Made by a program: the position numbers and the translations under genes
The notes under the pieces: generated by a model
The model's input: the letters and a program-made list of their open reading frames with translations, nothing else
Told to the model about the DNA's origin: nothing
The model's database searches: none
Source of the DNA: Actinoplanes sp. NBC_00393
GTDB lineage: Bacteria; Actinomycetota; Actinomycetes; Mycobacteriales; Micromonosporaceae
Length of the DNA: 64,000 nucleotides
Assembly: GCF_036053395.1 (NCBI RefSeq)
Contig: NZ_CP107942.1
Span: 2,074,501 to 2,138,500, forward strand
Direction: 5' to 3'
Shown: in pieces, positions 1 through 64,000 of the stretch
How positions within the stretch are numbered: position 1 is the stretch's first letter
Layout: each line of letters opens with the position of its first letter

Positions 1-494
1 GCCTCATTCATGGCACCGGAGAGCAGGGCGGCTGTGGCTTCCGGGGAGGTGACCTCCAGATGGCCGGCCGCGGCGAGGTCGGCCACTGCCTCGGCGAGGT
101 GGTGACCGGAGGCGGCGGCGTCCTGGCTGCGCCACGTGCTCCAGCCCATCACCGCGGGGGCGTCGAGCAGCAGAATCCGCCGGTGGGTGTCGGTCACGCT
201 GGCAGTCAGGAACGCGCGGCAGCCGGCGACCAGACCGTCCCATGGATCCGCGGTGGCTTCGGCGGCGGTGGTCACCGCGTTGGCGACCTGCTGCTGTGCG
301 GCAGCCGCGACCGCCTCGAACAGGGTCTGCTTGTTGCGGTAGTGGTGGTAGACCGCGCCCCGCGTGACCTCGGCATTGGCTGCCACCACCTCCAGGCCGA
401 CGGACGCGTAGCCGTATTCAGCGAACAGCTCGGTAGCCACCTCGCGGATGCGCTGGGCGGTGATCTCGCTCTGTTCTTTGGTGGCTCTCGGCAT
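1..494 (-). CDS. TetR-family transcriptional regulator (C-terminus cut by window edge)
   Basis: About 164 residues are visible, beginning MPRATKEQSE; the frame stays open to the left edge. Residues 8-63 form the TetR helix-turn-helix domain, with the segment TRGAVYHHYRNKQTLFEAV near 44-62. The rest is helical ligand-binding domain. The gene is divergent from a VOC protein, and the 76-bp gap between the two starts carries paired palindromes that look like its operator. By analogy with the family it is a repressor that releases DNA on binding a small molecule. The neighbour suggests that the ligand is the compound bound or modified by the VOC protein. The ligand itself cannot be read from sequence. 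Confidence 0.9.
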   Translation of the reverse strand, partial: MPRATKEQSEITAQRIREVATELFAEYGYASVGLEVVAANAEVTRGAVYHHYRNKQTLFEAVAAAAQQQVANAVTTAAEATADPWDGLVAGCRAFLTASVTDTHRRILLLDAPAVMGWSTWRSQDAAASGHHLAEAVADLAAAGHLEVTSPEATAALLSGAMNE

Positions 495-505
495 GCCGTG
501 CCCTT

Positions 506-561
506 CCTTTACATACGCGCTGTAGGTATAGTCGAACTTACCTGCACAGTGTATGTAAAGG
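506..561. promoter_or_regulatory. Two palindromic TetR operators in a 23-bp inverted repeat
   Basis: Arm 506-528 and arm 539-561 are inverted copies of each other; the outer 11 bases (CCTTTACATAC) match exactly. Each arm is also an imperfect palindrome of its own: TACATAC/GTAGGTA on the left and TACCTGC/GTATGTA on the right. That is the pattern of two TetR dimer sites. The TACATAC/GTATGTA half-site resembles the known AcrR operator type. The right arm ends 9 bases before the VOC start codon, so binding would block both divergent genes. Confidence 0.7.
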
Positions 562-570
562 AGCGAGGCA

Positions 571-978
571 ATGGCACTGACCGGTTCGTATCCCGTTCTG
601 ATGACCGACGACGTGGCCGCGACGGCGGCGTTCTACCGCTCGCACTTCGGGTTCGAGCCGACGTTCGAGGCTGACTGGTATGTCAGCTTGCGTCGCGACC
701 AGTGGGAGCTCGCGGTGCTCGACAGCAAGCACGAGACGATCCCGGCCGCCTATCGAGGGCCGACAGCCAACGGGCTGCTGCTCAACATCGAGGTCGACGA
801 CGTGGACGCGGAGTGGGAGCGGCTGGTCGGCACGGGACAGCTCGAGGCGCTGCTGCCGATCCGCAGTGAGGAGTTCGGCCAGCGGCACTTCATCGTCGCC
901 GGCCCCGACGGCGTCCTGATCGATGTGATCAGCCCGATCGAGCCGGGGGAGGCCTTCACGGATCAGTTCCTCTCGTAG
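571..978 (+). CDS. VOC-family (glyoxalase/bleomycin-resistance fold) protein
   Basis: This is a 135-aa single-module protein starting [10 protein letters not shown]. The pattern fits the vicinal-oxygen-chelate fold: an early [10 protein letters not shown] helix, a central [17 protein letters not shown] strand-helix, and a C-terminal [16 protein letters not shown] strand with a glutamate/aspartate-rich tail. Members act as small-molecule lyases or dioxygenases, or simply sequester antibiotics. A start at 571 is supported by the AAAGGAG-like sequence just upstream. Divergence from a TetR gene makes inducible detoxification the likeliest role. The substrate is unknown and catalytic metal ligands cannot be assigned with certainty. 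Confidence 0.85.
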
Positions 979-1048
979 GGCTTGGCACCGCAGCGGGATC
1001 AAGTCGGCTGAGTGGTGACGCAGTCGGGCCCGGCGGACGGTCGGGTTT

Positions 1049-1165
1049 GCGCGATCAGCGCTGTCTGCCCCCAGGGCGCGCGATCAGCGCGGTTCCCTCT
1101 AAGGCGCGCCATCAGCGCAGTTCCCTCTAGGGCGCGATCAGCGCTGTCCGCTCCGGGGTGCGCGG
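1049..1165. repeat. Four ~28-bp tandem repeats at a convergent gene junction
   Basis: The core GCGCGATCAGCGC recurs at about 1054, 1083, 1111 and 1137 (periods 29, 28, 26), separated by variants of TTCCCTCTAGG. The core is nearly self-complementary (GCGC, 5-nt loop, GCGC), so each unit can fold into a small hairpin. The array lies between the 3' end of the VOC gene and the 3' end of the DUF6082-like gene, running into the last codons of the latter. Confidence 0.75.
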
Positions 1166-1947
1166 CCCCGACGGATCAGCACCGCAGCTGCGCCGGCGCC
1201 GCCCAAGGCGCCGAGGATTGCCCAGCCGATCGGGTGTAGGGCCGGTTTGGAGGCCCGTGGCGCGGGGCCGCGGGCTTCGGTGGTTTCTTCTGACTGTCCA
1301 AGGTCGGGATCGGCGTCGGGCAGCGCAGGAGTGTTCAGCGACTGCTGGTATGCCTCGTCCGTCAGGGCGAAGAACCGGCGGTCACGTCGTCCGTTGATGG
1401 CGGCGGCGTGAGCGCCTCGAGTCGCCGCCCAGTATTCGCGGGCCGGGCGGCTCTTGAAGCGATTGGTCATCATCCGGCGCAGGGACGCGTCATTGGACTC
1501 GCGCATCGCATAGAGCATCCGGAGGTACATGAAGATCATGTTTCGGTAGGTGTCCTTGCGCCACTGGCCGTGCGGGATTCCGGCTTCCTTGGCCCAGACC
1601 TCTTGGAGATCGGGGTACTGGTAGGCAAGGCGGAACAGTTCGAGTTGCATCGTGCGCGACGCCTGCTTCTGGGCGATCCGGGTCTGGTTCGCCTGGTGGA
1701 CCAGCGACAGCGCGATGGTCAGCAACGCCGCGCCGGACAGCACTGCGGAGGCCAGGCCGTAAGCCTGTCCCACATCGCTGAGCACGCTCCAGTCGTCTCG
1801 ATAGCCGGCGAACCAGGCAATCGCGGCGGGGGAGGCGATGACAATCAGGAGTACGGCCACGCCGATCAGCACCCACGGCGCTGAGCCGCCGATCATGGGC
1901 GCGCGTGCGGGCCGGATGAAGCTTGCAGGGCTCTCGTCTGGCTGCAT
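1138..1947 (-). CDS. DUF6082-like membrane protein
   Basis: This is a 269-aa protein. Hydrophobic segments near residues 23-48 and 60-84 form a membrane hairpin, and a third lies at about 240-262 before a basic tail. The stretch QTRIAQKQASRTMQLELFRLAY, with a following PDLQEVW and RMLYAMRES, is the pattern I associate with the DUF6082 family of actinomycete membrane proteins of unknown function; that name is from memory, not a search. The start at 1947 has a GGGAG ribosome-binding site. The last codons overlap a tandem repeat. No operon partner is evident. Confidence 0.65.
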   Translation of the reverse strand: MQPDESPASFIRPARAPMIGGSAPWVLIGVAVLLIVIASPAAIAWFAGYRDDWSVLSDVGQAYGLASAVLSGAALLTIALSLVHQANQTRIAQKQASRTMQLELFRLAYQYPDLQEVWAKEAGIPHGQWRKDTYRNMIFMYLRMLYAMRESNDASLRRMMTNRFKSRPAREYWAATRGAHAAAINGRRDRRFFALTDEAYQQSLNTPALPDADPDLGQSEETTEARGPAPRASKPALHPIGWAILGALGGAGAAAVLIRRGRAPRSGQR

Positions 1948-2151
1948 CCCGTAGCTCCCGGTGCGGCGCGCGGCAGTGACGTCGATCGTATGTGGCGCAG
2001 CGATGTGGACGGGCTCTGGACACCCGGTCGGGCTTCAGCGGGCGGGGCTTCGCGTACCGCTATGAAGGGTGACCAATCATCCGCCGCGGGGGAGGTGCAG
2101 TGGTTCCGGCGTGGATGAGATGAGGAACAGCGACGAGGGGGGAGACGTGCA

Positions 2152-3537
2152 ATGTTGAAGCATCCCAAGGCGGCCCGGTCGGTGCCTCCGGTGTTGTCAG
2201 TGGCGCCGCGGTTCGGGCTGGAGGGCGTCACGATTCCGCGGCACGAGATTCCAGCGGGCGAGATGCCACCGGATGTTGCCTATCAGATCGTGCACGACGA
2301 GCTGATGCTCGACGGGAACTCCCGGCTGAACACCGCCACCTTCGTCACCACCTGGATGGAGCCGCAGGCCGACCGGTTGATGGCCGAGTGCTTCGACAAG
2401 AACATGATCGACAAGGACGAGTATCCGCAGACCGCGGAGATCGAGTCGCGGTGCGTGCACATCCTGAGCCGGCTGTGGAATGCGCCCGATCCCCGGCAGG
2501 CGACCGGCTGCTCGACCACCGGCTCCAGCGAGGCCGCGATGCTCGGCGGGCTGGCGCTGAAGCGGCGCTGGCAGAAACAGCGTGCCGCGGCCGGCAAGCC
2601 GACCGACCGGCCGAACCTGGTCATGGGCATCAACGTGCAGGTGTGCTGGGAGAAGTTCGCCAACTACTGGGACGTCGAGATGCGCCTCGTCCCGATGGAG
2701 GGCGACCGGTTCCACCTGAACGCTGCCGAGGCTGTGGCGCTCTGCGACGAGAACACCATCGGCGTCGTGGCGGTGCTCGGGTCCACGTTCGACGGCTCGT
2801 ACGAGCCCGTCGCGGAGATCTGCGCGGCCCTCGACGAGTATCAGCAGCAGACCGGCATCGACGTTCCGGTGCACGTGGACGGCGCCTCGGGGGCGTTCGT
2901 CGCGCCGTTCCTCGACCGCGACCTGGTCTGGGACTTCCGGCTGCCGCGGGTGGCGTCGATCAACACGTCGGGGCACAAGTACGGCCTCGTCTACCCCGGC
3001 GTCGGCTGGATCATCTGGCGCGACGCGCAGTCGCTGCCCGAGGACCTGATCTTCTGGGTCAACTACCTCGGCGACGACATGCCCACCTTCGCGCTGAACT
3101 TCTCCCGGCCGGGCGCCCAGGTGGTCGCGCAGTACTACAACTTCCTGCGGCTCGGCTTCGACGGCTACGCCCGGGTGCACGGGTACGCGCGGGAGGTCGC
3201 CACCCGGCTGTCCGGGCAGATCGCCGACCTCGGTCCGTTCGAGCTGATCACCCGGGGCGACGAGCTGCCGGTGTTCGCGGTGAAGCTGCGTGACGGGATC
3301 ACCAACTACACCGTCTTCGACATCTCCCAGGCACTGCGCGAGCGGGGTTGGCAGGTCCCGGCGTACACGTTCCCGAAGAATCGGGAGGACGTCGCCGCGC
3401 TGCGGGTCGTGGTCCGGCGCGGTTTCACCCACGACCTCGCCGACCTGCTCATCGAGGACCTGAAACGGCACCTGCAGAAACTCGACAAACAGTCCGAGCC
3501 CCAGCACGACGCCGCCTCCTCCAGCTTCCACCACTGA
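2152..3537 (+). CDS. gadB: Glutamate decarboxylase (PLP-dependent)
   Basis: This 461-aa protein has the usual length and order of bacterial GadA/GadB and converts L-glutamate to GABA with proton consumption in the cytosol. Visible features include TGCSTTGSSEAAMLGG (cofactor phosphate region), HVDGASGAFVAPF, and NTSGHKYGLVYPG with the PLP lysine at residue 276. A strong GGGGGGAGA ribosome-binding site precedes the ATG. The C-terminus ends in a Ser/His-rich tail. It is followed after 13 bp by a metallo-hydrolase gene, so the two are probably cotranscribed. No GadC-type glutamate/GABA antiporter is present in the window, so a role in acid resistance is not demonstrated; GABA production or pH control are both possible. 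Confidence 0.95.
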   Translation: MLKHPKAARSVPPVLSVAPRFGLEGVTIPRHEIPAGEMPPDVAYQIVHDELMLDGNSRLNTATFVTTWMEPQADRLMAECFDKNMIDKDEYPQTAEIESRCVHILSRLWNAPDPRQATGCSTTGSSEAAMLGGLALKRRWQKQRAAAGKPTDRPNLVMGINVQVCWEKFANYWDVEMRLVPMEGDRFHLNAAEAVALCDENTIGVVAVLGSTFDGSYEPVAEICAALDEYQQQTGIDVPVHVDGASGAFVAPFLDRDLVWDFRLPRVASINTSGHKYGLVYPGVGWIIWRDAQSLPEDLIFWVNYLGDDMPTFALNFSRPGAQVVAQYYNFLRLGFDGYARVHGYAREVATRLSGQIADLGPFELITRGDELPVFAVKLRDGITNYTVFDISQALRERGWQVPAYTFPKNREDVAALRVVVRRGFTHDLADLLIEDLKRHLQKLDKQSEPQHDAASSSFHH

Positions 3538-3550
3538 TGAAGGGCAGAGC

Positions 3551-5428
3551 ATGTCCAAGCCGGCCAGCCGGACGATCGAAGCCCAGCACGATTACCTGAT
3601 CAAGGCACTGCCGTTCCACGACCAGCAGGACTTCGAGGACGCACGGCGCGGATTCGTCGCTGCCCTGGACCGCGCCCTGGTGACGACCTCGGAGGGCCGC
3701 GCGGTCTGGGACACCGAGCCGTACGAGTTCCTCGCCGGTGACGCCCCGCCCACGGTGAACCCGAGCCTGTGGCGGCAGTCCCGGCTCACCGCGATGCACG
3801 GCCTGTTCGAGGTCGTTCCCGGCATCTACCAGGTGCGCGGCCTGGACCTGTCGAACATCACCTTCGTCGAGGGGGACCGCGGCATCGTCGTGATCGACCC
3901 GCTGATCTCGCGGGAGACGGCGGCAGCCGCCATCGCCCTCTACCGCGAGCACCGCGGTGACCGTCCGGTGACCGGCCTGATCTACACGCACAGCCACGTC
4001 GACCACTTCGGCGGGGTTCGCGGTGTCCTGCCCGACGGCGAACTGCCGGACGGGGTTCCGGTGCTCGCACCGGCCGGATTCACCCGGCACGCGGTCAGCG
4101 AGAACGTCTACGCCGGCGTTGCCATGGCCCGTCGCGGCGCCTACATGTACGGGGCGGCGCTGCCCCGCGGTCCGCAGGGGCAGGTCGGCGCCGGACTGGG
4201 ACAGACGAACTCCACCGGCACGATCGGCCTCGTCGTGCCGACGCTCGACATCACGCACACCGGTCAGGAGGAGACCGTCGACGGCGTACGGATGATCTTC
4301 CAAATGGCGCCGAGCAGCGAGGCGCCCGCCGAGATGCACTTCTACCTGCCGGACCACCGGGCGTTGTGCATCGCCGAGAACGCCACCCACAACCTGCACA
4401 ACATCCTGACGCTGCGCGGCGCCGAGATCCGCGACGCGCACGCCTGGGCCGGGTACCTCTCCGAGGCGGTCGAGCTGTTCGGCAGCGAGATGGAAGTGCT
4501 GTTCGCCTCGCACCACTGGCCGACGTGGGGGCGCGAGGGCGCGGTCGAGTTCCTGCTGGCGCAGCGGGACCTGTATGCGTATCTGCACGACCAGACCCTG
4601 CGCATGATGAACGTCGGCATGACCGGTCCGGAGATCGCCGAGACCATCCAGTTGCCGCCCGCGCTGGAGCAGGCGTGGCACGCCCGCGGCTACTACGGCT
4701 CGGTCAGCCACAACGTAAAGGCCGTCTACCAGCGGTATCTCGGGTGGTACGACGGAAACCCGGCGCACCTGTGGCCGCATCCGCCGGTCGAGGCGGCCCG
4801 CCGCTACGTCGAGTTCATGGGCGGCGCAGATGCCGTGGTGGCCCGGACCCGGACCTCGGTGGAAGCCGGTGACTTCCGCTGGGCCGCCGAGGTGCTCAAC
4901 CACGTCGTGTTCGCCGAGCCCGGGCACACCGAGGCGCGTGCCCTGCTGGCCGACACGTACGAGCAGCTCGGATACGGGTCGGAGAACGGCACCTGGCGGT
5001 GCATCTACCTCTCCGCGGCCCACGAGTTGCGGCACGGTGGATTCGGCACACCCGTCGCCGTCAGCTCGATGGACCTGATCTCCCAGCTCACCCCGGAGCA
5101 GCTGTTCGACACGATGGCCATCCGGGTCAACGGTCCACGCAGCTGGGACGAGCGGCTCACCGTGGACATCCTGCTCACCGACCTGGCCCAGCGATACCGG
5201 TTGACGCTGCGCAACGGGGTACTCACGTACTCCACAGCCGCCCAGCCGGCGCCGGCGCAGGTGTCGGTGATCCTGACCAGCTCGGCGCTGCCGTTGGCTC
5301 TGACCATCTCCGACCCGGGCGGGCTCGCCGCGGCCGGGGTCACCGTCGAGGGGGACGCCGCAGTGATCGGCCGGCTGATCGCCGCGTTGGACGAGCCCGA
5401 CCCCGATTTCGCCATCGTCACCCCTTGA
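3551..5428 (+). CDS. Alkyl sulfatase-type metallo-beta-lactamase-fold hydrolase (SdsA1/YjcS family)
   Basis: This is a 625-aa protein. The metallo-beta-lactamase zinc motif T-H-S-H-V-D-H lies at residues 146-152; further ligands are E276 (AENATHNLHNI) and the H321/H322 pair (ASHHWP). A helical dimerisation region (about 370-500) and a C-terminal SCP2-like domain (about 505-625, beginning LISQLTPEQLFDTMAIRV) complete the Pseudomonas SdsA1 / E. coli YjcS architecture. Family members hydrolyse primary alkyl sulfates such as SDS; some act on other esters. SdsA1 is exported, whereas no signal peptide is visible here, so a cytosolic location is likely. It follows gadB with a short gap and is closed by a strong hairpin. 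Confidence 0.88.
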   Translation: MSKPASRTIEAQHDYLIKALPFHDQQDFEDARRGFVAALDRALVTTSEGRAVWDTEPYEFLAGDAPPTVNPSLWRQSRLTAMHGLFEVVPGIYQVRGLDLSNITFVEGDRGIVVIDPLISRETAAAAIALYREHRGDRPVTGLIYTHSHVDHFGGVRGVLPDGELPDGVPVLAPAGFTRHAVSENVYAGVAMARRGAYMYGAALPRGPQGQVGAGLGQTNSTGTIGLVVPTLDITHTGQEETVDGVRMIFQMAPSSEAPAEMHFYLPDHRALCIAENATHNLHNILTLRGAEIRDAHAWAGYLSEAVELFGSEMEVLFASHHWPTWGREGAVEFLLAQRDLYAYLHDQTLRMMNVGMTGPEIAETIQLPPALEQAWHARGYYGSVSHNVKAVYQRYLGWYDGNPAHLWPHPPVEAARRYVEFMGGADAVVARTRTSVEAGDFRWAAEVLNHVVFAEPGHTEARALLADTYEQLGYGSENGTWRCIYLSAAHELRHGGFGTPVAVSSMDLISQLTPEQLFDTMAIRVNGPRSWDERLTVDILLTDLAQRYRLTLRNGVLTYSTAAQPAPAQVSVILTSSALPLALTISDPGGLAAAGVTVEGDAAVIGRLIAALDEPDPDFAIVTP

Positions 5429-5446
5429 ACCGCGTGGCACGCGCGG

Positions 5447-5484
5447 GGCGGCGGCCCTCATACAGCCAGGAGAGGGCCGCCGCC
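5447..5484. terminator. 13-bp perfect hairpin downstream of the sulfatase gene
   Basis: Arms 5447-5459 (GGCGGCGGCCCTC) and 5472-5484 are exactly complementary around a 12-nt loop. No T-run follows, which is normal for actinomycete terminators. It separates the gadB-sulfatase pair from the GH3 gene. Confidence 0.75.
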
Positions 5485-5498
5485 GATAGGGTCGGACC

Positions 5499-7967
5499 GT
5501 GATCGCCGCGTCCGCTCTCACCCTCCGCCAGCAGGTTGCGCTGCTCTCCGGCAGCGACGCCTGGAACACCCAGCCGTTGCCGGAGGCCGGCGTCCCGTCC
5601 TGCGCGCTCAGCGACGGCCCGCACGGTCTGCGGTTCCAGGCAGACGCCGGCGACCACCTCGGAGTCGGGGGCAGCGAGCCGTCCACCTGCTTCCCGACCG
5701 CGGTCACCGTCGCCAGCTCCTGGGACGAGGAACTGGCCGAGCAGATCGGGCACGCCCTCGCCGGCGAGGCCCGTGCCCTCGGCGTCGACGTGGTCCTCGG
5801 GCCCGGCCTCAACATCAAGCGGCATCCGCTGTGCGGGCGCAACTTCGAGTACTTCTCCGAGGATCCGCTGCTCAGCGGCCGGCTCGCGGCAGCCATGGTG
5901 AACGGTCTGCAGGGTCACGGCGTCGGGGCCTGCCTCAAGCACTTCGCGGTCAACAATCAGGAGTCGCACCGGTTCGTGGTGGACGCCATCGTCGACGAGC
6001 GCACGCTGCGCGAGCTGTACCTGTCCGGCTTCGAACACGCCGTCAAGACGAGCCGGCCGTGGACCGTGATGGCCGCCTACAACCTGGTGAACGGCCATCC
6101 GGCGACCCAGCACCACCGGCTGCTCACGAGCATCCTGCGCGACGAGTGGGGCTTCGACGGTCTGGTGATGAGCGACTGGGCAGCCACCAACGACCGGGTC
6201 GCGGCAGTGGCCGCGGGCATGGATTTGGAGATGCCCGGCAGCCAGGGATTGTTCGACCGCGACGTGCTCAAGGCGGTCGCGTCCGGCCGGCTGCCCGCCG
6301 CCCTGGTCACCGCCTCGGCGCAGCGAGTCCTCGACCTGGTCGCCCGGTCGGCGAGCACCCAAAGCCCAACGGCGAGCGCGGCAGGTGTGACGGAGATCGC
6401 CGCAGGTCCGGCGGCGAGCGCGGCAGGCACGGCGGGCGCGGAAGCCACGGCGGGCGCGGCAGGCACGGCGGGCGCGGAAGCCACGGCGGGCGCGGAAGCC
6501 ACGGCGGGCGCGGAAGGCGCGGTGATTCCGGTTGAGGAGCACGACGCGTTGGCCCGGCGGGCCGCGGCGGCCGGGACCGTGCTGCTGACCAACGACGGGA
6601 TTCTGCCGCTGGCGGTCACCACCAAGGTGGCGTTGATCGGCGCGTTCGCGGAGCAGCCGCGCTACCAGGGCAGCGGCAGTTCGCTGGTCAACCCCACGCG
6701 GATCACCACGGCGCGCCAGGAGTTCCGGCGGCGCGGCATCGAGGTGGTCTACGCGCCGGGGTACGACCCGTCCGGCTCGCAGGCCGACCCGGAGTTGATC
6801 GCCGAGGCTGTGGCGGCGGCTCGGTCGGTGGACGTCGTCGTGGTGCTGGCCGGCCTGCCTCCGGTGTACGAGAGTGAGGGCTTCGACCGTACCGATCTGG
6901 GGTTGCCGGGGCAGCACGACGAGCTGATCACGGCGGTGTGCGCGGCGAATCCGCGTACCGTGGTGGCTCTTTCCAATGGCGCGCCGGTGCTGATGCCGTG
7001 GAAGGAAGCGCCGGCCGCCATCCTGGAGTCCTACCTGGGTGGGCAGGCCGGTGGGGCGGCGCTTGTCGATGTTCTTTACGGCGACGCCGAGCCGGGTGGG
7101 CGGCTGGCCGAGACGTTCCCGGCGTCGCTCGAGGATGTCGCCTCCGAGCCGTATTTTCCGGGTGAGCCGCGGCAGGTTCAGTACCGCGAAGGCCTCTCCG
7201 TGGGCTATCGGCATCACACGACGGCCGGGATTGCGCCGTTGTTCCCTTTCGGGCACGGGCTGAGCTACACCACGTTCGATTGGGCGGACGTCCAAGGCGA
7301 TCACCACGCCGTCACGCTGACGGTGACCAACACCGGGGCGCGGGCCGGCTCCGATGTGGTGCAGGTCTACCGGCACGACCGGACCGGCGTGGTGGCCAGG
7401 CCGCGCCGGGAGCTTGTCGCTTTTGCGAAGGTTCATCTCGAGGCCGGGCAGAGCAAGAGCGTCGCGATCGTGGTGCCGGAGCGTGCCTTCGCGTTCTATG
7501 ACGTGGTCGCTCGTGACTGGCTGACCCCGGCCGGCGAGTTCGACCTGGAGATCGCCCGTTCCAGCACCGACATCGTGACCACCGTGACGGTTACCATCAG
7601 CGACGGCGTCACCTCCGCCGCCGAGACGGCGGACACCCCACCGATTGCGGTCACCGACGAGCAGTTCCGCCGCCGGCTCCGGCGCACCCTTCCAAGACCA
7701 AGATCGGTACGCCCGTTCACGCGCGACTCGACACTGGACGAGGTCGCCGCCACCCGCCTTGGTCGACTGTTCAAGGCGGCGCTGTGGCGGGCCGCCCCGA
7801 TCGACGAGGCGACCCGCAACAACCCGGCCGAGCTCGCCATGTACGAGCACAGCCTGGCCGAACTCCCGCTGCGAGCCGCAGCGATCTTCTCCGCCGGAAA
7901 GCTGCGCTGGCCCACGATCGACCTGCTGCTCCGCCTGTTCAACGGCATCGGCGGCCGCCGTGGCTGA
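5499..7967 (+). CDS. Glycoside hydrolase family 3 beta-glucosidase
   Basis: This is an 822-aa cytosolic-type GH3 enzyme with no signal peptide and a GTG start. Domain order: GH3 N-terminal barrel (about 10-285), a low-complexity Ala/Gly/Thr/Glu linker (about 300-342), the C-terminal alpha/beta sandwich (about 345-560), a fibronectin-III-like domain (about 595-690), and a helical C-terminal extension rich in Arg (about 700-822). The nucleophile is D226 in VMSDWAATND; the acid/base lies in the YESEGFDR segment (E458/E460). KHFAVNNQE and RNFEYFSEDP are the usual sugar-binding motifs. It would cleave beta-linked glucosides or similar imported oligosaccharides. The PA14 insert found in some relatives is absent. 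Confidence 0.92.
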   Translation: MIAASALTLRQQVALLSGSDAWNTQPLPEAGVPSCALSDGPHGLRFQADAGDHLGVGGSEPSTCFPTAVTVASSWDEELAEQIGHALAGEARALGVDVVLGPGLNIKRHPLCGRNFEYFSEDPLLSGRLAAAMVNGLQGHGVGACLKHFAVNNQESHRFVVDAIVDERTLRELYLSGFEHAVKTSRPWTVMAAYNLVNGHPATQHHRLLTSILRDEWGFDGLVMSDWAATNDRVAAVAAGMDLEMPGSQGLFDRDVLKAVASGRLPAALVTASAQRVLDLVARSASTQSPTASAAGVTEIAAGPAASAAGTAGAEATAGAAGTAGAEATAGAEATAGAEGAVIPVEEHDALARRAAAAGTVLLTNDGILPLAVTTKVALIGAFAEQPRYQGSGSSLVNPTRITTARQEFRRRGIEVVYAPGYDPSGSQADPELIAEAVAAARSVDVVVVLAGLPPVYESEGFDRTDLGLPGQHDELITAVCAANPRTVVALSNGAPVLMPWKEAPAAILESYLGGQAGGAALVDVLYGDAEPGGRLAETFPASLEDVASEPYFPGEPRQVQYREGLSVGYRHHTTAGIAPLFPFGHGLSYTTFDWADVQGDHHAVTLTVTNTGARAGSDVVQVYRHDRTGVVARPRRELVAFAKVHLEAGQSKSVAIVVPERAFAFYDVVARDWLTPAGEFDLEIARSSTDIVTTVTVTISDGVTSAAETADTPPIAVTDEQFRRRLRRTLPRPRSVRPFTRDSTLDEVAATRLGRLFKAALWRAAPIDEATRNNPAELAMYEHSLAELPLRAAAIFSAGKLRWPTIDLLLRLFNGIGGRRG
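6424..6518 (+). repeat. In-frame 18-bp tandem repeat inside the GH3 gene
   Basis: The unit ACGGCGGGCGCGGAAGCC recurs about five times, some copies slightly changed, and encodes repeats of A-G-A-E-A-T. It sits in the linker between the two catalytic domains. The 18-bp period keeps frame, so copy-number change would only alter linker length. Confidence 0.8.
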
Positions 7968-8034
7968 CTGCCGTCGCGGCCGCCGCGGTAGAGGTAGCCG
8001 GTGGCGCTGAGGGCCGTCGCGGTCGTGGTGGCCC

Positions 8035-8700
8035 GGTGAAGCGTGCGTGGGTGGCGGCTGGTGTCGGCCGGCGAGGCCGCCGCCCAGACCCGATTGGGCT
8101 GGCCGGCCGCCCGTCACGCATGCTTCCCGGCCCGGGGTACCGGCCCTGCCGGCGGCTCGCGCTGGCCGGCCGCCGTTCAGTCATGTTTCGGGGGTGGTGA
8201 AGCGTGTGTGGTGTGGTGGTGGTGGGTGGCGGCTCGTGCTGGCCGGCCGCCGCTCAGGTGTGTTTCGGGGGCGAGACGTGCCTGGGCGGCGGCTCGGGCT
8301 GGCCGGCCGCCGTTCGGTCGTGTGTCGGGGGTGGTGAAGCGTGTGTGGGTGGCGGCTCGTGCTGGCCGGCCGCCTGTCACGCATGGTTCCCGGCCCGGGG
8401 TACCGGCCCTGCCGGCGGCTCGGGCTGGCCGGCCGCCGTTCAGTCGTGTTTCGGGGGTGGTGAAGCGTGTGTGGGTGGCGGCTCGTGCTGGCCGGCCGCC
8501 TGTCACGCATGCTTCCCGGCCCGGGTACCGGCCCTGCCGGCGGCTCGCGCTTGCCGGCCGCCGCTCAGTCGTGTTTCGGGGGTGGGGAAGCGTGTCTGGG
8601 TGGCGGCTCGCGCTGGCCAGCCGCCGCTCAGGTGTGTTTCGGGGGTGAGACGTACCTGGGCGGCGGCTCGCGCTGGCCGGCCGCCGCCCAGGCGTGATTC
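8035..8700. repeat. Ten-copy ~62-bp GC-rich repeat array (fills the 785-bp gap 7968-8752)
   Basis: The core CTGGCCGGCCGCC, or a close variant, occurs at about 8099, 8162, 8239, 8299, 8362, 8425, 8488, 8550, 8612 and 8672, so the period is 60-63 bp with one 77-bp interval. Most copies read GGCGGCTCG before the core, giving a GGCGGC...GCCGCC hairpin. Two unit types alternate, one continuing TCACGCATGCTTCCCGG and the other TTCAGTCGTGTTTCGGGGG, producing a ~126-bp higher-order unit. The array fills the gap between two convergent genes. Long open frames across it (for example 8043-8648 and 8204-8890) are by-products of the repeat and are not called as genes. Confidence 0.9.
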
Positions 8701-8752
8701 GCGCGGGGTGAGGTGGGGCCGGCGCCGTGTACGTGGCCGACGGAGTGCCGGG

Positions 8753-11158
8753 CTAAGGTGCCGATGCCGCAGCGGAGGCCGGCGTCGCCGGAGGGACCGG
8801 CGCTGCGGCGTGGCGGCGTTCCAGGGCGGCGCCCTCCACGTCGACGTTGGGCAGGATGCGGTCCAGCCATTTCGGGATCCACCAGGCTGAGGTGCCGAGC
8901 AGGTGCATGACGGCCGGGATCAGCAGCATTCTGACCAGGAAGGCGTCTACCAGGACGCCGAAGGACAGGCCGAAGCCCAGCGAGGTGATGATCGCTGAGT
9001 TGGAGAAGATGAAACCGCCGAAGACCGAGATCATGATGATGGCGGCGGCGATCACCACCGTGCGGCCGGCGTGTACGCCCTGGCGGACGGCCAGGCGGGC
9101 CGGGGCGCCGTGGGCGTAGGCCTCGCGCATGCCGGTGACCAGGAACAGCTGGTAGTCCATGGCCAGGCCGAACAGGATGCCGATCAGGATGGTGGGCAGG
9201 AAGCTGAGGACCGGGCCCGGGTCGTGTACGCCGAAGATGCCGCCCAGCCAGCCCCACTGGAAGATCGCGGTGAGGCCGCCGAACGTGGCGAACAGCGACA
9301 GGATGAAGCCGAGCGTCGCGGTGACCGGCACCAGGATGGACCGGAACACGAACACCATGATGATCATCGACAGGCCGACGACCAGGCCGAGGTAGCCGGG
9401 CAGGGCGTCGGCGAGTTTCTCCGAGATGTCGATGTTGCCGCTGGCGCTGCCGGCGACGCCCAGGTTCGGGGCGAGTTCGCGCAGGTCACGGACGAGCTGC
9501 TCGGTTGACTCGCTGGACGGGCCCTCGGCCGGGATCACCTGGAAGGCGAGCAGCTTCTGGTCGCTGGACTGGCCGATCGGGGCCACCGCGGTCACATCGT
9601 TCTGGGCCAGCAGCTCGCCGCCGATGCGGGCCTGCTCGGCCAGCAGCGCGTCGTCGGCGACCGGCGACGGCAGTTCGGCCACCACCAGCAGTGGGCCGTT
9701 CACCCCGGCGCCGAACTTCTCCTCGATCAGCTGGTACGCCTGGTACTGCGTGGAGTCGGCCGCCTCCGACGAGCCGTCCGGCAGGCCGAGCCGCATCGAC
9801 AGCGCGGGCAGGGCGACGACGACCAGGATGGCCAGGCCGGCGATCACGGTGAGCACGGCACGGCCGGTGCCCATCGGCTGCGCCGGCGCGGGCGCCGGCT
9901 TGCGGGCCTTGCGGTTCAGCACGCGCGGGCCGATCAGCGCGAGCAGGGCCGGGGTCAAAGTCACCGCGATCAGTACGGCCACCGCGACACAGATCGCCCC
10001 GACGGTGCCCATCATGCCGAGGAAACCGATCCCCGTGACGTTCAGAGCGAGCAGCGCGACCAGCACGGTGGAACCCGCGAACACCACAGCGTTGCCGGAG
10101 GTGCCGTTGGCGAGGCCGATCGACTCGTGGAAGTCGGCGCCGTCGAGCAGCTGACGGCGGTGCCGGTTCAGGATGAACAGGCAGTAGTCGATGCCGACGG
10201 CCAGTCCGAGCATGACGCCGAGCACCGGGGTGATGCTCAGCATGTCGACGACGCCGGAGAGCGATAGCGACGCGGTGACGCCGATGCCGACACCGGTCAG
10301 CGCGCTGATGATCGGCAGGGCCGCGGCGATGGCCGTACCGAGCATGACCAACAGCGTGATCGCGGCGACGATCAGGCCGGCCACCTCGCCGACGCCGAGG
10401 ATCTCCGGGACGCTCTGGGTGATCTCGTTGGAGAACTCCACCTCGACACCGGCCGGCAGGTTGCCGCTGACGTGGTCGACGACGCCGTCCTTGGTCTCCG
10501 GGGTGACGTCCAGCTGCTCCGCGGCGAAGACGACCGGGGCGACGGCGGTGGTCTCGTCCTCGGACACCGTGCGGATCTTCGCGGACATGTCGAGCAGCTG
10601 CCGGGAGGTGTCCAGCCTGGCCTTCTGCTGGGCCAGTCCGGCTTTCTGCTGGTCGAGGGCGGCCTGCTGCTCGTCGAGCCTGGCGAGGGCCGGCGTGCCC
10701 GAGGCCTGTGCGCGGGCCGCGTCGAGCTGCTGCTGTGCCGCGTCCAGCTTCGCCTGGCCGGCTTCGAGCTGCTGCTGCCCGCCGGTGAGCTGCGCGGTCT
10801 GCTCGGTGATCTGCTGCTGGGTCGCGAACGGATCGCGCGTGGCGGCGACCCCGTCCAGCTCGGCCGTGGTCGTCAGGAGCGCGGCGATCGCCGTACGCTG
10901 CTCGGGTTTGAACGCCGTCCCATCGGTGGTGTGGAACACAAGCGACCCGGAGCCGCCGCTGGCGCTCGGGAAGCGCTGCGCGAGCTGGTCGGTGACCTTG
11001 GCGGTCTCCGTCCCGGGGATGGTGACCTGCGAGGAGAGGGTGCCGCCGGCCACCAGGTAACCGGTGATGGACAGGCCCAGAATGACGACCCAGGACGCCA
11101 GGACGACCCAGGCTCGCCGGGCGCAGAGGCGTCCCAGGCGATAGAGGAGCTCAGCCAC
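8753..11158 (-). CDS. MMPL/RND-superfamily exporter
   Basis: This 801-aa protein from a GTG start (VAELLYRLGRL) has the two-lobed MMPL layout: TM1 near residues 15-35, a large extracytoplasmic loop, a block of five or six TMs in the middle, a second loop, and a second TM block ending near residue 780. The first loop contains a Gln-rich coiled coil (about 110-195, TQQQITEQTAQLTGG and LDEQQAALDQQKAGLAQQ), as in YdfJ-type actinobacterial exporters. Motifs GIDYCLFILNRHR and AMDYQLFLVTGMREAY mark the proton-relay TMs. It lies 59 bp downstream of a TetR gene on the same strand and is presumably repressed by it. Likely substrates are lipids or amphiphilic drugs; none can be named. Confidence 0.9.
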   Translation of the reverse strand: MAELLYRLGRLCARRAWVVLASWVVILGLSITGYLVAGGTLSSQVTIPGTETAKVTDQLAQRFPSASGGSGSLVFHTTDGTAFKPEQRTAIAALLTTTAELDGVAATRDPFATQQQITEQTAQLTGGQQQLEAGQAKLDAAQQQLDAARAQASGTPALARLDEQQAALDQQKAGLAQQKARLDTSRQLLDMSAKIRTVSEDETTAVAPVVFAAEQLDVTPETKDGVVDHVSGNLPAGVEVEFSNEITQSVPEILGVGEVAGLIVAAITLLVMLGTAIAAALPIISALTGVGIGVTASLSLSGVVDMLSITPVLGVMLGLAVGIDYCLFILNRHRRQLLDGADFHESIGLANGTSGNAVVFAGSTVLVALLALNVTGIGFLGMMGTVGAICVAVAVLIAVTLTPALLALIGPRVLNRKARKPAPAPAQPMGTGRAVLTVIAGLAILVVVALPALSMRLGLPDGSSEAADSTQYQAYQLIEEKFGAGVNGPLLVVAELPSPVADDALLAEQARIGGELLAQNDVTAVAPIGQSSDQKLLAFQVIPAEGPSSESTEQLVRDLRELAPNLGVAGSASGNIDISEKLADALPGYLGLVVGLSMIIMVFVFRSILVPVTATLGFILSLFATFGGLTAIFQWGWLGGIFGVHDPGPVLSFLPTILIGILFGLAMDYQLFLVTGMREAYAHGAPARLAVRQGVHAGRTVVIAAAIIMISVFGGFIFSNSAIITSLGFGLSFGVLVDAFLVRMLLIPAVMHLLGTSAWWIPKWLDRILPNVDVEGAALERRHAAAPVPPATPASAAASAP

Positions 11159-11217
11159 GGTGATTCGATCTTTCGACTTGTGCGGGAGAAACCAGAGACC
11201 TTGCGCGGGGAGGAGAT

Positions 11218-11838
11218 TCAGTAGCCTGTGCGGACGCTCGTGATGAGGCGCTCGAGCAGGTCGTTCCACAGGGCGCGGGACTTCTCGTCGACGGCCGCCG
11301 CGGTTGCCGTCAGCCAGTGGCCGACGATCACCTCGGTGCCGTGCATCAGAGAGCTGACCAGCAGCTCCGCATCCAGGGGGTCCCGCTCGGGGTGGCGTTC
11401 GGCGAGTTCGCGGGCGAGCTCGTCGGTGGTCCGGGAGAAGGTCGCCTGGAAGATCTGCCGCGGCCGCGGGTCGCCGACATGGAAGCCGCCGAGCGCCCGC
11501 CACAGGAAGGCCACGATCCCCGGCACGTCGGTGGCCCGCAACGCCCGCGTGATCTCGTCGAACATCGACGCTGGACCGCCCTCGGCGAACGCGGTCAGGA
11601 AGTTCTCGATCACCACGCCGAGCGCCTCGGTGCAGGCCGTGGTCACCACGTCGTCGATGGACGCGAAGTGGTTGAAGATCGTGCGCCGGGAGACGTCGGC
11701 GCGTTCGGCGAGCTGATCGACGCTGAACCGGGTCGCCTCGCCTTCGGAGATGAGCGCGTGGGCCGCGTCGAGGATGGCCCGGCGGTGGCGTGCTTTCAGC
11801 GCCGCCCGGCGGTCGGCCGGCGGTTCCACGTCCTTCAC
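11218..11838 (-). CDS. TetR-family repressor of the MMPL exporter
   Basis: This is a 206-aa protein with a GTG start. The N-terminal HTH spans about residues 14-62 and includes SVDQLAERADVSRRTIFNHF; the remainder is a helical ligand domain. It is the first gene of a two-gene unit with the MMPL exporter. The start codon lies 7 nt after a good -10 box, so the message is probably leaderless, and a perfect 6-3-6 palindrome covers the -35. Autorepression plus control of the exporter, and perhaps of the divergent acylase gene, is the natural reading. Confidence 0.9.
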   Translation of the reverse strand: MKDVEPPADRRAALKARHRRAILDAAHALISEGEATRFSVDQLAERADVSRRTIFNHFASIDDVVTTACTEALGVVIENFLTAFAEGGPASMFDEITRALRATDVPGIVAFLWRALGGFHVGDPRPRQIFQATFSRTTDELARELAERHPERDPLDAELLVSSLMHGTEVIVGHWLTATAAAVDEKSRALWNDLLERLITSVRTGY

Positions 11839-11845
11839 GATGCCT

Positions 11846-11875
11846 ACACTAGGTGCATCGTTGCACTCCGTGCAA
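11846..11875 (-). promoter_or_regulatory. tetR-MMPL promoter with overlapping operator
   Basis: Read on the minus strand: -35 TTGCAC (11870-11875), 18-bp spacer, -10 TAGTGT (11846-11851), then 7 nt to the GTG start, so the transcript is likely leaderless. The palindrome TTGCACTCCGTGCAA (11861-11875) covers the -35 and is the probable TetR site. It also lies about 80 bp upstream of the divergent acylase gene. Confidence 0.65.
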
Positions 11876-11953
11876 CTTCAAGGAAGGTTTCATCCATCGG
11901 TGTCGCTTCGCCGAATGCTCGGTGACCACAACACCGAGGTATTGGAGCCGCTG

Positions 11954-14626
11954 ATGCGTCTCGCCTTGTTCACGGCCGGCCTGCTCGCCGCCGGCACGCT
12001 AGTCGTCCTTCCGGCCGGGCAGGCCACGGCCGGGAAAGCCGCTGAGGTGGTGCGTGATGCGGACGGCGTCCCGCACATCCGGGCCACCACCGCCCACGAC
12101 CTCTTCTACATGCAGGGCTACGTGCACGCCGAGGACCGCATCTTCCAGATGGACGTGTCCCGCCGCCGCGCCGACGGCACCCTCGCCGAGCTGCTCGGCA
12201 GCAGCGCCCTCGCCGGTGACCAGCAGATGCGCCGCTTCGGTCTGCGCCGCACCGCCGAGAAGAGCCTGCCGCTGCTGTCGGAGCCGACCCAGGACGCGCT
12301 CCGCTCGTACGCCGAGGGCGTCAACGCCTACCTCAAGCGCGGCAGACTCCCCGGCCAGTACGCGTCCGTGCAGGTCAGCAAGGTCGCCCCGTGGACCCCG
12401 GTGGACAGCCTGGTGGTCAACAAGGCGCTCGCCTTCACCCTCTCGTTCGACCTGGACATCGACCGGACCACGAACGTGCAGGCGTACCAGGCGGCCGGCC
12501 TCGACGGTCACACCGCGGTCTTCGGCGACCTGTTCCCGTTCGCGCCGTTCGCCCAGGCATCCCCGGTGATCGACTCCACGAAGGTCACCACCAGAACAGC
12601 GCCCGTCAAACTGGCCGACGACTACCTGAAACAGGCCGAACAGGCCCCGATGATCACCGCCGCCCTCAACCGCTCCGGCGACCGCGGCTCCAACTCCTGG
12701 GTCATCGGCGGCAAGCACACCGCGACCGGCAGACCGATCCTGGCCAGCGATCCGCACCTGAGCCTGGAGACGCCCGCGACGTTCAGCCCGATCACCCTGG
12801 AGGGCGCCGGTTTCGACGTGCAGGGCGACAGCCTTCCCGGTACGCCGTTCGTCGTGCTCGGCCAGAACCGGAACATCACCTACGCCGCCACCCAGCACTT
12901 CGCCGACGTCACCGACGCGTTCGTCGAGAAGATCGAGAAGGACTCCGCGTCGCCGAGCGGCCTGTCCACCGTCTACCAGGGCAGACGGGAACCGGTTCAG
13001 GTCATCGAGGAGACGTTCCGGGTCAATGCCCGTACCCCCGGCAAGCCGGACACCCTGGAACCCGCACCGGCCGGCCGGACTTTGATCGTGCCCCGGCGCA
13101 ACAACGGCCCGCTGCTGTCCGTCGACGAGAAGGCCGGCACCGCCCTGTCCGTGCAGTACACCGGTTTCTCGCCGACCACCGAGCTGGAGGCCTTCCGCCG
13201 GCTCAATCTGGCCCGCAACGTCGACGAGTTCCGCGACGCCATCCAGTACTTCGACGTCGGCGCCCAGCACTTCACCTACGCCGACGTGAACGGCACCATC
13301 GCCTACTTCACCAACGCCGAGGTGCCGATCCGCGAGGACCTGCAGGCCGGCAAGGTCAGGGGCAACCCGCCCTACCTGCTGCGGGACGGGACCGGCGGCA
13401 ACGAGTGGCTCCCGGTCACCAACCGTCAGCCGAACCAGTCGCTGCCGTACGAGATCCTGCCCTTCGATGAACTTCCGAAGGTGATCAATCCGCCGGCCGG
13501 GTTCATCGTGTCGGCGAACAACGACTCGACCGCCAACACCTTCGACAACGACATGCTCAACCAGCTGCGTCCCGGCGGCGGCATCTCCTACCTCGCCTTC
13601 GCCCACAACGGCTTCCGGGCCCGCCGGATCACCGACATGGTTCGCGCCGCCATCCGCAAGGGCGACCCGATCACCGCGGCCGACGTGCAGGCCATGCAGG
13701 CCGACACCACCACGATCGACGGCCAGTACTTCACGCCGCTGATCGAGCAGGCCTTGAAGCGGGCCCGCACCAGCGACGTTGCCCAGCTCGCCGCGCTGGC
13801 GAAGGATCGGCGGATCGTCGAGGCGACCGGACGGCTGGCCCGGTGGAACCACAGCTACCCGACCGGGATTCCGCAGGGCTACGACGCGGCCGACCGGGAC
13901 GGCAAACTCGGCACGCCGACGCGGCGGGAGATCGAGGAGAGCGTGGCCGCCACGATCTACGTGCTCTGGCGTGGCCGGTTCGCGGTGAACACGCTCGACC
14001 AGCACGTTCAGCAGATCTCACCGAAGCTGGCGACCGCCGACGTCCAGTCGGTGATCGCCCTGCGCCGGCTGCTCGACGACTTCGGCACACGCAAGGGCGT
14101 CGGCCGTTCCGGCATCGACTTCTTCGCCGTGCCCGGCATCGCCGATCCTGCGGATCGCCGCGACTTCCTCATCCTCAAGAGCCTGGGCGATGCGCTCACG
14201 CTGGCTGCCTCCGACAACTTCAAGGCGGCGTACGCGAATTCGACGCGCCAGATCGACTACCGCTGGGGCAAGCTGCACCGGATCACGCTGACCTCCCCGC
14301 TCGGCGCGCCCTACACCGTCCCGTCCGAGGGCAACCGGTTCACCTCACCGCTGCCCGGCCTGCCCGGCATCCCGGTCGACGGCGGCTTCAACGTCCCCGA
14401 CGTGTCCGGCCACCCGGTACGCGCCGACGCTCCGGACAAGTTCACCATCGCCCTGATCCCGGTCCGCCGGTTCGTGGCCTCCGCGACCGCGTCCGGCTGG
14501 CGCACCGTCGACTCGATGCCCGGCGGCGTGAGCGAGCGGCTCGGCAGCCGATTAGAACAGAACCTCCTGCCACGCTGGCTGACCAACGACACCTACCCGT
14601 TGCGCCGCTACGACACAGCTCGCTAG
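11954..14626 (+). CDS. Secreted penicillin-acylase-family Ntn hydrolase
   Basis: This is an 890-aa preproenzyme. A signal peptide (MRLALFTAGLLAAG..., cleavage around residue 26) leads to an alpha-chain with VVRDADGVPHI and QGYVHAEDRIFQMD, then the autocleavage site G-S in RGSNSWVIGG, making Ser246 the N-terminal nucleophile of the beta-chain. Beta-chain motifs include ASDPHLSLETPATF. The family hydrolyses amide side chains: penicillins, acyl-homoserine lactones and lipopeptide acyl groups. An in-frame upstream extension exists, but the start at 11954 gives a proper signal peptide. It is divergent from the TetR-MMPL unit, suggesting linked control. Antibiotic deacylation and signal quenching are equally possible roles. 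Confidence 0.9.
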   Translation: MRLALFTAGLLAAGTLVVLPAGQATAGKAAEVVRDADGVPHIRATTAHDLFYMQGYVHAEDRIFQMDVSRRRADGTLAELLGSSALAGDQQMRRFGLRRTAEKSLPLLSEPTQDALRSYAEGVNAYLKRGRLPGQYASVQVSKVAPWTPVDSLVVNKALAFTLSFDLDIDRTTNVQAYQAAGLDGHTAVFGDLFPFAPFAQASPVIDSTKVTTRTAPVKLADDYLKQAEQAPMITAALNRSGDRGSNSWVIGGKHTATGRPILASDPHLSLETPATFSPITLEGAGFDVQGDSLPGTPFVVLGQNRNITYAATQHFADVTDAFVEKIEKDSASPSGLSTVYQGRREPVQVIEETFRVNARTPGKPDTLEPAPAGRTLIVPRRNNGPLLSVDEKAGTALSVQYTGFSPTTELEAFRRLNLARNVDEFRDAIQYFDVGAQHFTYADVNGTIAYFTNAEVPIREDLQAGKVRGNPPYLLRDGTGGNEWLPVTNRQPNQSLPYEILPFDELPKVINPPAGFIVSANNDSTANTFDNDMLNQLRPGGGISYLAFAHNGFRARRITDMVRAAIRKGDPITAADVQAMQADTTTIDGQYFTPLIEQALKRARTSDVAQLAALAKDRRIVEATGRLARWNHSYPTGIPQGYDAADRDGKLGTPTRREIEESVAATIYVLWRGRFAVNTLDQHVQQISPKLATADVQSVIALRRLLDDFGTRKGVGRSGIDFFAVPGIADPADRRDFLILKSLGDALTLAASDNFKAAYANSTRQIDYRWGKLHRITLTSPLGAPYTVPSEGNRFTSPLPGLPGIPVDGGFNVPDVSGHPVRADAPDKFTIALIPVRRFVASATASGWRTVDSMPGGVSERLGSRLEQNLLPRWLTNDTYPLRRYDTAR

Positions 14627-14648
14627 GAAGTCGCTCTAGAGTTGTTTC

Positions 14649-15101
14649 ATGCGCTCTAGTCCGGTTTTCTCCAGCTTTGTAGCAGCCTTCCTGCTCGGCG
14701 CGGCCGTCCCCGCGACGGCCGCGCCGATGCCGCCGCCCCTGATCCAGGGCTGGCTGGTCACCGGAGAGCCACCCGGTCGCTGCCTGACCGGCGGTGTGGT
14801 CGGCACGGTCCTGCACACCACGCCCTGCAAGGTTGGGCGTGCGGCGCAGAGCTTCTACCAGACCAGCGACGGCCACTTCACCAACAACGGCAACTGCGTC
14901 GAACCTCGCGGCGCCCTGATCAGGGTGGCCACCTGCATGTTCACCGCGAGCCAGGGCTGGTGGTACACCGGCACCCTGCGCGCCGGTGGCCGGTACGGGC
15001 GCTGCCTCACCGAGGTCGCCGTGGACCAGACCGGCCAGGGCACCGTCCGCCTTCGCGAGTGCGCCGACCGGCCCACCCAGAAGTGGCGTAACCAAGTTTG
15101 A
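14649..15101 (+). CDS. Small secreted lectin-like (beta-trefoil-type) protein
   Basis: This is a 150-aa protein with an N-terminal signal peptide (about 1-25, ending ATAAP). The mature part has six cysteines and repeated motifs: GRCLTGGVVGTV, NCVEPRGALIRVATC, QGWWYTG, GRCLTEVAVD and a C-terminal TQKW. Spaced GRCL and QxW elements recall ricin-B-type beta-trefoil carbohydrate modules, but only about one module is present. It starts 22 bp after the acylase stop without an obvious ribosome-binding site, so it may be translated from the acylase transcript. No binding partner can be assigned. Confidence 0.6.
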   Translation: MRSSPVFSSFVAAFLLGAAVPATAAPMPPPLIQGWLVTGEPPGRCLTGGVVGTVLHTTPCKVGRAAQSFYQTSDGHFTNNGNCVEPRGALIRVATCMFTASQGWWYTGTLRAGGRYGRCLTEVAVDQTGQGTVRLRECADRPTQKWRNQV

Positions 15102-15192
15102 GAGCTTGAGCTGATCCGATCCGGTCAGCGCTGCGTATCTCCTGGTACCGCTACGGGTAGACGGTACTCGATGATCATTCAAGGAGGTTCGC

Positions 15193-15987
15193 GTGGCAAC
15201 ACTCGCGTGGCGCCGCAGTGTCGGGCTGGCGTTTCTCGCCGGCGCTCTGATCCTGTTCGTGCCGGACCAGGCGCGAGCCGCGGACGTGCCCGTACCTCCG
15301 GAGAACCTGCTCAGCGACCGGGGCCGGGGCGACATCTCGGACGCCGACCGGGACTTCGTCATCAAGGTCCGCCTCGCCGGCCTGTGGGAGATCCCCGCCG
15401 GCGAGATGGCGCAGGACAAGTCCAACAGCGCGCGGATCAAGAAGATCGGCCGCAGCATCGCGGACCAGCACGAGGAGCTGGACCTGCTGACCCGCAACGC
15501 CGCCAAGAAGCTGGACATCGCGCTGCCCAACGAGCCCAACAAGGACCAGCAGGGCTGGCTCGCCGAGATGGAGGAGTCACAGGGCCCCGAGTTCGACGAC
15601 GTCTACATCGACCGGCTCCGCGCGGCGCACGGCAAGATCTTCCCGGCGATCGCCACGATCCGGGCGAGCACCCGCAACGACACGGTCCGCAAGCTCGCGC
15701 AGCAGGCGAACCAGTTCGTGATGACGCACATGACCCTGCTGGAGAGCAGCGGCATCGTCGACTACGCCGGCCTGCCCACCGCACCGCCGCCGGGAGCAGC
15801 GACGGCCCAGGCCCAGGCCCGGGTGGTGCCGGCCGCCGAGGAGAGCTCGACCTCCGGAACCAACGTGCCGCTGATCCTGGCCGCGCTCGGCGGCGGGCTG
15901 GCCGCGGGCGTCGTCGCGACCCGGCAGCTCGTCGGCAACCGCCGGTCGGCCTACCGGTCACGGCGGACCCGCTACTACGCCGACTGA
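15193..15987 (+). CDS. DUF4142-domain (ferritin-like fold) exported, membrane-anchored protein
   Basis: This is a 264-aa protein with a GTG start and a perfect AAGGAGG ribosome-binding site. It has a signal peptide (about 1-32, ending ARAAD), then a four-helix DUF4142 region (about 50-195): DRDFVIKVRLAGLWEIPAGEMA, SIADQHEELD, FDDVYIDRLRAAHGKIFPAI. A Pro/Ala linker is followed by a TM segment (about 222-245) and a basic tail. DUF4142 proteins are mostly periplasmic or extracytoplasmic and of unknown biochemical role. The gene is monocistronic and convergent with the importer operon, only 11 bp from its last gene. Confidence 0.85.
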   Translation: MATLAWRRSVGLAFLAGALILFVPDQARAADVPVPPENLLSDRGRGDISDADRDFVIKVRLAGLWEIPAGEMAQDKSNSARIKKIGRSIADQHEELDLLTRNAAKKLDIALPNEPNKDQQGWLAEMEESQGPEFDDVYIDRLRAAHGKIFPAIATIRASTRNDTVRKLAQQANQFVMTHMTLLESSGIVDYAGLPTAPPPGAATAQAQARVVPAAEESSTSGTNVPLILAALGGGLAAGVVATRQLVGNRRSAYRSRRTRYYAD

Positions 15988-15998
15988 ATTCCGGCTGG

Positions 15999-16814
15999 TC
16001 AGGTGCGGCTGGCGCCGGCCTCCGGGCCGGCGAGCCGCTGGGCCAGCCAGACCGGGATCACCGACAGGATGATCAGGACGGCGGCGACCACGTTGACGAT
16101 CGGCGCCTGGTTCGGCCGGAACAGGTTGTTGAAGATCCAGATCGGCAGCGTGGTCACCCCGGGGCCGGCCGTGAACGTTGTCACGATGATCTCGTCGAAG
16201 GAGAGCGCGAACGCCAGCAGACCGCCCGCCAGCAGCGCTGTCCGGATCATCGGGAACGTGATGTAGCGGAACGTCTGCCACGGCGACGCCCCCAGGTCGG
16301 CCGAGGCGTCCTCCAGGTTGGTGCCGGTGCGCCGCAGCCGGGCCAGCACGTTGTTGTAGACGGTGACCACGCAGAACGTGGCGTGCCCGACGATCACCGA
16401 GAACATGCCCTTGCCGATCCCGAGGTCGCCCATCACCGAGCGCCAGGCGCTGTCCAGGGCGATCCCGGTGACGATGCCCGGCAGCGCGATCGGCAGCACG
16501 ATCAGCAGCGAGACGGTGTCGCGGCCGAAGAAGGTGAAACGCTGACACGCGAACGCCACCATCGTGCCCAGCACCAAGGCGATCGCGGTCGCACCGAGCC
16601 CGGCCTTCACCGAGGTGAGCAGGGCCTGCCGGGCGCCGTCGTTCTGCCACGCGGCGGCCCACCAGCGGGTGGTGAGGTCGTGCGGCGGCCACGCGAACGT
16701 GCGGTCGCCGTTGAACGAGTTGACCAGGACCAGCAGCAGCGGCACGTAGATGAACACCAGGCCGAGGCCCATGGTGATCCGCAGGGCCCAGCGCGCGGTG
16801 GGGGAGAGGGTCAC
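15999..16814 (-). CDS. potC: Polyamine-type ABC transporter permease (PotC-like)
   Basis: This is a 271-aa inner-membrane permease with six TM helices and the EAA-loop segment EDASADLGASPWQTFRYITFP. The GTG start overlaps the stop of the preceding permease by 4 bp, indicating translational coupling. It is the last gene of the ATPase-lipoprotein-permease-permease operon. PotC-family sequence features (FDEIIVTTFTAGPG) support import of spermidine, putrescine or a related cation. The substrate is inferred from the family only. Confidence 0.88.
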   Translation of the reverse strand: MTLSPTARWALRITMGLGLVFIYVPLLLVLVNSFNGDRTFAWPPHDLTTRWWAAAWQNDGARQALLTSVKAGLGATAIALVLGTMVAFACQRFTFFGRDTVSLLIVLPIALPGIVTGIALDSAWRSVMGDLGIGKGMFSVIVGHATFCVVTVYNNVLARLRRTGTNLEDASADLGASPWQTFRYITFPMIRTALLAGGLLAFALSFDEIIVTTFTAGPGVTTLPIWIFNNLFRPNQAPIVNVVAAVLIILSVIPVWLAQRLAGPEAGASRT

Positions 16815-17668
16815 AGCTGCTCCAATGCGCCCGAGCGGCGGACCGCGACCAGGTAGATGACCATGACCAGGACCGGGATGGTCGCGATCGCGGCGGCGAA
16901 CGGCAGGTTGTTCGCGGCGCCGATGTTGGCGTAGACGACGTTGCCGAGCAACTGGGTCTTGCCGCCGACGATCTGCACGGTGATGTAGTCGCCCAGCGAC
17001 AGCGAGAACGTGAAGATCGAGCCGGCGAAGACCGACGGGATCAGGATCGGCAGCACGATGGTCCGGAACGTCCGCCCGGCGCGCGCGCCGAGATCGGCGG
17101 AGGCCTCCAGCAGCGAGTCCGGCAGGCGTTCCAGGCCGGCATAGACCGGCAGGATCATGTACGGCAGCCAGAGGTAGGACAGCACCAGGATGGTGGCGAA
17201 CAGTCCGTAGCCGGGCCCGCTGCCCGGCCCACCGAGCAGCGTGTCGACCGGACCGCCGTTGGCCAGCAGGATCCGCCAGGCGTACGCCTTGACCAGGTAA
17301 CTGGCCCACAGCGGGGTGAGGATCGCGATCACCAGCCAGTGCCGGGACCGCGCCGACGCGACCTTCGCCATGAAGAACGCCATCGGCACGGCGAGGACGA
17401 CGCAGATGCCGGTGACCGCGGCCGCCACCCCGATGCTGCGCAGGGTGACGGCCCGGTAGACCTCCTCGGCGAGGATGGTCCGGAAGTTCGCCAGGGAGAA
17501 CTCCCGGACCGTCTCGCCGGTGAAGCCGTTGACGGTCCAGAACGCTGACACCAGCAGCACCGCGAGCGCGCCGAGATAGGCGACGACCAGCCAGAGCAGT
17601 GGTGCGGAGAGCAGGGCGGCCAGCCGCAGGCGCGGGCGCCGGTGCAGGTATGAACCGAGAGTCGACAC
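16811..17668 (-). CDS. potB: Polyamine-type ABC transporter permease (PotB-like)
   Basis: This is a 285-aa permease. After a short basic N-terminus (LHRRPRLRLAALL) there are six TM helices, an EAA loop (LEASADLGARAGRTFRTIVLP) and the PotB-type segment FSLSLGDYITVQIVGG. It starts 1 bp after the PotD-like gene and overlaps PotC by 4 bp. It forms the membrane channel with PotC. Confidence 0.88.
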   Translation of the reverse strand: MSTLGSYLHRRPRLRLAALLSAPLLWLVVAYLGALAVLLVSAFWTVNGFTGETVREFSLANFRTILAEEVYRAVTLRSIGVAAAVTGICVVLAVPMAFFMAKVASARSRHWLVIAILTPLWASYLVKAYAWRILLANGGPVDTLLGGPGSGPGYGLFATILVLSYLWLPYMILPVYAGLERLPDSLLEASADLGARAGRTFRTIVLPILIPSVFAGSIFTFSLSLGDYITVQIVGGKTQLLGNVVYANIGAANNLPFAAAIATIPVLVMVIYLVAVRRSGALEQL

Positions 17669-17669
17669 G

Positions 17670-18878
17670 CTATCCCTTGACGGTGGTCCAGGCCTGGGTC
17701 CAGGCCGAGTAGTCCTTGCAGGTCACATCGGTACGCCCGTCGAGGCACTGGGCGAGCGGGGTGGTCCAGTACCAGACCTGGTCGAAGTAGGCCTCGTCCT
17801 CGGCGTGGAACGTGTCGCAGTGGTTGGCATCCTTGGTCTCGGCGCAGGACAGCTTGTTCGACGGGGCCTCACCGAACCACTCGGCCACCCCGGCGTTCGC
17901 CTTCGGGCTGATGATGTGGTTCATCCAGAGGTACGCGCAGTTCGGGTGCTTCGCCTTCGCCGAGATCATCCAGGTGTCGGACCAGCCGGTCGCGCCCTCG
18001 GTCGGCAGCACCACCTCGACCGGCGCCTTGTCGGCCTTGGTGAGGTTCGCGATGACCTGCCACGTCGTGCCGAGCACCGAGTTGCCGGCCTTGAACGCCT
18101 GCACCTCCTTGGTGTAATCCGACCAGTACTCGCCGATCAGCTCGTTCTGCTGCTTGAGCAGGTCCACCGCCGCCTGGAACTGGGTGTCGTCCAGCGCGTA
18201 CGGATTCTTGATGTTGAGTTCGGGCTTGGTCTTCATGAGATAGAGCGCCGCGTCGGCGATGTAGATCGGCGAGTCGTACGCCGTGATCTTGCCCTTGTGG
18301 GGCGACGCCGGATCGAAGACCGCGCCCCACGAGGTCGGCGCCGGGGTGACCACATCCGTGCGGTACATCAGCAGGTTGGCGCCGCGGCCGTGCGGGACGC
18401 CGTAGGGCTGGCCGTCCACCGAGTTCCACGTCTTGTTCTTCAGCGCCTCGAAGACGTCCTTGTAGTTGCTGATCAGGTCGGTGTTGACCGGCGCCACGTC
18501 ACCGCCGTAGATCAGCCGCAGCGAGGCGTCGCCGGAGGCGGAGACCACGTCGTACTCGCCGGTCTTCATCAGGGCGACCATCTCGTCGCTCGTCCCGGCG
18601 ATCTTGTTGTTGACCTGGCAGCCGGTCTCCTGTTCGAAACCGGTCACCCAGTCGACCGACTTGTCGGTGGAGCCGTCCTCCACATAGCCGGCCCAGGACA
18701 CCACGTTGACCGAACCCTCGCCGGCGCCCACCGCCGTCGCCTTGTCGAGTTTCGGAACGCTGAGGCCGCCGGGACCCGAGCCGCTGCCCGAGTCGCCGTC
18801 ACCTCCGCCGCCGCATCCGGCGAGCGTGAGCACGCCCGCCGCCAGCGCCGCCATGACTATTCTCCCGCTGCTACGCAT
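17670..18878 (-). CDS. potD: Extracellular solute-binding lipoprotein, PotD-like
   Basis: This is a 402-aa lipoprotein with lipobox LAGC (Cys22). The ATG lies inside the last codons of the ATPase gene, preceded by AAGGAG, so the 8-bp overlap fixes the start. The mature protein has the spermidine/putrescine-binding pattern: [58 protein letters not shown]. It contains several cysteines near the C-terminus ([22 protein letters not shown]), unusual for PotD and suggestive of extracellular disulfides. It delivers substrate to PotBC. Confidence 0.85.
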
Positions 18879-19914
18879 CCGCGGTCTCCTTGTCCTTCGA
18901 GGGGATCTCGACGACGTGGTCGTCGTGCCAGCTGAGGCGGACCCGCTGGGCTCGAGCTGCGAGCGGGGCGCCGTTGTGGACGTTCTGCGAGACGACGACG
19001 ACCCGGCTGCCGGCGTCGAGATCGACGACATACCTGGTCACCGGGCCTGCGTAGATCACTTCGGCCACGGTGCCGGGCGTTCCGCCCCCGGCTTCGCCGT
19101 CGGCCGTCAGGAGGATCTTTTCCGGACGTACGGAGAAGGCGCCCTCGCGCGAGAACAGCGCCTTCGCGGTGTCGCCGGTGAACACGTTGGAGGTGCCGAC
19201 GAAACCGGCGACGAACGAGCTGTGCGGCTTCTCGTACACCTCCTCGGGCGTACCGATCTGGGCGATCCGGCCGTGCTCGAAGACCGCGACGCGGTCGCTC
19301 ATGGTGAGCGCCTCGTCCTGGTCGTGCGTGACGAAGACGAACGTGATGCCCACCTCGCGCTGGATCGCCTTGAGCTCCACCTGCATCTGCTCGCGCAGTT
19401 TCAGGTCGAGCGCGCCGAGCGGCTCGTCGAGCAGCAGCACCTTGGGCTGGTTGACCAGGGCGCGGGCCAGCGCGACCCGCTGCCGCTGCCCGCCGGACAT
19501 GGCGGCCGGCTTGCGGTCGCCGAAGCCCTCGAGGCGGACCTTGGCCAGGGCCTCCTCGGCCCGGGTCCGGCGCTCGCGTTTGGCGACCTTGCGGACCTTC
19601 AGTCCGTACTCCACGTTCTCCATCACGGTCAGGTGCGGGAACAGCGCGTAGTCCTGGAAGACCGTGTTCACGTCGCGCTCGAACGGGGCCAGGCGGGTCA
19701 CGTCGCGCCCACCGAGCTCAACCGTCCCGGCGGTGGGCAGCTCGAAGCCGGCGATCATCCGCAGGACGGTGGTCTTGCCGGAGCCGGAGGGCCCGAGCAT
19801 CGAGAAGAACTCGCCGTCGGCGATCGCCAGGTCGATGCCGGCCACCGCCTCGACGCTGCCGAACGTTTTGCGCAGGCCGGTGAGCCGGATGGCCGGGGTA
19901 GAAGTGTCGGTCAC
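18871..19914 (-). CDS. potA: ABC transporter ATPase, PotA-like
   Basis: This is a 347-aa ATPase and first gene of the operon. Walker A is GPSGSGKTT (about 41-49), with Q-loop [13 protein letters not shown], signature [15 protein letters not shown], Walker [13 protein letters not shown] and switch [11 protein letters not shown]. The C-terminal TOBE-type beta domain (about 255-345) matches the PotA/MalK class. The ATG has a GGAGGAC ribosome-binding site, and a promoter with good spacing lies just upstream. Confidence 0.92.
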
Positions 19915-19941
19915 GGGCGTCCTCCGGCTCGATTTTCGGAA

Positions 19942-19970
19942 AACGTATGGCGTTAGACTTTAAAGGTCAA
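19942..19970 (-). promoter_or_regulatory. Promoter of the potADBC-type operon
   Basis: On the minus strand, -35 TTGACC (19965-19970), a 17-bp spacer and -10 TACGTT (19942-19947) match the housekeeping actinomycete consensus. It lies 28 bp upstream of the ATPase start, in the divergent gap shared with the GntR gene, so it is a natural GntR target. Confidence 0.6.
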
Positions 19971-20019
19971 GGCCGCCCGGTAACCGCTCGGTAAACAGCC
20001 GTGAGGAAGAATCTTGGTC

Positions 20020-20730
20020 ATGGGGACGGACCGAGGCAGCGTGGTTTTCACACCACTCGACCCGCACAGCCGAGCCGAGACCGTGGTGCGGCGGCTCACC
20101 GACGCGATCACGTTCGGGTTGCTCACCGACGCCGAGCAACTCCCCAGCGAGGCCGACCTGGCCGCGCAGTTCGGCGTCTCCCGGGTCACCGTGCGGGAAG
20201 CCCTGGTCGCCCTGCGGCACCGCAACCTGCTGGAGACCCGGCGTGGCCGCGGTGGCGGCAGCTTTGTCCGGGCGCCCGCCGACACGGTGCTGCGGACCCG
20301 GCTGAGCGAGCTCAGCCTGCCGAACCTGCAGGACACCGGGGACCACTACGTGGCGATCGCGGGGGCCGCGGCCCGGCTCGCCGCGCAACGCGCCACCCCC
20401 GACGACGTGCAGCGCATCGAGGAGGAGACCACCGACCGGGGCTGGCCGGTGCACCGGGTCGAGCGTGCTTTTCACCTGGAGGTCGCGGCGGTCGCACAGT
20501 CCGCCCGGCTGGCCCGTGAGGAAGTACGATTCGGAACGGAGCTGGGCACGTTGCTCTGGTCACCGGTGCTGCACGGCGACGACCCCGGTGATCCGCACGC
20601 CGAGCACCGAGCGATCACGGTCGCGATTTCGGAAGGCGACGACGACCGGGCCCGGCGGCTCACCGAAGAACACATTGAGAAGGCCGTCGAGCGACTGATA
20701 AACCTGCATCTGACGTTGGTCGAGCCGTGA
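20020..20730 (+). CDS. GntR/FadR-type transcriptional regulator
   Basis: This is a 236-aa protein from the ATG at 20020; a TTG six bases upstream is too close to the GAGGAAGA ribosome-binding site. The winged-helix domain (about 15-80) includes LPSEADLAAQFGVSRVTVREALVALRHRNLLETRRGRGGGSF in overlapping segments, followed by an FCD-like all-helical ligand domain (about 110-230, with HRVERAFHLEVA and EHRAITVAISEGD). It is divergent from the polyamine-type importer and overlaps the next gene by 4 bp. Probable role: ligand-responsive regulator of the importer. Confidence 0.88.
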   Translation: MGTDRGSVVFTPLDPHSRAETVVRRLTDAITFGLLTDAEQLPSEADLAAQFGVSRVTVREALVALRHRNLLETRRGRGGGSFVRAPADTVLRTRLSELSLPNLQDTGDHYVAIAGAAARLAAQRATPDDVQRIEEETTDRGWPVHRVERAFHLEVAAVAQSARLAREEVRFGTELGTLLWSPVLHGDDPGDPHAEHRAITVAISEGDDDRARRLTEEHIEKAVERLINLHLTLVEP

Positions 20731-21470
20731 CCACGCCCGTCGTAAGAGCCGAGGTGGGTCCCGTGGGACAAGCGACTACCCGTAGAGCAGCGCCGGCCGG
20801 CACCGCCCTGGCCGACCACGTCACCGCCCTCGCGGAGCAGACCTTCACCGTCGCCGACCGGCTGCGCCGGTGCGCCGAGGACCTGTTCGCCGCCGGCGCC
20901 GACCTCGCCGCCATGCAACCGCAGGTGATCGCCGCCCTGGGCGGACTGATCACCGGTGCCGGCGTCATCGGTGACCGGTCCGCAGTGGAGTGGTGGATGG
21001 ACAGCCGGCCCGAGGGGCGGACCCGGCTCGAACTGGACCTCGATCCGCTCAGCGACACCTTCGTCGACGTCACCCGGCAGCAGTGGTTCGCCGTGCCCCG
21101 GGCCACCGGCCGGCGTCACGTCACCGGGCCGTATGTGGACTACGTCTGCGCCGAGCAGTACACGCTGACCTTCACCGTGCCGCTCACCGTGGGCGGGGCC
21201 TTCGCCGGGATCGCCGGTGCGGACGTCTTCGTCGGCGACCTGGAACGGGCTCTGCGGCCGGCTCTGCGCGCGGTCGGCGCCCCGGTCGCCGTGGTCAACA
21301 CCCAGGGCCGGGTGGTCGCCGGCAGCACCGCCCACCATCTGACCGGGTCGCTGGTCCGGGAGCCGCACATCCGTGCGGCGCTGCAGGAGCACGTCGCGCG
21401 TACGCTGCCGGACGGTGTTGGTCTGGTGCCCTGCCCCCTGCTCCCCTTGGCGGTACTGACCTGGCCGTGA
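20727..21470 (+). CDS. Cache-domain sensor-like protein without membrane anchor
   Basis: This is a 247-aa protein with a GTG start overlapping the GntR stop by 4 bp. Residues about 95-200 fit a Cache/PDC ligand-binding fold: DPLSDTFVDVTRQQWFAVPRATGRRHVTGPYVDYVCAEQYTLTFTVPL (read in overlapping pieces), then GIAGADVFVGDLERAL. There is no signal peptide or TM segment and no output domain, so it is probably a cytosolic ligand-binding partner of the adjacent GntR regulator. Cache domains often bind amines and amino acids, which fits the divergent polyamine-type importer. The function is inference. Confidence 0.7.
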   Translation: MTTPVVRAEVGPVGQATTRRAAPAGTALADHVTALAEQTFTVADRLRRCAEDLFAAGADLAAMQPQVIAALGGLITGAGVIGDRSAVEWWMDSRPEGRTRLELDLDPLSDTFVDVTRQQWFAVPRATGRRHVTGPYVDYVCAEQYTLTFTVPLTVGGAFAGIAGADVFVGDLERALRPALRAVGAPVAVVNTQGRVVAGSTAHHLTGSLVREPHIRAALQEHVARTLPDGVGLVPCPLLPLAVLTWP

Positions 21471-21481
21471 CCCCCGGGCGA

Positions 21482-21502
21482 CTGCAACGGACACTGCAAC
21501 GG
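21482..21502 (+). promoter_or_regulatory. Direct repeat CTGCAACGG upstream of the short SARP-like gene
   Basis: Two exact copies of CTGCAACGG lie at 21482-21490 and 21494-21502, 12 bp apart and 66 bp before the next start codon. SARP regulators bind heptamer direct repeats about one helical turn apart, so this could be a SARP site. Evidence is positional only. Confidence 0.35.
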
Positions 21503-21567
21503 CTGGTGCGGGCCTTCCTCGCACGATGGACATCGTCACTGGTGGCTGTCGTCGGGGAGGTGACCGC

Positions 21568-22362
21568 ATGACCGAGCAGCGGCCGTTGTTGATGGCCCGC
21601 TTCCTGGGCGGATTCCGGGTGACGGTCGACGATGTCGCGGTGGACACCGGACCGCGCCGGCGGGCCCGCCAGATGCTGGCCTACCTGCTCGCCAACCGCC
21701 GGGCGCCGGTGCCGCGCGACGTGCTCGCCGACACCTTCTGGCCGGACGCCGAGCCGGAGGCGGCCCGCAACAACCTGCACGTCACGCTGAGCTACATCCG
21801 GCGGGCGCTGCGGGCTGCGCATCCCGGGGTGGCGGTCGAGCGGCGCTTCGAGGCCTACCGGATCGCGGGTACGGCGACGATCTGGACCGATGTCGAACAG
21901 TTCGCCCGGCACCGGTCGGACGGCGCGCAGGCCGACCGGCACGGTGACCGGAGTGCGGCGATGCGCGACTACGAAGCCGCCTGCCAGCTCTACGACGGTG
22001 ACTTCCTCGCCGACGACCCGTACGCGGAATGGGCGGTGCCGGTCCGCGAGGCCGTGCGGCTGGACGTGATCGACGTGCACGCCCGCCTGGTCGAGTGGTA
22101 CGTCGAGCAGCGCGCCCTCGGCCCGGCGACCATGCTGGCGCGGCGCCTGCTGGAGATCGACCCGTGCAACGAGGCGGCGCACCAGCGGCTCATGTGGTGC
22201 TACGCGGCGACCGGGCAGCGGCACCTCGCCCTGTCGCAGTACCACCGGCTCGTCGAGCTGCTGTGGAAGTCCCTGCGCGTGCCGCCGTCGGCGCGGACCA
22301 CCGAGCTGTTCCGGGAACTGTGCCATCCACGGCCGGAGCGCGGCACCCGGCTTGCGTCCTGA
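21568..22362 (+). CDS. Short SARP-type regulator (winged helix plus BTAD)
   Basis: This is a 264-aa protein from the ATG with a GGGGAGG ribosome-binding site; longer in-frame starts lack one. Residues 8-95 are an OmpR-type winged helix (LGGFRVTVDDVAVDTG, RARQMLAYLLANRRAPVPRDVLADTFWP, NNLHVTLSYIRRAL). Residues about 110-250 are a BTAD helical repeat domain (YDGDFLADDPYAEW, LLEIDPCNEAAHQRLMWCYAATGQRHLALSQY). There is no NB-ARC domain, so it is the minimal SARP architecture typical of pathway-specific activators. It borders the CHAT/radical-SAM island and is a candidate regulator of it. Confidence 0.85.
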   Translation: MTEQRPLLMARFLGGFRVTVDDVAVDTGPRRRARQMLAYLLANRRAPVPRDVLADTFWPDAEPEAARNNLHVTLSYIRRALRAAHPGVAVERRFEAYRIAGTATIWTDVEQFARHRSDGAQADRHGDRSAAMRDYEAACQLYDGDFLADDPYAEWAVPVREAVRLDVIDVHARLVEWYVEQRALGPATMLARRLLEIDPCNEAAHQRLMWCYAATGQRHLALSQYHRLVELLWKSLRVPPSARTTELFRELCHPRPERGTRLAS

Positions 22363-22385
22363 TCCGGGCGGCGTACGTTCGGGGC

Positions 22386-22583
22386 ATGTCCACTGTTCAT
22401 CAGCTGATCGGCGTGGCCGAGCCGGGTGGCCTGCTGTTCGAGTGCGAGTCCTGCGGGCGCCGCCTCGTCATCGACCGCGACACCGGCGAGATGGTGATCG
22501 TCGACCACGGCGACCGCGCCGCGCTGCACCGCGGCTCGATCGGTGACATCTCGCTGTCGGTGCCGGAGGTCCACCGGTCCTGA
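22386..22583 (+). CDS. 65-aa protein with a CxxC zinc-knuckle-like motif
   Basis: The protein starts MSTVHQLIGVAEPGG and carries FECESCGRRLVIDRDTG, then an acidic beta-rich tail (MVIVDHGDRAALHRG). A single CxxC pair could bind metal as a dimer. It follows the SARP-type gene after 23 bp and is closed by a strong hairpin, so the two are likely cotranscribed. No function is known to me. Confidence 0.65.
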   Translation: MSTVHQLIGVAEPGGLLFECESCGRRLVIDRDTGEMVIVDHGDRAALHRGSIGDISLSVPEVHRS

Positions 22584-22589
22584 CGCGGC

Positions 22590-22619
22590 GATGGCGGCCG
22601 CGTGAGCGCGACCGCCATC
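22590..22619. terminator. Bidirectional hairpin between convergent genes
   Basis: GATGGCGG-c-CGCG, loop TGAG, CGCG-a-CCGCCATC: a 12-bp stem with one mismatch. It lies between the 65-aa gene and the oppositely oriented 139-aa gene and can serve both. Confidence 0.75.
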
Positions 22620-22634
22620 GGTGTTGCGGGTCCT

Positions 22635-23054
22635 TCAGGCGATGCGGACGACCGGTCCCTCGGCGACCGCCGCCACATTGCTGATCTTCTTGAAGTTGCG
22701 GTGGGTGAGCACGGTGACCATCTTGTACACCCCGCCGGTGGGCGGCGGCGGGTCGTTGGGCAGCGTGTTCGCCGGGACGTGCACGGTCGCCTTGTAGGCG
22801 GTCGACCCGTCCAGCGGCAGCGTCGTGGTGCCGATCAGCTTCTCCGGACCCGGGCCGAGCGACTCGACGTACGTGCTGACCGTCCACTCGCCGCCCATCA
22901 GCAGCGCCGCGAGCAGGCCGATGTCCCATTTGGTCCGGATCTCGAACGAGTCGCCGGCCTCCAGAACCTCGGTCGGGTCGCCGTTGTTGTCCACAACCTC
23001 GGCGAAGAAGTCACCCGGGCCGAAGAGCCTGTTGGGGAACTGGATCCTTGCCAT
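22635..23054 (-). CDS. 139-aa protein of unknown family, predicted beta-sandwich
   Basis: The protein starts MARIQFPNRL with a GGGAG ribosome-binding site. Composition is strand-rich with alternating hydrophobics: FFAEVVDNNGDP, DSFEIRTKWDIG, GEWTVSTYVESLG, TAYKATVHVPANTL, GGVYKMVTVLTHRNF. This resembles an immunoglobulin-like or C2-like sandwich with a Pro-rich loop (PNDPPPPTGG). There is no signal peptide. It lies downstream of a TPR gene on the same strand after 68 bp and may belong to that transcript. I do not recognise the family. Confidence 0.6.
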   Translation of the reverse strand: MARIQFPNRLFGPGDFFAEVVDNNGDPTEVLEAGDSFEIRTKWDIGLLAALLMGGEWTVSTYVESLGPGPEKLIGTTTLPLDGSTAYKATVHVPANTLPNDPPPPTGGVYKMVTVLTHRNFKKISNVAAVAEGPVVRIA

Positions 23055-23122
23055 CACTCCCTTTCCGCGACAGCTCCGTGCTGTCGACCGGGGAAGCATG
23101 GACCGGCCGGCTTCCCGGTCCC

Positions 23123-24742
23123 TTAGCCGCGGATTAGCCGGCCGCGGCAATCGAGTAAGTCGTAGTTCGACGGGCACTGCGGTGGCCCGGATGCGCTGGG
23201 CGCGCCGGATGGTGGCGGCGGCCTACCCGGACCGGCCGGCCTCCATCGTCCGCACCCGGGCGGCCGCCTGACGGTAGCGGGCGGCCAGCTCCGGCCGGAG
23301 CTCTCCTTGTCCCGTCGCATCACCTGCTGGGCGAGCAGCCGGTCCGCTGCCGTGCGGGCCGCTGCGAACGCCTCCCTGGCCTGGGTCCAATCGCGGTGCT
23401 GGTTGGCCCAGCGTCCCCAGTTCAGTTCCGCGCGCAGCGCCGCCTCGGCGCTTCCGGTCAGCCGGCCGGCCCGTCGGTAGGCGGCCGCTGTCTGGTCCGC
23501 GTCGTCCGGCCGCCGGTGTCGATCGAACCGGCGGCGCAGCCCGTTGCCCAGGTTGGCGAGCCGGGCCGGCAGGTCCGGTGACCGCGGATCGGTCTCCGCA
23601 ACCGCCGCGGTGAGCTCGTCGATCGCGGCGTCCAGGTCGGCGTCTGCTGACGTACGGTCGTAGCGGTCGAGCAGCCCGATGCCGAGGTTGCCCCGGATGG
23701 CGCTGCGGTCGTCCTTCGCCTCGGCCAGGCTCAGCGCTTCCCGGTACGCGGAGATCGCCTCGTCGAGCGGTGTGATCAGCTCTGTCGCTGCCGCCCACGC
23801 GCGCAGCGACCCGCCCAGATTGTTCAGAACCGGGATCCGGGCAGCCTGCTCCACCGTTTTCGCGGCTTCGCGATGCAGTTCCACCGCGCGGCGCAACTCC
23901 GCTGGATCGCCCCGGTAGGAGGCCCGCATCCGCAGCGTGGTGGCCAGTTGATCGAGCAGGCCGGGGATGGTCTCGAGCTGGTCGACGGCCTCGTCCAGGT
24001 CGGCCAGGTCGCCGTCCCGGACGAACCGGTCCCGCAGCATCAGTGCCTGGTTCTCGATGCGGTCCGCGTCCGGTGCGCTTTGAAGAGCCTGGGCACTCAG
24101 GTCGATCGCGCGGTCCAGGTCGTGCGGGCGGCCATGGACGGCGTACCGCTCCGCCAGGCCGGTGCTCAGATTGGCGAGTGCCGTCGGCCGGTCCTCCCGG
24201 GCGTTCGCCACGGCCTGCTCGTAGGCGTCGACAGCCCGGTCGAGGTCCTTCGCGTCGCCGGAATGCTGGTACCGGGCTCCGAAGGCGATGCCGAGATTGC
24301 CGAAGCGTCGCGACTGCTCGTCCGGGTCGCCGGCGGCCAGGGCAGCCGCCTCGATCAGCACGTCGACGGCCTGGTGAGCGGGCCCGGCGAGCAGGGCGAT
24401 CCCCAGGTTCGCCAGGGCCGCCGACCGCTGCGCCGGTTCGACGGACGTCTCGACGGCCTCGTCGAGCACGGTGACGGCCCGGGCCGGGTCGACGTCGATC
24501 AGCGCGAGCCCGAGGTTGCTGAGAATCGCCGAACGGTCCGGATCCCCGGCGGGCGTGAGCGCCGCGGCCCGCTCGAGGGCCGCCACCGCCGCGCGCAGGT
24601 CGGCGGGCAGGTCGGTGGCCCGGAACCGGCGCAGCGACGCCGCGCCGTGCTCGACCAGCCGCGGCGCCACGCGCGCGTTCCGTTGCGCCCGCGCACCCAG
24701 CACGTCACGGCTTGCTCGCCGAACTGCCGGCTTCGCCGCCAT
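23123..24742 (-). CDS. TPR-repeat protein with a damaged C-terminus
   Basis: This is a 539-aa protein; the ATG at 24742 is 8 nt from GGAGGA. From about residue 45 to 430 it is TPR-like, with repeated motifs such as RSAILSNLGLAL, RFGNLGIAF, DLDRAVDAYEQA and PARLANLGNGLRRRF. It follows the pattern of the N-terminal half of actinomycete TPR-CHAT proteins. After MRRDKES near nt 23305 the conserved WLRDA...SEALE segment seen in its relatives is missing, and the frame changes: the +1 frame reads ELAARYRQAAARVRTMEAG, which is the expected later segment. The called frame instead runs on into a Pro/Arg-rich tail to 23123. A deletion of roughly 140-150 bp with frameshift is the simplest explanation. 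No CHAT domain follows. Confidence 0.75.
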   Translation of the reverse strand: MAAKPAVRRASRDVLGARAQRNARVAPRLVEHGAASLRRFRATDLPADLRAAVAALERAAALTPAGDPDRSAILSNLGLALIDVDPARAVTVLDEAVETSVEPAQRSAALANLGIALLAGPAHQAVDVLIEAAALAAGDPDEQSRRFGNLGIAFGARYQHSGDAKDLDRAVDAYEQAVANAREDRPTALANLSTGLAERYAVHGRPHDLDRAIDLSAQALQSAPDADRIENQALMLRDRFVRDGDLADLDEAVDQLETIPGLLDQLATTLRMRASYRGDPAELRRAVELHREAAKTVEQAARIPVLNNLGGSLRAWAAATELITPLDEAISAYREALSLAEAKDDRSAIRGNLGIGLLDRYDRTSADADLDAAIDELTAAVAETDPRSPDLPARLANLGNGLRRRFDRHRRPDDADQTAAAYRRAGRLTGSAEAALRAELNWGRWANQHRDWTQAREAFAAARTAADRLLAQQVMRRDKESSGRSWPPATVRRPPGCGRWRPAGPGRPPPPSGAPSASGPPQCPSNYDLLDCRGRLIRG

Positions 24743-24810
24743 CTCCACCGTCCTCCGCAGTGGTTAGCCTGACGATACCGGCCGGTGGTGGCAGGGAGGG
24801 GTCAGCGATC

Positions 24811-26688
24811 ATGCCGTCCGATCTGGGTGATCTTGCGACCCGGCTTGTGGCTGTGGTCAATGCCGCGACGTGGGCGGAGATGCGGCGCCTGCTGGAGGCC
24901 GACCCGGAGCTCAGCAGCCCTGCGGCCGTGGCGGTTGTGGACGGCTGGGCCGATCAGGTGCGGGACGACCCGGAGTCCGCCGGGAAGCTGCGGGAGTATC
25001 GCGACATGCTGCGCGAGTGCGGCGAGCAAGGCGTCGCGGCGTACTTCGATGAGCAGGCCGCGATCCTGGCCGCCGACGAGACGATCACCGGGCTGACCGA
25101 GGCGATCGCGATCGTTTCGGCCGGCTCACCGATGCGGGCTGTGTGGGGGAATCAGCTGTTTCTCGCGTACTCCCGCCGCTTCGACGATCGGGGAGATCCG
25201 CAGGATCTGCATGCGGCCATCGCGGCCGCCCGGGCCGCAGCCGGTGACCCCGCTACGCCGAGTGAGGTCCGGCCGGGGTTGCTCACCAACCTCGCGGTCG
25301 GTCTGCTGGACCGGTTCGCCCTGCTCGCGGAGGATGCCGATCTGCGGGCGGCGATCGACGCCGCCGCGGAAGCGGTCGGCGCCGGTGCGGCCTGCGCCAC
25401 CTATCCGGAGGCGTTGAGCACCTATGGCCGGGCTTTGCTGGTCCGGGCAGCCCGGGGAGGCGAGCGGGAGCAGTACGAGGAAGGCGCCCAGGTCTTACAG
25501 CAAGCGGCTGATCTCTGTCGGGATCCGCTGAACCGCGCGGCCGTGCTCGCCAGTCTCGGCAACGGTCTGTCCGACGTGTTCCTCTACACCGGGGAGCTGG
25601 ACGTCCTCGACCGAGCAGTGGCCGCGACCACCGAGGCCGTCGACGCCACCCCGGCCGGCTCCGCCGACTGGTGGATCCGGCAGTCCAACCTGGGCGTCGT
25701 CCTGCTGACCCGCTACGACCACAGCGGCGACATCGCCGACGCCGACGCGTCGATCGCTGCCCTGCGCCGGGCCGTCGAGACCTGCCCGCCCACGGCTTCC
25801 GGCCGGCCCGCGATCATGACCAACCTGGGGCTCGTCCTGGCCGAGCGGCACGAACGGTTCCGTGATCCGGCGGATCTGGATGCCGCGCTGGCCGCGTTCG
25901 AGGAGGCGGTCGACGGGACGCCGGAGACCGGGATCCACCGGCCGATGGTGCTGAGCAATCTCGGCGGCGGCCTGATCGACCGGTACCACGAGCGCGGCGG
26001 CCCGGCCGACCTGGACCGGGCGATCCGGTGCTTCGAGCAGGCTCTCAGCGGCAGCGGGCTGGACTGGGCCACCCGGGCGGCGACCAGCCACAATCTCGGC
26101 CGGGCGCTGCTCGATCGATACGACCGGGACAGCGCCCCCGCCGACCTGGAGCAGGCGGCCGAGGCGGTACGGGCGGCGGTCGCGGCGACCCCGGACGGCT
26201 CGCAACGGCTGCCCGGGTGGCTCAGCAGCCTCGCCGAGGTGCTGGGACGCCGGGAACGGACCGCCGACGAATCCGACACGGCCGCGCGGCGGGCGATCGA
26301 GCTGGGCAGCGAGGTCGACCTGGCCACCGCGCTGCGGTCGGCCCTGGAGTGGGGCGAGCGGGCCGCACGGCACGGACGTCACCGGGTCGCGGTCGACGCG
26401 CTCACCGCGGGCGTCACCGTGCTGGAGCGGCTGGTTCGCACCCAGGGCCTGCGCCGGCAGAAGGAGACGTGGCTGCGGGACGCCGTCATGCTCGGGCCGC
26501 GGCTCGCGTACGCCGCGGCCGCGGACGGCGCGCCGGTCACCGCGGTCACCGGTCTCGAACGGTGCCGGGCGGTGCTGCTCAGTGAGGCGCTCGAACGGAA
26601 TCCGGCGGTCCTGCGGCAGCTCACCGCCGACGGGCACGGGGAGCTTGCGGCCCGTTTCACGGCCGCGAGCGGCCGCCTGGATCCGTGA
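24811..26688 (+). CDS. TPR-repeat protein, CHAT-less relative of TPR-CHAT proteins
   Basis: This is a 625-aa protein from the ATG at 24811 with an upstream AGGGAGG. The N-terminal helical cap (1-90) is followed by TPR-like repeats (about 95-480) with motifs PAGSADWWIRQSNLGVVLLTRYDH, RPAIMTNLGLVLAERHERF and DLDRAIRCFEQAL. The C-terminal conserved block is LRRQKETWLRDAVMLGPR...RAVLLSEALE...GHGELAARF, after which TPR-CHAT fusions enter the protease domain; here the protein stops. It is divergent from the damaged TPR gene (shared 68-bp promoter region) and overlaps the AfsR-like gene tail-to-tail by 32 bp. Role: probably a protein-binding sensor or adaptor. Confidence 0.8.
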   Translation: MPSDLGDLATRLVAVVNAATWAEMRRLLEADPELSSPAAVAVVDGWADQVRDDPESAGKLREYRDMLRECGEQGVAAYFDEQAAILAADETITGLTEAIAIVSAGSPMRAVWGNQLFLAYSRRFDDRGDPQDLHAAIAAARAAAGDPATPSEVRPGLLTNLAVGLLDRFALLAEDADLRAAIDAAAEAVGAGAACATYPEALSTYGRALLVRAARGGEREQYEEGAQVLQQAADLCRDPLNRAAVLASLGNGLSDVFLYTGELDVLDRAVAATTEAVDATPAGSADWWIRQSNLGVVLLTRYDHSGDIADADASIAALRRAVETCPPTASGRPAIMTNLGLVLAERHERFRDPADLDAALAAFEEAVDGTPETGIHRPMVLSNLGGGLIDRYHERGGPADLDRAIRCFEQALSGSGLDWATRAATSHNLGRALLDRYDRDSAPADLEQAAEAVRAAVAATPDGSQRLPGWLSSLAEVLGRRERTADESDTAARRAIELGSEVDLATALRSALEWGERAARHGRHRVAVDALTAGVTVLERLVRTQGLRRQKETWLRDAVMLGPRLAYAAAADGAPVTAVTGLERCRAVLLSEALERNPAVLRQLTADGHGELAARFTAASGRLDP

Positions 26689-29482
26689 GACGGGCCCGGA
26701 CGGCGTCCGCGTCCGGGTGCCGGAGGTCGTCGAGGATCTGCACCGCGCGGGTCCAGGCGCGCCGGGCGCCGTCGCGGTCGCCGGCTCCGGCGTGGGCGTC
26801 GCCGAGGGCGGCCAGGGCGTCGCCCTCGTCGTAGCGGTCGCCGAACTCGGCGTACAGCTCGATCGCCTCGCGGTAGCAGGCCGCGGCCCGGTCGTAGCGG
26901 CCCAGCTGGTGGTACGCACGTCCCATGCTGTCCAGGGTGTCGCCCTCGTCGAACCGGTCGCCGATCTCGCGCAGCAGGGACAGGCCGCGGGAGCAGTAGT
27001 CCAGCGCTGCCTCGTGTTCGCCCAGCCGGGAGTGGAACCATCCGATGGCGTTGAGCGCCCGGGCCTCCCCGGTCCGGTGGCCGCCCGCCCGGAAGAGCTC
27101 CAGTGCCGTGTGGACCTCCGGCAGCGCCTCCCGGTAGCGGCCCTGGCAGTCGAGGATCCAGGCGATGGTGCGATGCACGTGCCCCATCCCGGTGTGTTCG
27201 CCGAGGCGTTCATAGCGGGCGAGCGCGGCCAGCAGATGCTGGCACGCTTCTTCGAAGCGGTTCAAACGGATGTACGCGTACGCCAGACACCCCCGGATCA
27301 CCGCCTCGCCGCGCGGATCGCCGAGGCGCATCGTCGCCCGCAGCGCCTCCTCCTGCACCACGGCTGCGTCGTGCCAGTGGCACTCCCGGTCCATGAACTG
27401 GGTCAGCGTCCACGCCAGTTGCCAGGCGTAGGTGTCGAGCCCTTCGCGGACCGCCTGGCGCAGCATGGCCTGCAGCACCGGTTCCTCGGCGCTGAACCAG
27501 GCGAGCGCGGCCTGGTGATGGGCCGGCGACCCGGCCCGGACCCCGGACGCGGCGGGTTCCAGCGTGATCGGGTCGTCGCGGTGGGCGTTGAGCATCCGGT
27601 CGGCGGCGTACGCCGTGTGCAGATAGTGGTCGAGGACCCGACGCAGGGCCGCACGCCGTTCCGAGGGTGACTCCTGTGCTTCGGTGAGCTCGGCCGCGTA
27701 CGCCCGGAGTAGGTCGTGCAGAGCGAACCGGCCGGGCGCCCGTTCGGTGATCAGATGGGCCCGGGCCAGCTCGCCGAGCCGCGCGGTGACCGAGGCGACC
27801 GGCTCCCCGGCCAGCCCGGCCGCGGCCAGCGCCGAGATCTCCGGCCCCGAGTGCAGGCCCAGCAGCCGGAACAGGCGCGCGCCGTCCGGGCTCAGCCGCC
27901 GGTACGAGCAGGCGAACACGGCGCGCACGTCGGTGGCGAGATCACCGGCATCGAAGACGTCGAGCCGGCCGCGCGCCTGGTCCAGTTCCTGCGCCACCGC
28001 CGCCAGCGAGAAGTGCGGATGGGCGGCGGCCCGCGCGGTCACCACCGACAGCGCCAGGGGCAGCCGGGCGCAGCGCGCGATGATCTCATCGGCCCGGTCC
28101 GGCTCGGCCTTCACCCGCGCCGCGCCGATGCGGCGGGTCAGCAGGTGCCGCGCCTCGCCGTCCGACATCAGACCCACCGGCACGGTACGGGCGCCGTCGA
28201 TCGCCACCAGGCTGAGCAGCTGATTTCGGCTGGTGACGACGGTACGACTGTCGTCCGACCCGGGCAGCAGCGGCCGGATCTGGTCGGCGTCGCGCGCGTT
28301 GTCCAGGACGACGAGGACCCGCTTGCCCGCGAGGGTGCTGCGGAACAGCGCCGCCTGCTCGTCCACGTCCGGGCCGAGCCGGTCGGGTGGCACGGCGAAC
28401 GCCTGCAGGAAGCCGCGGACCGCCCGGCCGGGATCGACGGCCGGGCCGGTCGGGTCGAACCCGCGCAGGTTGATGTAGAGCTGGCCGTCGGGGAACTTCT
28501 CGCGTACCCGATGAGCCCAGGTCACCGCCAGGGTGGTCTTGCCGACGCCGGCGGTGCCGGTGATCGCGACGACGGCGGCCGTGCCGTTCAGCAGCGCGTC
28601 GAGGTGTTCCAGCTCGGCTTCGCGCCCGACGAAGTCCGGTGGCGTGTGCGGTAGCTGTGCCGGCACCGGGGCACCGGGCGGCTTGACGCCGGCCGGCGCC
28701 TGCGCGGCTTCCGGCACCAGCTCCGGGTCGCCGGCGAGGATGCGCTGGTGCAGGCGTTGCAGCGGGGGCGCGGGTTCGACGCCGAGTTCCTCGCGCAGGT
28801 CCCGGCGGACCCGTTGGAACACGGTGAGGGCGTCGGCCCGGCGCCCGTCCCGGAAGAGGGCCAGCATGAGCAGCTCGGAGAGCCGTTCGCGCAGCGGATG
28901 ATCGGCGACAAGGCGGCGCAGCTCGTCGATCAGGGCCGGATCTGCGCCGACCTCCAGATCGAACGCGATGCGCTCCTGGACCACCGTGAGCTGCCGGTCG
29001 GCAAGCCGGTCCCGCTCGGCGTCGAGCAGCGGGCCGGACAGGCCGTTGCACAGCGGACCGCGCCACAGCTGCAAGCCGTCGCGCAGCTCCGCCGCCGCCG
29101 TCTTGATGTCACCGGCGTCGCGGGCGGTCTTCGCGCGCTGCACCGCAGATTCGAAGTCGGCGAGGTCCAGGGTGTCGCCGGTGAGAACCAGCCGGTAGCC
29201 GCCGGTCGTCCAGGTCAGCCGGCTGTCGGTGGCGCGTGCGAGCCGCTTCGGCTCCAAGCAGCGGCGCAGCGCCGAGACGTGCCGCTGGATCAGGTTGACG
29301 GCCGAGCCCGGCGGGGCGTCGCCCCACACCGCGTCGATCATCGCGTCCAGTCCGATCGGACGGCCGCCCTGCAGCAGAAGCACGGCCAGCACGACCTGCT
29401 GCTGCAACGGGCCCAGGGCGACCGGCTGCCGATCCCGCCAGACGCAGAGCGGGCCGAGGACGGCGTAGCGCAGCCCGCTCAT
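26657..29482 (-). CDS. AfsR-like SARP regulator: winged helix, BTAD, NB-ARC ATPase, TPR
   Basis: This is a 941-aa multidomain regulator. Residues 1-95 are a winged helix (YAVLGPLCVWRDRQPVALG), 100-250 BTAD (ending LGVEPAPPLQRLHQRIL), and 280-600 NB-ARC STAND ATPase with P-loop GTAGVGKTT (Lys315), RGFDPTG, VLVVLDNARDADQIRPLLPG and CARLPLALSV. From about 640 to 930 it is TPR (RALNAIGWFHSRLGEHEAAL, RYDRAAACYREAIELY). This is the AfsR/SARP large architecture: ligand or protein sensing by TPR releases ATP-dependent DNA binding. It sits next to the CHAT/radical-SAM operon and could be its master regulator. The start codon has only a weak ribosome-binding site. Confidence 0.9.
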   Translation of the reverse strand: MSGLRYAVLGPLCVWRDRQPVALGPLQQQVVLAVLLLQGGRPIGLDAMIDAVWGDAPPGSAVNLIQRHVSALRRCLEPKRLARATDSRLTWTTGGYRLVLTGDTLDLADFESAVQRAKTARDAGDIKTAAAELRDGLQLWRGPLCNGLSGPLLDAERDRLADRQLTVVQERIAFDLEVGADPALIDELRRLVADHPLRERLSELLMLALFRDGRRADALTVFQRVRRDLREELGVEPAPPLQRLHQRILAGDPELVPEAAQAPAGVKPPGAPVPAQLPHTPPDFVGREAELEHLDALLNGTAAVVAITGTAGVGKTTLAVTWAHRVREKFPDGQLYINLRGFDPTGPAVDPGRAVRGFLQAFAVPPDRLGPDVDEQAALFRSTLAGKRVLVVLDNARDADQIRPLLPGSDDSRTVVTSRNQLLSLVAIDGARTVPVGLMSDGEARHLLTRRIGAARVKAEPDRADEIIARCARLPLALSVVTARAAAHPHFSLAAVAQELDQARGRLDVFDAGDLATDVRAVFACSYRRLSPDGARLFRLLGLHSGPEISALAAAGLAGEPVASVTARLGELARAHLITERAPGRFALHDLLRAYAAELTEAQESPSERRAALRRVLDHYLHTAYAADRMLNAHRDDPITLEPAASGVRAGSPAHHQAALAWFSAEEPVLQAMLRQAVREGLDTYAWQLAWTLTQFMDRECHWHDAAVVQEEALRATMRLGDPRGEAVIRGCLAYAYIRLNRFEEACQHLLAALARYERLGEHTGMGHVHRTIAWILDCQGRYREALPEVHTALELFRAGGHRTGEARALNAIGWFHSRLGEHEAALDYCSRGLSLLREIGDRFDEGDTLDSMGRAYHQLGRYDRAAACYREAIELYAEFGDRYDEGDALAALGDAHAGAGDRDGARRAWTRAVQILDDLRHPDADAVRARLTDPGGRSRP

Positions 29483-29595
29483 GTCCCGGCCCGGGGAGTG
29501 CAGCGGTCGCTGTACCGGCCGGTGCAACGCCGAAGGACACGATCGCGTGCATCGATCCGGGACGACGGGCGTTCCGGAGGGAGAGGAGACACATC

Positions 29596-30117
29596 ATGCC
29601 CAGCACTCTGCAGAACCGCGTGGTCGGCGGCCTGGCTCTCGGCACCGCCCTGTTGCCGCTGGTCGGCCGGGCGATGGCCGCGCCGCGCGGATACACCGCC
29701 CCGACCGCTGACAGCAACGCCCGGCTGGCCGAGATGGCCGGTGACGGCGACGGCTGGTACGCCGCCGCGAGTTCGACCCCGCCCGCCACCACCTGCTCGA
29801 TCAACGCCTCCGCGGTGGCGTTCGTGCAGTCGGTGGAGACCGGCGACGGCACGTTCGTGCGCAGCCTGGCGGCACAGATCAACGCCGACATCCACAATCC
29901 GTACGTCTTCGTCGGCGTGACCCTCGGCGTCTCGGTCGACGTGGTCGACAACAACGGGATCACCCTGGTCACGTACTACCACGAGGCGTTCGCCGGGGCG
30001 ATCTTCGACCCGAAGGGCAACAACAAGGCGTACACGTGGATGAACAGCACGCTGATGCCGGAGGCACGGCTCAACCGGATCGACCATCTCCGCATCCGGT
30101 TCTCGAACGTCAGCTGA
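29596..30117 (+). CDS. 173-aa exported protein of unknown family
   Basis: An excellent ribosome-binding site (GGAGGGAGAGGAG) precedes the ATG. The N-terminus (VVGGLALGTALLPLVGRAMAAP) reads as a signal peptide with cleavage near residue 29, although it is not strongly basic. The mature part is strand-rich with SINASAVAFVQSVETGDGTFVRSL, VFVGVTLGVSVDVVDNNGITLVTYYHEAF and a C-terminal RIDHLRIRFSNVS. It is divergent from the AfsR-like gene and convergent with the radical SAM gene. I do not recognise the family. Its place beside the island makes it a candidate component or target. Confidence 0.6.
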   Translation: MPSTLQNRVVGGLALGTALLPLVGRAMAAPRGYTAPTADSNARLAEMAGDGDGWYAAASSTPPATTCSINASAVAFVQSVETGDGTFVRSLAAQINADIHNPYVFVGVTLGVSVDVVDNNGITLVTYYHEAFAGAIFDPKGNNKAYTWMNSTLMPEARLNRIDHLRIRFSNVS

Positions 30118-30125
30118 CCGGTGGC

Positions 30126-30158
30126 GCGGTAGGCGTGGCACGGCGCCGCGCCTACCGC
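30126..30158. terminator. Bidirectional hairpin at the end of the radical SAM gene
   Basis: GCGGTAGGCG (30126-30135) pairs exactly with CGCCTACCGC (30149-30158) around a 13-nt GC-rich loop. It includes the radical SAM stop codon and lies 9 bp past the stop of the convergent 173-aa gene. Confidence 0.7.
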
Positions 30159-32008
30159 CGGCCGACGGCCGGCAGGGCCAGCGCGAGGCCCGCCGATCCG
30201 TCGAGGAACATCAGCCCGAGCCGGTGGAACTCGGCGAACACGTCGCGGACGGCCGACACCGGCATGGTCAGGCCCAGACGGTCACGGACGGCGGCCGGGC
30301 TGATCGGTCGTTCGCTGCACGCCGCGTACACATCAGCTCCCGGCCCTTCGAAGGTGTAGGTGCCCTCGCGGCCCGGCCACCGCCCGTCGTAGATCCGCAG
30401 GTACTGCGGCGCCGACCAGTAGGTCAGCGTCGGCCGGACGTCGCCCTGCCAGGCCTGCTGCCAGGCCGCGACCGCGTCCCGCAATTCGTGGTACGCCGTG
30501 TCGGGCAGCGGGTCCGCCAGCTCGTACTCGAAGAAGTAGGCGACCTGCTCGAGATCGACCCGCTCCGGATAGACGTAGCCGTAGCTCGGCTCGGGCCGGC
30601 GCCACCGCAGCGCCTCGTCCGACTGGTCGAAGAGCGGGCTGAAGCGCTCCAGCCAGATGCGTCCGGCACTCTCCGGCGGTTGCAGATGCACCAGATGGGG
30701 TACGGCCAGCGCCTGCTCGGCATAGTCCTGCGCGGACTCGCCCGGAAAACCCCACAGCACGTTCCACGACACCCGGATCCCGTAGTAGCCCGCCCAGCGC
30801 AACAGGTTGACGTTCTGGGCGGCCGTGCTGCCCTTCGCCATCAGCTTCAGGACCCGGGAGCTCAGCGACTCGAGGCCGGGCTGGATCCGGGTGACACCGG
30901 CGCGGGCCAGCAGACCCAGCTGGGCGCGGGACAGGTTGGCCTTCACCTCGTAGAAGAACTCGTAGCCGAACCCGTGCCCGACGATCTCCGGGAACAGCGT
31001 CGTCAGGTACTGCACATCCATGATGTTGTCGACCGCCGCGAACCGGAAACTGCCGCACCGCCGGGTCTGCACGGCCAGCTCGTCCAGGACCCGGGCCGGT
31101 GACTTGGCGCGGAACTGCATCGTCGCCGCGTTCAGGCCGCAGAACGTGCAGTGGTGTTTCGCGCCCCACCAGCAGCCTCGGGCCGTCTCGATCGGGATCC
31201 AGGTCTGCCGGCGGCCGGCCGCGTCGAGCAGGCCCAGCCGCTCGGCGCGCTCGAAGTACTCGTCGTAGTCGGGCGCCGGCAGCGCATCGAGATCGTCCCC
31301 CGGCGGTGCGGGCGGGGTGGCCAGCACCCGGTCGCCGTCGCGCCGCAGCACCCCCGGAACCGTGGCCGGGTCGTCGCCGGCGACCAGTGCCCGCAGCAAC
31401 CGGGGGAGTGCCTCGTCGGCCTCGCCGCTGACGGCCAGGTCGATGCAGTCGACCGTACGCACGAGTTCGGCGCCCATGCCGCCGTCGAAGTTGGCGCCGC
31501 CGAACACGGTGACCAGGTCCGGGTGCCGTTCCTTGAGCCGCCGGGCCAGCGCGAACGAGGCCGCGTTCTGCTCGAACGTGCAGCTGAAACCGACCACGCG
31601 GACGTCGTGCCACGGGTAGGCGCCGGCCAGTTCGTCGAGGTACGCGGGCACGTCGTCCCGGCGGATCGTCAACAGCCGGTCGCGGATCGCCGGTGGCACC
31701 CCGCCCAGGTACGCCAGGTCGCCGGCGAACTTGTCGACCAGCCCGGAACCCGGGTCGGGTGCGTCGTCGCCGAACGCGTCGGCCGAGAACAGCCACTCGC
31801 CGACCAGCCGGCCGCGGTGCTGCGCCAGCCGGGCGTACTCGCCGGCGCCGATGCGCGCGGCGAAGTCCAGGTTGGCGTGCAGCGACCGGGCCGGGAAGCC
31901 GTGCCCGCGAACGATGGCCGTGAGCAGCCCGGCCTGGATCGACGGCCGGTCGGCGCCCAGGAAGGGCATCGACACGATCACGACGGGCCAGTCGGCGTGC
32001 GGCGCCAT
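30152..32008 (-). CDS. Cobalamin-dependent radical SAM enzyme, RiPP C-methyltransferase type
   Basis: This is a 618-aa protein. An N-terminal B12-binding-like Rossmann region (about 8-215; VVGFSCTFEQNAASFALARRL, TVFGGANFDG) precedes the radical SAM barrel with cysteines C279-x7-C287-x2-C290 in RGCWWGAKHHCTFCGLN. Further landmarks are AVDNIMDVQYL, IQPGLESLSSRVLKLMAKG and WNVLWGFPGE. The C-terminal helical region ends around 618. The CWWGxxHHCxFCGLN signature is that of the radical SAM family annotated as RiPP maturation C-methyltransferase (TIGR03975-type). It would methylate unactivated carbons of a ribosomal peptide. It begins 9 bp after the 78-aa peptide gene, its probable substrate. Confidence 0.88.
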   Translation of the reverse strand: MAPHADWPVVIVSMPFLGADRPSIQAGLLTAIVRGHGFPARSLHANLDFAARIGAGEYARLAQHRGRLVGEWLFSADAFGDDAPDPGSGLVDKFAGDLAYLGGVPPAIRDRLLTIRRDDVPAYLDELAGAYPWHDVRVVGFSCTFEQNAASFALARRLKERHPDLVTVFGGANFDGGMGAELVRTVDCIDLAVSGEADEALPRLLRALVAGDDPATVPGVLRRDGDRVLATPPAPPGDDLDALPAPDYDEYFERAERLGLLDAAGRRQTWIPIETARGCWWGAKHHCTFCGLNAATMQFRAKSPARVLDELAVQTRRCGSFRFAAVDNIMDVQYLTTLFPEIVGHGFGYEFFYEVKANLSRAQLGLLARAGVTRIQPGLESLSSRVLKLMAKGSTAAQNVNLLRWAGYYGIRVSWNVLWGFPGESAQDYAEQALAVPHLVHLQPPESAGRIWLERFSPLFDQSDEALRWRRPEPSYGYVYPERVDLEQVAYFFEYELADPLPDTAYHELRDAVAAWQQAWQGDVRPTLTYWSAPQYLRIYDGRWPGREGTYTFEGPGADVYAACSERPISPAAVRDRLGLTMPVSAVRDVFAEFHRLGLMFLDGSAGLALALPAVGRR

Positions 32009-32017
32009 CGCGGCAGG

Positions 32018-32254
32018 CTAGGTCGCGGCCTTCTTGCTGGGTGTTCCACCGGGCGGGTTGCCGATCCGCCACCCGCCGGGGCTGGTGCCGCCGAAGGTGG
32101 CGATCCGGGTCTCGAAGCCGGAGCCGGACAGCAGCTCTTTGCCGCCGGCTTGGAAGATGCCCCACAGCAGGTTGCGGTCCTTGTCCGACAGCGCCGAGGT
32201 GATGGTCGGCATCTGGTCGGCCAGCTCGTTGATGCGGTCTTCGGGGGTGCTCAT
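32018..32254 (-). CDS. Candidate RiPP precursor peptide (78 aa)
   Basis: The N-terminal part (MSTPEDRINELADQ, then ALSDKDRNLLWGIFQAGGKEL) is predicted amphipathic helix, suitable as a leader. The last ~25 residues are Gly/Pro-rich and low in helix (FGGTSPGGWRIG, NPPGGTPSKKAAT) and look like a core; a Gly-Gly lies at the boundary. The start is fixed by a strong GGAGG 6 nt upstream. The gene has its own possible promoter and is followed after 9 bp by the radical SAM gene. Small size, position and strong translation signal support the precursor role; no family match is known to me. It could instead be an accessory binding protein. Confidence 0.6.
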   Translation of the reverse strand: MSTPEDRINELADQMPTITSALSDKDRNLLWGIFQAGGKELLSGSGFETRIATFGGTSPGGWRIGNPPGGTPSKKAAT

Positions 32255-32292
32255 GCGAACCTCCGGAACTGAGGGTCAGCTACTCGCTACTC

Positions 32293-32322
32293 ACGGTGCT
32301 CGGGGCGGGATCGGTGCGTCAA
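32293..32322 (-). promoter_or_regulatory. Possible internal promoter for the peptide-radical SAM pair
   Basis: On the minus strand: TTGACG (32317-32322), 18-bp spacer, CACCGT (32293-32298), in the 101-bp gap upstream of the peptide. This is the largest gap in the operon, as expected if the peptide needs extra transcription. A short GAGTAGC direct repeat follows. Confidence 0.4.
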
Positions 32323-32355
32323 GGAAACGACGGCAGACCGACAAGTCGCGATGCG

Positions 32356-33600
32356 CTACTCCATCGGGGTGATGCCGTGCTCGGTACGCAGATCGCTCAG
32401 CGACCACTGCCGGAACAGGGCCGGGTTGCTGGTCGCAGTGGCCAGGTCCCGGTAGGTGGCGACCATCTTCTCCGCTGATTCCCTGGCCTCGGCGAACGTG
32501 CTCGTACCGATCATCGTCGTCTCCAGATAGGACCACGTGTCGGCGTCGGGCCGGTTCTGCCAGCCGACCAGGGCATGCCCGGGCACGATCACGATGGCCG
32601 GGTTCATCGAGATGCCCTCCAGCAGGCTGGCGACCAGCACCGTGCCGTCGATGCAGTTGGCCTCGCGGTCCTTCAGGGTCTCGCGCGGAAGCCGTACCCG
32701 TTGCATCGCCGCGCCCTCCTCGGGGCTGAACGACACCACCGAGTTGACGTAGATGATGCCGGTGTTCTTGAGGGCGCCGAAGATCGCTTCGACCTGGGCG
32801 ACCACCTCGTCGTCGCTGCCCAGGTAGCCCACCATGCGCGGGTCGGGAAGCTGCTCCGCCACCACCCGGAGGAACTGCATGAGTGTGGGCGCGTTCGGGG
32901 TCACGAACGCGCCGAAGTACTTCGTGACGTCGCTCCACTTGCCGGTGGCCGGGTCACGGATCGCCAGCGGGGCGGTGGTGCGGGCCAGCAGCGGAAGGGC
33001 GCGGGTGCTGTGCAGCTCGACCTTGCCGTCCAGGTCCTCGATCAGCATGTTGACCGAGGCCGCGGTGAGCTCGGTCAGATCGCGGACCCGGTGGTGGAAC
33101 AGGGTCGGCAGTTGATCCACCGTGGCGGTCTGGTTCGGCTCGATCTCCACGGTGTCGATCGCCCGGCCGGAGTAGCCCTCCACGAACGAGCTGATCCGCA
33201 ACCGCCGGATCGCCTTGCTGGCGTTGCGCACGGTGCAGGTCACCAGCGGGTTCGCGTCGCGGTCGAACAGGTGGTAGATCGAGGTCGGCACCTGTGCCAT
33301 GCGCAGCACCGCCCGGGCGTCCAGGCCGGTGGTCGCCTCCCCGCTCACCTCGTGGACCAGGGCCTCGGTCTGCGCCGCGGCGGTGTCGATGATCCGGCCA
33401 CCGAGCGGCTGGTTCTCCAGCTCGGCCGGATCGTCGTCGGTGGACTGCGACTGGTCCAGCTTGCTGAGGGCGCGCTCCGCGGTTGTCAGCTCGTCGAGCA
33501 GGCTCTGCTCGGATGCCGGATCGTTCTGCTCGAACACCTCCCGGCGCAGGGCGGAGACGCGCAGGCGTAGCCCGTACTCCTTCTGGTAGCTGTTGGTCAT
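32356..33600 (-). CDS. Transglutaminase-like (papain-fold) cysteine protease
   Basis: This is a 414-aa protein whose ATG overlaps the upstream CHAT stop by 4 bp. N-terminal residues 1-75 are charged helix (possible coiled coil), and about 90-200 are strand-rich (TCTVRNASKAIRRLRISSFVEGYS, then EIEPNQTATVDQLPTLF). The C-terminal catalytic region contains Cys316 in REANCIDGTVLVASLLEG, His342 in VPGHALVGW, and an acidic residue in RPDADTWSYLETTMIG, the Cys-His-Asp arrangement of bacterial transglutaminase-like peptidases. It is the third cysteine-protease-type protein in this operon and could cleave or crosslink the peptide or a CHAT partner. Substrate unknown. Confidence 0.75.
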   Translation of the reverse strand: MTNSYQKEYGLRLRVSALRREVFEQNDPASEQSLLDELTTAERALSKLDQSQSTDDDPAELENQPLGGRIIDTAAAQTEALVHEVSGEATTGLDARAVLRMAQVPTSIYHLFDRDANPLVTCTVRNASKAIRRLRISSFVEGYSGRAIDTVEIEPNQTATVDQLPTLFHHRVRDLTELTAASVNMLIEDLDGKVELHSTRALPLLARTTAPLAIRDPATGKWSDVTKYFGAFVTPNAPTLMQFLRVVAEQLPDPRMVGYLGSDDEVVAQVEAIFGALKNTGIIYVNSVVSFSPEEGAAMQRVRLPRETLKDREANCIDGTVLVASLLEGISMNPAIVIVPGHALVGWQNRPDADTWSYLETTMIGTSTFAEARESAEKMVATYRDLATATSNPALFRQWSLSDLRTEHGITPME

Positions 33601-35264
33601 GTCCCACCTCCAGGTTTGTCGGCCAGCGCGGCGGACGGGCTGCCGTACACGGTGTAGGCCAGCCAGGTCGGATCGCCGGCGAGAGCCCGGATCTCCTGAC
33701 GGGCCTCGAAGGTCGCCTGGGCGAGCGCGAGGTTGCGGGTGACGAAGGCGCCGTAGAAGGCCGCCGCGAACTGCTGCGCGGACTTCGAGCGCACCGCCCA
33801 CAGCGAGCCCAGGAAGACCCCGGCGCCCGCCGCCATGAATTGACCGGCCCAGCTCATCGGACGGTTCAGCGCCGGAATCTCACCCGCGCTGCGGCACGCG
33901 TTCAGGAAGACCAGGGGAGTGGCCGCGGTGAGGTACCGCCCGGCCACGGCCTTCGACAGGTCGACCGGGGTGAACGGGCCGTCGTCCAGGGTGATCACCG
34001 AACCGGTGGTCCGGTCGAACTCGTTGTGGCAGGTGAAGTGCAGCACGCTCGGCGGGGTCTCGATCAGCGCCCGCAGGTCGCGCAGGATTTGGATCCGGCC
34101 CAGGTCGGCCACCCCGGCGCCGAGCAACGCACGCACCTCGGCGATCTCACCCGGCGCGGTCGTGGGCGCCCCGCGCGGAGCCACGTAGGCGCTGTTGACC
34201 ACCTTCAGGGTCCGCACCCGGTCCTGCCCGCGGACCCGGCGCAGCACCGGCATCCGGTCGACCAGGAAGCCGCCGGCCCGGTCGGTCTCGCGGACCGGGT
34301 ACATCAGCTCCCACGGCAGGTCGACGTCGCTGTCGATGGTGAGGCAGCCGATCTTTCCCAGCTCCCAGAAGTGCTGCCGGATCTTCGGTGGCAGGGTGTT
34401 CCACAGGTTCGCGCCGAGGTTCTCCAGGCGGCTCAGCTGGTCGGCCGGATCCCGGTGCGGCCCCACGCCGCGGGCCATCTCGTCGAGTTGTGCCACCAGG
34501 GCGGCGACCTCGTCGCGAGGCTCGGCGGCCACCCGTTCCGACGGCTCGACCACCTCGGCGCCGGGGCCGATCAGGCGATAGCTGTACCGATCGTCATCCT
34601 GCCTGGCGATCCGGAGTGTCACCTCGCCGTCCTCCAGCCGCACGTCGGTGAGCGGCTCGTGCACCGAGCTCTCGGCGGTGGCAGCGCCGGCGCCGACTGC
34701 GATCTGCAGCACCATCCCGCCGACATGGGTGCCGCCGCGGTAGACATCGACCTGGACGGTCTGCGGCCCGTCGTGGACGGCGGTGAAACTGAACCGGACC
34801 ATCGCCGAGTCACCGTCGGCGGGAATGTGGACGTCCTGCTCCAGATCCCCCTCCGCGACCAGCCCCGGCGCCCAGACGGCGATCGACACGTCGACGCCGT
34901 CCGGCGGGACGTCGAGGTCCATCGGCGCCGACGTGCCGCTCCCCGGGGCGCGGCGGGCCACGTACACCTGGATCGGAAACCTCGAACCGGCCGCGACCTG
35001 CTCCGGCGCCCGGGCCACCAGGTGCCGCCGCTGGTCCAGGGACCGGTAGCGGCGTTCCGTGTTCAACTGCGCGCGGGACCAGGCGCGTACTTTCGGGTCG
35101 ATCGCGAGGGCCCGCAACAGGGCGTTCCTGGCCGATCCGGGCGGCAGGGCCAGGGCGGCGCCGATCGCGGCTTCGACCCGGGCCGCCTCGGTGGCGTCCG
35201 GCACCATCCGGCTCAGCAGCGCCCGGGCCGCTTCCGCGACGCGGCGGATCTCGGGTTCGTCCAC
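33597..35264 (-). CDS. CHAT-domain (caspase-like) protease with N-terminal beta domain
   Basis: This is a 555-aa protein with a GTG start and GAGGAG 10 nt upstream. Residues 1-75 are helical and about 85-200 a beta-sandwich (HLVARAPEQVAAGSRFPIQVYVARR, MVRFSFTAVHDGPQTVQVDVYR). A helical linker leads to the CHAT domain (about 300-550) with His413 in LHFTCHNEFD and Cys457 in FLNACRSAGE. PWELMYP and PMSWAGQFMAAGAGVFLGSLWAV are typical CHAT landmarks. CHAT proteases are separase/caspase relatives that usually cut a specific partner protein after activation. Overlap with the transglutaminase-like gene indicates coupled expression. Confidence 0.88.
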   Translation of the reverse strand: MDEPEIRRVAEAARALLSRMVPDATEAARVEAAIGAALALPPGSARNALLRALAIDPKVRAWSRAQLNTERRYRSLDQRRHLVARAPEQVAAGSRFPIQVYVARRAPGSGTSAPMDLDVPPDGVDVSIAVWAPGLVAEGDLEQDVHIPADGDSAMVRFSFTAVHDGPQTVQVDVYRGGTHVGGMVLQIAVGAGAATAESSVHEPLTDVRLEDGEVTLRIARQDDDRYSYRLIGPGAEVVEPSERVAAEPRDEVAALVAQLDEMARGVGPHRDPADQLSRLENLGANLWNTLPPKIRQHFWELGKIGCLTIDSDVDLPWELMYPVRETDRAGGFLVDRMPVLRRVRGQDRVRTLKVVNSAYVAPRGAPTTAPGEIAEVRALLGAGVADLGRIQILRDLRALIETPPSVLHFTCHNEFDRTTGSVITLDDGPFTPVDLSKAVAGRYLTAATPLVFLNACRSAGEIPALNRPMSWAGQFMAAGAGVFLGSLWAVRSKSAQQFAAAFYGAFVTRNLALAQATFEARQEIRALAGDPTWLAYTVYGSPSAALADKPGGGT

Positions 35265-35283
35265 GGGTGATCGTCTCCTCGCC

Positions 35284-36543
35284 TCAGGCTCCGACGAAGC
35301 CGAACGCCGCCCAGGCGTCCAGGCCGGCGTCGCTGCGCTCCTCCGGCTCCTCCAGCAGCAGGTCCTCGCTGAGGCCGTCGGCGACGTCATCGGGCAGGGA
35401 TCCGGCGGCACGCGCGTCGTCGTACGCCTGCAGTTTCTGCTCGTTGGTGGTGTCCCGGACCCACTGCTGCGCCTGGCGCAGCGCAGCGGCCGGGACCGGC
35501 TCGTCCTTGCGCCAGCGGCGGTAGAACTCGGTCATCAGTGCGAGCGTCGGCCGGTCCGGCACCTGCCACAGCGAGGCCACGATGCCGCCGACCCCCGCCT
35601 GCAACATGCCGGTGGGCAGCGAGACCACCTCGTCCGGCAGCTCGGTGCCGGGGGTCGACGTCTCGCACGCGGACAGGACGACGAGCCGGAGGCGCAGGCT
35701 GAGGCTGAGCAGGTCGCGCAGGGTCAGTGCCTGTCCGCCGGCCAGGTTGATGCCGCTCTCCAGCGGGGTCAGCAGGTTCGCGTAGCCGTGGCAGGCGAAG
35801 TGGGCGACATCGACGTGCTGGAGGGCGTCGCGGACCTGTTCGACGGTGGCCGCCGGCCCGGTGAGCGCGGTGGGGCCGGCAGGTAGCGCCAGGGCGGCGA
35901 CCCTCGCCTCGGCCGTGACGGACGGCAGCGAGGCGGACGGGTCGACCACCGCCAGGAGCCGATCTGCCGGACCGCCGGCCAGCTCCCGGGCGGCGGTGAG
36001 AGACCGGGCGTTCGGCGTGTAGCTCAGGGTCAGCTCGTCGAGGGCATAGCGTCGGCCGGTCGTGGCGCTGGAGTCCTCGTACCAGGCGGCGTGCAACGGC
36101 AGCAGCCCCAGCAGCCCGCCGGCCACCAGCACCGCGGCCGGTGCCGGGCGCAGCTCGTCGAGGACCGGGCCCATCACCTCGTCCCACAACCACCGGGTCG
36201 TGCGGTCCAGAGTGGAGTTCCAGGCAGCCAGCTGCGCCGGCCGGTCGGCCCGGAACGCGGCATAGCCCTGGTGGAAGTCGTCCACCATGGAGTGCAGGCT
36301 CTGCTCAGTCAGCTTGGGCAGCGGAACGTGGGCGACATCGTCGCCGCGAACCACCAGGGCGAGCCCGCCGAGGTCGGCCGCCGCCAGGTAGACCAGCGGC
36401 TGATCGGCGGCCGCTTCCTCGACGTCGTCGAAGGTGGGTGCCGCCAGAAACTGTTCATATCCGTCAACCCGGCGGATCTCCTCGATCACCTCGTCGAGGT
36501 CTCGCCGTGCGGCGCGGATCCGGTCCAGCATGCTGTCTTCCAT
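35284..36543 (-). CDS. CHAT-domain protease, separated catalytic half of a TPR-CHAT protein
   Basis: This is a 419-aa protein. Residues 1-110 match the usual CHAT pro-region (LDRIRAARRDLDEVIEEIRRVDGYEQFL, DDVEEAAADQPLVYLAAADLGGLALVV). The catalytic core has His252 in VAHFACHGYA and Cys293 in VVLSACETSTPG, then LPTGMLQAGVGGIVASLWQVPD. In many actinomycetes this domain is fused to a TPR array; here the TPR part is the gene 68 bp upstream. The start at 36543 is preferred, with 36531 (second ATG) possible. Expected role: effector protease controlled by the TPR partner. Confidence 0.88.
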   Translation of the reverse strand: MEDSMLDRIRAARRDLDEVIEEIRRVDGYEQFLAAPTFDDVEEAAADQPLVYLAAADLGGLALVVRGDDVAHVPLPKLTEQSLHSMVDDFHQGYAAFRADRPAQLAAWNSTLDRTTRWLWDEVMGPVLDELRPAPAAVLVAGGLLGLLPLHAAWYEDSSATTGRRYALDELTLSYTPNARSLTAARELAGGPADRLLAVVDPSASLPSVTAEARVAALALPAGPTALTGPAATVEQVRDALQHVDVAHFACHGYANLLTPLESGINLAGGQALTLRDLLSLSLRLRLVVLSACETSTPGTELPDEVVSLPTGMLQAGVGGIVASLWQVPDRPTLALMTEFYRRWRKDEPVPAAALRQAQQWVRDTTNEQKLQAYDDARAAGSLPDDVADGLSEDLLLEEPEERSDAGLDAWAAFGFVGA

Positions 36544-36611
36544 GCCCTCACCCGTGCACGGTCCAGTGGCCCGCATCATTGTGGGGTGGCCGGAAAGACC
36601 AAGTCCAGATG

Positions 36612-38513
36612 TCAACTGAGGGACGGCATGGTCCGCTCCGCGGCGTCACGGTAACGGGTGACCAGATCACCGTGCCCGGCGTCGGCCAGCCGCTCGAGCC
36701 GGATCCGGCTCACCTCCAGGGCCTCGGAGAGCAGCACCGCCCGGCCCGTCTCGGCGGCGACCGCGGCCGCCCGGGCATCGCCGAGACCGGCCAGCGCCAG
36801 GGTGCCGCGCGCGGCGATGCCCTGCGCCATGGACAGCCATGATTCCTTGTCGGACCGTCGTACCTGGACGTTCACGAGCGCCGCGGTGGCGGCGGCCCCG
36901 ATCCGGTACGCCTCCACGACTTCCGTCCACCGCTGGGCGGCCCCGGCCGTCTCGCTCCAGTTCGCCGCGCCGAAAAGAGCATCGCCGGGTAACGCTCGCA
37001 GGGCCAGCCGCCCGCTCTCCCGGTAGCGCTCGGTGGCCTCCGCCCGCAAGCCGGCGTCGTCGTTCCGGTCGCCCAGTTCGGCCAGCGCATTCGCCAGGTT
37101 CAGCAGATACCGCGGATACTCCGCCACGCCCGCGACGGTGAGTGCGACCGCCTTCCGGGACGCGGTCACCGCTCTCTCCAGCAGCGCGGTTTCGCCGAGC
37201 GCGGCCAGGGCGGTGCTCAGGTTGTTCAGGTAGGCGGGGTCGTTCGGGGCGGCCGCCACCGCGTCCTCGAAACAGGTGATCGCCTCGCGCAGCTCGTCGT
37301 GGTCACCGGTCGCGTCGAACCGGGTGCGCAGACCGTTGCCGAGGCTGTTCAGCAGCGCCGCCCGCAGCGGGGTGTCACCGCCCGCGGCGAGCGCCTCGCG
37401 GTGCCGGGAGATCGACTCCCGCAGGTCGTCGGTCAGCCGCGGGGCCAGCCGGACGGTGTACACGTGCCGGGTCCGTAGCGCGATCGCGAGGTTGTTCAGC
37501 CGGCCGGCGAGGTCCGGCGAGGTCACCGGGGTCTGCTCGACCACGTCGGTGTAGGTCGCGACCGCCTCGTCCAGGTCGGCCAGCGCGCCGCGGGCGTGGA
37601 ACCGGTCGTCCAGCGCCGCCGCGACGTTGTTCATGATGCCGGTGTGCTGGCGCGGCGACAGGTCCGGGCAGCGACTCGCCTGGTCGTAGAGGGAGATCGC
37701 GCGGTCGAGATCACCCGGGCCGCCGCGGGCGTCGCGCCGGGCCAGCAGCGCGCCGGCCAGATTGGAGCGGGCCAGCGCGGCTGTCGCCGACAGGTCGCCG
37801 GCGTCCGGCTGCACCTGTTCGTAGAGATCGATGGCCTGATCCAGGTCGTCGTCGGCGCCGCGCTCCTGGAAGCGGACCAGCAGAGCGTTGGCCAGGCCCG
37901 TGCATCCGGCGACCAGCTGCTCCGGGTCGGTCGTGGCGGCGGCCGTCCGGTACAGATCGACAGCCCGGTCGAGGTCCGCGCCGTTTCCGTCCGTGTCGTG
38001 GCGATCCAGCAGCGCGCCGGCCAGTTCGCGGATCGGCTCCGGGTCGTCGGCGTCTTCGACGGCCGAGGACAGCAACGTGATGGCGCGGTCGAGGTCGGGG
38101 CCGCTGTGCCCGCGTCTGCGCAGCGCCCGGCCGAGGAACAGGTCGGCGCCGGCCTGCTGGTAGGCGTCGATCGCCGCGTCCAGGTCGCCGTCGTCGTACC
38201 GGTCGTCGTACCGGCTCTCGAGGGCGCGGCCGAGATTGCTGAACACCGCGGTCGCCACCGGGTCCCGGGCGATCGCCGCGGCGCGCCGGTACCAGCCGAT
38301 GGCAGCGTCCAGGTGGTCGGGGCCGGCGCCGGCCCAGTGCTGGCGCAGGTGGGCCCCGCCCGTGCCGTCGTACACGAGCGCACGGACCACGTCTGGGGCC
38401 TCTTCCGCCTCCGCGGCCAGTGCCTCCCAGCGCGTCACCGACCCACTGACCTGCCGGGCGGCCCTGATCGACTCGGCCCAGTCCGGTGAGCTGTCCACTC
38501 CACGATGGTGCAT
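36612..38513 (-). CDS. TPR-repeat protein, separated sensor half of a TPR-CHAT protein
   Basis: This is a 633-aa protein and first gene of the operon. An N-terminal cap is followed by repeated TPR-like motifs (TAVFSNLGRALESRYDD, DLDRAVDLYRTAAA, LAGRLNNLAIALRTRH, LLNSLGNGLRTRFD). The C-terminal block VRRSDKESWLSMAQGIAARG...RAVLLSEALE...GHGDLVTRYRDAAERTM ends exactly where fusion proteins pass into CHAT. The start may be the ATG at 38513 or the GTG at 38498; neither has a clear ribosome-binding site. It is divergent from an SDR gene with a 53-bp gap. Confidence 0.82.
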   Translation of the reverse strand: MHHRGVDSSPDWAESIRAARQVSGSVTRWEALAAEAEEAPDVVRALVYDGTGGAHLRQHWAGAGPDHLDAAIGWYRRAAAIARDPVATAVFSNLGRALESRYDDRYDDGDLDAAIDAYQQAGADLFLGRALRRRGHSGPDLDRAITLLSSAVEDADDPEPIRELAGALLDRHDTDGNGADLDRAVDLYRTAAATTDPEQLVAGCTGLANALLVRFQERGADDDLDQAIDLYEQVQPDAGDLSATAALARSNLAGALLARRDARGGPGDLDRAISLYDQASRCPDLSPRQHTGIMNNVAAALDDRFHARGALADLDEAVATYTDVVEQTPVTSPDLAGRLNNLAIALRTRHVYTVRLAPRLTDDLRESISRHREALAAGGDTPLRAALLNSLGNGLRTRFDATGDHDELREAITCFEDAVAAAPNDPAYLNNLSTALAALGETALLERAVTASRKAVALTVAGVAEYPRYLLNLANALAELGDRNDDAGLRAEATERYRESGRLALRALPGDALFGAANWSETAGAAQRWTEVVEAYRIGAAATAALVNVQVRRSDKESWLSMAQGIAARGTLALAGLGDARAAAVAAETGRAVLLSEALEVSRIRLERLADAGHGDLVTRYRDAAERTMPSLS

Positions 38514-38566
38514 CTTCCGTCGTCCGGGTACACAGCCCTCTCGTGACATCGATGGAGGTGGGCGCA

Positions 38567-39295
38567 ATGGCCGGAATCGGGATCGTCACCGGAGGTGGTG
38601 CGGGGCTGGGTCGCGAGATCGTCTTCGGCCTGGCGAAATCCGGGCACGGTGTGGTCGTCGCGGACGCCGACCCGGTGGCGGCCGAGTCGTGTGCACGAGA
38701 CGTCGGCGAGCTCGGGGTGCCGGCGCAGGCGGTGCAGGCCGACATCCGGGTGCCGGCCGACCTGGACCGCGTCGTGCGGGCGGCCGCCGACCTGGGCGGG
38801 CCGCGGATCCTGGTGAACAACGCGGGCGGCTGGACGCCGAACCATCAGTACCCGTTCGCCACCGCGGCCGAATGGACCGCCACGATCGCGCTGAATCTGA
38901 CCGCGCCGATGCTGCTCAGCCAGCTCGTCCTCGACCGGATGCGCGATCTGGGCGGCGGCGCGATCATCAACATCGCGTCGACGGCGGGCATCGCTTCCGA
39001 TCCGTACGCGTCACCGGAGTACGGCGCCGCCAAAGCCGGCCTGATCCGGTTCACGACCAGCTCGGCCGGCCTGGCCGACAGCCATCAGGTCCGGACGATG
39101 TGCGTCGTCCCCGACTGGATCGGCCTGGACCGGGCCCACCGGGAATGGGCCGTGCTGAGCCCTGCCGAGCAGGCCGCCACCCGCCCGCTGATCCCGCCGC
39201 AGGACATCGTCACGGTCGTCCTCGACCTGATCCACGGCGGCGCGGCCGGCACGGTCGTCGAGATGTGGGGCGGTAAGCCACCCGTCTACCACTGA
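38567..39295 (+). CDS. Short-chain dehydrogenase/reductase
   Basis: This is a 242-aa classical SDR; the ATG has GGAGGTG 6 nt upstream. The cofactor motif T8-G-G-G-A-G-L-G15, NNAG near residue 86, a serine in NIASTAG, and Y152-x3-K156 in SPEYGAAKAG are all intact, so it should be active. D41 in VVVADADP favours NAD(H) over NADP(H). The C-terminus (TVVEMWGGKPPVYH) is short. Substrate unknown. It is divergent from the CHAT operon but not obviously related to it. Confidence 0.9.
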   Translation: MAGIGIVTGGGAGLGREIVFGLAKSGHGVVVADADPVAAESCARDVGELGVPAQAVQADIRVPADLDRVVRAAADLGGPRILVNNAGGWTPNHQYPFATAAEWTATIALNLTAPMLLSQLVLDRMRDLGGGAIINIASTAGIASDPYASPEYGAAKAGLIRFTTSSAGLADSHQVRTMCVVPDWIGLDRAHREWAVLSPAEQAATRPLIPPQDIVTVVLDLIHGGAAGTVVEMWGGKPPVYH

Positions 39296-39542
39296 CCGCG
39301 CAGGGCGGTGGCGCCCGGCCGGATTCGGTGGGTGGATGTGACCTTCAGGGAACCATTGCTTCCGCCGGGCCGGGCGTCCCGCCAAGGGTTCAGATCGGCA
39401 GAGGCCCGCGAGGGCTTAGCACTTTCGGCGTGACCACCTGCCGTTTCCCGGCGGCCGCGCTGGGGCCTGGAGCGGGCTGGTGATCGCGCGGCTCGGCGGG
39501 CAGGTGTAGTTCTGGGTAACGGGATGCCCGTACCTTTGATTC

Positions 39543-40139
39543 TCAACGAACCACGCGGTAGGTGATGTGCGTGGCCAGCGACGCCGTGCGGACCTTGATC
39601 TGTTCGAGATCGAGCGCGGGCACGCCCTCGAAGAGGCGCTGGCCGGCGCCGAGGGTGACCGGCGCGATGGTGAGGGTGAGCTGGTCGACGAGCCCGGCCG
39701 CCAGATACTGATTGAGGGTCGCCGCGCCGCCGGCGATCGCGACGCGGCCCTCGCCGGGGACCTTGCGGGCCTGCTCGAGCGCGTCGTGGATGCCGCCGGT
39801 GACGAAGTGGAACGTGGTGCCGCCGGCCATCGGCAGATCCTCGCGGGCATGGTGGGTGAGGACGAAGACCGGCTTGTGGTACGGCGGCTCGTCGCCCCAC
39901 CAGCCCCGCCAGGACAGATCCCATTCGTTGCGGATCGGGCCGAACATGTTGCGGCCCATGATGAAGGCGTCGGCGGCGAGCAACTCGTCCAGAATCTCCT
40001 TGTTCTCCTCCGGAGTGTCGAACATCCAGCGGTGCAGCTCGTCGGTCGGGCCGTCGCCGAACGGCTTGTCGGCGCTCAGGTTCGGTCCGGCGACGTAACC
40101 GTCGGCGGACACCGAGATGGCGGCATTGACGAAGCCCAT
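39543..40139 (-). CDS. Dihydrofolate reductase-family (RibD C-terminal-like) protein
   Basis: This is a 198-aa protein of the YyaP/YwjB type. Landmarks: AAISVSADGYVAGPN, MGRNMFGPIRNEWD, VFVLTHHAREDL, IAGGAATLNQYLAAGLVDQLTLTIAPVTLGAG. Such proteins bind NADPH and reduce unknown substrates; most lack true DHFR activity. It is divergent from an HxlR regulator, with repeated candidate operators between. The 247-bp gap to the SDR gene (39296-39542) holds no feature I can support. Confidence 0.88.
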   Translation of the reverse strand: MGFVNAAISVSADGYVAGPNLSADKPFGDGPTDELHRWMFDTPEENKEILDELLAADAFIMGRNMFGPIRNEWDLSWRGWWGDEPPYHKPVFVLTHHAREDLPMAGGTTFHFVTGGIHDALEQARKVPGEGRVAIAGGAATLNQYLAAGLVDQLTLTIAPVTLGAGQRLFEGVPALDLEQIKVRTASLATHITYRVVR

Positions 40140-40157
40140 GGCGCTTTCCTCCAGTCG

Positions 40158-40223
40158 ACCGGTTGTGACTTGCTACTGGTTTGGACCGTAGCGAATACCG
40201 GTTGTAAGCTGCAAGTGGTTCTG
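40158..40223. promoter_or_regulatory. Two 27-bp direct repeats in the DHFR-like/HxlR divergent gap
   Basis: Copies at 40158-40184 and 40197-40223 both begin ACCGGTTGT and agree at 19 of 27 positions, with starts 39 bp apart (close to four helical turns). Each contains TTGC/GCAA elements. They are probable HxlR binding sites controlling both genes. Confidence 0.5.
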
Positions 40224-40233
40224 AGGAGGAAAC

Positions 40234-40752
40234 GTGGACGAGCGCCGCTCCGGCTGCCCGATCAACCTGTCCCTCGAGGTGCTCGGGGACAAGTGGTCGC
40301 TGCTGATCATCCGGGACATGATGTTCGGCAACCGGCGGCATTTCCGGGCGCTGCTCACCCAGTCCGAGGAGGGGATCGCCTCCAACATCCTCGCCGACCG
40401 GCTGCACCGGCTGACCGGCCTGGGGATGATCAGTTCGGCGCCGGATCCCCGCCACAAGCAGCGCATTCTGCTCAGTTTGACCGAGAAGTCCATCCAGCTG
40501 GTCCCGGTCCTGGCCCATCTCGGCGCCTGGGGGCGCCGGCACCTGCCGGTGACGCCCGAGCTGTCCATCCGCGCTGAGCTGCTGGAACGCGGCGGGCCTC
40601 CGCTGTGGGCACGGTTCGAGGACGAGTTGCGCGAGCTGCACCTCGGCGTTCCGAGGCCATCGGGTACGCCGTCCGTGCTCGGCGAACTGACCGCTGCGTA
40701 CCTTGCTGAGGTATCAAAAGTGTCAGACCCCGGTCGTAGTCTCACCCCATGA
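40234..40752 (+). CDS. HxlR-family transcriptional regulator
   Basis: This is a 172-aa protein with a GTG start and GAGGAGG ribosome-binding site. It has the HxlR signature: Cys8 in RSGCPINLSLEVLGDKWSLLIIRDMM (read in pieces), HFRALL, EGIASNILADRLHRLTGLGMI, DPRHKQRILLSLTEKS. HxlR proteins sense aldehydes, quinones or redox state, often through the N-terminal cysteine. The C-terminal ~60 residues extend beyond the usual ~110-aa core. It overlaps the ligase gene by 4 bp (ATGA), so the two are translationally coupled. Confidence 0.88.
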   Translation: MDERRSGCPINLSLEVLGDKWSLLIIRDMMFGNRRHFRALLTQSEEGIASNILADRLHRLTGLGMISSAPDPRHKQRILLSLTEKSIQLVPVLAHLGAWGRRHLPVTPELSIRAELLERGGPPLWARFEDELRELHLGVPRPSGTPSVLGELTAAYLAEVSKVSDPGRSLTP

Positions 40753-42749
40753 CCGCGAGCATCCCGTTCTCCACCCGTGCCGAGTTCGACGAGGCGGTGG
40801 AGCAGGCGCGCCGGGCCGCCGAGCTGTATTACGACACCGGCGACGCCCTGATGACCGACGCCGACTACGACGTGCTCGCCGACCGGATCGCGGCGGCCGT
40901 CGCGGCCAACCCGGGGTGGGACGACCGGGGGATCACCACCGCGGTCGCGGCCGGCGCCTCGGCAGGTGGCGACGTGCGGCATCCCGTCGCCATGCTCTCC
41001 CTCGACAAGATCAAGACACCGGAGGAGGCGACCGAGTTCGTCGCCACGCTCGGCGGTGACGGCTGCCTGGTCGAGGTGAAGCTCGACGGTCTAGCGATCC
41101 GCGCGGAGTATGTCGACGGCGCTCTGACCCTGGCCGCCCTGCGCGGCGACGGCACCACCGGTGAGGATGTGACGTCCCAGGTCCGGCGGGGTATCGCCGG
41201 GCTGCCGGAGAAGCTGGCCGGCTCGTGGACCGGTGAGGTGCGCGGCGAGGTCTACATGACGATCACCGACTTCGAGGCGGCCAGCGCCAACCGGGTTGCC
41301 GCCGGCAGCAAGGCGTTCGTCAACTCGCGGGGTGCCGTGGCCGGGTCGATCCGGGCGATCGACCGGAACTACGAGGCGCCGATGACCTTCGCGGCCTATG
41401 AGATCAGCGGTGAGTTCACCAGTCATCTCGAAGCCATGGATCGGGCCGAGGAGCTCGGGTTCACGGCGGCGTGCCACCTGATCCCCGAGGTGGCGGGCGA
41501 GCTGCACACCGCCGAGGAGGTGGTCGCCGCCATCGACACGATCGGCGCGCGCCGTGCCGACCTGGCGTTCCCGATCGACGGCGCGGTCATCAAGGCCAAC
41601 CTGGCGAGCACCCGCCGCCGGCTCGGGCTGGCCAGCCGCACGCCGTATTGGGCAACGGCGTACAAATACGCGCCCGATACCGCCTCCACCGTGCTGCGTG
41701 ACATCCAGGTGCGGGTCGGCCGGACCGGGCGGATCAGTCTGCGGGCGATCGTCGAGCCGGTCTACGTGGCCGGGACCACGGTCACCTACGCGACGCTGCA
41801 CAACCCGAAATGGGTCGCCGACCAGGGCCTGGCCATCGGGCAGACGGTCGCGGTGTGGCGGGCCGGTGACGTGATCCCGCGCGTCACCTCGCCGATCGGC
41901 GAGCAGCCCCACGGCCTCACCCCGTGGGCGGCGCCCGAGCAGTGCCCGCAGTGCGGCGAGCCGTGGGACAAGTCGAGCCTGCTCTGGCGCTGCCACACCG
42001 CCTCCTGCGCAGCGGCGAACGCCCTCGCCTATTGGTGCAGCCGCGAAGCCCTCGACGTGGACGGCGCCGGCGACTCGTTCTGCGACACGCTCGTCGAGCA
42101 GGGCCTGGCCCGCAACGTGGCCGACCTCTACGACCTGACCGCCGACGGGATCGCTGAGCTGCCGGTCGGCAAGACCGCGGCCGGCGGGACGGTGACGCTG
42201 GGCCGCAACAACGCCGAGCGGATCATCGCGGGTCTGGAGGCCAGCAAGAATCAGCCGTTCAACCGGGTCGTCACCGGCCTCGGCATCCGGATGACCGGGC
42301 GCAGCGTCGGGCGGTGGCTGGCGGCGCACTTCAAGACGATGGACGCGTTGCGCGCCGCCACGGTCGAGGAGATCGCGCAGATCGACAAGATGGGCCTGAT
42401 CAAGGCGCAGCACGTGGTGGACGGGCTGGCCGCGATGAGCGACGTGATCGACCGGCTGGCGGCGCACGGGCTGACCATGCAGGTCGTCGAGACCGCCGGG
42501 CCCAAGCCGTGGGACGGCAAGAAGGTCGTGGTGAGCGGCTCGGTGCCCGGGCTCAGCCGGACCGAGGCGCAGGAGGCGGCGGCCCGGCTGGGCGCGACGG
42601 TGTCGGGCTCGGTCAGCAAGAACACCGACATCCTGGTCGCCGGTGACGGGGCGGGCAGCAAGCTGGCCAAGGCGCAGTCGCTGGGCGTGGCGGTGGTCGA
42701 GGCCGAGGAGTTCGCGGCGATGGTGCAGGAGGCGGCGGCTTCGGCCTGA
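40749..42749 (+). CDS. ligA: NAD-dependent DNA ligase, probably a secondary copy
   Basis: This is a 666-aa protein with the full LigA order: Ia-like helices (1-60), adenylation domain with nucleophile Lys111 in VEVKLDGLAI, OB fold (about 300-380), four-cysteine zinc finger (CPQCGEP, then CHTASC), helix-hairpin-helix repeats (about 430-580) and a C-terminal BRCT domain (about 590-660; KKVVVSGSVPGLSRTEAQEAAARLG). It joins nicked DNA using NAD+. The canonical N-terminal YxxxD/SYPxPD part is divergent (YYDTGDALMTDADYD retained). Position behind an HxlR regulator, instead of a housekeeping locus, suggests a non-essential second ligase. Confidence 0.88.
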   Translation: MTASIPFSTRAEFDEAVEQARRAAELYYDTGDALMTDADYDVLADRIAAAVAANPGWDDRGITTAVAAGASAGGDVRHPVAMLSLDKIKTPEEATEFVATLGGDGCLVEVKLDGLAIRAEYVDGALTLAALRGDGTTGEDVTSQVRRGIAGLPEKLAGSWTGEVRGEVYMTITDFEAASANRVAAGSKAFVNSRGAVAGSIRAIDRNYEAPMTFAAYEISGEFTSHLEAMDRAEELGFTAACHLIPEVAGELHTAEEVVAAIDTIGARRADLAFPIDGAVIKANLASTRRRLGLASRTPYWATAYKYAPDTASTVLRDIQVRVGRTGRISLRAIVEPVYVAGTTVTYATLHNPKWVADQGLAIGQTVAVWRAGDVIPRVTSPIGEQPHGLTPWAAPEQCPQCGEPWDKSSLLWRCHTASCAAANALAYWCSREALDVDGAGDSFCDTLVEQGLARNVADLYDLTADGIAELPVGKTAAGGTVTLGRNNAERIIAGLEASKNQPFNRVVTGLGIRMTGRSVGRWLAAHFKTMDALRAATVEEIAQIDKMGLIKAQHVVDGLAAMSDVIDRLAAHGLTMQVVETAGPKPWDGKKVVVSGSVPGLSRTEAQEAAARLGATVSGSVSKNTDILVAGDGAGSKLAKAQSLGVAVVEAEEFAAMVQEAAASA

Positions 42750-42755
42750 CATCAA

Positions 42756-42773
42756 GCGCCGCGTTGGCGGCGC
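42756..42773 (+). terminator. Hairpin terminator downstream of ligA
   Basis: GCGCCGC (42756-42762), loop GTTG, GCGGCGC (42767-42773): a perfect 7-bp GC stem 6 bp after the stop codon. Confidence 0.6.
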
Positions 42774-42779
42774 CTGCCC

Positions 42780-43000
42780 GCCTTGCGTTCGGCCCGGTCC
42801 GGCTCTGCCGCCTTGCGCGGTCCGGTCCGGCTCTGCGGCCTTGCGTGGTCCGGTCCGGCTCTGCCGCCCTGCGCGGTCCGGTCCGGCTTTGCCGCCCTGC
42901 GCGATCCGGCTTGCCGCCTTGCGCCGTCTGGTTTAGTCGCTTTGCCCGGTCCGGCTTTTGCTGCCTTGCGTGGTCCGGTTTGCCGCCTTTGCGCGGTGCG
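42780..43000. repeat. Tandem array of 22-30-bp units between ligA and the MocR gene
   Basis: The unit GGTCCGGTCCGGCTCTGCC followed by GCCTTGCGC recurs about nine times. TTGCG/CTGCG anchors lie near 42783, 42813, 42841, 42869, 42897, 42919, 42942, 42966 and 42989, giving 28-bp periods that degrade to ~23 bp. Several frames stay open across it as an artefact. From 43000 to 43210 I see no further structure. Confidence 0.8.
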
Positions 43001-43214
43001 GCATCCCCGTCAGGCTGGGGGTCGGTCCGGGCGCTCACGGCGAGGGCGAAGGGCTGCGCGCCGGATGGCGTGCGCGCAGCATTCGGCGCGGCCACGTCCA
43101 GCGCGGCCGGGCATGCCTGGGAGGTGCGCTGTCGTCTGATGTGACTGGTCCGAGATGGTGGGTGGTGAGGCCGACGGCCATGGCTACGTGTCTCATGCGT
43201 TCAATCTAGGAAGC

Positions 43215-43264
43215 TTCTGGCCCACCGCTATAGTCCAGTTGCATGTCGGATCAGTGGGCCAGAA
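43215..43264. promoter_or_regulatory. MocR promoter and autoregulatory inverted repeat
   Basis: A perfect 11-bp inverted repeat, TTCTGGCCCAC (about 43215-43225) and GTGGGCCAGAA (43254-43264), brackets the start codon. Between the arms lies a -10-like TATAGT 8 nt before the ATG, with no ribosome-binding site, so a leaderless message is likely. The second arm is inside the coding sequence. Confidence 0.55.
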
Positions 43265-44659
43265 TCGGCCTGGACCTTCATCTGCGCATCGACCGGGAGC
43301 ACGGTCTGCGCAACGGGCTCGAGCAGGCTCTGCGGGATGCGGTGCGACGTGGGCAGCTGGCGCCCGGCAGCCGCCTGCCCTCGTCGCGGGCGCTCGCGCA
43401 GGAGCTCGGCGTTGCGCGCGGCACGGTCAGCCAGGTCTACGAGCAGCTGGCCGCGGAGGGATACCTGTCGGCGCAGCCGAGATCCGGCATGACGGTGGCG
43501 CCGCGATCGGATCCGGCTCCCGGCCCGGCTCTGCCGCCGGCGCCGTCCTACCGGCCGCCGGTCAGCGGGTTCGACCTGCGGCCATGCCTGCCTGACCTGT
43601 CGATGTTCCCCCGCCGGGAGTGGCTCGCCGCGACCCGGCAGGTGTTGCAGTCGGCTCCGCATTCCACCTTCGGCTACGGCGATCCGACCGGCAGCCCGGC
43701 ACTGCGGGAGGCCCTGGCGGACTACCTCGGCCGGGCCCGGGGCGTCATCACCCACACCGGAGCACATCATCATCTGCGCGGGATACACCCACGCGCTGCG
43801 AATCGTGTGCCAGGCGTTGAACTGTGCCGGAGCCTCGATCGCCTTCGAAGATCCGACGCTGCCGGAATGCCCAGCCGTCGCCGAGATGGCCGGCTTGCGG
43901 GTGAACCGCATCGGGGTGGACCGGGACGGGCTGCTCGTCGACGACCTCACCGACGAGGCGGCGGCCGTGGTCACTCCGGCGCACCAGTTCCCGCTCGGTT
44001 TCACACTCAGCGCTCAGCGGCGCCTCCAACTGCTGTCCTGGGCCCGGCGAACCGGCGCGGTGATCGTCGAGGACGACTACGACGGCGAGTTCCGCTACGA
44101 CCGCCAGCCGGTCGGCGCGCTGCAGGGCCTGGATCCCGAGCATGTCGTCTACACCGGAACTGCCAGCAAATCGATCGCCCCAGCCCTGCGCATCGCCTGG
44201 CTTGCCGCGCCCACCCACCTCGTCCCGGCCCTGCGCGAGGTACTGCGCTTCGACGAGACCCACGTCAACGTGATCGACCAGCTGGCGCTCGCCTCGATGA
44301 TCCGGCGCGGTGACCTGGACCGGCATCTGCGCCGCTGCCGCACCCGCTACCGTCAGCGGCGCGACCGGCTGGGCCGGGCGGTCGCCACTCAGCTGCCCGG
44401 CGCCCGGCTGTCCGGGATCGCGGCCGGACTGCACGCGGTCCTCGAACTGCCCGGCCCGCCCTCAGCCGAGCAGGAGTTGCTCGATCGGCTGGCCGCGCAC
44501 GGGGTCGCCGTTGACGGTCTCAGCTCGTTCCGTCATCGCCCGCAGGACTCGCCGCTGGGCGTGGTCGTCGGCTACGCCACTCCACCGCAACCCATGTACG
44601 ACGGCGCAGTGGAAGCACTGGTCGCGGCAACTCGAGCCTACTGCGCCGACGCCGTGTAA
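43243..44659 (+). pseudogene. MocR/PdxR-type regulator (GntR HTH plus aminotransferase fold) with one frameshift
   Basis: The first frame (from 43243) encodes the GntR winged helix (RNGLEQALRDAVRRGQLAPGSRLPSSRALAQELGVARGTVSQVYEQLAAEGYLS in overlapping pieces) and the start of the aminotransferase domain up to ARGVITH. The protein continues in the +1 frame as P-E-H-I-I-I-C-A-G-Y, then CQALNCAGASIAFEDPTLPE, and on to the end at 44659, including the PLP lysine in TGTASKSIAPALRIAWLAAP. One extra A near 43756 explains the break; everything else is intact. It is either a recent pseudogene or a sequencing error. MocR proteins sense PLP or amino compounds; the target here is unknown. Confidence 0.8.
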
Positions 44660-44709
44660 CACCTGGCCGCCCTCGCGCGGCGACACCGGCCGGCCGCCCG
44701 TCCTGCTGC

Positions 44710-44902
44710 GATCTTGGGCTTTGACCCACACTCCGCGGTGGTCGGAGGCGCAAGATCCAGTATCCGGGAGGATCTTGGGTGTCAGGGCACACCGGGCGGT
44801 GGGCGCAAGCCCAAGATCTCAAGCGCACCGACCGCCGCAACGGATCTTGGGTGGATTGGCGCATGCGGCGGCGCACCCGGTGGTGAACAGCGGCACAAGA
44901 TC
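44710..44902. repeat. Three palindromic elements bounded by GATCTTGGG/CAAGATC
   Basis: Units at 44710-44757 (48 bp), 44771-44818 (48 bp) and 44843-44902 (60 bp) each begin GATCTTGGG and end CAAGATC, the ends being complementary, with GC-rich interiors. They are separated by 13 and 24 bp. This is a REP/MITE-like structure in the gap after the MocR gene. Confidence 0.75.
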
Positions 44903-45056
44903 GCAGGGGTGCCGCGCGCAGCGACTCCGCTAGATCCAGATAGCTGCGATTTGGCCTACGCCTTGAAACAGGCAGGCCAGGCGGCAACATTCGGCCAGGT
45001 GTGGGCGCGAGGTCGGGTGCGCCGGTCATTGCGGGCTGAGGCCGTGGTGTGTACGG

Positions 45057-45260
45057 CGCTGCGGATCATCGCGGGATGGGGCTGTGGTGCGACGGGCTGT
45101 GGTGCGAAGGGGCTGTGGTGCGAAGGGGCTGCGGTGCGAAGGGGCTGCGGTGCGAAGGGGCTGCGGCGCGAAGGGCGCTGCGGATCGTTGCAGGCTGGGG
45201 GCTGTGGTGCGAAGGGCGCTGCGGGTCGTCGCGAGTTGGGGCTGCGGTGCGCAAAGGCAC
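45057..45260. repeat. 16-bp tandem repeat array downstream of the first LacI gene
   Basis: The unit GGCTGYGGTGCGAAGG repeats about six times between 45076 and 45172, then appears in scattered form to 45260. Larger flanking motifs (GCGCTGCGGATCATCGCGGG and variants at about 45057, 45176 and 45218) are interleaved. Together with the palindromic elements it fills the 607-bp gap 44660-45266; the stretch 44903-45056 shows nothing I can name. Confidence 0.75.
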
Positions 45261-45266
45261 CGCGGG

Positions 45267-46295
45267 TCATTGTGGGATGGCAGCCGTGGTTCGGCGGGTG
45301 ACCAGAGTGGGGGAGAGCTTGACCTGCGCCGCCGGGCGGTTGCGGTTGGTGATGCGGTCGAGCAGCAGGCGGGCGGCCTCCGAGCCGATGTGGTGGCCGG
45401 CCTGGTCGACGGTGGTCAGGCTGATCGGGGCGAAGGCCGCGAACATCGTGTTGTCGTAACCGGCGAGCGAAAGGTCTCCGGGCACCGATAGGCCGGCTTC
45501 GGTGAGGGCGTCCAGCACGCCCATCGCAACGATGTCGGCGCCGGCGAAGATGGCTGTGGGGTGTCGGGTCAGGAGGCGCTGGGCGCCGACGTAACCGCCC
45601 TCGCGCGAGTATGACGTCGACTCGATGTCGATGAACTCGCCCAGGCCGTGGGCATTCATGGCATGCCGGTAGCCGGCGGCTCGGATGGCGTTGGGCATCT
45701 CCTGCATCCGGACCGGGTCGGTCTCCAGGTGTTCGATGTGGGCGATCCGGGTGTGGCCGAGCGCGGCGAGGTGGGCGATGACCAGGCCGGCGCCGGTGAA
45801 GTCGTCGTCGGCGACGGTGTCGTAGCTGGTGGCGGTGCCGTGCCGGCCGACCACGACGGTGGGGACGGCCCGGGCGACGCGTTCGAGGTGGGAGCGGCTG
45901 CCGGTGGGGGCGATCAGCAGCAGGCCGTCCATGTTGCGGTCGATCATGGCGTCGTGGATGCGGGCCTCGGCGGCCTCGTCGTTGCAGCAGCGGGACAGCA
46001 TCTGCACGTAGTCGGTGCCGTCGAGGGCGGCGGTCACACCGTCGAGGACGTCGGCGAAGAACGGGTTGCGGAAGTCGGGCAGGGTGACGCCGATGGTGTA
46101 CGTCTGCCCGCGCATCCCCCGCGCGGCAGTGGACGGGCGGTACCCGAGGTCCGCGATCGCCGAGCGAACCTTGGCCTGCATCTCGGCGCTGGCCCCGTAC
46201 GCGTTCCGCAGCACCTTGGACACTGCGGTGGTGGAGACCCCAGCGTGCCGGGCCACGTCGACGATCGTGACCCGTCGTGCCGGCCCGGAACCCAT
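45267..46295 (-). CDS. LacI-family regulator 1, divergent from the CUT1 importer
   Basis: This is a 342-aa protein. The HTH VTIVDVARHAGVSTTAVSKVL spans about residues 9-29, followed by the hinge RPSTAARGMRG and a periplasmic-binding-like domain (GVTLPDFRNPFFADVLDGV, AMIDRNMDGLLLIAP, AIFAGADIVAMGVLDALTEAGLSVPGD in pieces). It is a close paralogue of the LacI gene at 50273-51310, most residues being identical along the whole length. Operator-like sequences lie 16 bp upstream of its start and near the importer promoter. It probably represses the importer until a sugar ligand binds. Confidence 0.92.
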   Translation of the reverse strand: MGSGPARRVTIVDVARHAGVSTTAVSKVLRNAYGASAEMQAKVRSAIADLGYRPSTAARGMRGQTYTIGVTLPDFRNPFFADVLDGVTAALDGTDYVQMLSRCCNDEAAEARIHDAMIDRNMDGLLLIAPTGSRSHLERVARAVPTVVVGRHGTATSYDTVADDDFTGAGLVIAHLAALGHTRIAHIEHLETDPVRMQEMPNAIRAAGYRHAMNAHGLGEFIDIESTSYSREGGYVGAQRLLTRHPTAIFAGADIVAMGVLDALTEAGLSVPGDLSLAGYDNTMFAAFAPISLTTVDQAGHHIGSEAARLLLDRITNRNRPAAQVKLSPTLVTRRTTAAIPQ

Positions 46296-46310
46296 CCGAT
46301 CTCCCTCCCC

Positions 46311-46326
46311 TGGAAAACGTTGCCCA
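46311..46326. promoter_or_regulatory. LacI operator at the lacI-1 start
   Basis: TGGAAAACGTTGCCCA, an imperfect palindrome centred on AACGTT, lies 16 bp upstream of the LacI-1 start, positioned for autorepression. Confidence 0.75.
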
Positions 46327-46420
46327 GTCTAGGGCTGCGGCAACTCCCAGGCCAGACCCGTGATCATCGGTAACCTCTTGACGCTTCCTGCCATCTGCTC
46401 TTAGTGTCGGCGAAACAAAT

Positions 46421-46436
46421 TGGAAAACGTTACCCA
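46421..46436. promoter_or_regulatory. LacI operator upstream of the importer operon
   Basis: TGGAAAACGTTACCCA is the same site found upstream of the GH78 gene (51393-51408). It is 110 bp centre-to-centre from the site at the LacI-1 start, a distance compatible with looping. A related half-palindrome TGAAACGATTCA lies at 46514-46525. Confidence 0.75.
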
Positions 46437-46541
46437 CGCCACACGTCGGAGCCGCGACGCCTGTTGGGTCGCCGCCAGCCCCGCGCTGTCCGCAACGAAT
46501 TGCCCCTGCGCTATGAAACGATTCAACGAAGTGGGTCTCCC

Positions 46542-47465
46542 GTGACACTCGACGTGAAAGAACGCGTCCCGGCGCAGGTGGCCGGCACGCCGCGGCGCCG
46601 GCACTTCGCAGCGCCGCCCTGGTGGTTCATGCTTCCCGCGCTGCTGCTGTTCGCCTTCGTCGTGCTGGTGCCCAGCGCCCGCGGCGTCTACTACGCCTTC
46701 ACCGACTGGGACGGGCTCGACCCCGACTTCTCCTTCATCGGCCTGGACAACTTCACCGCCATCGCCGACGACCCCGACGCCCTGCAGGCCATCTGGCACA
46801 CCCTGCTGATCGCGGTCGCCATCACCGTCATCCAGAACGGCATCGGCCTGCTGCTCGCCCTCGGCGTCAACACCGCCATCAAGAGCCGCAACTTCCTGCG
46901 TGTCCTGCTGTTCGCCCCGGCGGTGATCACCCCGATCGTCACCGCCTACCTGTGGCGCAACCTGCTCGGCCCCGACGGCGCGGTCAACAGCCTGCTCAAC
47001 GCCGTCGGCCTGGACGGGCGGAACTGGCTCGGCGACCCCGACCGGGCGCTCTGGATGGTCGTGCTGGTCGTGGTCTGGCAGTTCGCCGGCTACTCGATGG
47101 TCATCTTCCTGGCCGGATTGCAGTCGGTGCCGCGGGAGATCTACGAGGCGGCCGCCATCGACGGCAGCGGGCCGGTCCGCCGGTTCTGGTCGATCATCCG
47201 GCCGCTGCTCGCCCCGGCCATCACGATCAACCTGATGCTGTCGATCATCGGCGGGATCAAGCTGTTCGACCAGGTGTACGCGCTCACCGGCGGCGGACCC
47301 GGCCACGCCACCGACACGATCTCCACGCTGATCTACAAGGACGCGTTCACTCTCGGCGAGTTCGGCTACAGCATCGCCCTGGCCGTGGTGCTGACCGCCA
47401 TCGTCGCCGTCGCCTCGGCCGGCCAGTACGCCGTCCTGTCCCGCAACGAGAAGGCGGCGTCATGA
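46542..47465 (+). CDS. CUT1-type sugar ABC transporter permease (MalF-like)
   Basis: This is a 307-aa permease, GTG start (VTLDVKERVPAQ). Six TM helices, the first at about 27-47 (WWFMLPALLLFAFVVLV), and the EAA loop EIYEAAAIDGSGPVRRFWSIIRPLL. It is the first gene of an operon with the second permease. No ATPase is encoded nearby; in actinomycetes a shared MsiK-type ATPase energises such importers. The GTG has only a weak ribosome-binding site, but upstream in-frame starts would overlap the operator region. Confidence 0.88.
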   Translation: MTLDVKERVPAQVAGTPRRRHFAAPPWWFMLPALLLFAFVVLVPSARGVYYAFTDWDGLDPDFSFIGLDNFTAIADDPDALQAIWHTLLIAVAITVIQNGIGLLLALGVNTAIKSRNFLRVLLFAPAVITPIVTAYLWRNLLGPDGAVNSLLNAVGLDGRNWLGDPDRALWMVVLVVVWQFAGYSMVIFLAGLQSVPREIYEAAAIDGSGPVRRFWSIIRPLLAPAITINLMLSIIGGIKLFDQVYALTGGGPGHATDTISTLIYKDAFTLGEFGYSIALAVVLTAIVAVASAGQYAVLSRNEKAAS

Positions 47466-48283
47466 ACCGCTACACCGCGCGTACCTTCGCTCTGGAATTC
47501 GCCATGATCGCCGTGGCGATCGTCTTCGCCTTCCCCGTCTACGTCCTGGTCAACCTGGCCGTGCGGGCGCCGGGCGACACCTCCTCGCCGCTCAGCCTGA
47601 CCAGATCGCCCACGCTGAGCAACTTCACCGAAGCGTGGCAGGTGGCCGGACTGGGCGGCGCCCTGATCAACAGCGTCGTGGTGACGGTGGTCAGCGTGCT
47701 CATCGTGCTCGCGGTGTCGGCGCTCGCCGCGTACCCCCTGGCCCGAAGCACCGCGCACTGGTCCCGCGGCGCCTTCCTGCTGATCATGCTGGGGTTGATC
47801 CTGCCGTTCCAGCTCGCCGCGCTGCCGCTCTACCAGACCGTGCGTGACCTGGGCCTGCTCGGCTCGGTCTGGTCCCTCGTGCTGTTCTACTCCGGTCTGC
47901 AGGTGCCGTTCACGACGTTCCTCTACGTCGGTTTCCTGCGGGCGCTGCCCCGCGATTTCGAGGAGGCGGCGTTCATCGACGGTGGTTCGCCGTTGCAGAC
48001 GTTCCGGCACGTCATCTTCCCGATGCTGAAGCCGATCACGGTCACCGCGCTGGTGCTCAACGCGGTCAGCGTGTGGAACGACTTCTTCACCCCGCTGCTC
48101 TATCTCAGCGGCAGCGACCAGCAGACCATGCCGGTCGCGATCGCCGGGTTCGTCGGCCAGTACGCCGCCGACTGGAACCTGATCTTCGCATCGCTGCTGA
48201 TCAGCATCATTCCGGTGCTGGCCGTCTACCTGGTCCTGCAGCGCAGCATCATCAACGGATTCGCGGGAGGGCTGAAGGGATGA
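47462..48283 (+). CDS. CUT1-type sugar ABC transporter permease (MalG-like)
   Basis: This is a 273-aa permease overlapping the previous gene by 4 bp (ATGA). Six TMs and EAA loop DFEEAAFIDGGSPLQTFRHVIFP. Its stop in turn overlaps the start of a decayed rhamnosidase gene by 4 bp. It forms the channel with the MalF-like protein. Confidence 0.9.
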   Translation: MNRYTARTFALEFAMIAVAIVFAFPVYVLVNLAVRAPGDTSSPLSLTRSPTLSNFTEAWQVAGLGGALINSVVVTVVSVLIVLAVSALAAYPLARSTAHWSRGAFLLIMLGLILPFQLAALPLYQTVRDLGLLGSVWSLVLFYSGLQVPFTTFLYVGFLRALPRDFEEAAFIDGGSPLQTFRHVIFPMLKPITVTALVLNAVSVWNDFFTPLLYLSGSDQQTMPVAIAGFVGQYAADWNLIFASLLISIIPVLAVYLVLQRSIINGFAGGLKG

Positions 48284-48992
48284 TCCCTGACGGCTTGCAG
48301 ACCGAGCAGCGCACCGAGCCGCTCGGTCTGGACGAGAAGCAGCCGCGGTTCTCCTGGAAGTTGGAGAGCGAGCGCCGCGGCGCTGCCCAGAGCGGCTACC
48401 GGATCACTGCGACCCTCGACGGCGAGCTGGTCCGGGACACCGGCCGCCGCGACAGCGACGAGACCCTGCTGATCGCCTGGGCGGGTCCGGCGCTGCGGTC
48501 CGCGACCCGGTATCACTGGCGGATCGAGGTGTGGGACGAGTCCGGCGCCGCCGCGGGCAGCGCGCAGAGCTGGTTCGATTCCGTGGAGTTCGCCGACGGG
48601 ACGCGCGGGCTGCACGCGGCGGTCAAGAGAGCCTTCACCGACGTGTACGTCAGCAACGACGGCAGCGTCAAAGGCGGTACGCAAACCGCGTACCTCCTCG
48701 CCCTCGGTTTTGATCTGCTCCCGCCGCACCTGACCGGCAACGCCGTCGCCCCGCCTGGCCGCCGACCTCGCCGGCCTCGGCAATCGCCTGACCACCGGCT
48801 TCGTCGGCGTGCCGCTGCTGTGCCCGGTGCTCGCCGAGCACGGCCGCGCCGATCTGGCCTACGCGCTGCTGCACCAGAACGAATACCCGTCCTGGGGTTA
48901 CTCGATCCGGCACCGCCCTACTGCAAGTCCCCGGCAACGGGGACACCCTGCGGCTGACCTCCGGCCGCTACACCTTCACCGCCTCCGACTGA
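48280..48992 (+). pseudogene. Remnant of a GH78 alpha-L-rhamnosidase gene
   Basis: The start ATG overlaps the permease stop. Codons 1-100 encode the N-terminal Ig-like domain (GLQTEQRTEPLGLDEKQPRFSW, RYHWRIEVWDESGAAAGSAQSW), then the frame jumps directly to a late catalytic-domain segment (AFTDVYVSNDGSVKGGTQTAYLLALGF), so several hundred residues including the catalytic core are missing. Near 48745 a frameshift follows; another frame reads TTGFVGVPLLCPVLAEHGRADLAYALLHQNEYPSWGYSI, and a third gives the last strand LRLTSGRYTFTASD ending at 48992. It cannot make an active enzyme. Confidence 0.85.
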
Positions 48993-49016
48993 TCAATCTC
49001 CAACGCGGGAGAAACC

Positions 49017-50276
49017 ATGAAGTCACGAAAGGCCCTGGTCGCCCTCGCGGCCTTGACACTGCTGGCCGGCTGCTCGGGCGGCACCAACTCCGGCTCCGAC
49101 GGCGACGAGAACAACACCGTGCTGACCATCGCCTCGGTCGACCAGGGCTCCGTCGAGAAGGTCGTCGAAGCTTTCAAGGCCGCCAACCCCGGCATCACGG
49201 TCAACCTCACCACCAGCGGCGCCGATCAATATCAACAGCAGATTCGTACGCAGCTGGCGTCCGGAACCGCGCCGGACGTGATGACGGTCTGGCCGGGCAA
49301 CGGCAACCCGGGCGCCACGTACGTCATCGCCAAGCCCGGCTATCTGATGGACCTGTCCGACCAGCCGTGGGCGTCGCAGCTGCCGGACGCGTTCAAGAAG
49401 GTCGCCCAGTACGAGGGCAAGACGTACAACGCGCTGTTCGGCCTCAACGGCATCGGCGCGGTCTACAACGACGCCGCGATGACCGCGGCCGGGCTCACCG
49501 CGCCGGGCACCTGGACCGACCTGCTCGCCTTCTGCAAGGCCGCCGCAGGCAAGGGCACTCCGGCGTTCGCGCTCGGCATCCAGGACAACTGGGTCACCCA
49601 GCTGGTCCTGTACGCCCTGGTCGCCACCACCGTCTACAGCGGCGACAAGGACTTCGACACCAAGATGGCCAATGGGCAGGCCACCTTCGCGAACTCCCAG
49701 TGGACCACGGCGATGGCCAAGTACCAGGAGATGTCCAAGGCCGGCTGCTTCCAGAAGGACCCGCTCGGCACCAGTTACGAGGCCAGCCAGACCCTCGCGG
49801 CGACCGGTAAGACGCTCGGCATCATCCAGGGCAACTGGATCGTCAGCCTGCTCAAGCAGAAGAGCCCGGACGGCAAGTTCACCATGAAGGCGCTGCCGGC
49901 CACCGACGACCCGGCGCAGTTCATCATGCCGGCGGCCGCCGGAGCGGGGTACGGCATCAACGCGAAGGCGAAGAACAAGGAGCTCGCGCTCAAGTTCGTC
50001 ACCTACGTCATGTCCCCGGCCGGCATGAAGCTGTTCAACGAGACCCAGGGCAGCCTGCCCACCCTGCCCGAGGCCGGCACCACCGTCGACCCCGGCCTGA
50101 CCGAGCTCACCACGTACGTCAAGGACAACAAGACCGTGCCGTTCATGGACCAGTTGTGGCCCAACGCCAAGGTCCAGCAGACCATGCTCAGCGGCCTGCA
50201 GGAGATCTTCAGCGACCAGACCACCGCGGACAAGGTCCTCACCGACATGGACACCGACTACAAGGCCGGTTCCTAG
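49017..50276 (+). CDS. Sugar ABC transporter substrate-binding lipoprotein
   Basis: This is a 419-aa lipoprotein with lipobox LAGC (Cys19) and GGGAG ribosome-binding site. The mature protein has the family-1 binding-protein pattern: VVEAFKAANPGITVNLTT, LASGTAPDVMTVWPGNGNPG, ALFGLNGIGAVYNDAAM, KLFNETQGSLPTLPEAGTTVDP. It captures an oligosaccharide for the two permeases. It lies after them, separated by the GH78 remnant, which is an unusual order. Its TAG stop and the stop of the convergent LacI gene share the palindrome CTAG. Confidence 0.88.
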   Translation: MKSRKALVALAALTLLAGCSGGTNSGSDGDENNTVLTIASVDQGSVEKVVEAFKAANPGITVNLTTSGADQYQQQIRTQLASGTAPDVMTVWPGNGNPGATYVIAKPGYLMDLSDQPWASQLPDAFKKVAQYEGKTYNALFGLNGIGAVYNDAAMTAAGLTAPGTWTDLLAFCKAAAGKGTPAFALGIQDNWVTQLVLYALVATTVYSGDKDFDTKMANGQATFANSQWTTAMAKYQEMSKAGCFQKDPLGTSYEASQTLAATGKTLGIIQGNWIVSLLKQKSPDGKFTMKALPATDDPAQFIMPAAAGAGYGINAKAKNKELALKFVTYVMSPAGMKLFNETQGSLPTLPEAGTTVDPGLTELTTYVKDNKTVPFMDQLWPNAKVQQTMLSGLQEIFSDQTTADKVLTDMDTDYKAGS

Positions 50277-51310
50277 GAGATCGGCGCCGTCGACCGGCGG
50301 GGGATCAGCGTGGGGGAGAGCTTCACCTGCGCGGCCGGCCGGACCGTGTCGGCGATGCGGTCCAGCAGCAGGCGGGCGGCGTTCGCGCCGATCTCGTGGC
50401 CGGCCTGGTCCACCGTGGTCAGGCTGATCGGGCCGAACGCGGCGAACGTGGTGTTGTCGTACCCGGCGACCGAGATGTCGCCGGGTACCGACAGCCCGGC
50501 CTCGGTGAGCGCGTCCAGCACGCCCATCGCGACGATGTCGGCGCCGGCGAAGATCGCAGTCGGGCGCTGCGGGCGGTCCAGCAGTTGTTTGGCGCCGAGA
50601 TAGCCGCCCGGCTGGGTGTACGTGGTGGAAGCGACGTCGATGAACTCGCCGAGACCGTGGACGTGCATGGCGTGCCGGTACCCGTCGGCGCGCACCGCGT
50701 TCGGCATCTCCCGCAGCCGCACCGGGTCGGTCTCCAGGTGCTCGATGTGGGCGATGCGGCGGTGGCCGAGCTCGGCCAGATGGGCGACGACCAGGCCGGC
50801 GCCGGTGAAGTCGTCGTCGGCAACGGTGTCGTACGCGGCCGAGTTGCCGTGCCGGCCGATGACCACGGTCGGCACGGTACGGGCGATGCGCTCGAGGCGC
50901 TGCCGGGAGGTCAGCGGGGCGATCAGGACGACGCCGTCCATGTTGCGGTCGATCATGGCGTCGGTGACGTGGGCCTCGCCGGCCTCGTCGTTGCAGGCCG
51001 AGGCGATCAGCACCTGGTAGTCGGTGCCGCCGAGCTGCGCGTTGATGCCGTCGAGGACGTCGGCGAAGAACGGGTTGCGGATGTCCGGCAGCATCACGCC
51101 GATGGTGTAGGTCTGGCCCCGCATCCCGCGCGCCGCCGCGGACGGGCGGTAGCCGAGCTCGTCGATCGCGGCGCGGACCTTGGCCTGCATCTCGGGGCTG
51201 GCACCGTACGCGTTACGCAGCACCTTCGACACCGCCGTGGTGGACACCCCGGCGTGCCTGGCCACATCGACAATCGTGACCCGGCGTGCGGGCGCTGGAC
51301 CGTTCGGCAT
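50273..51310 (-). CDS. LacI-family regulator 2, divergent from the GH78 rhamnosidase
   Basis: This is a 345-aa protein from the ATG at 51310 with a GGGAGAT ribosome-binding site. HTH VTIVDVARHAGVSTTAVSKVL is identical to that of LacI-1, so both should read the same operator. The ligand domain is close but differs in the effector pocket region (for example SACNDEAGEAHVTDAM versus SRCCNDEAAEARIHDAM). Probable repressor of the secreted rhamnosidase gene and of itself. Confidence 0.92.
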   Translation of the reverse strand: MPNGPAPARRVTIVDVARHAGVSTTAVSKVLRNAYGASPEMQAKVRAAIDELGYRPSAAARGMRGQTYTIGVMLPDIRNPFFADVLDGINAQLGGTDYQVLIASACNDEAGEAHVTDAMIDRNMDGVVLIAPLTSRQRLERIARTVPTVVIGRHGNSAAYDTVADDDFTGAGLVVAHLAELGHRRIAHIEHLETDPVRLREMPNAVRADGYRHAMHVHGLGEFIDVASTTYTQPGGYLGAKQLLDRPQRPTAIFAGADIVAMGVLDALTEAGLSVPGDISVAGYDNTTFAAFGPISLTTVDQAGHEIGANAARLLLDRIADTVRPAAQVKLSPTLIPRRSTAPIS

Positions 51311-51324
51311 CCGATCTCCCTGTC

Positions 51325-51340
51325 TGGGCAACGTTGCCCA
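51325..51340. promoter_or_regulatory. LacI operator at the lacI-2 start
   Basis: TGGGCAACGTTGCCCA is a perfect 16-bp palindrome lying 14 bp upstream of the LacI-2 start codon. Confidence 0.8.
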
Positions 51341-51392
51341 GCATAGGTCTTGACCGTCCTCGGCCCCTGCTTTTAGGGTCGCGGAAACGCTT

Positions 51393-51436
51393 TGGAAAAC
51401 GTTACCCACGCTCCGCTCCGTCCGTGAAACGTTTCA
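51393..51436. promoter_or_regulatory. LacI operators upstream of the GH78 rhamnosidase gene
   Basis: TGGAAAACGTTACCCA (51393-51408) is identical to the site before the importer operon. A second perfect palindrome, TGAAACGTTTCA, lies at 51425-51436, 14 bp before the ATG. Confidence 0.75.
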
Positions 51437-51450
51437 GAAAAGGCGATCCC

Positions 51451-54400
51451 ATGAAAGTTGCAAGGAGAACTGTAGGTGCCCTCGTCGCACTGGGCCTCGT
51501 CGTGACGCTGACGCCCACCCCGGCCCACGCCACCGGCCCGGCCGTGCGCGTCGTCGACCTGCGCGTCGACGGCCGGCCCGATCAACCGCTCGGCCTCGAC
51601 AACCCCAACCCGGTGCTCAGCTGGCGTTTCGCCGAGACCCGATCGGCTGCCGCCGACCGGCAGACCGCCTATCAGGTACGCGTCAGCGACCTGGGCGGGC
51701 GGCTGCTCTGGGACTCCGGCCGGATCAGTTCCGCCATCCAGTCCGGCGTCCGGTACGCCGGCAAAGCCCTCACCTCCCGGCAGCGCCTGAGCTGGCAGGT
51801 CCGGGTCTGGGGCGCCGACCGGCGCGCGTCCGACTGGAGCAAGCCGTCCACCTGGGAGATGGGCCTGCTGCGCCCGGACGACTGGGGCGACGCGAGATGG
51901 ATCGAGTACCCGGAACGCGCCGAGACCCAGCCGATGCCGTTCTTCGCCCGCCAGTTCACCGTCGACCCGCGCCGCAAGGTCAGCCACGCCCGGCTCTACC
52001 TCTCCGGCGTCGGCATGCACCTGCCCAGCCTCAACGGCCGCGAACTCACCGACGAGGTGCTCGCGCCCGGCTACTCGAACTACCAGCTCTCCAGCGAGTA
52101 CCGGGTCTACGACATCACCGGCGAGCTGCGTCGCGGCGGCAACACCGTCGGGGTACGCCTCGGCAACGGTCCCGCCTACGTGCGGCGCAGCGTGACGAAC
52201 CCGGCGGTCGGGCGGACCGCGCCGTACTCGTGGTGGCAGAGCCAGCTCAAGGGCAGCGGGACCCTGACCGCCGACGTCGAGGCCGGCGCGACCACGGTGC
52301 CGCTGAGCGCGGTCACCGGCTACCACGTCGGCGGGACGATCAACGTGGACACCGGCGGGGGCGGCGACAACCTGGAATCGCGCGTCATCACGGCGATCGG
52401 CGCCACGGACATCACCTTCACGCCGGGGCTGTCGAAGCCGCATCCGGCCGGGGCCACCGTCACCGGGTCGGGCAACAACATCGCCGCGAGCGACGCCAGC
52501 GCCGGGGCGGCGGTCACACCCCGGCTCATCGCGCGACTCGAGGTGTCGTACACCAACGGTTTCAAGAGCGTGATCGTCTCGGACCGTGAGTGGCGTGCCG
52601 CGCTGGGCCCGCTGGTCACCGATGCCTGGTACTCCGGCTCGGACCACGACGCCCGGCGTGAGCAGCCCGGATGGGACCGGGCCGGATCGGACCTGTCGGC
52701 TGCCGCGAAGCGGCGCGACGGCACCGCCACCGGCTGGATCGCCGCCGGGATCGCACCGCCGCCGAACCTGGCCACGAAACTGGTCGGCCGCACCGCGCCA
52801 CCGATCAAGATCATGGACCGGTTCACCCCGAAGACGGTCACCAACCCTGCGCCCGGCACCTGGGTGTTCGACTTCGGGCAGAACATCGTCGGCTTCCCGC
52901 AGCTCGAACTGACGGCGGGGGTGCCGGCCGGCACCACGATCCGGATCTCGCCGGCCGAGTCGCTCGCGGCTGACGGCACTGTGGACCAGGCGTCGCTGAT
53001 GGGCGGTGGCGGCCGTCGCGGCACCGACCTGTTCAACACCTACACCACCGCCGGGCTGTCCGGCGGGGAGAGCTGGCGGCCGGACTTCAACTACTTCGGC
53101 ATGCAGTGGGTGCAGGTCACCGGGCTGCCTTCGGACTACGTGCCGAGTGTTGAGACGATCACCGGGCTGCGGGTGCAGGCCGACACCCCGATCGCCGGCT
53201 CGGTCACCACGTCCAACGCGCGGGTCAACCGGATCCACAAGATGGCCTGGTACTCGTTCGCCGGCAACATGATGAGCGTCTTCACCGACTGCCCGGGACG
53301 CGAGAAGCTGTCCTACCCGGCGGACTACACGATGCCGATGGGCTCGATCCACCGCAACTTCGACCTGGGCGCCTACCTGCGTACGCACGAGCGGCACCTG
53401 GTCGAGGGCCAGTCGATGGCGGACACCCCGATGTTCGGCAACGTGGCGCTCAAGACCCCGGTGTACGACTGGGGTTACGAGGGCCGCTTCGGTGACGAGA
53501 TCAACTGGGGTAACGCGATCATCCTGGTGCCCGGCTTCCTGCGGCAGCTCTACGGCGACGTTGCTACTGCCGAGCGGTACTACCGGCAGATGGTGGCGTT
53601 CGCCGACTACATCGCCCGGCAGAAAGCAAGCGGCAACATCGTCGACGCGGCCCTCGCCGACTGGGTCGCCGCCGACCAGACCTCCGGGAAGATCACGGGC
53701 ACCTGGGGTTACTACCTGATGATCAAGGAGCTGGCCGAGTTGGCCCGCCTCACCGGACATCAGGCGGACGCGGCTCGGTATGCGGCGCTGGCAGCCGACA
53801 TCAAAACCGCGTTCAATGCGGCCTTCTGGGATCCGGCGCAGCGCCGTTACGTGGCCGACGGGAAAGCCACCCAGGCTGCCCAGGCGCTCGCCCTCGACGC
53901 CGGTCTCGTGCCGGAGACCGAACGGCAGGCCGTCCTGGACGCCCTGGTCGAGCTGGTCTACGCGTTCCACCCGGAAGGCGACGGCCCGCACTTCAGCGGC
54001 GGCACCATCGGCATGGCGCCGATCGTCGGGGCGCTGTCCGCCGGCGGCCGCGACGACGTGCTCTGGGACCTGCTCCAGGAGAACGAGCAGCCCAGTTACG
54101 GCTACTTCATGGAGTCGACGGTCGCGAACCCCGGCGGCATGACCACCATCGGCGAGCGGTGGAACCGCGGCGACTCGAAGAACCACATGATCCTCGCCCA
54201 GATCGAGGAGTGGTTCCACGCCGGGCTCGCCGGCATCCGCGCCGCCGACGGCTCGGTCGCCTACCGCGAGCTGGTCATCCAGCCCAAGGTCGTCGGTGAC
54301 CTGACGTTCGTGCGCGGGTCGTATGTCACGCCGCAGGGCGAGGCCCGCTCGGAATGGAAGCGTGACGGCGACCGGCTGCGGCTGACCGTCACCGTCCCGC

Positions 54401-54543
54401 CGAACACGACCGCCGAGGTCTGGGCGCCCACCCTGGGCGGCAAGGCCGGCGCCACCCCGCACCGCGCCTCTTTCGTGCGGACCGACGGCGGCTACGCCGT
54501 CTACCGGGTGCCGTCCGGCACCTACACCTTCACCAACCGCTGA
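51451..54543 (+). CDS. Secreted GH78 alpha-L-rhamnosidase
   Basis: This is a 1030-aa secreted enzyme. Signal peptide MKVARRTVGALVALGLV, cleavage after AHA27. The N-terminal Ig-like domain (about 32-135) is followed by a GH78 beta-domain (about 140-265; ARWIEYPERA, LYLSGVGMHLPSLNGREL, GYSNYQLSSEYRVYDITGELR), interrupted at about 268-355 by an inserted beta domain (LTADVEAGATTVPLSAVTGYHVGG). A further beta domain (about 400-600) and the (alpha/alpha)6 catalytic barrel (about 600-930) follow, with DCPGREKLSYPADYT in place of the usual DCPQRDERLGW. The barrel is followed by a beta-sandwich. It would release terminal L-rhamnose outside the cell. A 13-bp hairpin follows. Confidence 0.9.
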   Translation: MKVARRTVGALVALGLVVTLTPTPAHATGPAVRVVDLRVDGRPDQPLGLDNPNPVLSWRFAETRSAAADRQTAYQVRVSDLGGRLLWDSGRISSAIQSGVRYAGKALTSRQRLSWQVRVWGADRRASDWSKPSTWEMGLLRPDDWGDARWIEYPERAETQPMPFFARQFTVDPRRKVSHARLYLSGVGMHLPSLNGRELTDEVLAPGYSNYQLSSEYRVYDITGELRRGGNTVGVRLGNGPAYVRRSVTNPAVGRTAPYSWWQSQLKGSGTLTADVEAGATTVPLSAVTGYHVGGTINVDTGGGGDNLESRVITAIGATDITFTPGLSKPHPAGATVTGSGNNIAASDASAGAAVTPRLIARLEVSYTNGFKSVIVSDREWRAALGPLVTDAWYSGSDHDARREQPGWDRAGSDLSAAAKRRDGTATGWIAAGIAPPPNLATKLVGRTAPPIKIMDRFTPKTVTNPAPGTWVFDFGQNIVGFPQLELTAGVPAGTTIRISPAESLAADGTVDQASLMGGGGRRGTDLFNTYTTAGLSGGESWRPDFNYFGMQWVQVTGLPSDYVPSVETITGLRVQADTPIAGSVTTSNARVNRIHKMAWYSFAGNMMSVFTDCPGREKLSYPADYTMPMGSIHRNFDLGAYLRTHERHLVEGQSMADTPMFGNVALKTPVYDWGYEGRFGDEINWGNAIILVPGFLRQLYGDVATAERYYRQMVAFADYIARQKASGNIVDAALADWVAADQTSGKITGTWGYYLMIKELAELARLTGHQADAARYAALAADIKTAFNAAFWDPAQRRYVADGKATQAAQALALDAGLVPETERQAVLDALVELVYAFHPEGDGPHFSGGTIGMAPIVGALSAGGRDDVLWDLLQENEQPSYGYFMESTVANPGGMTTIGERWNRGDSKNHMILAQIEEWFHAGLAGIRAADGSVAYRELVIQPKVVGDLTFVRGSYVTPQGEARSEWKRDGDRLRLTVTVPPNTTAEVWAPTLGGKAGATPHRASFVRTDGGYAVYRVPSGTYTFTNR

Positions 54544-54551
54544 TCGCCCCT

Positions 54552-54584
54552 GGTCCGGCCGCCGTATTCCCCGGCGGCCGGACC
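54552..54584 (+). terminator. 13-bp hairpin downstream of the rhamnosidase gene
   Basis: GGTCCGGCCGCCG (54552-54564) pairs exactly with 54572-54584 around a 7-nt loop. It lies before the GH1 remnant, so that gene depends on read-through or is silent. Confidence 0.75.
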
Positions 54585-54599
54585 GCTGAAAGGAGACAG

Positions 54600-55408
54600 G
54601 TGCACTTCCCGGACGGCTTCCTGTGGGGCAGCGCCACCGCGGCCCACCAGGTCGAGGGCGGCAACACCAACAACGACTGGTGGGACTTCGAACACCACCC
54701 CGCTTCCATCGGTACGCCGAAGACTTCACGCTTCTGGCCTCGCTCGGCCACAACGCGCACCGCCTGTCGCTGGAGTGGTCCCGGATCGAACCCGCACTCG
54801 GCGAATTCAGCCGCGCCGCCATCGGCCACTACCGGCGGGTCCTCACCGCACTGGCCGGCACCGGCATGACCGGGTTCATCACGCTGCACCACTTCACGCT
54901 GCCCCGCTGGTTCGCGGCCCGCGGCGGCTGGCTCGCACCCGACGCCGTCGCGCTCTTCGCCCGCTACTGCTCGTTCGTCACGTCGTCGCTGGGCGACCTG
55001 ATGCCCGCCGTCGCCGTTCTTCTTCGCCGTCACGGCGCCGGGCGTCCCGATCACCCAGATGGGCTGGGCCGTACACCCCGACGGGCTGCGCGAGATGCTG
55101 CACCGCGCCGCCGCGACCGGCCTGCCCCTGTACGTCACCGAGAACGGCATCGCCACGACGGACGACACCGAGCGAGTCGCGTACCTGGAATCCCACGTCG
55201 CCGCCCTCGCCCAGGCGATCACCGAAGGCGTCGACGTGCGCGGCTACCTGCACTGGTCCGCGTTCGACAACTTCGAGTGGAGCGAGGGCTACCGCCCCGC
55301 TTCGGCCTGATCGCCGTCGACGACGACTTCACCCGCCACCCGAAGCCGAGCGCGCACGCCTTCGCCCGCATCATCCGAGACGCCCGCCCTTCCGTCGCCG
55401 AGGCCTGA
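54600..55408 (+). pseudogene. Remnant of a GH1 beta-glucosidase gene
   Basis: An intact AAGGAGA ribosome-binding site and GTG start lead into a normal GH1 beginning (HFPDGFLWGSATAAHQVEGG). Near 54712 the frame breaks and resumes as YAEDFTLLASLGHNAHRLSLEWSRIEP...ITLHHFTLPRW. Near 55015 a second break joins directly to TQMGWAVHPDGLREML and LYVTENGIATTDD, deleting the region with the acid/base NEP motif. Near 55300 a third break precedes FGLIAVDDDFTRHPKPSAHAF. The nucleophile ENG survives, but at least a third of the protein is missing. Confidence 0.88.
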
Positions 55409-55521
55409 ACCGCCGCCCGTTCCCCGAAAATGGCCGGCCACGCCGGCCTCCGCTTCGCCGCACCCGAGCTCACCGTGGCACGTGGGCGCTTCCGCAAGAT
55501 CAGCCAGCCCTCAGGGCGGCC

Positions 55522-55615
55522 AACCGGCTGGCGGCCACGCATGTCATCACGGCCGCATTCCATGCTTCAGCGCCGGCTGGGTGCGGCCGGCCGGCGGCTA
55601 CGCATGTCATCGGGG
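55522..55615. repeat. Two-copy 63-bp repeat at a convergent junction
   Basis: ACGCATGTCATC occurs at 55537 and 55600, 63 bp apart, each preceded by GGCGGC and GGCCGGC-type sequence. Period and motif (CACGCATG next to GGCCGGCC) match the array at 8035-8700, so this looks like a short member of the same family. Confidence 0.6.
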
Positions 55616-57109
55616 TCAGCTGAAGATGACTACTCGGGGGCGCTGGGCCGGGTCGGCGGGGATGGTGCCGCCGGGGCGCAGGTGGCCGGCGCCGAGCACG
55701 TCGCCGGTGGTGGGGTCGACGATGCGGTAGTCCGGAGGTGTGCCGCGGTCCTGCATCATCGGCAGGGCCTGGCCGTGGTCCTGGTAGACGATGTGCAGGA
55801 GGCCGGGCACCCGCAGGGAGCGGCCGGTGATGAAGGTCTCCCAGTCCGGCGCCATGTCGGTGGTGGGCAGGCCGCGCAGGATCTGCCCGAGCAGGCCGAC
55901 GTACGTGGCGCCCGGGCGGTCGAGGGCGTCCTGCCAGTTGCCGTCGGGGGCCAGGAAGTACGGGGCGTGGCCCGGCTCGCCGTCGCGCAGCACCCACTGC
56001 CACAGGCTCGCCGCGCCGTAGACCACGCCCATGGTCGAACCGGCGCACAGGTTGCTCCACGCCTCATGGCCCTGCCACCAGCCCGCGCCGACATCGGGGT
56101 GGCCGGTCTGCTCGTACGTGGGTTCGCCGTTGGCCACTGCCTTGACCGGCTGGTTGCGCCACATGTCGGCGACCCGTTCCGGGACGTGTTCGCCGCCGTG
56201 CCCGGTCTGGCACCACTGGAAGTCGAGCCAGTCGGCGTCCTGATGCGCCTGCGCGCGGCTGTGCGGCCGGTAATGGATACCGGTCGGCTGGCCGTAACAG
56301 TCCCAGGCGTGCACCTCCCGGCCACCGGCCTCGATCTGCGGTTCCGCGCCGGTCCCGTCCGCGCCGACCAGGTAGATCACGGGCCGGGCGCCGTAGCGGG
56401 CGACGAGATACCGGCAGTAGCGGGCGTACTCGGCGGGCGGCACGACGGTCCCGGCGACATCGAGTCCCTTCCAGCCGAAGCCCTGGAACACCGGCTGCAG
56501 CACGGGGACGATGCCGTGCGCGTGCAGCACGTCGAGGAGCCGGTCCAGGTACTGGAAGTAACCGGGATTCAGTTGATTCAGGTGACCGTCCACCAGGTCT
56601 TCGAAGGCGACGTCGAAGCCTTCGTCGGCCGTACGGTCGCGGGGCCCGGTGGCGCGCATGTCCGGCTGCACCGACATCAGCAGCGCGGCGTTGAAGCCCT
56701 TGGCCTGCCGGTCCTGCGCGTAGACCCGGGCCTGCTCCTCGGTGGCCCGCCACGGCAGGGCCCAGGCGGTGTCCGCGACCAGCAGCGCCGGTGTGCCGTC
56801 GGCATGCACCAGGCTGCGGCCGCCCGGTGACATCCGCCAGAAGCCGTGCTCCCCTTCGAAAGCTGCGGTGGCCTCCAAAGAGCCGGTGACACCGTGCAGC
56901 CCGGGGTCGGCGACCGACGCGCTGCTGGTCCAATGCCAGCTGCCGTGCCCGATGGGGGAGGCGAAGCGGATCCGCCAGGTCCGGTCGCCGTCGTAGAAGG
57001 CCGGCCGGCGCAGCACCGTGCCGTCGTCGTGAACGAAATCGGCCCAGACGTCGACCGTGGCGTAGGCGTCGGCGATCGCCGACGCGGCGGTGAGGACGAT
57101 CTCAGACAT
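55616..57109 (-). CDS. Apiosidase-like glycoside hydrolase (DUF5060-DUF4038, GH140 type)
   Basis: This is a 497-aa protein without signal peptide. The N-terminal beta-sandwich (about 1-85; VWADFVHDDGTVLRRPAFYDGDRTWRIRF) fits DUF5060. A TIM-barrel domain of the DUF4038/apiosidase type follows (about 95-400; HADGTPALLVADTAWALPWRA, AKGFNAALLMSVQPDMRATGP, VANGEPTYEQTGHPDVGAGWW), then a C-terminal beta domain (about 420-497). GH140 enzymes release D-apiose from rhamnogalacturonan II side chains. The likely catalytic acids lie in the GEPTYE segment and an earlier Asp; not proven. Its ATG overlaps the SorC stop by 8 bp. Being cytosolic, it would act on imported small apiosides. Confidence 0.8.
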   Translation of the reverse strand: MSEIVLTAASAIADAYATVDVWADFVHDDGTVLRRPAFYDGDRTWRIRFASPIGHGSWHWTSSASVADPGLHGVTGSLEATAAFEGEHGFWRMSPGGRSLVHADGTPALLVADTAWALPWRATEEQARVYAQDRQAKGFNAALLMSVQPDMRATGPRDRTADEGFDVAFEDLVDGHLNQLNPGYFQYLDRLLDVLHAHGIVPVLQPVFQGFGWKGLDVAGTVVPPAEYARYCRYLVARYGARPVIYLVGADGTGAEPQIEAGGREVHAWDCYGQPTGIHYRPHSRAQAHQDADWLDFQWCQTGHGGEHVPERVADMWRNQPVKAVANGEPTYEQTGHPDVGAGWWQGHEAWSNLCAGSTMGVVYGAASLWQWVLRDGEPGHAPYFLAPDGNWQDALDRPGATYVGLLGQILRGLPTTDMAPDWETFITGRSLRVPGLLHIVYQDHGQALPMMQDRGTPPDYRIVDPTTGDVLGAGHLRPGGTIPADPAQRPRVVIFS

Positions 57110-58109
57110 CAGGGCTCGCGATCAGGCTGCGGGCCACCTGCAGGTCGGTGATCAGTACGTTGACCCAGCCCCCGCGCAGCGCGGCCTTGATCGCGGTGCT
57201 CTTGCGGGCGCCGCCGGCCACCGCCACCCGCCGCGGGACGGCCTGCAGCGTGTCGGCGCCGATGCCCAGCACCCGGTCGTCGAGTTCGGACACGACGTGC
57301 CGGCCGTCCTCGTCGAAGAAGCGGATGCACACGTCCCCGACCGCGCCGGCCTCGCGCAGGGCGGGCAGCTCGCTCTCGGCGACCGCGTTGCCGCTCTCGC
57401 GCAGCAGCGGGGACGGCTCGATGCTGCCGATGCCGACCAGCGCCATCGTCAGGTCGTCGCAGGCCTGCAGCACCGGCGCGATGTTCGGGTCGCTGATGAA
57501 CATCTGCCGCATGTCGCCGGAGGCGAGCAGCCCCGGCGCCTGCAGGTAGACGGCCCGGGCGCCGGTCAGCGCGGCCAGCCGCCCGGTGATCCGGGTTGCC
57601 TGGGTCTGCGCGGTCACGTTCCCCACCCCACCGAGCATCTGTACGACCTGCTCAGCGACCTGCGTCGGCCGGGGATGCATGGCCTCCACGGTGGCCAGGA
57701 TCGTCGAACTCCACGACGAGACGCCGATCCGCTCACCGCCCATCAGCGTGGTCTCCAGGTAGACCGCGGCGGCGGCCCCCAGCGCCCGCATGATCTCGGC
57801 CTCGCCGTCGTGGTCGTCGGTGTCGGCGACGATCACCTCGGTCAGCCCGTACGCCTGCTCGATCTGTTCCTCGAGCTCGGCGTAGACCCCGCGCGGGGCG
57901 ATCACGGTGGTCCGGACGATGCCGAGCTCGACGGCCCGTTTGAGCAGCCGGGAGACGCGCGGCTGGGAGATGTGCAGCTGCGCGGCGATCTGCGGCTGGC
58001 GCATCCCGCGCTCGTGGTACATCCGGGCGACCTTGGTGAGCAGCCGGATCTGGTCGGTGGCCAGGTCGTCCAGCCCGGTCGCGCGTGCCGCCGTGTAGCC
58101 GTCCACCAC
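57102..58109 (-). CDS. SorC-family sugar-responsive regulator
   Basis: This is a 335-aa protein; start GTG at 58109 (or the adjacent GTG at 58106) after GGAGGGG. The N-terminal HTH (about 15-65; LLTKVARMYHERGMRQPQIAAQLHISQPRVSRLLKRA in pieces) is followed by the SorC sugar-phosphate-binding domain (SSTILATVEAMHP, MALVGIGSIEPSPLL, RRVAVAGGARKSTAIKAALRGGWVNVLITD). It is divergent from the RbsABC-type importer and cotranscribed with the apiosidase-like gene. SorC regulators usually respond to a phosphorylated sugar of their own pathway. Confidence 0.92.
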   Translation of the reverse strand: MVDGYTAARATGLDDLATDQIRLLTKVARMYHERGMRQPQIAAQLHISQPRVSRLLKRAVELGIVRTTVIAPRGVYAELEEQIEQAYGLTEVIVADTDDHDGEAEIMRALGAAAAVYLETTLMGGERIGVSSWSSTILATVEAMHPRPTQVAEQVVQMLGGVGNVTAQTQATRITGRLAALTGARAVYLQAPGLLASGDMRQMFISDPNIAPVLQACDDLTMALVGIGSIEPSPLLRESGNAVAESELPALREAGAVGDVCIRFFDEDGRHVVSELDDRVLGIGADTLQAVPRRVAVAGGARKSTAIKAALRGGWVNVLITDLQVARSLIASPDV

Positions 58110-58155
58110 AGGTCCCCTCCGATACGTGCAGCGTGCGTCCCCGAATCCGCTAGGA

Positions 58156-58282
58156 GAATATCCATTCAGCCTTGAGCGCCCGTGCGGAGGCGCAGTCGCG
58201 GACTCAAGGACATCAATCGTTGACAGGTGCGACATCGAGGTTCACAGTAGCTGCATGGCCAATCGCCAGTGAATGGATATTC
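58156..58282. promoter_or_regulatory. Paired 13-bp SorC operator half-sites
   Basis: GAATATCCATTCA (58156-58168) and its exact reverse complement TGAATGGATATTC (58270-58282) lie 114 bp apart, flanking the divergent gap. The left copy is 47 bp upstream of the SorC start and the right one touches the DUF2291 start region. Two tetramer-binding sites bridged by a loop is the usual SorC/DeoR arrangement. Confidence 0.75.
58220..58248 (+). promoter_or_regulatory. Promoter of the RbsABC-type/transketolase operon
   Basis: TTGACA (58220-58225), a 17-bp spacer and a weak -10 CACAGT (58243-58248). Transcription would begin near 58255, just before the right-hand operator copy. Confidence 0.5.
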
Positions 58283-58284
58283 AG

Positions 58285-58962
58285 ATGAAGGTGATCTCGC
58301 GCCGGTCAGCCGCTTCCCTCCTCCTCCTCCTCCTCCTCGTGACGACACTGGCGGCGCTGGCGGTCGGCTGCTCCCGGGTCCCGGGCGTCTACGTCTACGA
58401 GAAGGACGGCCAGGGTTCCGCCGCTCAGGGCGGCGCCGCCGACCCGCAGTCCTACGTGGCCGAGAACTGGGTGGCCAAGATCGTGCCCACGGTCCACGAC
58501 CAGGCCACCGACGTGGTCACCGTGGCCGCCGCCATCGACGAGGACCCGGACGCCGCCGGCGAGAAGTACGGCCACCGGGCCGGCACCACCAGCCCGTACG
58601 CGTACATGGTCAAGGGCTCCGGCACGATCACCGAGATCGACACCTCGGTGCCGACCGGCCCGATGACCGTCGAGGTGCCCCGCCCCGGCGGCGAGCCGCT
58701 GAAGCTGACCATCGCGACCGGCCCGGTCATCGCCGGCACCGCGCTGCGCGACGCCGTCGGGTTCATCGCGTTCGGCGACTTCACCAACCAGATCGACTAC
58801 GCCGAGGTCGCCAACCAGATCAACAACCAGGTGAAGACCGACGTGATCGCCAAGGTCGACCTGGACGGCGCCGAGGGCAAGAAGGTCGACTTCTACGGCG
58901 CGTTCTCCGCCCTGGCACCCGGAACGATCTTCCTGGTGCCGACCGAGCTGGCGGTGAGCTGA
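58285..58962 (+). CDS. DUF2291 lipoprotein of a ribose-type importer
   Basis: This is a 225-aa lipoprotein (lipobox LAVGC, Cys29). An earlier in-frame ATG at 58273 lies inside the operator copy, so 58285 is preferred; neither has a clear ribosome-binding site. A run of seven CTC codons encodes Leu7 in the signal peptide. The mature part contains GVYVYEKDGQG, YVAENWVAKIVPTVHDQATD, GFIAFGDFTNQIDYAEVANQINNQ. DUF2291 proteins regularly accompany RbsABC-type importers and SorC regulators; the biochemical role is unknown. Its TGA overlaps the next ATG by 1 bp. Confidence 0.85.
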   Translation: MKVISRRSAASLLLLLLLVTTLAALAVGCSRVPGVYVYEKDGQGSAAQGGAADPQSYVAENWVAKIVPTVHDQATDVVTVAAAIDEDPDAAGEKYGHRAGTTSPYAYMVKGSGTITEIDTSVPTGPMTVEVPRPGGEPLKLTIATGPVIAGTALRDAVGFIAFGDFTNQIDYAEVANQINNQVKTDVIAKVDLDGAEGKKVDFYGAFSALAPGTIFLVPTELAVS

Positions 58963-60472
58963 TGAGCGACCTGCTCGTCGCGCGCGGGATCAGCAAGAAC
59001 TACGGCGGCGTCCGGGCTCTCAAGGACGTCACGTTCACCGCGTACCGCGGCAAGGTCAACGTGCTGGTCGGGGAGAACGGGGCCGGCAAGTCCACGCTCA
59101 TGAAGATCCTGTCCGGGTCGGAGCAGCCGACCAGCGGCGAGATCCTGCTCGCCGGCGAGCCGGTGCACCTGCCCACCCCGCGGGCCGCCATGGCGCTGGG
59201 GATCGGCATCATCCACCAGGAGCTCAGCCTCTTCCCGAATCTGTCGATCGCCGAGAACCTGTTCGCCGGCCGGGAGCTGCGCCGGGCCCGCCGGTTCGTC
59301 GACGCCGCCGGGCAGCGCCGCCGTGCCCGGGAGGTCCTGGCCCGGCTCGGCCAGGAGCACCTGGATCCGGACACGCTGGTCGGCGACCTGCCGATCGGTC
59401 AGCAGCAGCTCGTCGAGATCGGCCGGGCGCTGCTCGAGGACGTCCGCATCCTGATCATGGACGAGCCCACCTCGGCGCTGTCCAACCACGAGGTCGACGT
59501 GCTGTTCGGGGTGATGGGCGACCTGCGCGAGCAGGACGTCACGGTCATCTACATCTCGCACAAGCTCGACGAGTTCCGCCGCATCGGCGACTGGGTGACC
59601 GTGTTCCGCGACGGCAGCCTGGTGGCGCACGAGTCGATGAGCCGCACCGACACCGGGTGGATCGTGCAGCAGATGGTCGGCCGCGACCCGGACTCGCTGT
59701 TCACCCGCAACAGCTCCCCGGTCGGCGAGGTCCTGCTCGAGGTGCGCCACCTGAGCGTGCCCGGCACCGTCGCGGTCGACGACGTCTCGTTCACCGTCCG
59801 GGCCGGGGAGGTGGTCGGCGTGTACGGGCTGATGGGCGCCGGGCGTACCGAATTGGTGGAATGCCTGATGGGGATGCGCGAAGCCGGCGCCGGTGAGGTG
59901 CTGGTGCGAGGCGCAGCCGAGTCGAAGGGCACGGTCCAGGCCCGGATGGCGGCCGGGCTGGCCCTGGTGCCGGAGGACCGGCAGCGCGACGGCCTGGTGC
60001 AGACCATGTCGGTACGCGAGAACATCCTGCTCGCGACCCTCGCCCGGCTGACCCGCGGCGGCCTGCTGTCCAGCTCCGCCGAGCAGCGCACCGCGGCCGG
60101 CAAGGTCGGCGAGCTGGCCATCAAGATCCCCGGGCAGTCGGCCGTGGTGACCGCGCTCAGCGGCGGCAACCAGCAGAAGGTGGTCCTCGCCCGGGCGCTG
60201 CTCACCGAGCCGGTGGTGCTGCTGCTCGACGAGCCCACGCGAGGTATCGACGTGGGCGCGAAATCGCAGATCGCCGCGCTGATGGCCGACCTCGCGGCGC
60301 GCGGCTTCGGGGTGCTGTTCGTCTCGTCCGAGCTGGACGAGGTGATCGCCATGGCCGACCGGGTCCTGGTGATGGCCCGCGGCCGGATCACCGCCGAGTT
60401 CACCGCGGCCGACGTCACCGAGGAGGCGCTGGTCGCCGCCTCCGCATCCGACCGCGTCCTGGAGGCCGGCCC

Positions 60473-60476
<4 letters not shown>
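58962..60476 (+). CDS. RbsA-type sugar ABC ATPase (two nucleotide-binding domains)
   Basis: This is a 504-aa protein. NBD1 has Walker A GENGAGKST (about 38-46), IIHQELSLFPNLSIAENLF, LPIGQQQLVEIGRALL and Walker B ILIMDEPTSAL. NBD2 has a degenerate P-loop (GLMGAGRTEL), LVPEDRQRDGL, signature LSGGNQQKVVLARAL and LLLDEPTRGIDVG. This matches the RbsA/XylG/MglA class energising monosaccharide import. Confidence 0.92.
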
Positions 60477-62534
<2,058 letters not shown>

Positions 62535-62554
62535 TCTTTTCGGAAAGGACGCGC

Positions 62555-63436
62555 ATGCTCGCCGCCGACCCCCGTACCGCCGCCGCCTGGCGCCGCTTCC
62601 GGCAGGAGATCACCGACGCCGGGCCCGAGCGCCGCCGCGAGATGCTGCGGCAGCGGGCCAACCAGTCCCGCACCGCCGACCTGCACATGATCGGCCGGGC
62701 CGGCCTGGGTCACGTGGGCGGCGACATGTCCGTCCTCGACATTCTCACCACGCTGTTCTTCGCCGTGCTGCGCGTCGACCCGGAGAAGCCGGACTGGCCG
62801 GACCGGGACCGGTTCGTGCTGAGCAAGGGCCACACCGCCGGCGCGCTCTACGCGACGCTGGCGGCGGCCGGCTTCTTCCCCGAGGAGGAACTGGACAGCT
62901 TCATCGCACCGATGTCACCGCTCAACGGCCACCCCAACCGGGTCAAGGTGCCCGGCGTGGAGACCAACACCGGGCCACTCGGCCACGGCCTGCCGGTCTC
63001 GGTCGGCATGGCAGTGGCCGGCCGGCTCGCCGCGTCCGCCCGGCACGTGTACGTGGTGCTCGGCGACGGCGAGCTGCAGGAGGGAAGCAACTGGGAGGCG
63101 GCGATGACCGCTGGGCACCGCCGCCTCGCCAATCTCACCGCCGTCGTCGACCGCAACCGGCTTCAGCAGGGTGCCCGTACCGAGGACACCAACGGCCTCG
63201 ACCCGCTCGACGCCAAGTGGAGGGCCTTCGGCTGGGACGTGCACGAGGTCGACGGCCACGACCACCTGGCCTTGCTGGAGGCGCTCACCGCGCCCCGCAC
63301 CGAGCGTCCTACCTGCATCATCGCGAACACGATCAAGGGAAGAGGCGTGTCCTTCATGGAAAACCTCGTCGAGTGGCACCACAAGGTGCCCAGCGCCGAG
63401 CAGATCAGTGCCGCCACGGCGGAGCTGGCGCGATGA
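62555..63436 (+). CDS. Transketolase, N-terminal (TPP-binding) subunit
   Basis: This is a 293-aa protein with a GGAAAGG ribosome-binding site. It carries the N-terminal half of transketolase: RTADLHMIGRAGLGHVGGDMS, LSKGHTAGALYATL, TGPLGHGLPVSVGMAVAG, the TPP/Mg motif GDGELQEGSNWEA, and NRLQQ. It overlaps the C-terminal subunit gene by 4 bp. Split transketolases of this kind serve catabolic pathways; in D-apiose degradation AptA/AptB is a split apulose-4-phosphate transketolase. The assignment to that reaction is inference from the adjoining apiosidase and importer. Confidence 0.88.
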   Translation: MLAADPRTAAAWRRFRQEITDAGPERRREMLRQRANQSRTADLHMIGRAGLGHVGGDMSVLDILTTLFFAVLRVDPEKPDWPDRDRFVLSKGHTAGALYATLAAAGFFPEEELDSFIAPMSPLNGHPNRVKVPGVETNTGPLGHGLPVSVGMAVAGRLAASARHVYVVLGDGELQEGSNWEAAMTAGHRRLANLTAVVDRNRLQQGARTEDTNGLDPLDAKWRAFGWDVHEVDGHDHLALLEALTAPRTERPTCIIANTIKGRGVSFMENLVEWHHKVPSAEQISAATAELAR

Positions 63437-64000
63437 GCACGTTCGACTGCCGGGTGGCGTTCGCCGAGGAGCTGATCAACCTGGCCCGCGAGGACGAGCG
63501 GATCGTCGCGGTCTGCAACGACTCGGTCGGCTCCAGCAACCTGGTCGGGTTCGCCACGGAGTTCCCGGACCGGATGATCAACGTGGGGATCGCCGAGCAG
63601 GACATGGTCGGCGTCGGGGCCGGTCTGGCGCTCAGCGGCTACATTCCGTTCGTCTGCGCCGCCGCGCCGTTCCTCACCGGCCGGGCCCTCGAACAGATCA
63701 AGGCCGACGTCGCCTACAGCCAGGCGCCGGTGGTGCTGTGCGGGATGAGCCCGGGCATGGCGTACGGCGAACTCGGCCCCACCCACCACTCGATCGAGGA
63801 CCTGTCCTGGCTGCGGGCCATCGCCGGGCTCGGCATCGTGGTCCCCGCCGACCCGGCCGAGACCCGCGCGGCGGTGCGCTGGGCGGCCGCCTCCGCCACC
63901 CCGGTCTTCCTGCGGATCGGCCGGTTCAAGGTGCCGGCCGTGACCGGTGACGCGCCGTTCACCTTCGGCACGGCGGGCCGGCTGCGCGAGGGCACTGACG
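63433..64000 (+). CDS. Transketolase, C-terminal subunit (cut by window edge)
   Basis: The first 189 residues are visible: pyrimidine-binding domain with RMINVGIAEQDMVGVGAGLA (catalytic Glu in IAEQ), SPGMAYGELGPTHHSIEDLSWLRAI and VVPADPAETRAAVRWAA. It continues past 64000, where the third transketolase domain should follow. With the preceding gene it forms one TPP-dependent two-carbon transfer enzyme. Confidence 0.88.
   Translation, partial: MSTFDCRVAFAEELINLAREDERIVAVCNDSVGSSNLVGFATEFPDRMINVGIAEQDMVGVGAGLALSGYIPFVCAAAPFLTGRALEQIKADVAYSQAPVVLCGMSPGMAYGELGPTHHSIEDLSWLRAIAGLGIVVPADPAETRAAVRWAAASATPVFLRIGRFKVPAVTGDAPFTFGTAGRLREGTD

Follow-up and report, generated by a model that had tools for sequence, protein, structure and literature searches.

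A putative SARP-regulated radical SAM peptide cluster and a predicted TPR-S/CHAT/transglutaminase-like protease module, probably joined and interleaved in one Actinoplanes lineage

Six open reading frames (ORFs) lie on the minus strand at positions 30152-38513 of the window, by which we mean the whole 64-kb stretch of Actinoplanes sp. NBC_00393 DNA analysed here. The ORF list and base composition of the window give all six coding-type third-position GC. They occupy the positions and strand assigned to them in the original prediction, which read them as one operon and as the founding example of a new class of ribosomal peptide (RiPP) system. The intervals between the genes, which depend on the start codons chosen in this analysis, are 68, 19, -4, 101, and 9 bp in the order TPR-S, CHAT1, CHAT2, TG, peptide, rSAM, in agreement with the range first given (-4 to 101 bp). 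With their neighbors, these genes can be assigned to two modules, A and B, as follows.

21526..22362, plus strand: BTAD regulator (module A); PF03704; 58-73% identical to proteins of loci L102, L113, L115, and L122
22635..23060, minus strand: "sm," conserved protein of ~140 aa (module A); matches next to the SARP gene in L102, L113, L115, and L122
23123..24748, minus strand: TPRa, TPR-S-type protein inside module A (probably module B); PF20308, 27.8 bits against a cut-off of 27.6; 33% identical to TPR-S
24712..26688, plus strand: TPRb, TPR-S-type protein inside module A (probably module B); 32% identical to TPR-S over 547 columns
26657..29527, minus strand: SARP (BTAD)/NB-ARC/TPR regulator (module A); PF03704, PF00931, and TPRs
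29596..30117, plus strand: "sec," conserved protein (module A); matches between rSAM and SARP in L102, L113, and L115
30152..32008, minus strand: B12-binding radical SAM enzyme, rSAM (module A); TIGR03975, RiPP maturation radical SAM C-methyltransferase
32018..32254, minus strand: putative 78-aa RiPP precursor (module A); homolog of the ORF immediately preceding rSAM in L102 and L115
32318..32354, minus strand: 37-bp promoter/operator-like block (module A), upstream of the precursor and beginning right after the TG stop
32356..33600, minus strand: TG, putative transglutaminase-like cysteine peptidase of 414 aa (module B); C316/H342/E360
33597..35264, minus strand: CHAT2, DUF7363-like plus CHAT (module B); PF12770 above cut-off; H413/C457
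35284..36543, minus strand: CHAT1 protease (module B); PF12770, 3.6e-52; H252/C293
36612..38513, minus strand: TPR-S protein (module B); PF20308, 41.1 bits against a cut-off of 27.6

The radical SAM enzyme is the most readily classified component. It matches TIGR03975 (rSAM_ocin_1) over the entire model (positions 1-606 of 606) at 604.9 bits against a cut-off of 281.85, which bears out the family first proposed; the CWWGxxHHCxFCGLN signature is also present. PF04055 is matched above cut-off, while the B12-binding domain PF02310 scores 24.8 bits, under its cut-off of 32.1. Like other TIGR03975 enzymes, rSAM has a small precursor gene upstream, here at 9 bp; no difference was found in the enzyme itself, and what is particular to the window subgroup is the precursor with its core sequence. 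Of the 59 other genomes of the genus that were searched, 26 encode close orthologs (at least 50% identity), with 27 loci in all, and at all 27 the SARP/NB-ARC/TPR regulator adjoins rSAM. In the rSAM tree L102, L113, and L115 cluster with the window enzyme, and the same three loci carry the BTAD-sm-SARP-sec-rSAM set as in the window; neither sm nor sec has a Pfam family at E<=0.01. The peptide and rSAM thus most likely belong to a SARP-regulated RiPP cluster of known kind.

That the 78-aa peptide is the substrate partner of rSAM, as had been proposed, is very probable from its sequence relatives, because a homologous peptide is encoded directly upstream of rSAM both in L102, the nearest locus, and in L115; for each, none of 2000 shuffles scored as high. 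Ten precursors, chosen by eye from ORF lists, were compared with the window peptide, so that the four at 0/2000 give no unbiased rate. Weaker comparisons were equaled by 11 (L122), 6 (L125), 80 (L113), and 79 (L128) of 2000 shuffles, and the candidates at L104 and L033 had zero similarity in alignment. Small ORFs passing a GC filter are found upstream of rSAM at 24 of the 27 genus loci (absent at L116, L120, and L127); these are candidate precursors only, not proven ones, and many are of an FxxAFxPG type that bears no visible similarity to the window peptide. A search of a large protein database returned, besides the peptide itself, a single homolog, P0008 (86% identical), encoded on a contig of 7,484 bp; no CHAT2 relative appeared on that contig among the matches listed, where a near-identical copy may hide within a cluster. 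The core likely lies in the C-terminal part of the precursor, with GWRIGNPPGGTPSKK.

The region between TG and the precursor bears directly on the claim of a single operon. Its 37-bp block is identical at 28 of 37 positions to the block that precedes the L102 precursor, a score reached by none of 1000 shuffles, and the two copies stand at nearly the same distance from the rSAM start, 334 nt in the window and 331 nt in L102, a locus that has the block and no CHAT genes. When the gap was compared with seven upstream regions, only L102 gave a match, with none in L113, L115, L122, L125, L126, or L104; since the search pattern was derived from the window and L102 themselves, its uniqueness within the window is a rarity check only. 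The conserved block argues for a predicted internal transcription start before the peptide, and the RiPP cluster seems to have its own promoter. A simple scan of 29400-38900 found no sigma-70-like promoter (0.2 expected), and nothing resembling a minus-strand terminator turned up in the 101-bp gap, so read-through from the upstream genes is possible. The one-operon claim is unconfirmed, a promoter-like block being common to the window and a CHAT-less locus, and the six genes are most likely best read as two modules, not one new operon.

If CHAT, TPR, and TG proteins were standard maturation or release factors of a new RiPP class, they should recur beside related enzymes. The order of the genes and their close spacing in the window fit such a class, but the gene-neighborhood comparison named in advance as its refuter found a CHAT gene at 0 of 93 other rSAM loci, 13 of which are cut by contig ends and one of which (L180) has two rSAM genes, each with a flank of just ~4 kb on one side. 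The CHAT-family model used was built from four training sequences (L134 left out, L133 partial) and recovered CHAT1, CHAT2, and L083; tblastn agrees on the absence of CHAT at both locus sets on which it was run, of 20 and 27 rSAM loci. In L102 and L115 the precursor-rSAM pair itself stands with neither a CHAT gene nor a TG gene beside it. The proposal of a CHAT-gated RiPP class is therefore unsupported; we regard it as extremely improbable and close to refuted. It gives way to two testable statements, of which one concerns a SARP-controlled B12-rSAM peptide family that is common in the genus and has a recognizable precursor, for which both a core motif and a promoter can be put forward as candidates, and the other the protease genes.

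The two CHAT genes and the TPR gene were correctly recognized at the outset: CHAT1 and CHAT2 match PF12770 at 178 and 67.6 bits (cut-off 24), and TPR-S exceeds the PF20308 cut-off. From sequence, CHAT1 and CHAT2 are predicted CHAT proteases with a His/Cys dyad (H413 and C457 of CHAT2 are conserved in all 66 aligned rows), and TPR-S is a predicted sensor. The order CHAT1-CHAT2-TG recurs without rSAM in Nonomuraea locus L083, whose proteins are 56%, 43%, and 48% identical, respectively, to those of the window. Relatives of CHAT2 include fusions to kinase, CRP-like, and SARP domains. The TPR-CHAT protein of Craspase (Csx29) invites comparison, in that CHAT1 aligns across the His and Cys of the Csx29 CHAT domain and a TPR protein is encoded adjacent to a CHAT gene; in the window, however, CHAT and TPR-S are separate chains, and CHAT1 and CHAT2 score 49.9 and 17.0 bits with the Csx29 model, which does not reach the cut-off of 300. 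A split Craspase-like protein was considered and is unsupported, since TPR-S matched other TPR proteins and not the CHAT-bearing ORFs of L193, L134, and L135 (E<=1e-6).

The label given to TG fared less evenly. Residues C316, H342, and E360 are invariant in 22 aligned relatives and there is a local match to NF058533, on which "transglutaminase-like" rests as a putative assignment; no Pfam match was found at E<=0.1, and no PDB match. The database holds 554 TG relatives at E<=0.001, the closest being P0013 from Actinoplanes sp. CA-030573, and among 67 genomes of the genus only the window's own has a full-length TG. A caspase-fold protease accompanies TG at eight of 11 loci, from at least four phyla, and none of the 11 has an rSAM match. 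Partners at these loci are nSTAND1, EAD1, CHAT, C14, and C25; L089 and L090 have nSTAND1 with no caspase-fold gene found, the partner gene of L088 is cut by the contig end, and the CHAT of L081 scores 20.6 bits with PF12770, under the cut-off of 24, and 1.4e-12 with the CHAT2-family model.

Module B might alternatively serve regulatory or developmental proteolysis, not defense, a reading that concerns this module only and is compatible with the two-module explanation. In keeping with it, the CHAT, TG, and TPR-S proteins drew no PADLOC hit at E<=0.01, TG relatives are unconfirmed in viral contigs, plasmid records gave four local matches with none covering more than 80% of TG, and CHAT2 relatives show the fusions noted above. 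We consider it unlikely, though worth keeping in view, given the patchy occurrence of TG within the genus and partners that are typical of conflict systems.

Two self-contained modules that abut and interleave, joined in this lineage, therefore make up our preferred reading (probability of about 0.77). Module A (BTAD, sm, SARP/NB-ARC/TPR, sec, precursor, and B12-rSAM) would be a RiPP cluster in which SARP turns on a promoter lying immediately before the precursor gene, while rSAM, judging from its family, C-methylates the C-terminal core. Module B (TPR-S proteins, CHAT1, CHAT2, and TG) would be a set of proteases acting in conflict or cell death. Its protein families, conserved catalytic residues, and neighbors suggest that TPR-S may detect a trigger and license the CHAT proteases, and that the CHATs and the TG peptidase may cut each other or target proteins. 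Module B would have joined module A beside the control region of the precursor. Insertion by a mobile element was considered and gained no support: insertion-element ends were unseen at the junctions, there are no tRNA genes in the 64-kb window, and the larger direct-repeat families in 22400-39400 lie mostly within TPR genes (20 of 24 families viewed).

The arrangement goes beyond simple abutment, since TPRa and TPRb, which probably belong to module B, sit between sm and SARP, so that TPR-S-type genes flank the rSAM block. TPRb shares a C-terminal segment with TPR-S and is absent from the 93 rSAM loci; the C-terminal end of TPRa is unlike its relatives and looks degenerate. Only three other loci in this genome match TPR-S at E<=1e-10. 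One may ask whether TPR-S, CHAT, and TG were recruited to the RiPP cluster in this strain, with CHAT proteolysis having the modified peptide as its trigger, guard, or second effector, or else with CHAT and TG freeing or destroying the peptide. The interleaving, with TG-CHAT2-CHAT1-TPR-S continuing past the precursor, the scarcity of other TPR-S-type loci, and the shared strand across a 101-bp gap lacking a terminator-like site are consistent with such coupling, but CHAT was found at none of the 93 other rSAM loci, the 11 TG loci have no rSAM match, a promoter-like block directly precedes the precursor, and TPRa appears degenerate at its end; we think recruitment of this kind improbable. Decidedly improbable, too, is the fuller version, in which the modules are welded into one conflict system in this lineage, TPR-S sensors flank the SARP-controlled block, the B12-methylated peptide is a signal, guard, or second effector of the TPR-S/CHAT/TG cascade, and read-through from CHAT raises peptide output.

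Coupling does have a precedent in rSAM-peptide systems joined to actinobacterial conflict systems, as described by Kaur et al. (2020, PMC7159879), where VMAP conflict systems have attached rSAM/peptide processing systems with SPASM-type rSAM, FxSxx peptides, a metallopeptidase, and MoxR/vWA/VMAP. Like those systems, the window combines, in an actinobacterium and near predicted conflict genes, a radical SAM gene with a small precursor and an AP-ATPase/TPR protein; unlike theirs, its rSAM is of the B12 type, not the SPASM type. The SARP regulator of the window scores 108.7 bits with the FxSxx TPR protein model, below the cut-off of 300.

The second testable statement is that stand-alone TG pairs with caspase-fold proteases (CHAT, C14, C25) across several bacterial phyla. 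The caspase/alpha-beta-hydrolase pairs of VMAP systems are comparable, with TG loci L080 and L081 carrying an LCAT-like hydrolase and CHAT; the constant partner here is instead the ~410-aa TG family, a pairing not described in the passages of PMC7159879 consulted, nor found in the open-access literature searched. Such a two-protease arrangement, if real, would be relevant to bacterial programmed cell death, and its recurrence is a more interesting lead than the six-gene RiPP idea. TG also resembles the ProA/Hhe anti-phage proteins (NF058533, NF042953), matching ProA model positions 43-236; it differs in standing alone at 414 aa, and the match is local only, scoring 88.8 bits where the cut-off is 1500. 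At L040, a ProA-like ORF combines this TG-matching region with DUF4011 and helicase domains.

The original prediction took six genes for one operon, a candidate RiPP class with a TPR-gated CHAT pair. All six ORFs, from a genome of 11.4 Mb on one contig, proved real: they are minus-strand genes, show a strong GC bias at third positions and, with preferred starts, are separated by 68, 19, -4, 101 and 9 bp. They are best read, with a probability of about 0.77, as parts of two independent modules: a RiPP cluster (BTAD, sm, a SARP/NB-ARC/TPR regulator, sec, a 78-aa peptide and the radical SAM enzyme, rSAM) and a protease module of TPR-S protein (TPRS), CHAT1, CHAT2 and transglutaminase-like TG, probably with the TPR-S-type genes TPRa and TPRb.

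22635-23060, minus strand: sm, small protein without a Pfam family, accompanying this rSAM subgroup
23123-24748, minus strand: TPRa
26657-29527, minus strand: SARP/NB-ARC/TPR regulator
29596-30117, plus strand: sec, small protein likewise without a Pfam family and accompanying the subgroup
30152-32008, minus strand: rSAM
32018-32254, minus strand: 78-aa peptide
32356-33600, minus strand: TG
33597-35264, minus strand: CHAT2
35284-36543, minus strand: CHAT1
36612-38513, minus strand: TPRS

The rSAM is a TIGR03975 protein over its full length, and CHAT1 and CHAT2 both exceed the Pfam cut-off. Both retain their predicted His and Cys, CHAT1 as judged by alignment to the Craspase CHAT protein and CHAT2 in 66 of 66 aligned rows (the query and 65 of 69 database matches, one match being the query's own copy). 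TG belongs to no Pfam family; its Cys316, His342 and Glu360 are invariant in 22 aligned relatives.

The recurrence of CHAT genes beside rSAM homologues, as expected for a joint system, was not borne out. Counting the window's own genome each time, rSAM matches were found in 32 of 397 order genomes (E<=1e-60), 32 of 60 genus genomes and, with the family model, 21 of 394 class genomes. All listed matches outside that genome gave 93 loci (L031-L050, L102-L128, L147-L192), taken with about 9 kb per side where the contig allowed, 13 being cut by contig ends. None of the 93 matched the CHAT or CHAT2 models at E<=1e-3, and the TG model matched one (L040), within a long ProA/Hhe-type ORF; the same models recover CHAT1, CHAT2 and TG in the window. 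The peptide-rSAM pair is thus part of a RiPP cluster without need for CHAT. About 4.4 kb separate the L040 ORF (15232-19899, plus strand), which is of the ProA/Hhe antiphage type and similar to TG in its N-terminal region, from a distant TIGR03975 rSAM.

The regulator was matched at E<=1e-50, adjoining the rSAM, in 27/27 close genus loci, and at this threshold in 6/20 order loci and 4/46 remaining loci. The closest cluster, L102, whose rSAM is 72-73% identical to that of the window, has the window's gene order, BTAD-sm-SARP-sec-rSAM, with no match to TPRa, TPRb, CHAT1, CHAT2, TG or TPRS. L113 and L115 carry the same gene set, and L122 lacks sec. In the rSAM tree (48 rows), window and L102 are grouped with support 99/94, then joined by L113 and L115 (100/99). 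Two further models are matched in part by the regulator: that of HaaT, a cyclophane RiPP protein, at 319.6 bits (cut-off 1125), and that of AfsR at 612.5 bits (cut-off 1430). Many relatives from the genus (L105-L112, L114 and L117-L119) combine the same SARP-rSAM pair with a different type of ORF upstream of the rSAM, hydrophobic in its N-terminal half and bearing an FxxAFxPG-like motif.

The 78-aa peptide is very probably the rSAM precursor, since an 87-aa ORF just upstream of the L102 rSAM is its homologue, the two sharing a leader LSxKDRxLL and a C-terminal (G/S)WR(I/V)G. Retention of GWRIGNPPGGTPSKK in a database relative 86% identical to the peptide marks it as the likely core. The regulator would switch on the precursor promoter and the rSAM would C-methylate the core, at a site and in a manner that we infer from the rSAM family.

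The precursor also seems to retain a control region of its own. Within the 101 bp from TG stop to peptide start, TGTCGGTCTGCCGTCGTTTCCTTGAC forms part of a 37-bp block, and 28/37 positions are identical in a block lying upstream of the L102 precursor (0/1000 dinucleotide shuffles as high), at nearly equal distance from the rSAM (334 nt in the window, 331 nt in L102). Allowing up to 3 mismatches, the pattern from both blocks matches nowhere else in the window, and the regions upstream of L113, L115, L122, L125, L126 and L104 gave no significant match. GTC/GAC repeats at about 11-bp spacing make the block, presumably, a candidate SARP operator; a scan for sigma-70 sites was negative across the gap region. 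Because similarity to L102 begins one base past the TG stop, the CHAT module ends where RiPP control begins. A search of the gap for terminator-like sites on the minus strand was also negative, which leaves room for some read-through.

Coupling of the modules in this strain is unlikely, and what speaks for it is gene placement: TPRa and TPRb sit between sm and SARP, inside the RiPP cluster, and TG-CHAT2-CHAT1-TPRS lies on the far side of the precursor. Related genes flanking one block on both sides amount to more than simple abutment. TPRS matched just three other loci in the window's genome at E<=1e-10, and at that threshold TPRS, TPRa and TPRb matched none of the 93 rSAM loci. The C-terminal RRxDKE motif of the family is present in TPRa; the sequence beyond is unlike that of TPRS and TPRb, so the end of TPRa may be degenerate.

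The protease genes also occur in places that lack the rSAM: TG was found at 11 loci in GTDB contigs, none matched by the window rSAM in tblastn.

L080, L081: TG, CHAT and LCAT-like hydrolase
L082: TG and C14 caspase
L083 (Nonomuraea): CHAT1-CHAT2-TG ordered as in the window (56, 43 and 48% identity), with several window-like TPR genes and a patatin gene close by
L084, L085, L087: TG and C25 peptidases
L086: TG, CHAT, CHAT-nSTAND1 and C25
L088: TG locus cut by contig end
L089, L090: TG and nSTAND1 only

This family of about 410 aa thus stands beside caspase-fold proteases (CHAT, C14, C25) at 8/11 loci (L080-L087), which span Chloroflexota, Actinomycetota, Planctomycetota and Myxococcota and also include nSTAND1 neighbors. 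At E<=0.001, scoring of 7,998 candidates gave 554 database proteins matching TG; apart from its own copy, the 120 of these that were listed have 48-62% identity, with proteins of Actinoplanes, Desulfonema and Chloroflexota among them. Full-length TG occurs in 1/67 genus genomes, the window's own; of 396 phylum genomes, two reach E<=1e-40, that of the window and another with a partial match. Among 397 order genomes, 27 besides the window's own have local matches only (E<=1e-8), and 24 of the resulting 28 rows lie in open frames of at least 1,900 residues, the size of the ProA model. Such patchy occurrence and partners fit a conflict system. VMAP systems contain caspase-hydrolase pairs and, rarely, transglutaminase-like peptidases (PMC7159879); the part of that paper drawn on here holds no description of a TG-caspase pair.

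Judging from catalytic residues and neighbors, TPR-S would detect a trigger and CHAT1 and CHAT2 would then be unleashed, with TG acting alongside them as a cysteine peptidase, in a predicted death or defense response based on proteolysis. CHAT2 relatives (P0142, P0149, P0185 and others) carry fused CRP-like, protein kinase and SARP/BTAD domains, which suggests one protease domain under many sensors. TG relative P0021 and CHAT2 relative P0133 each have 216,589 bp given as their longest contig and so probably share one JGI contig.
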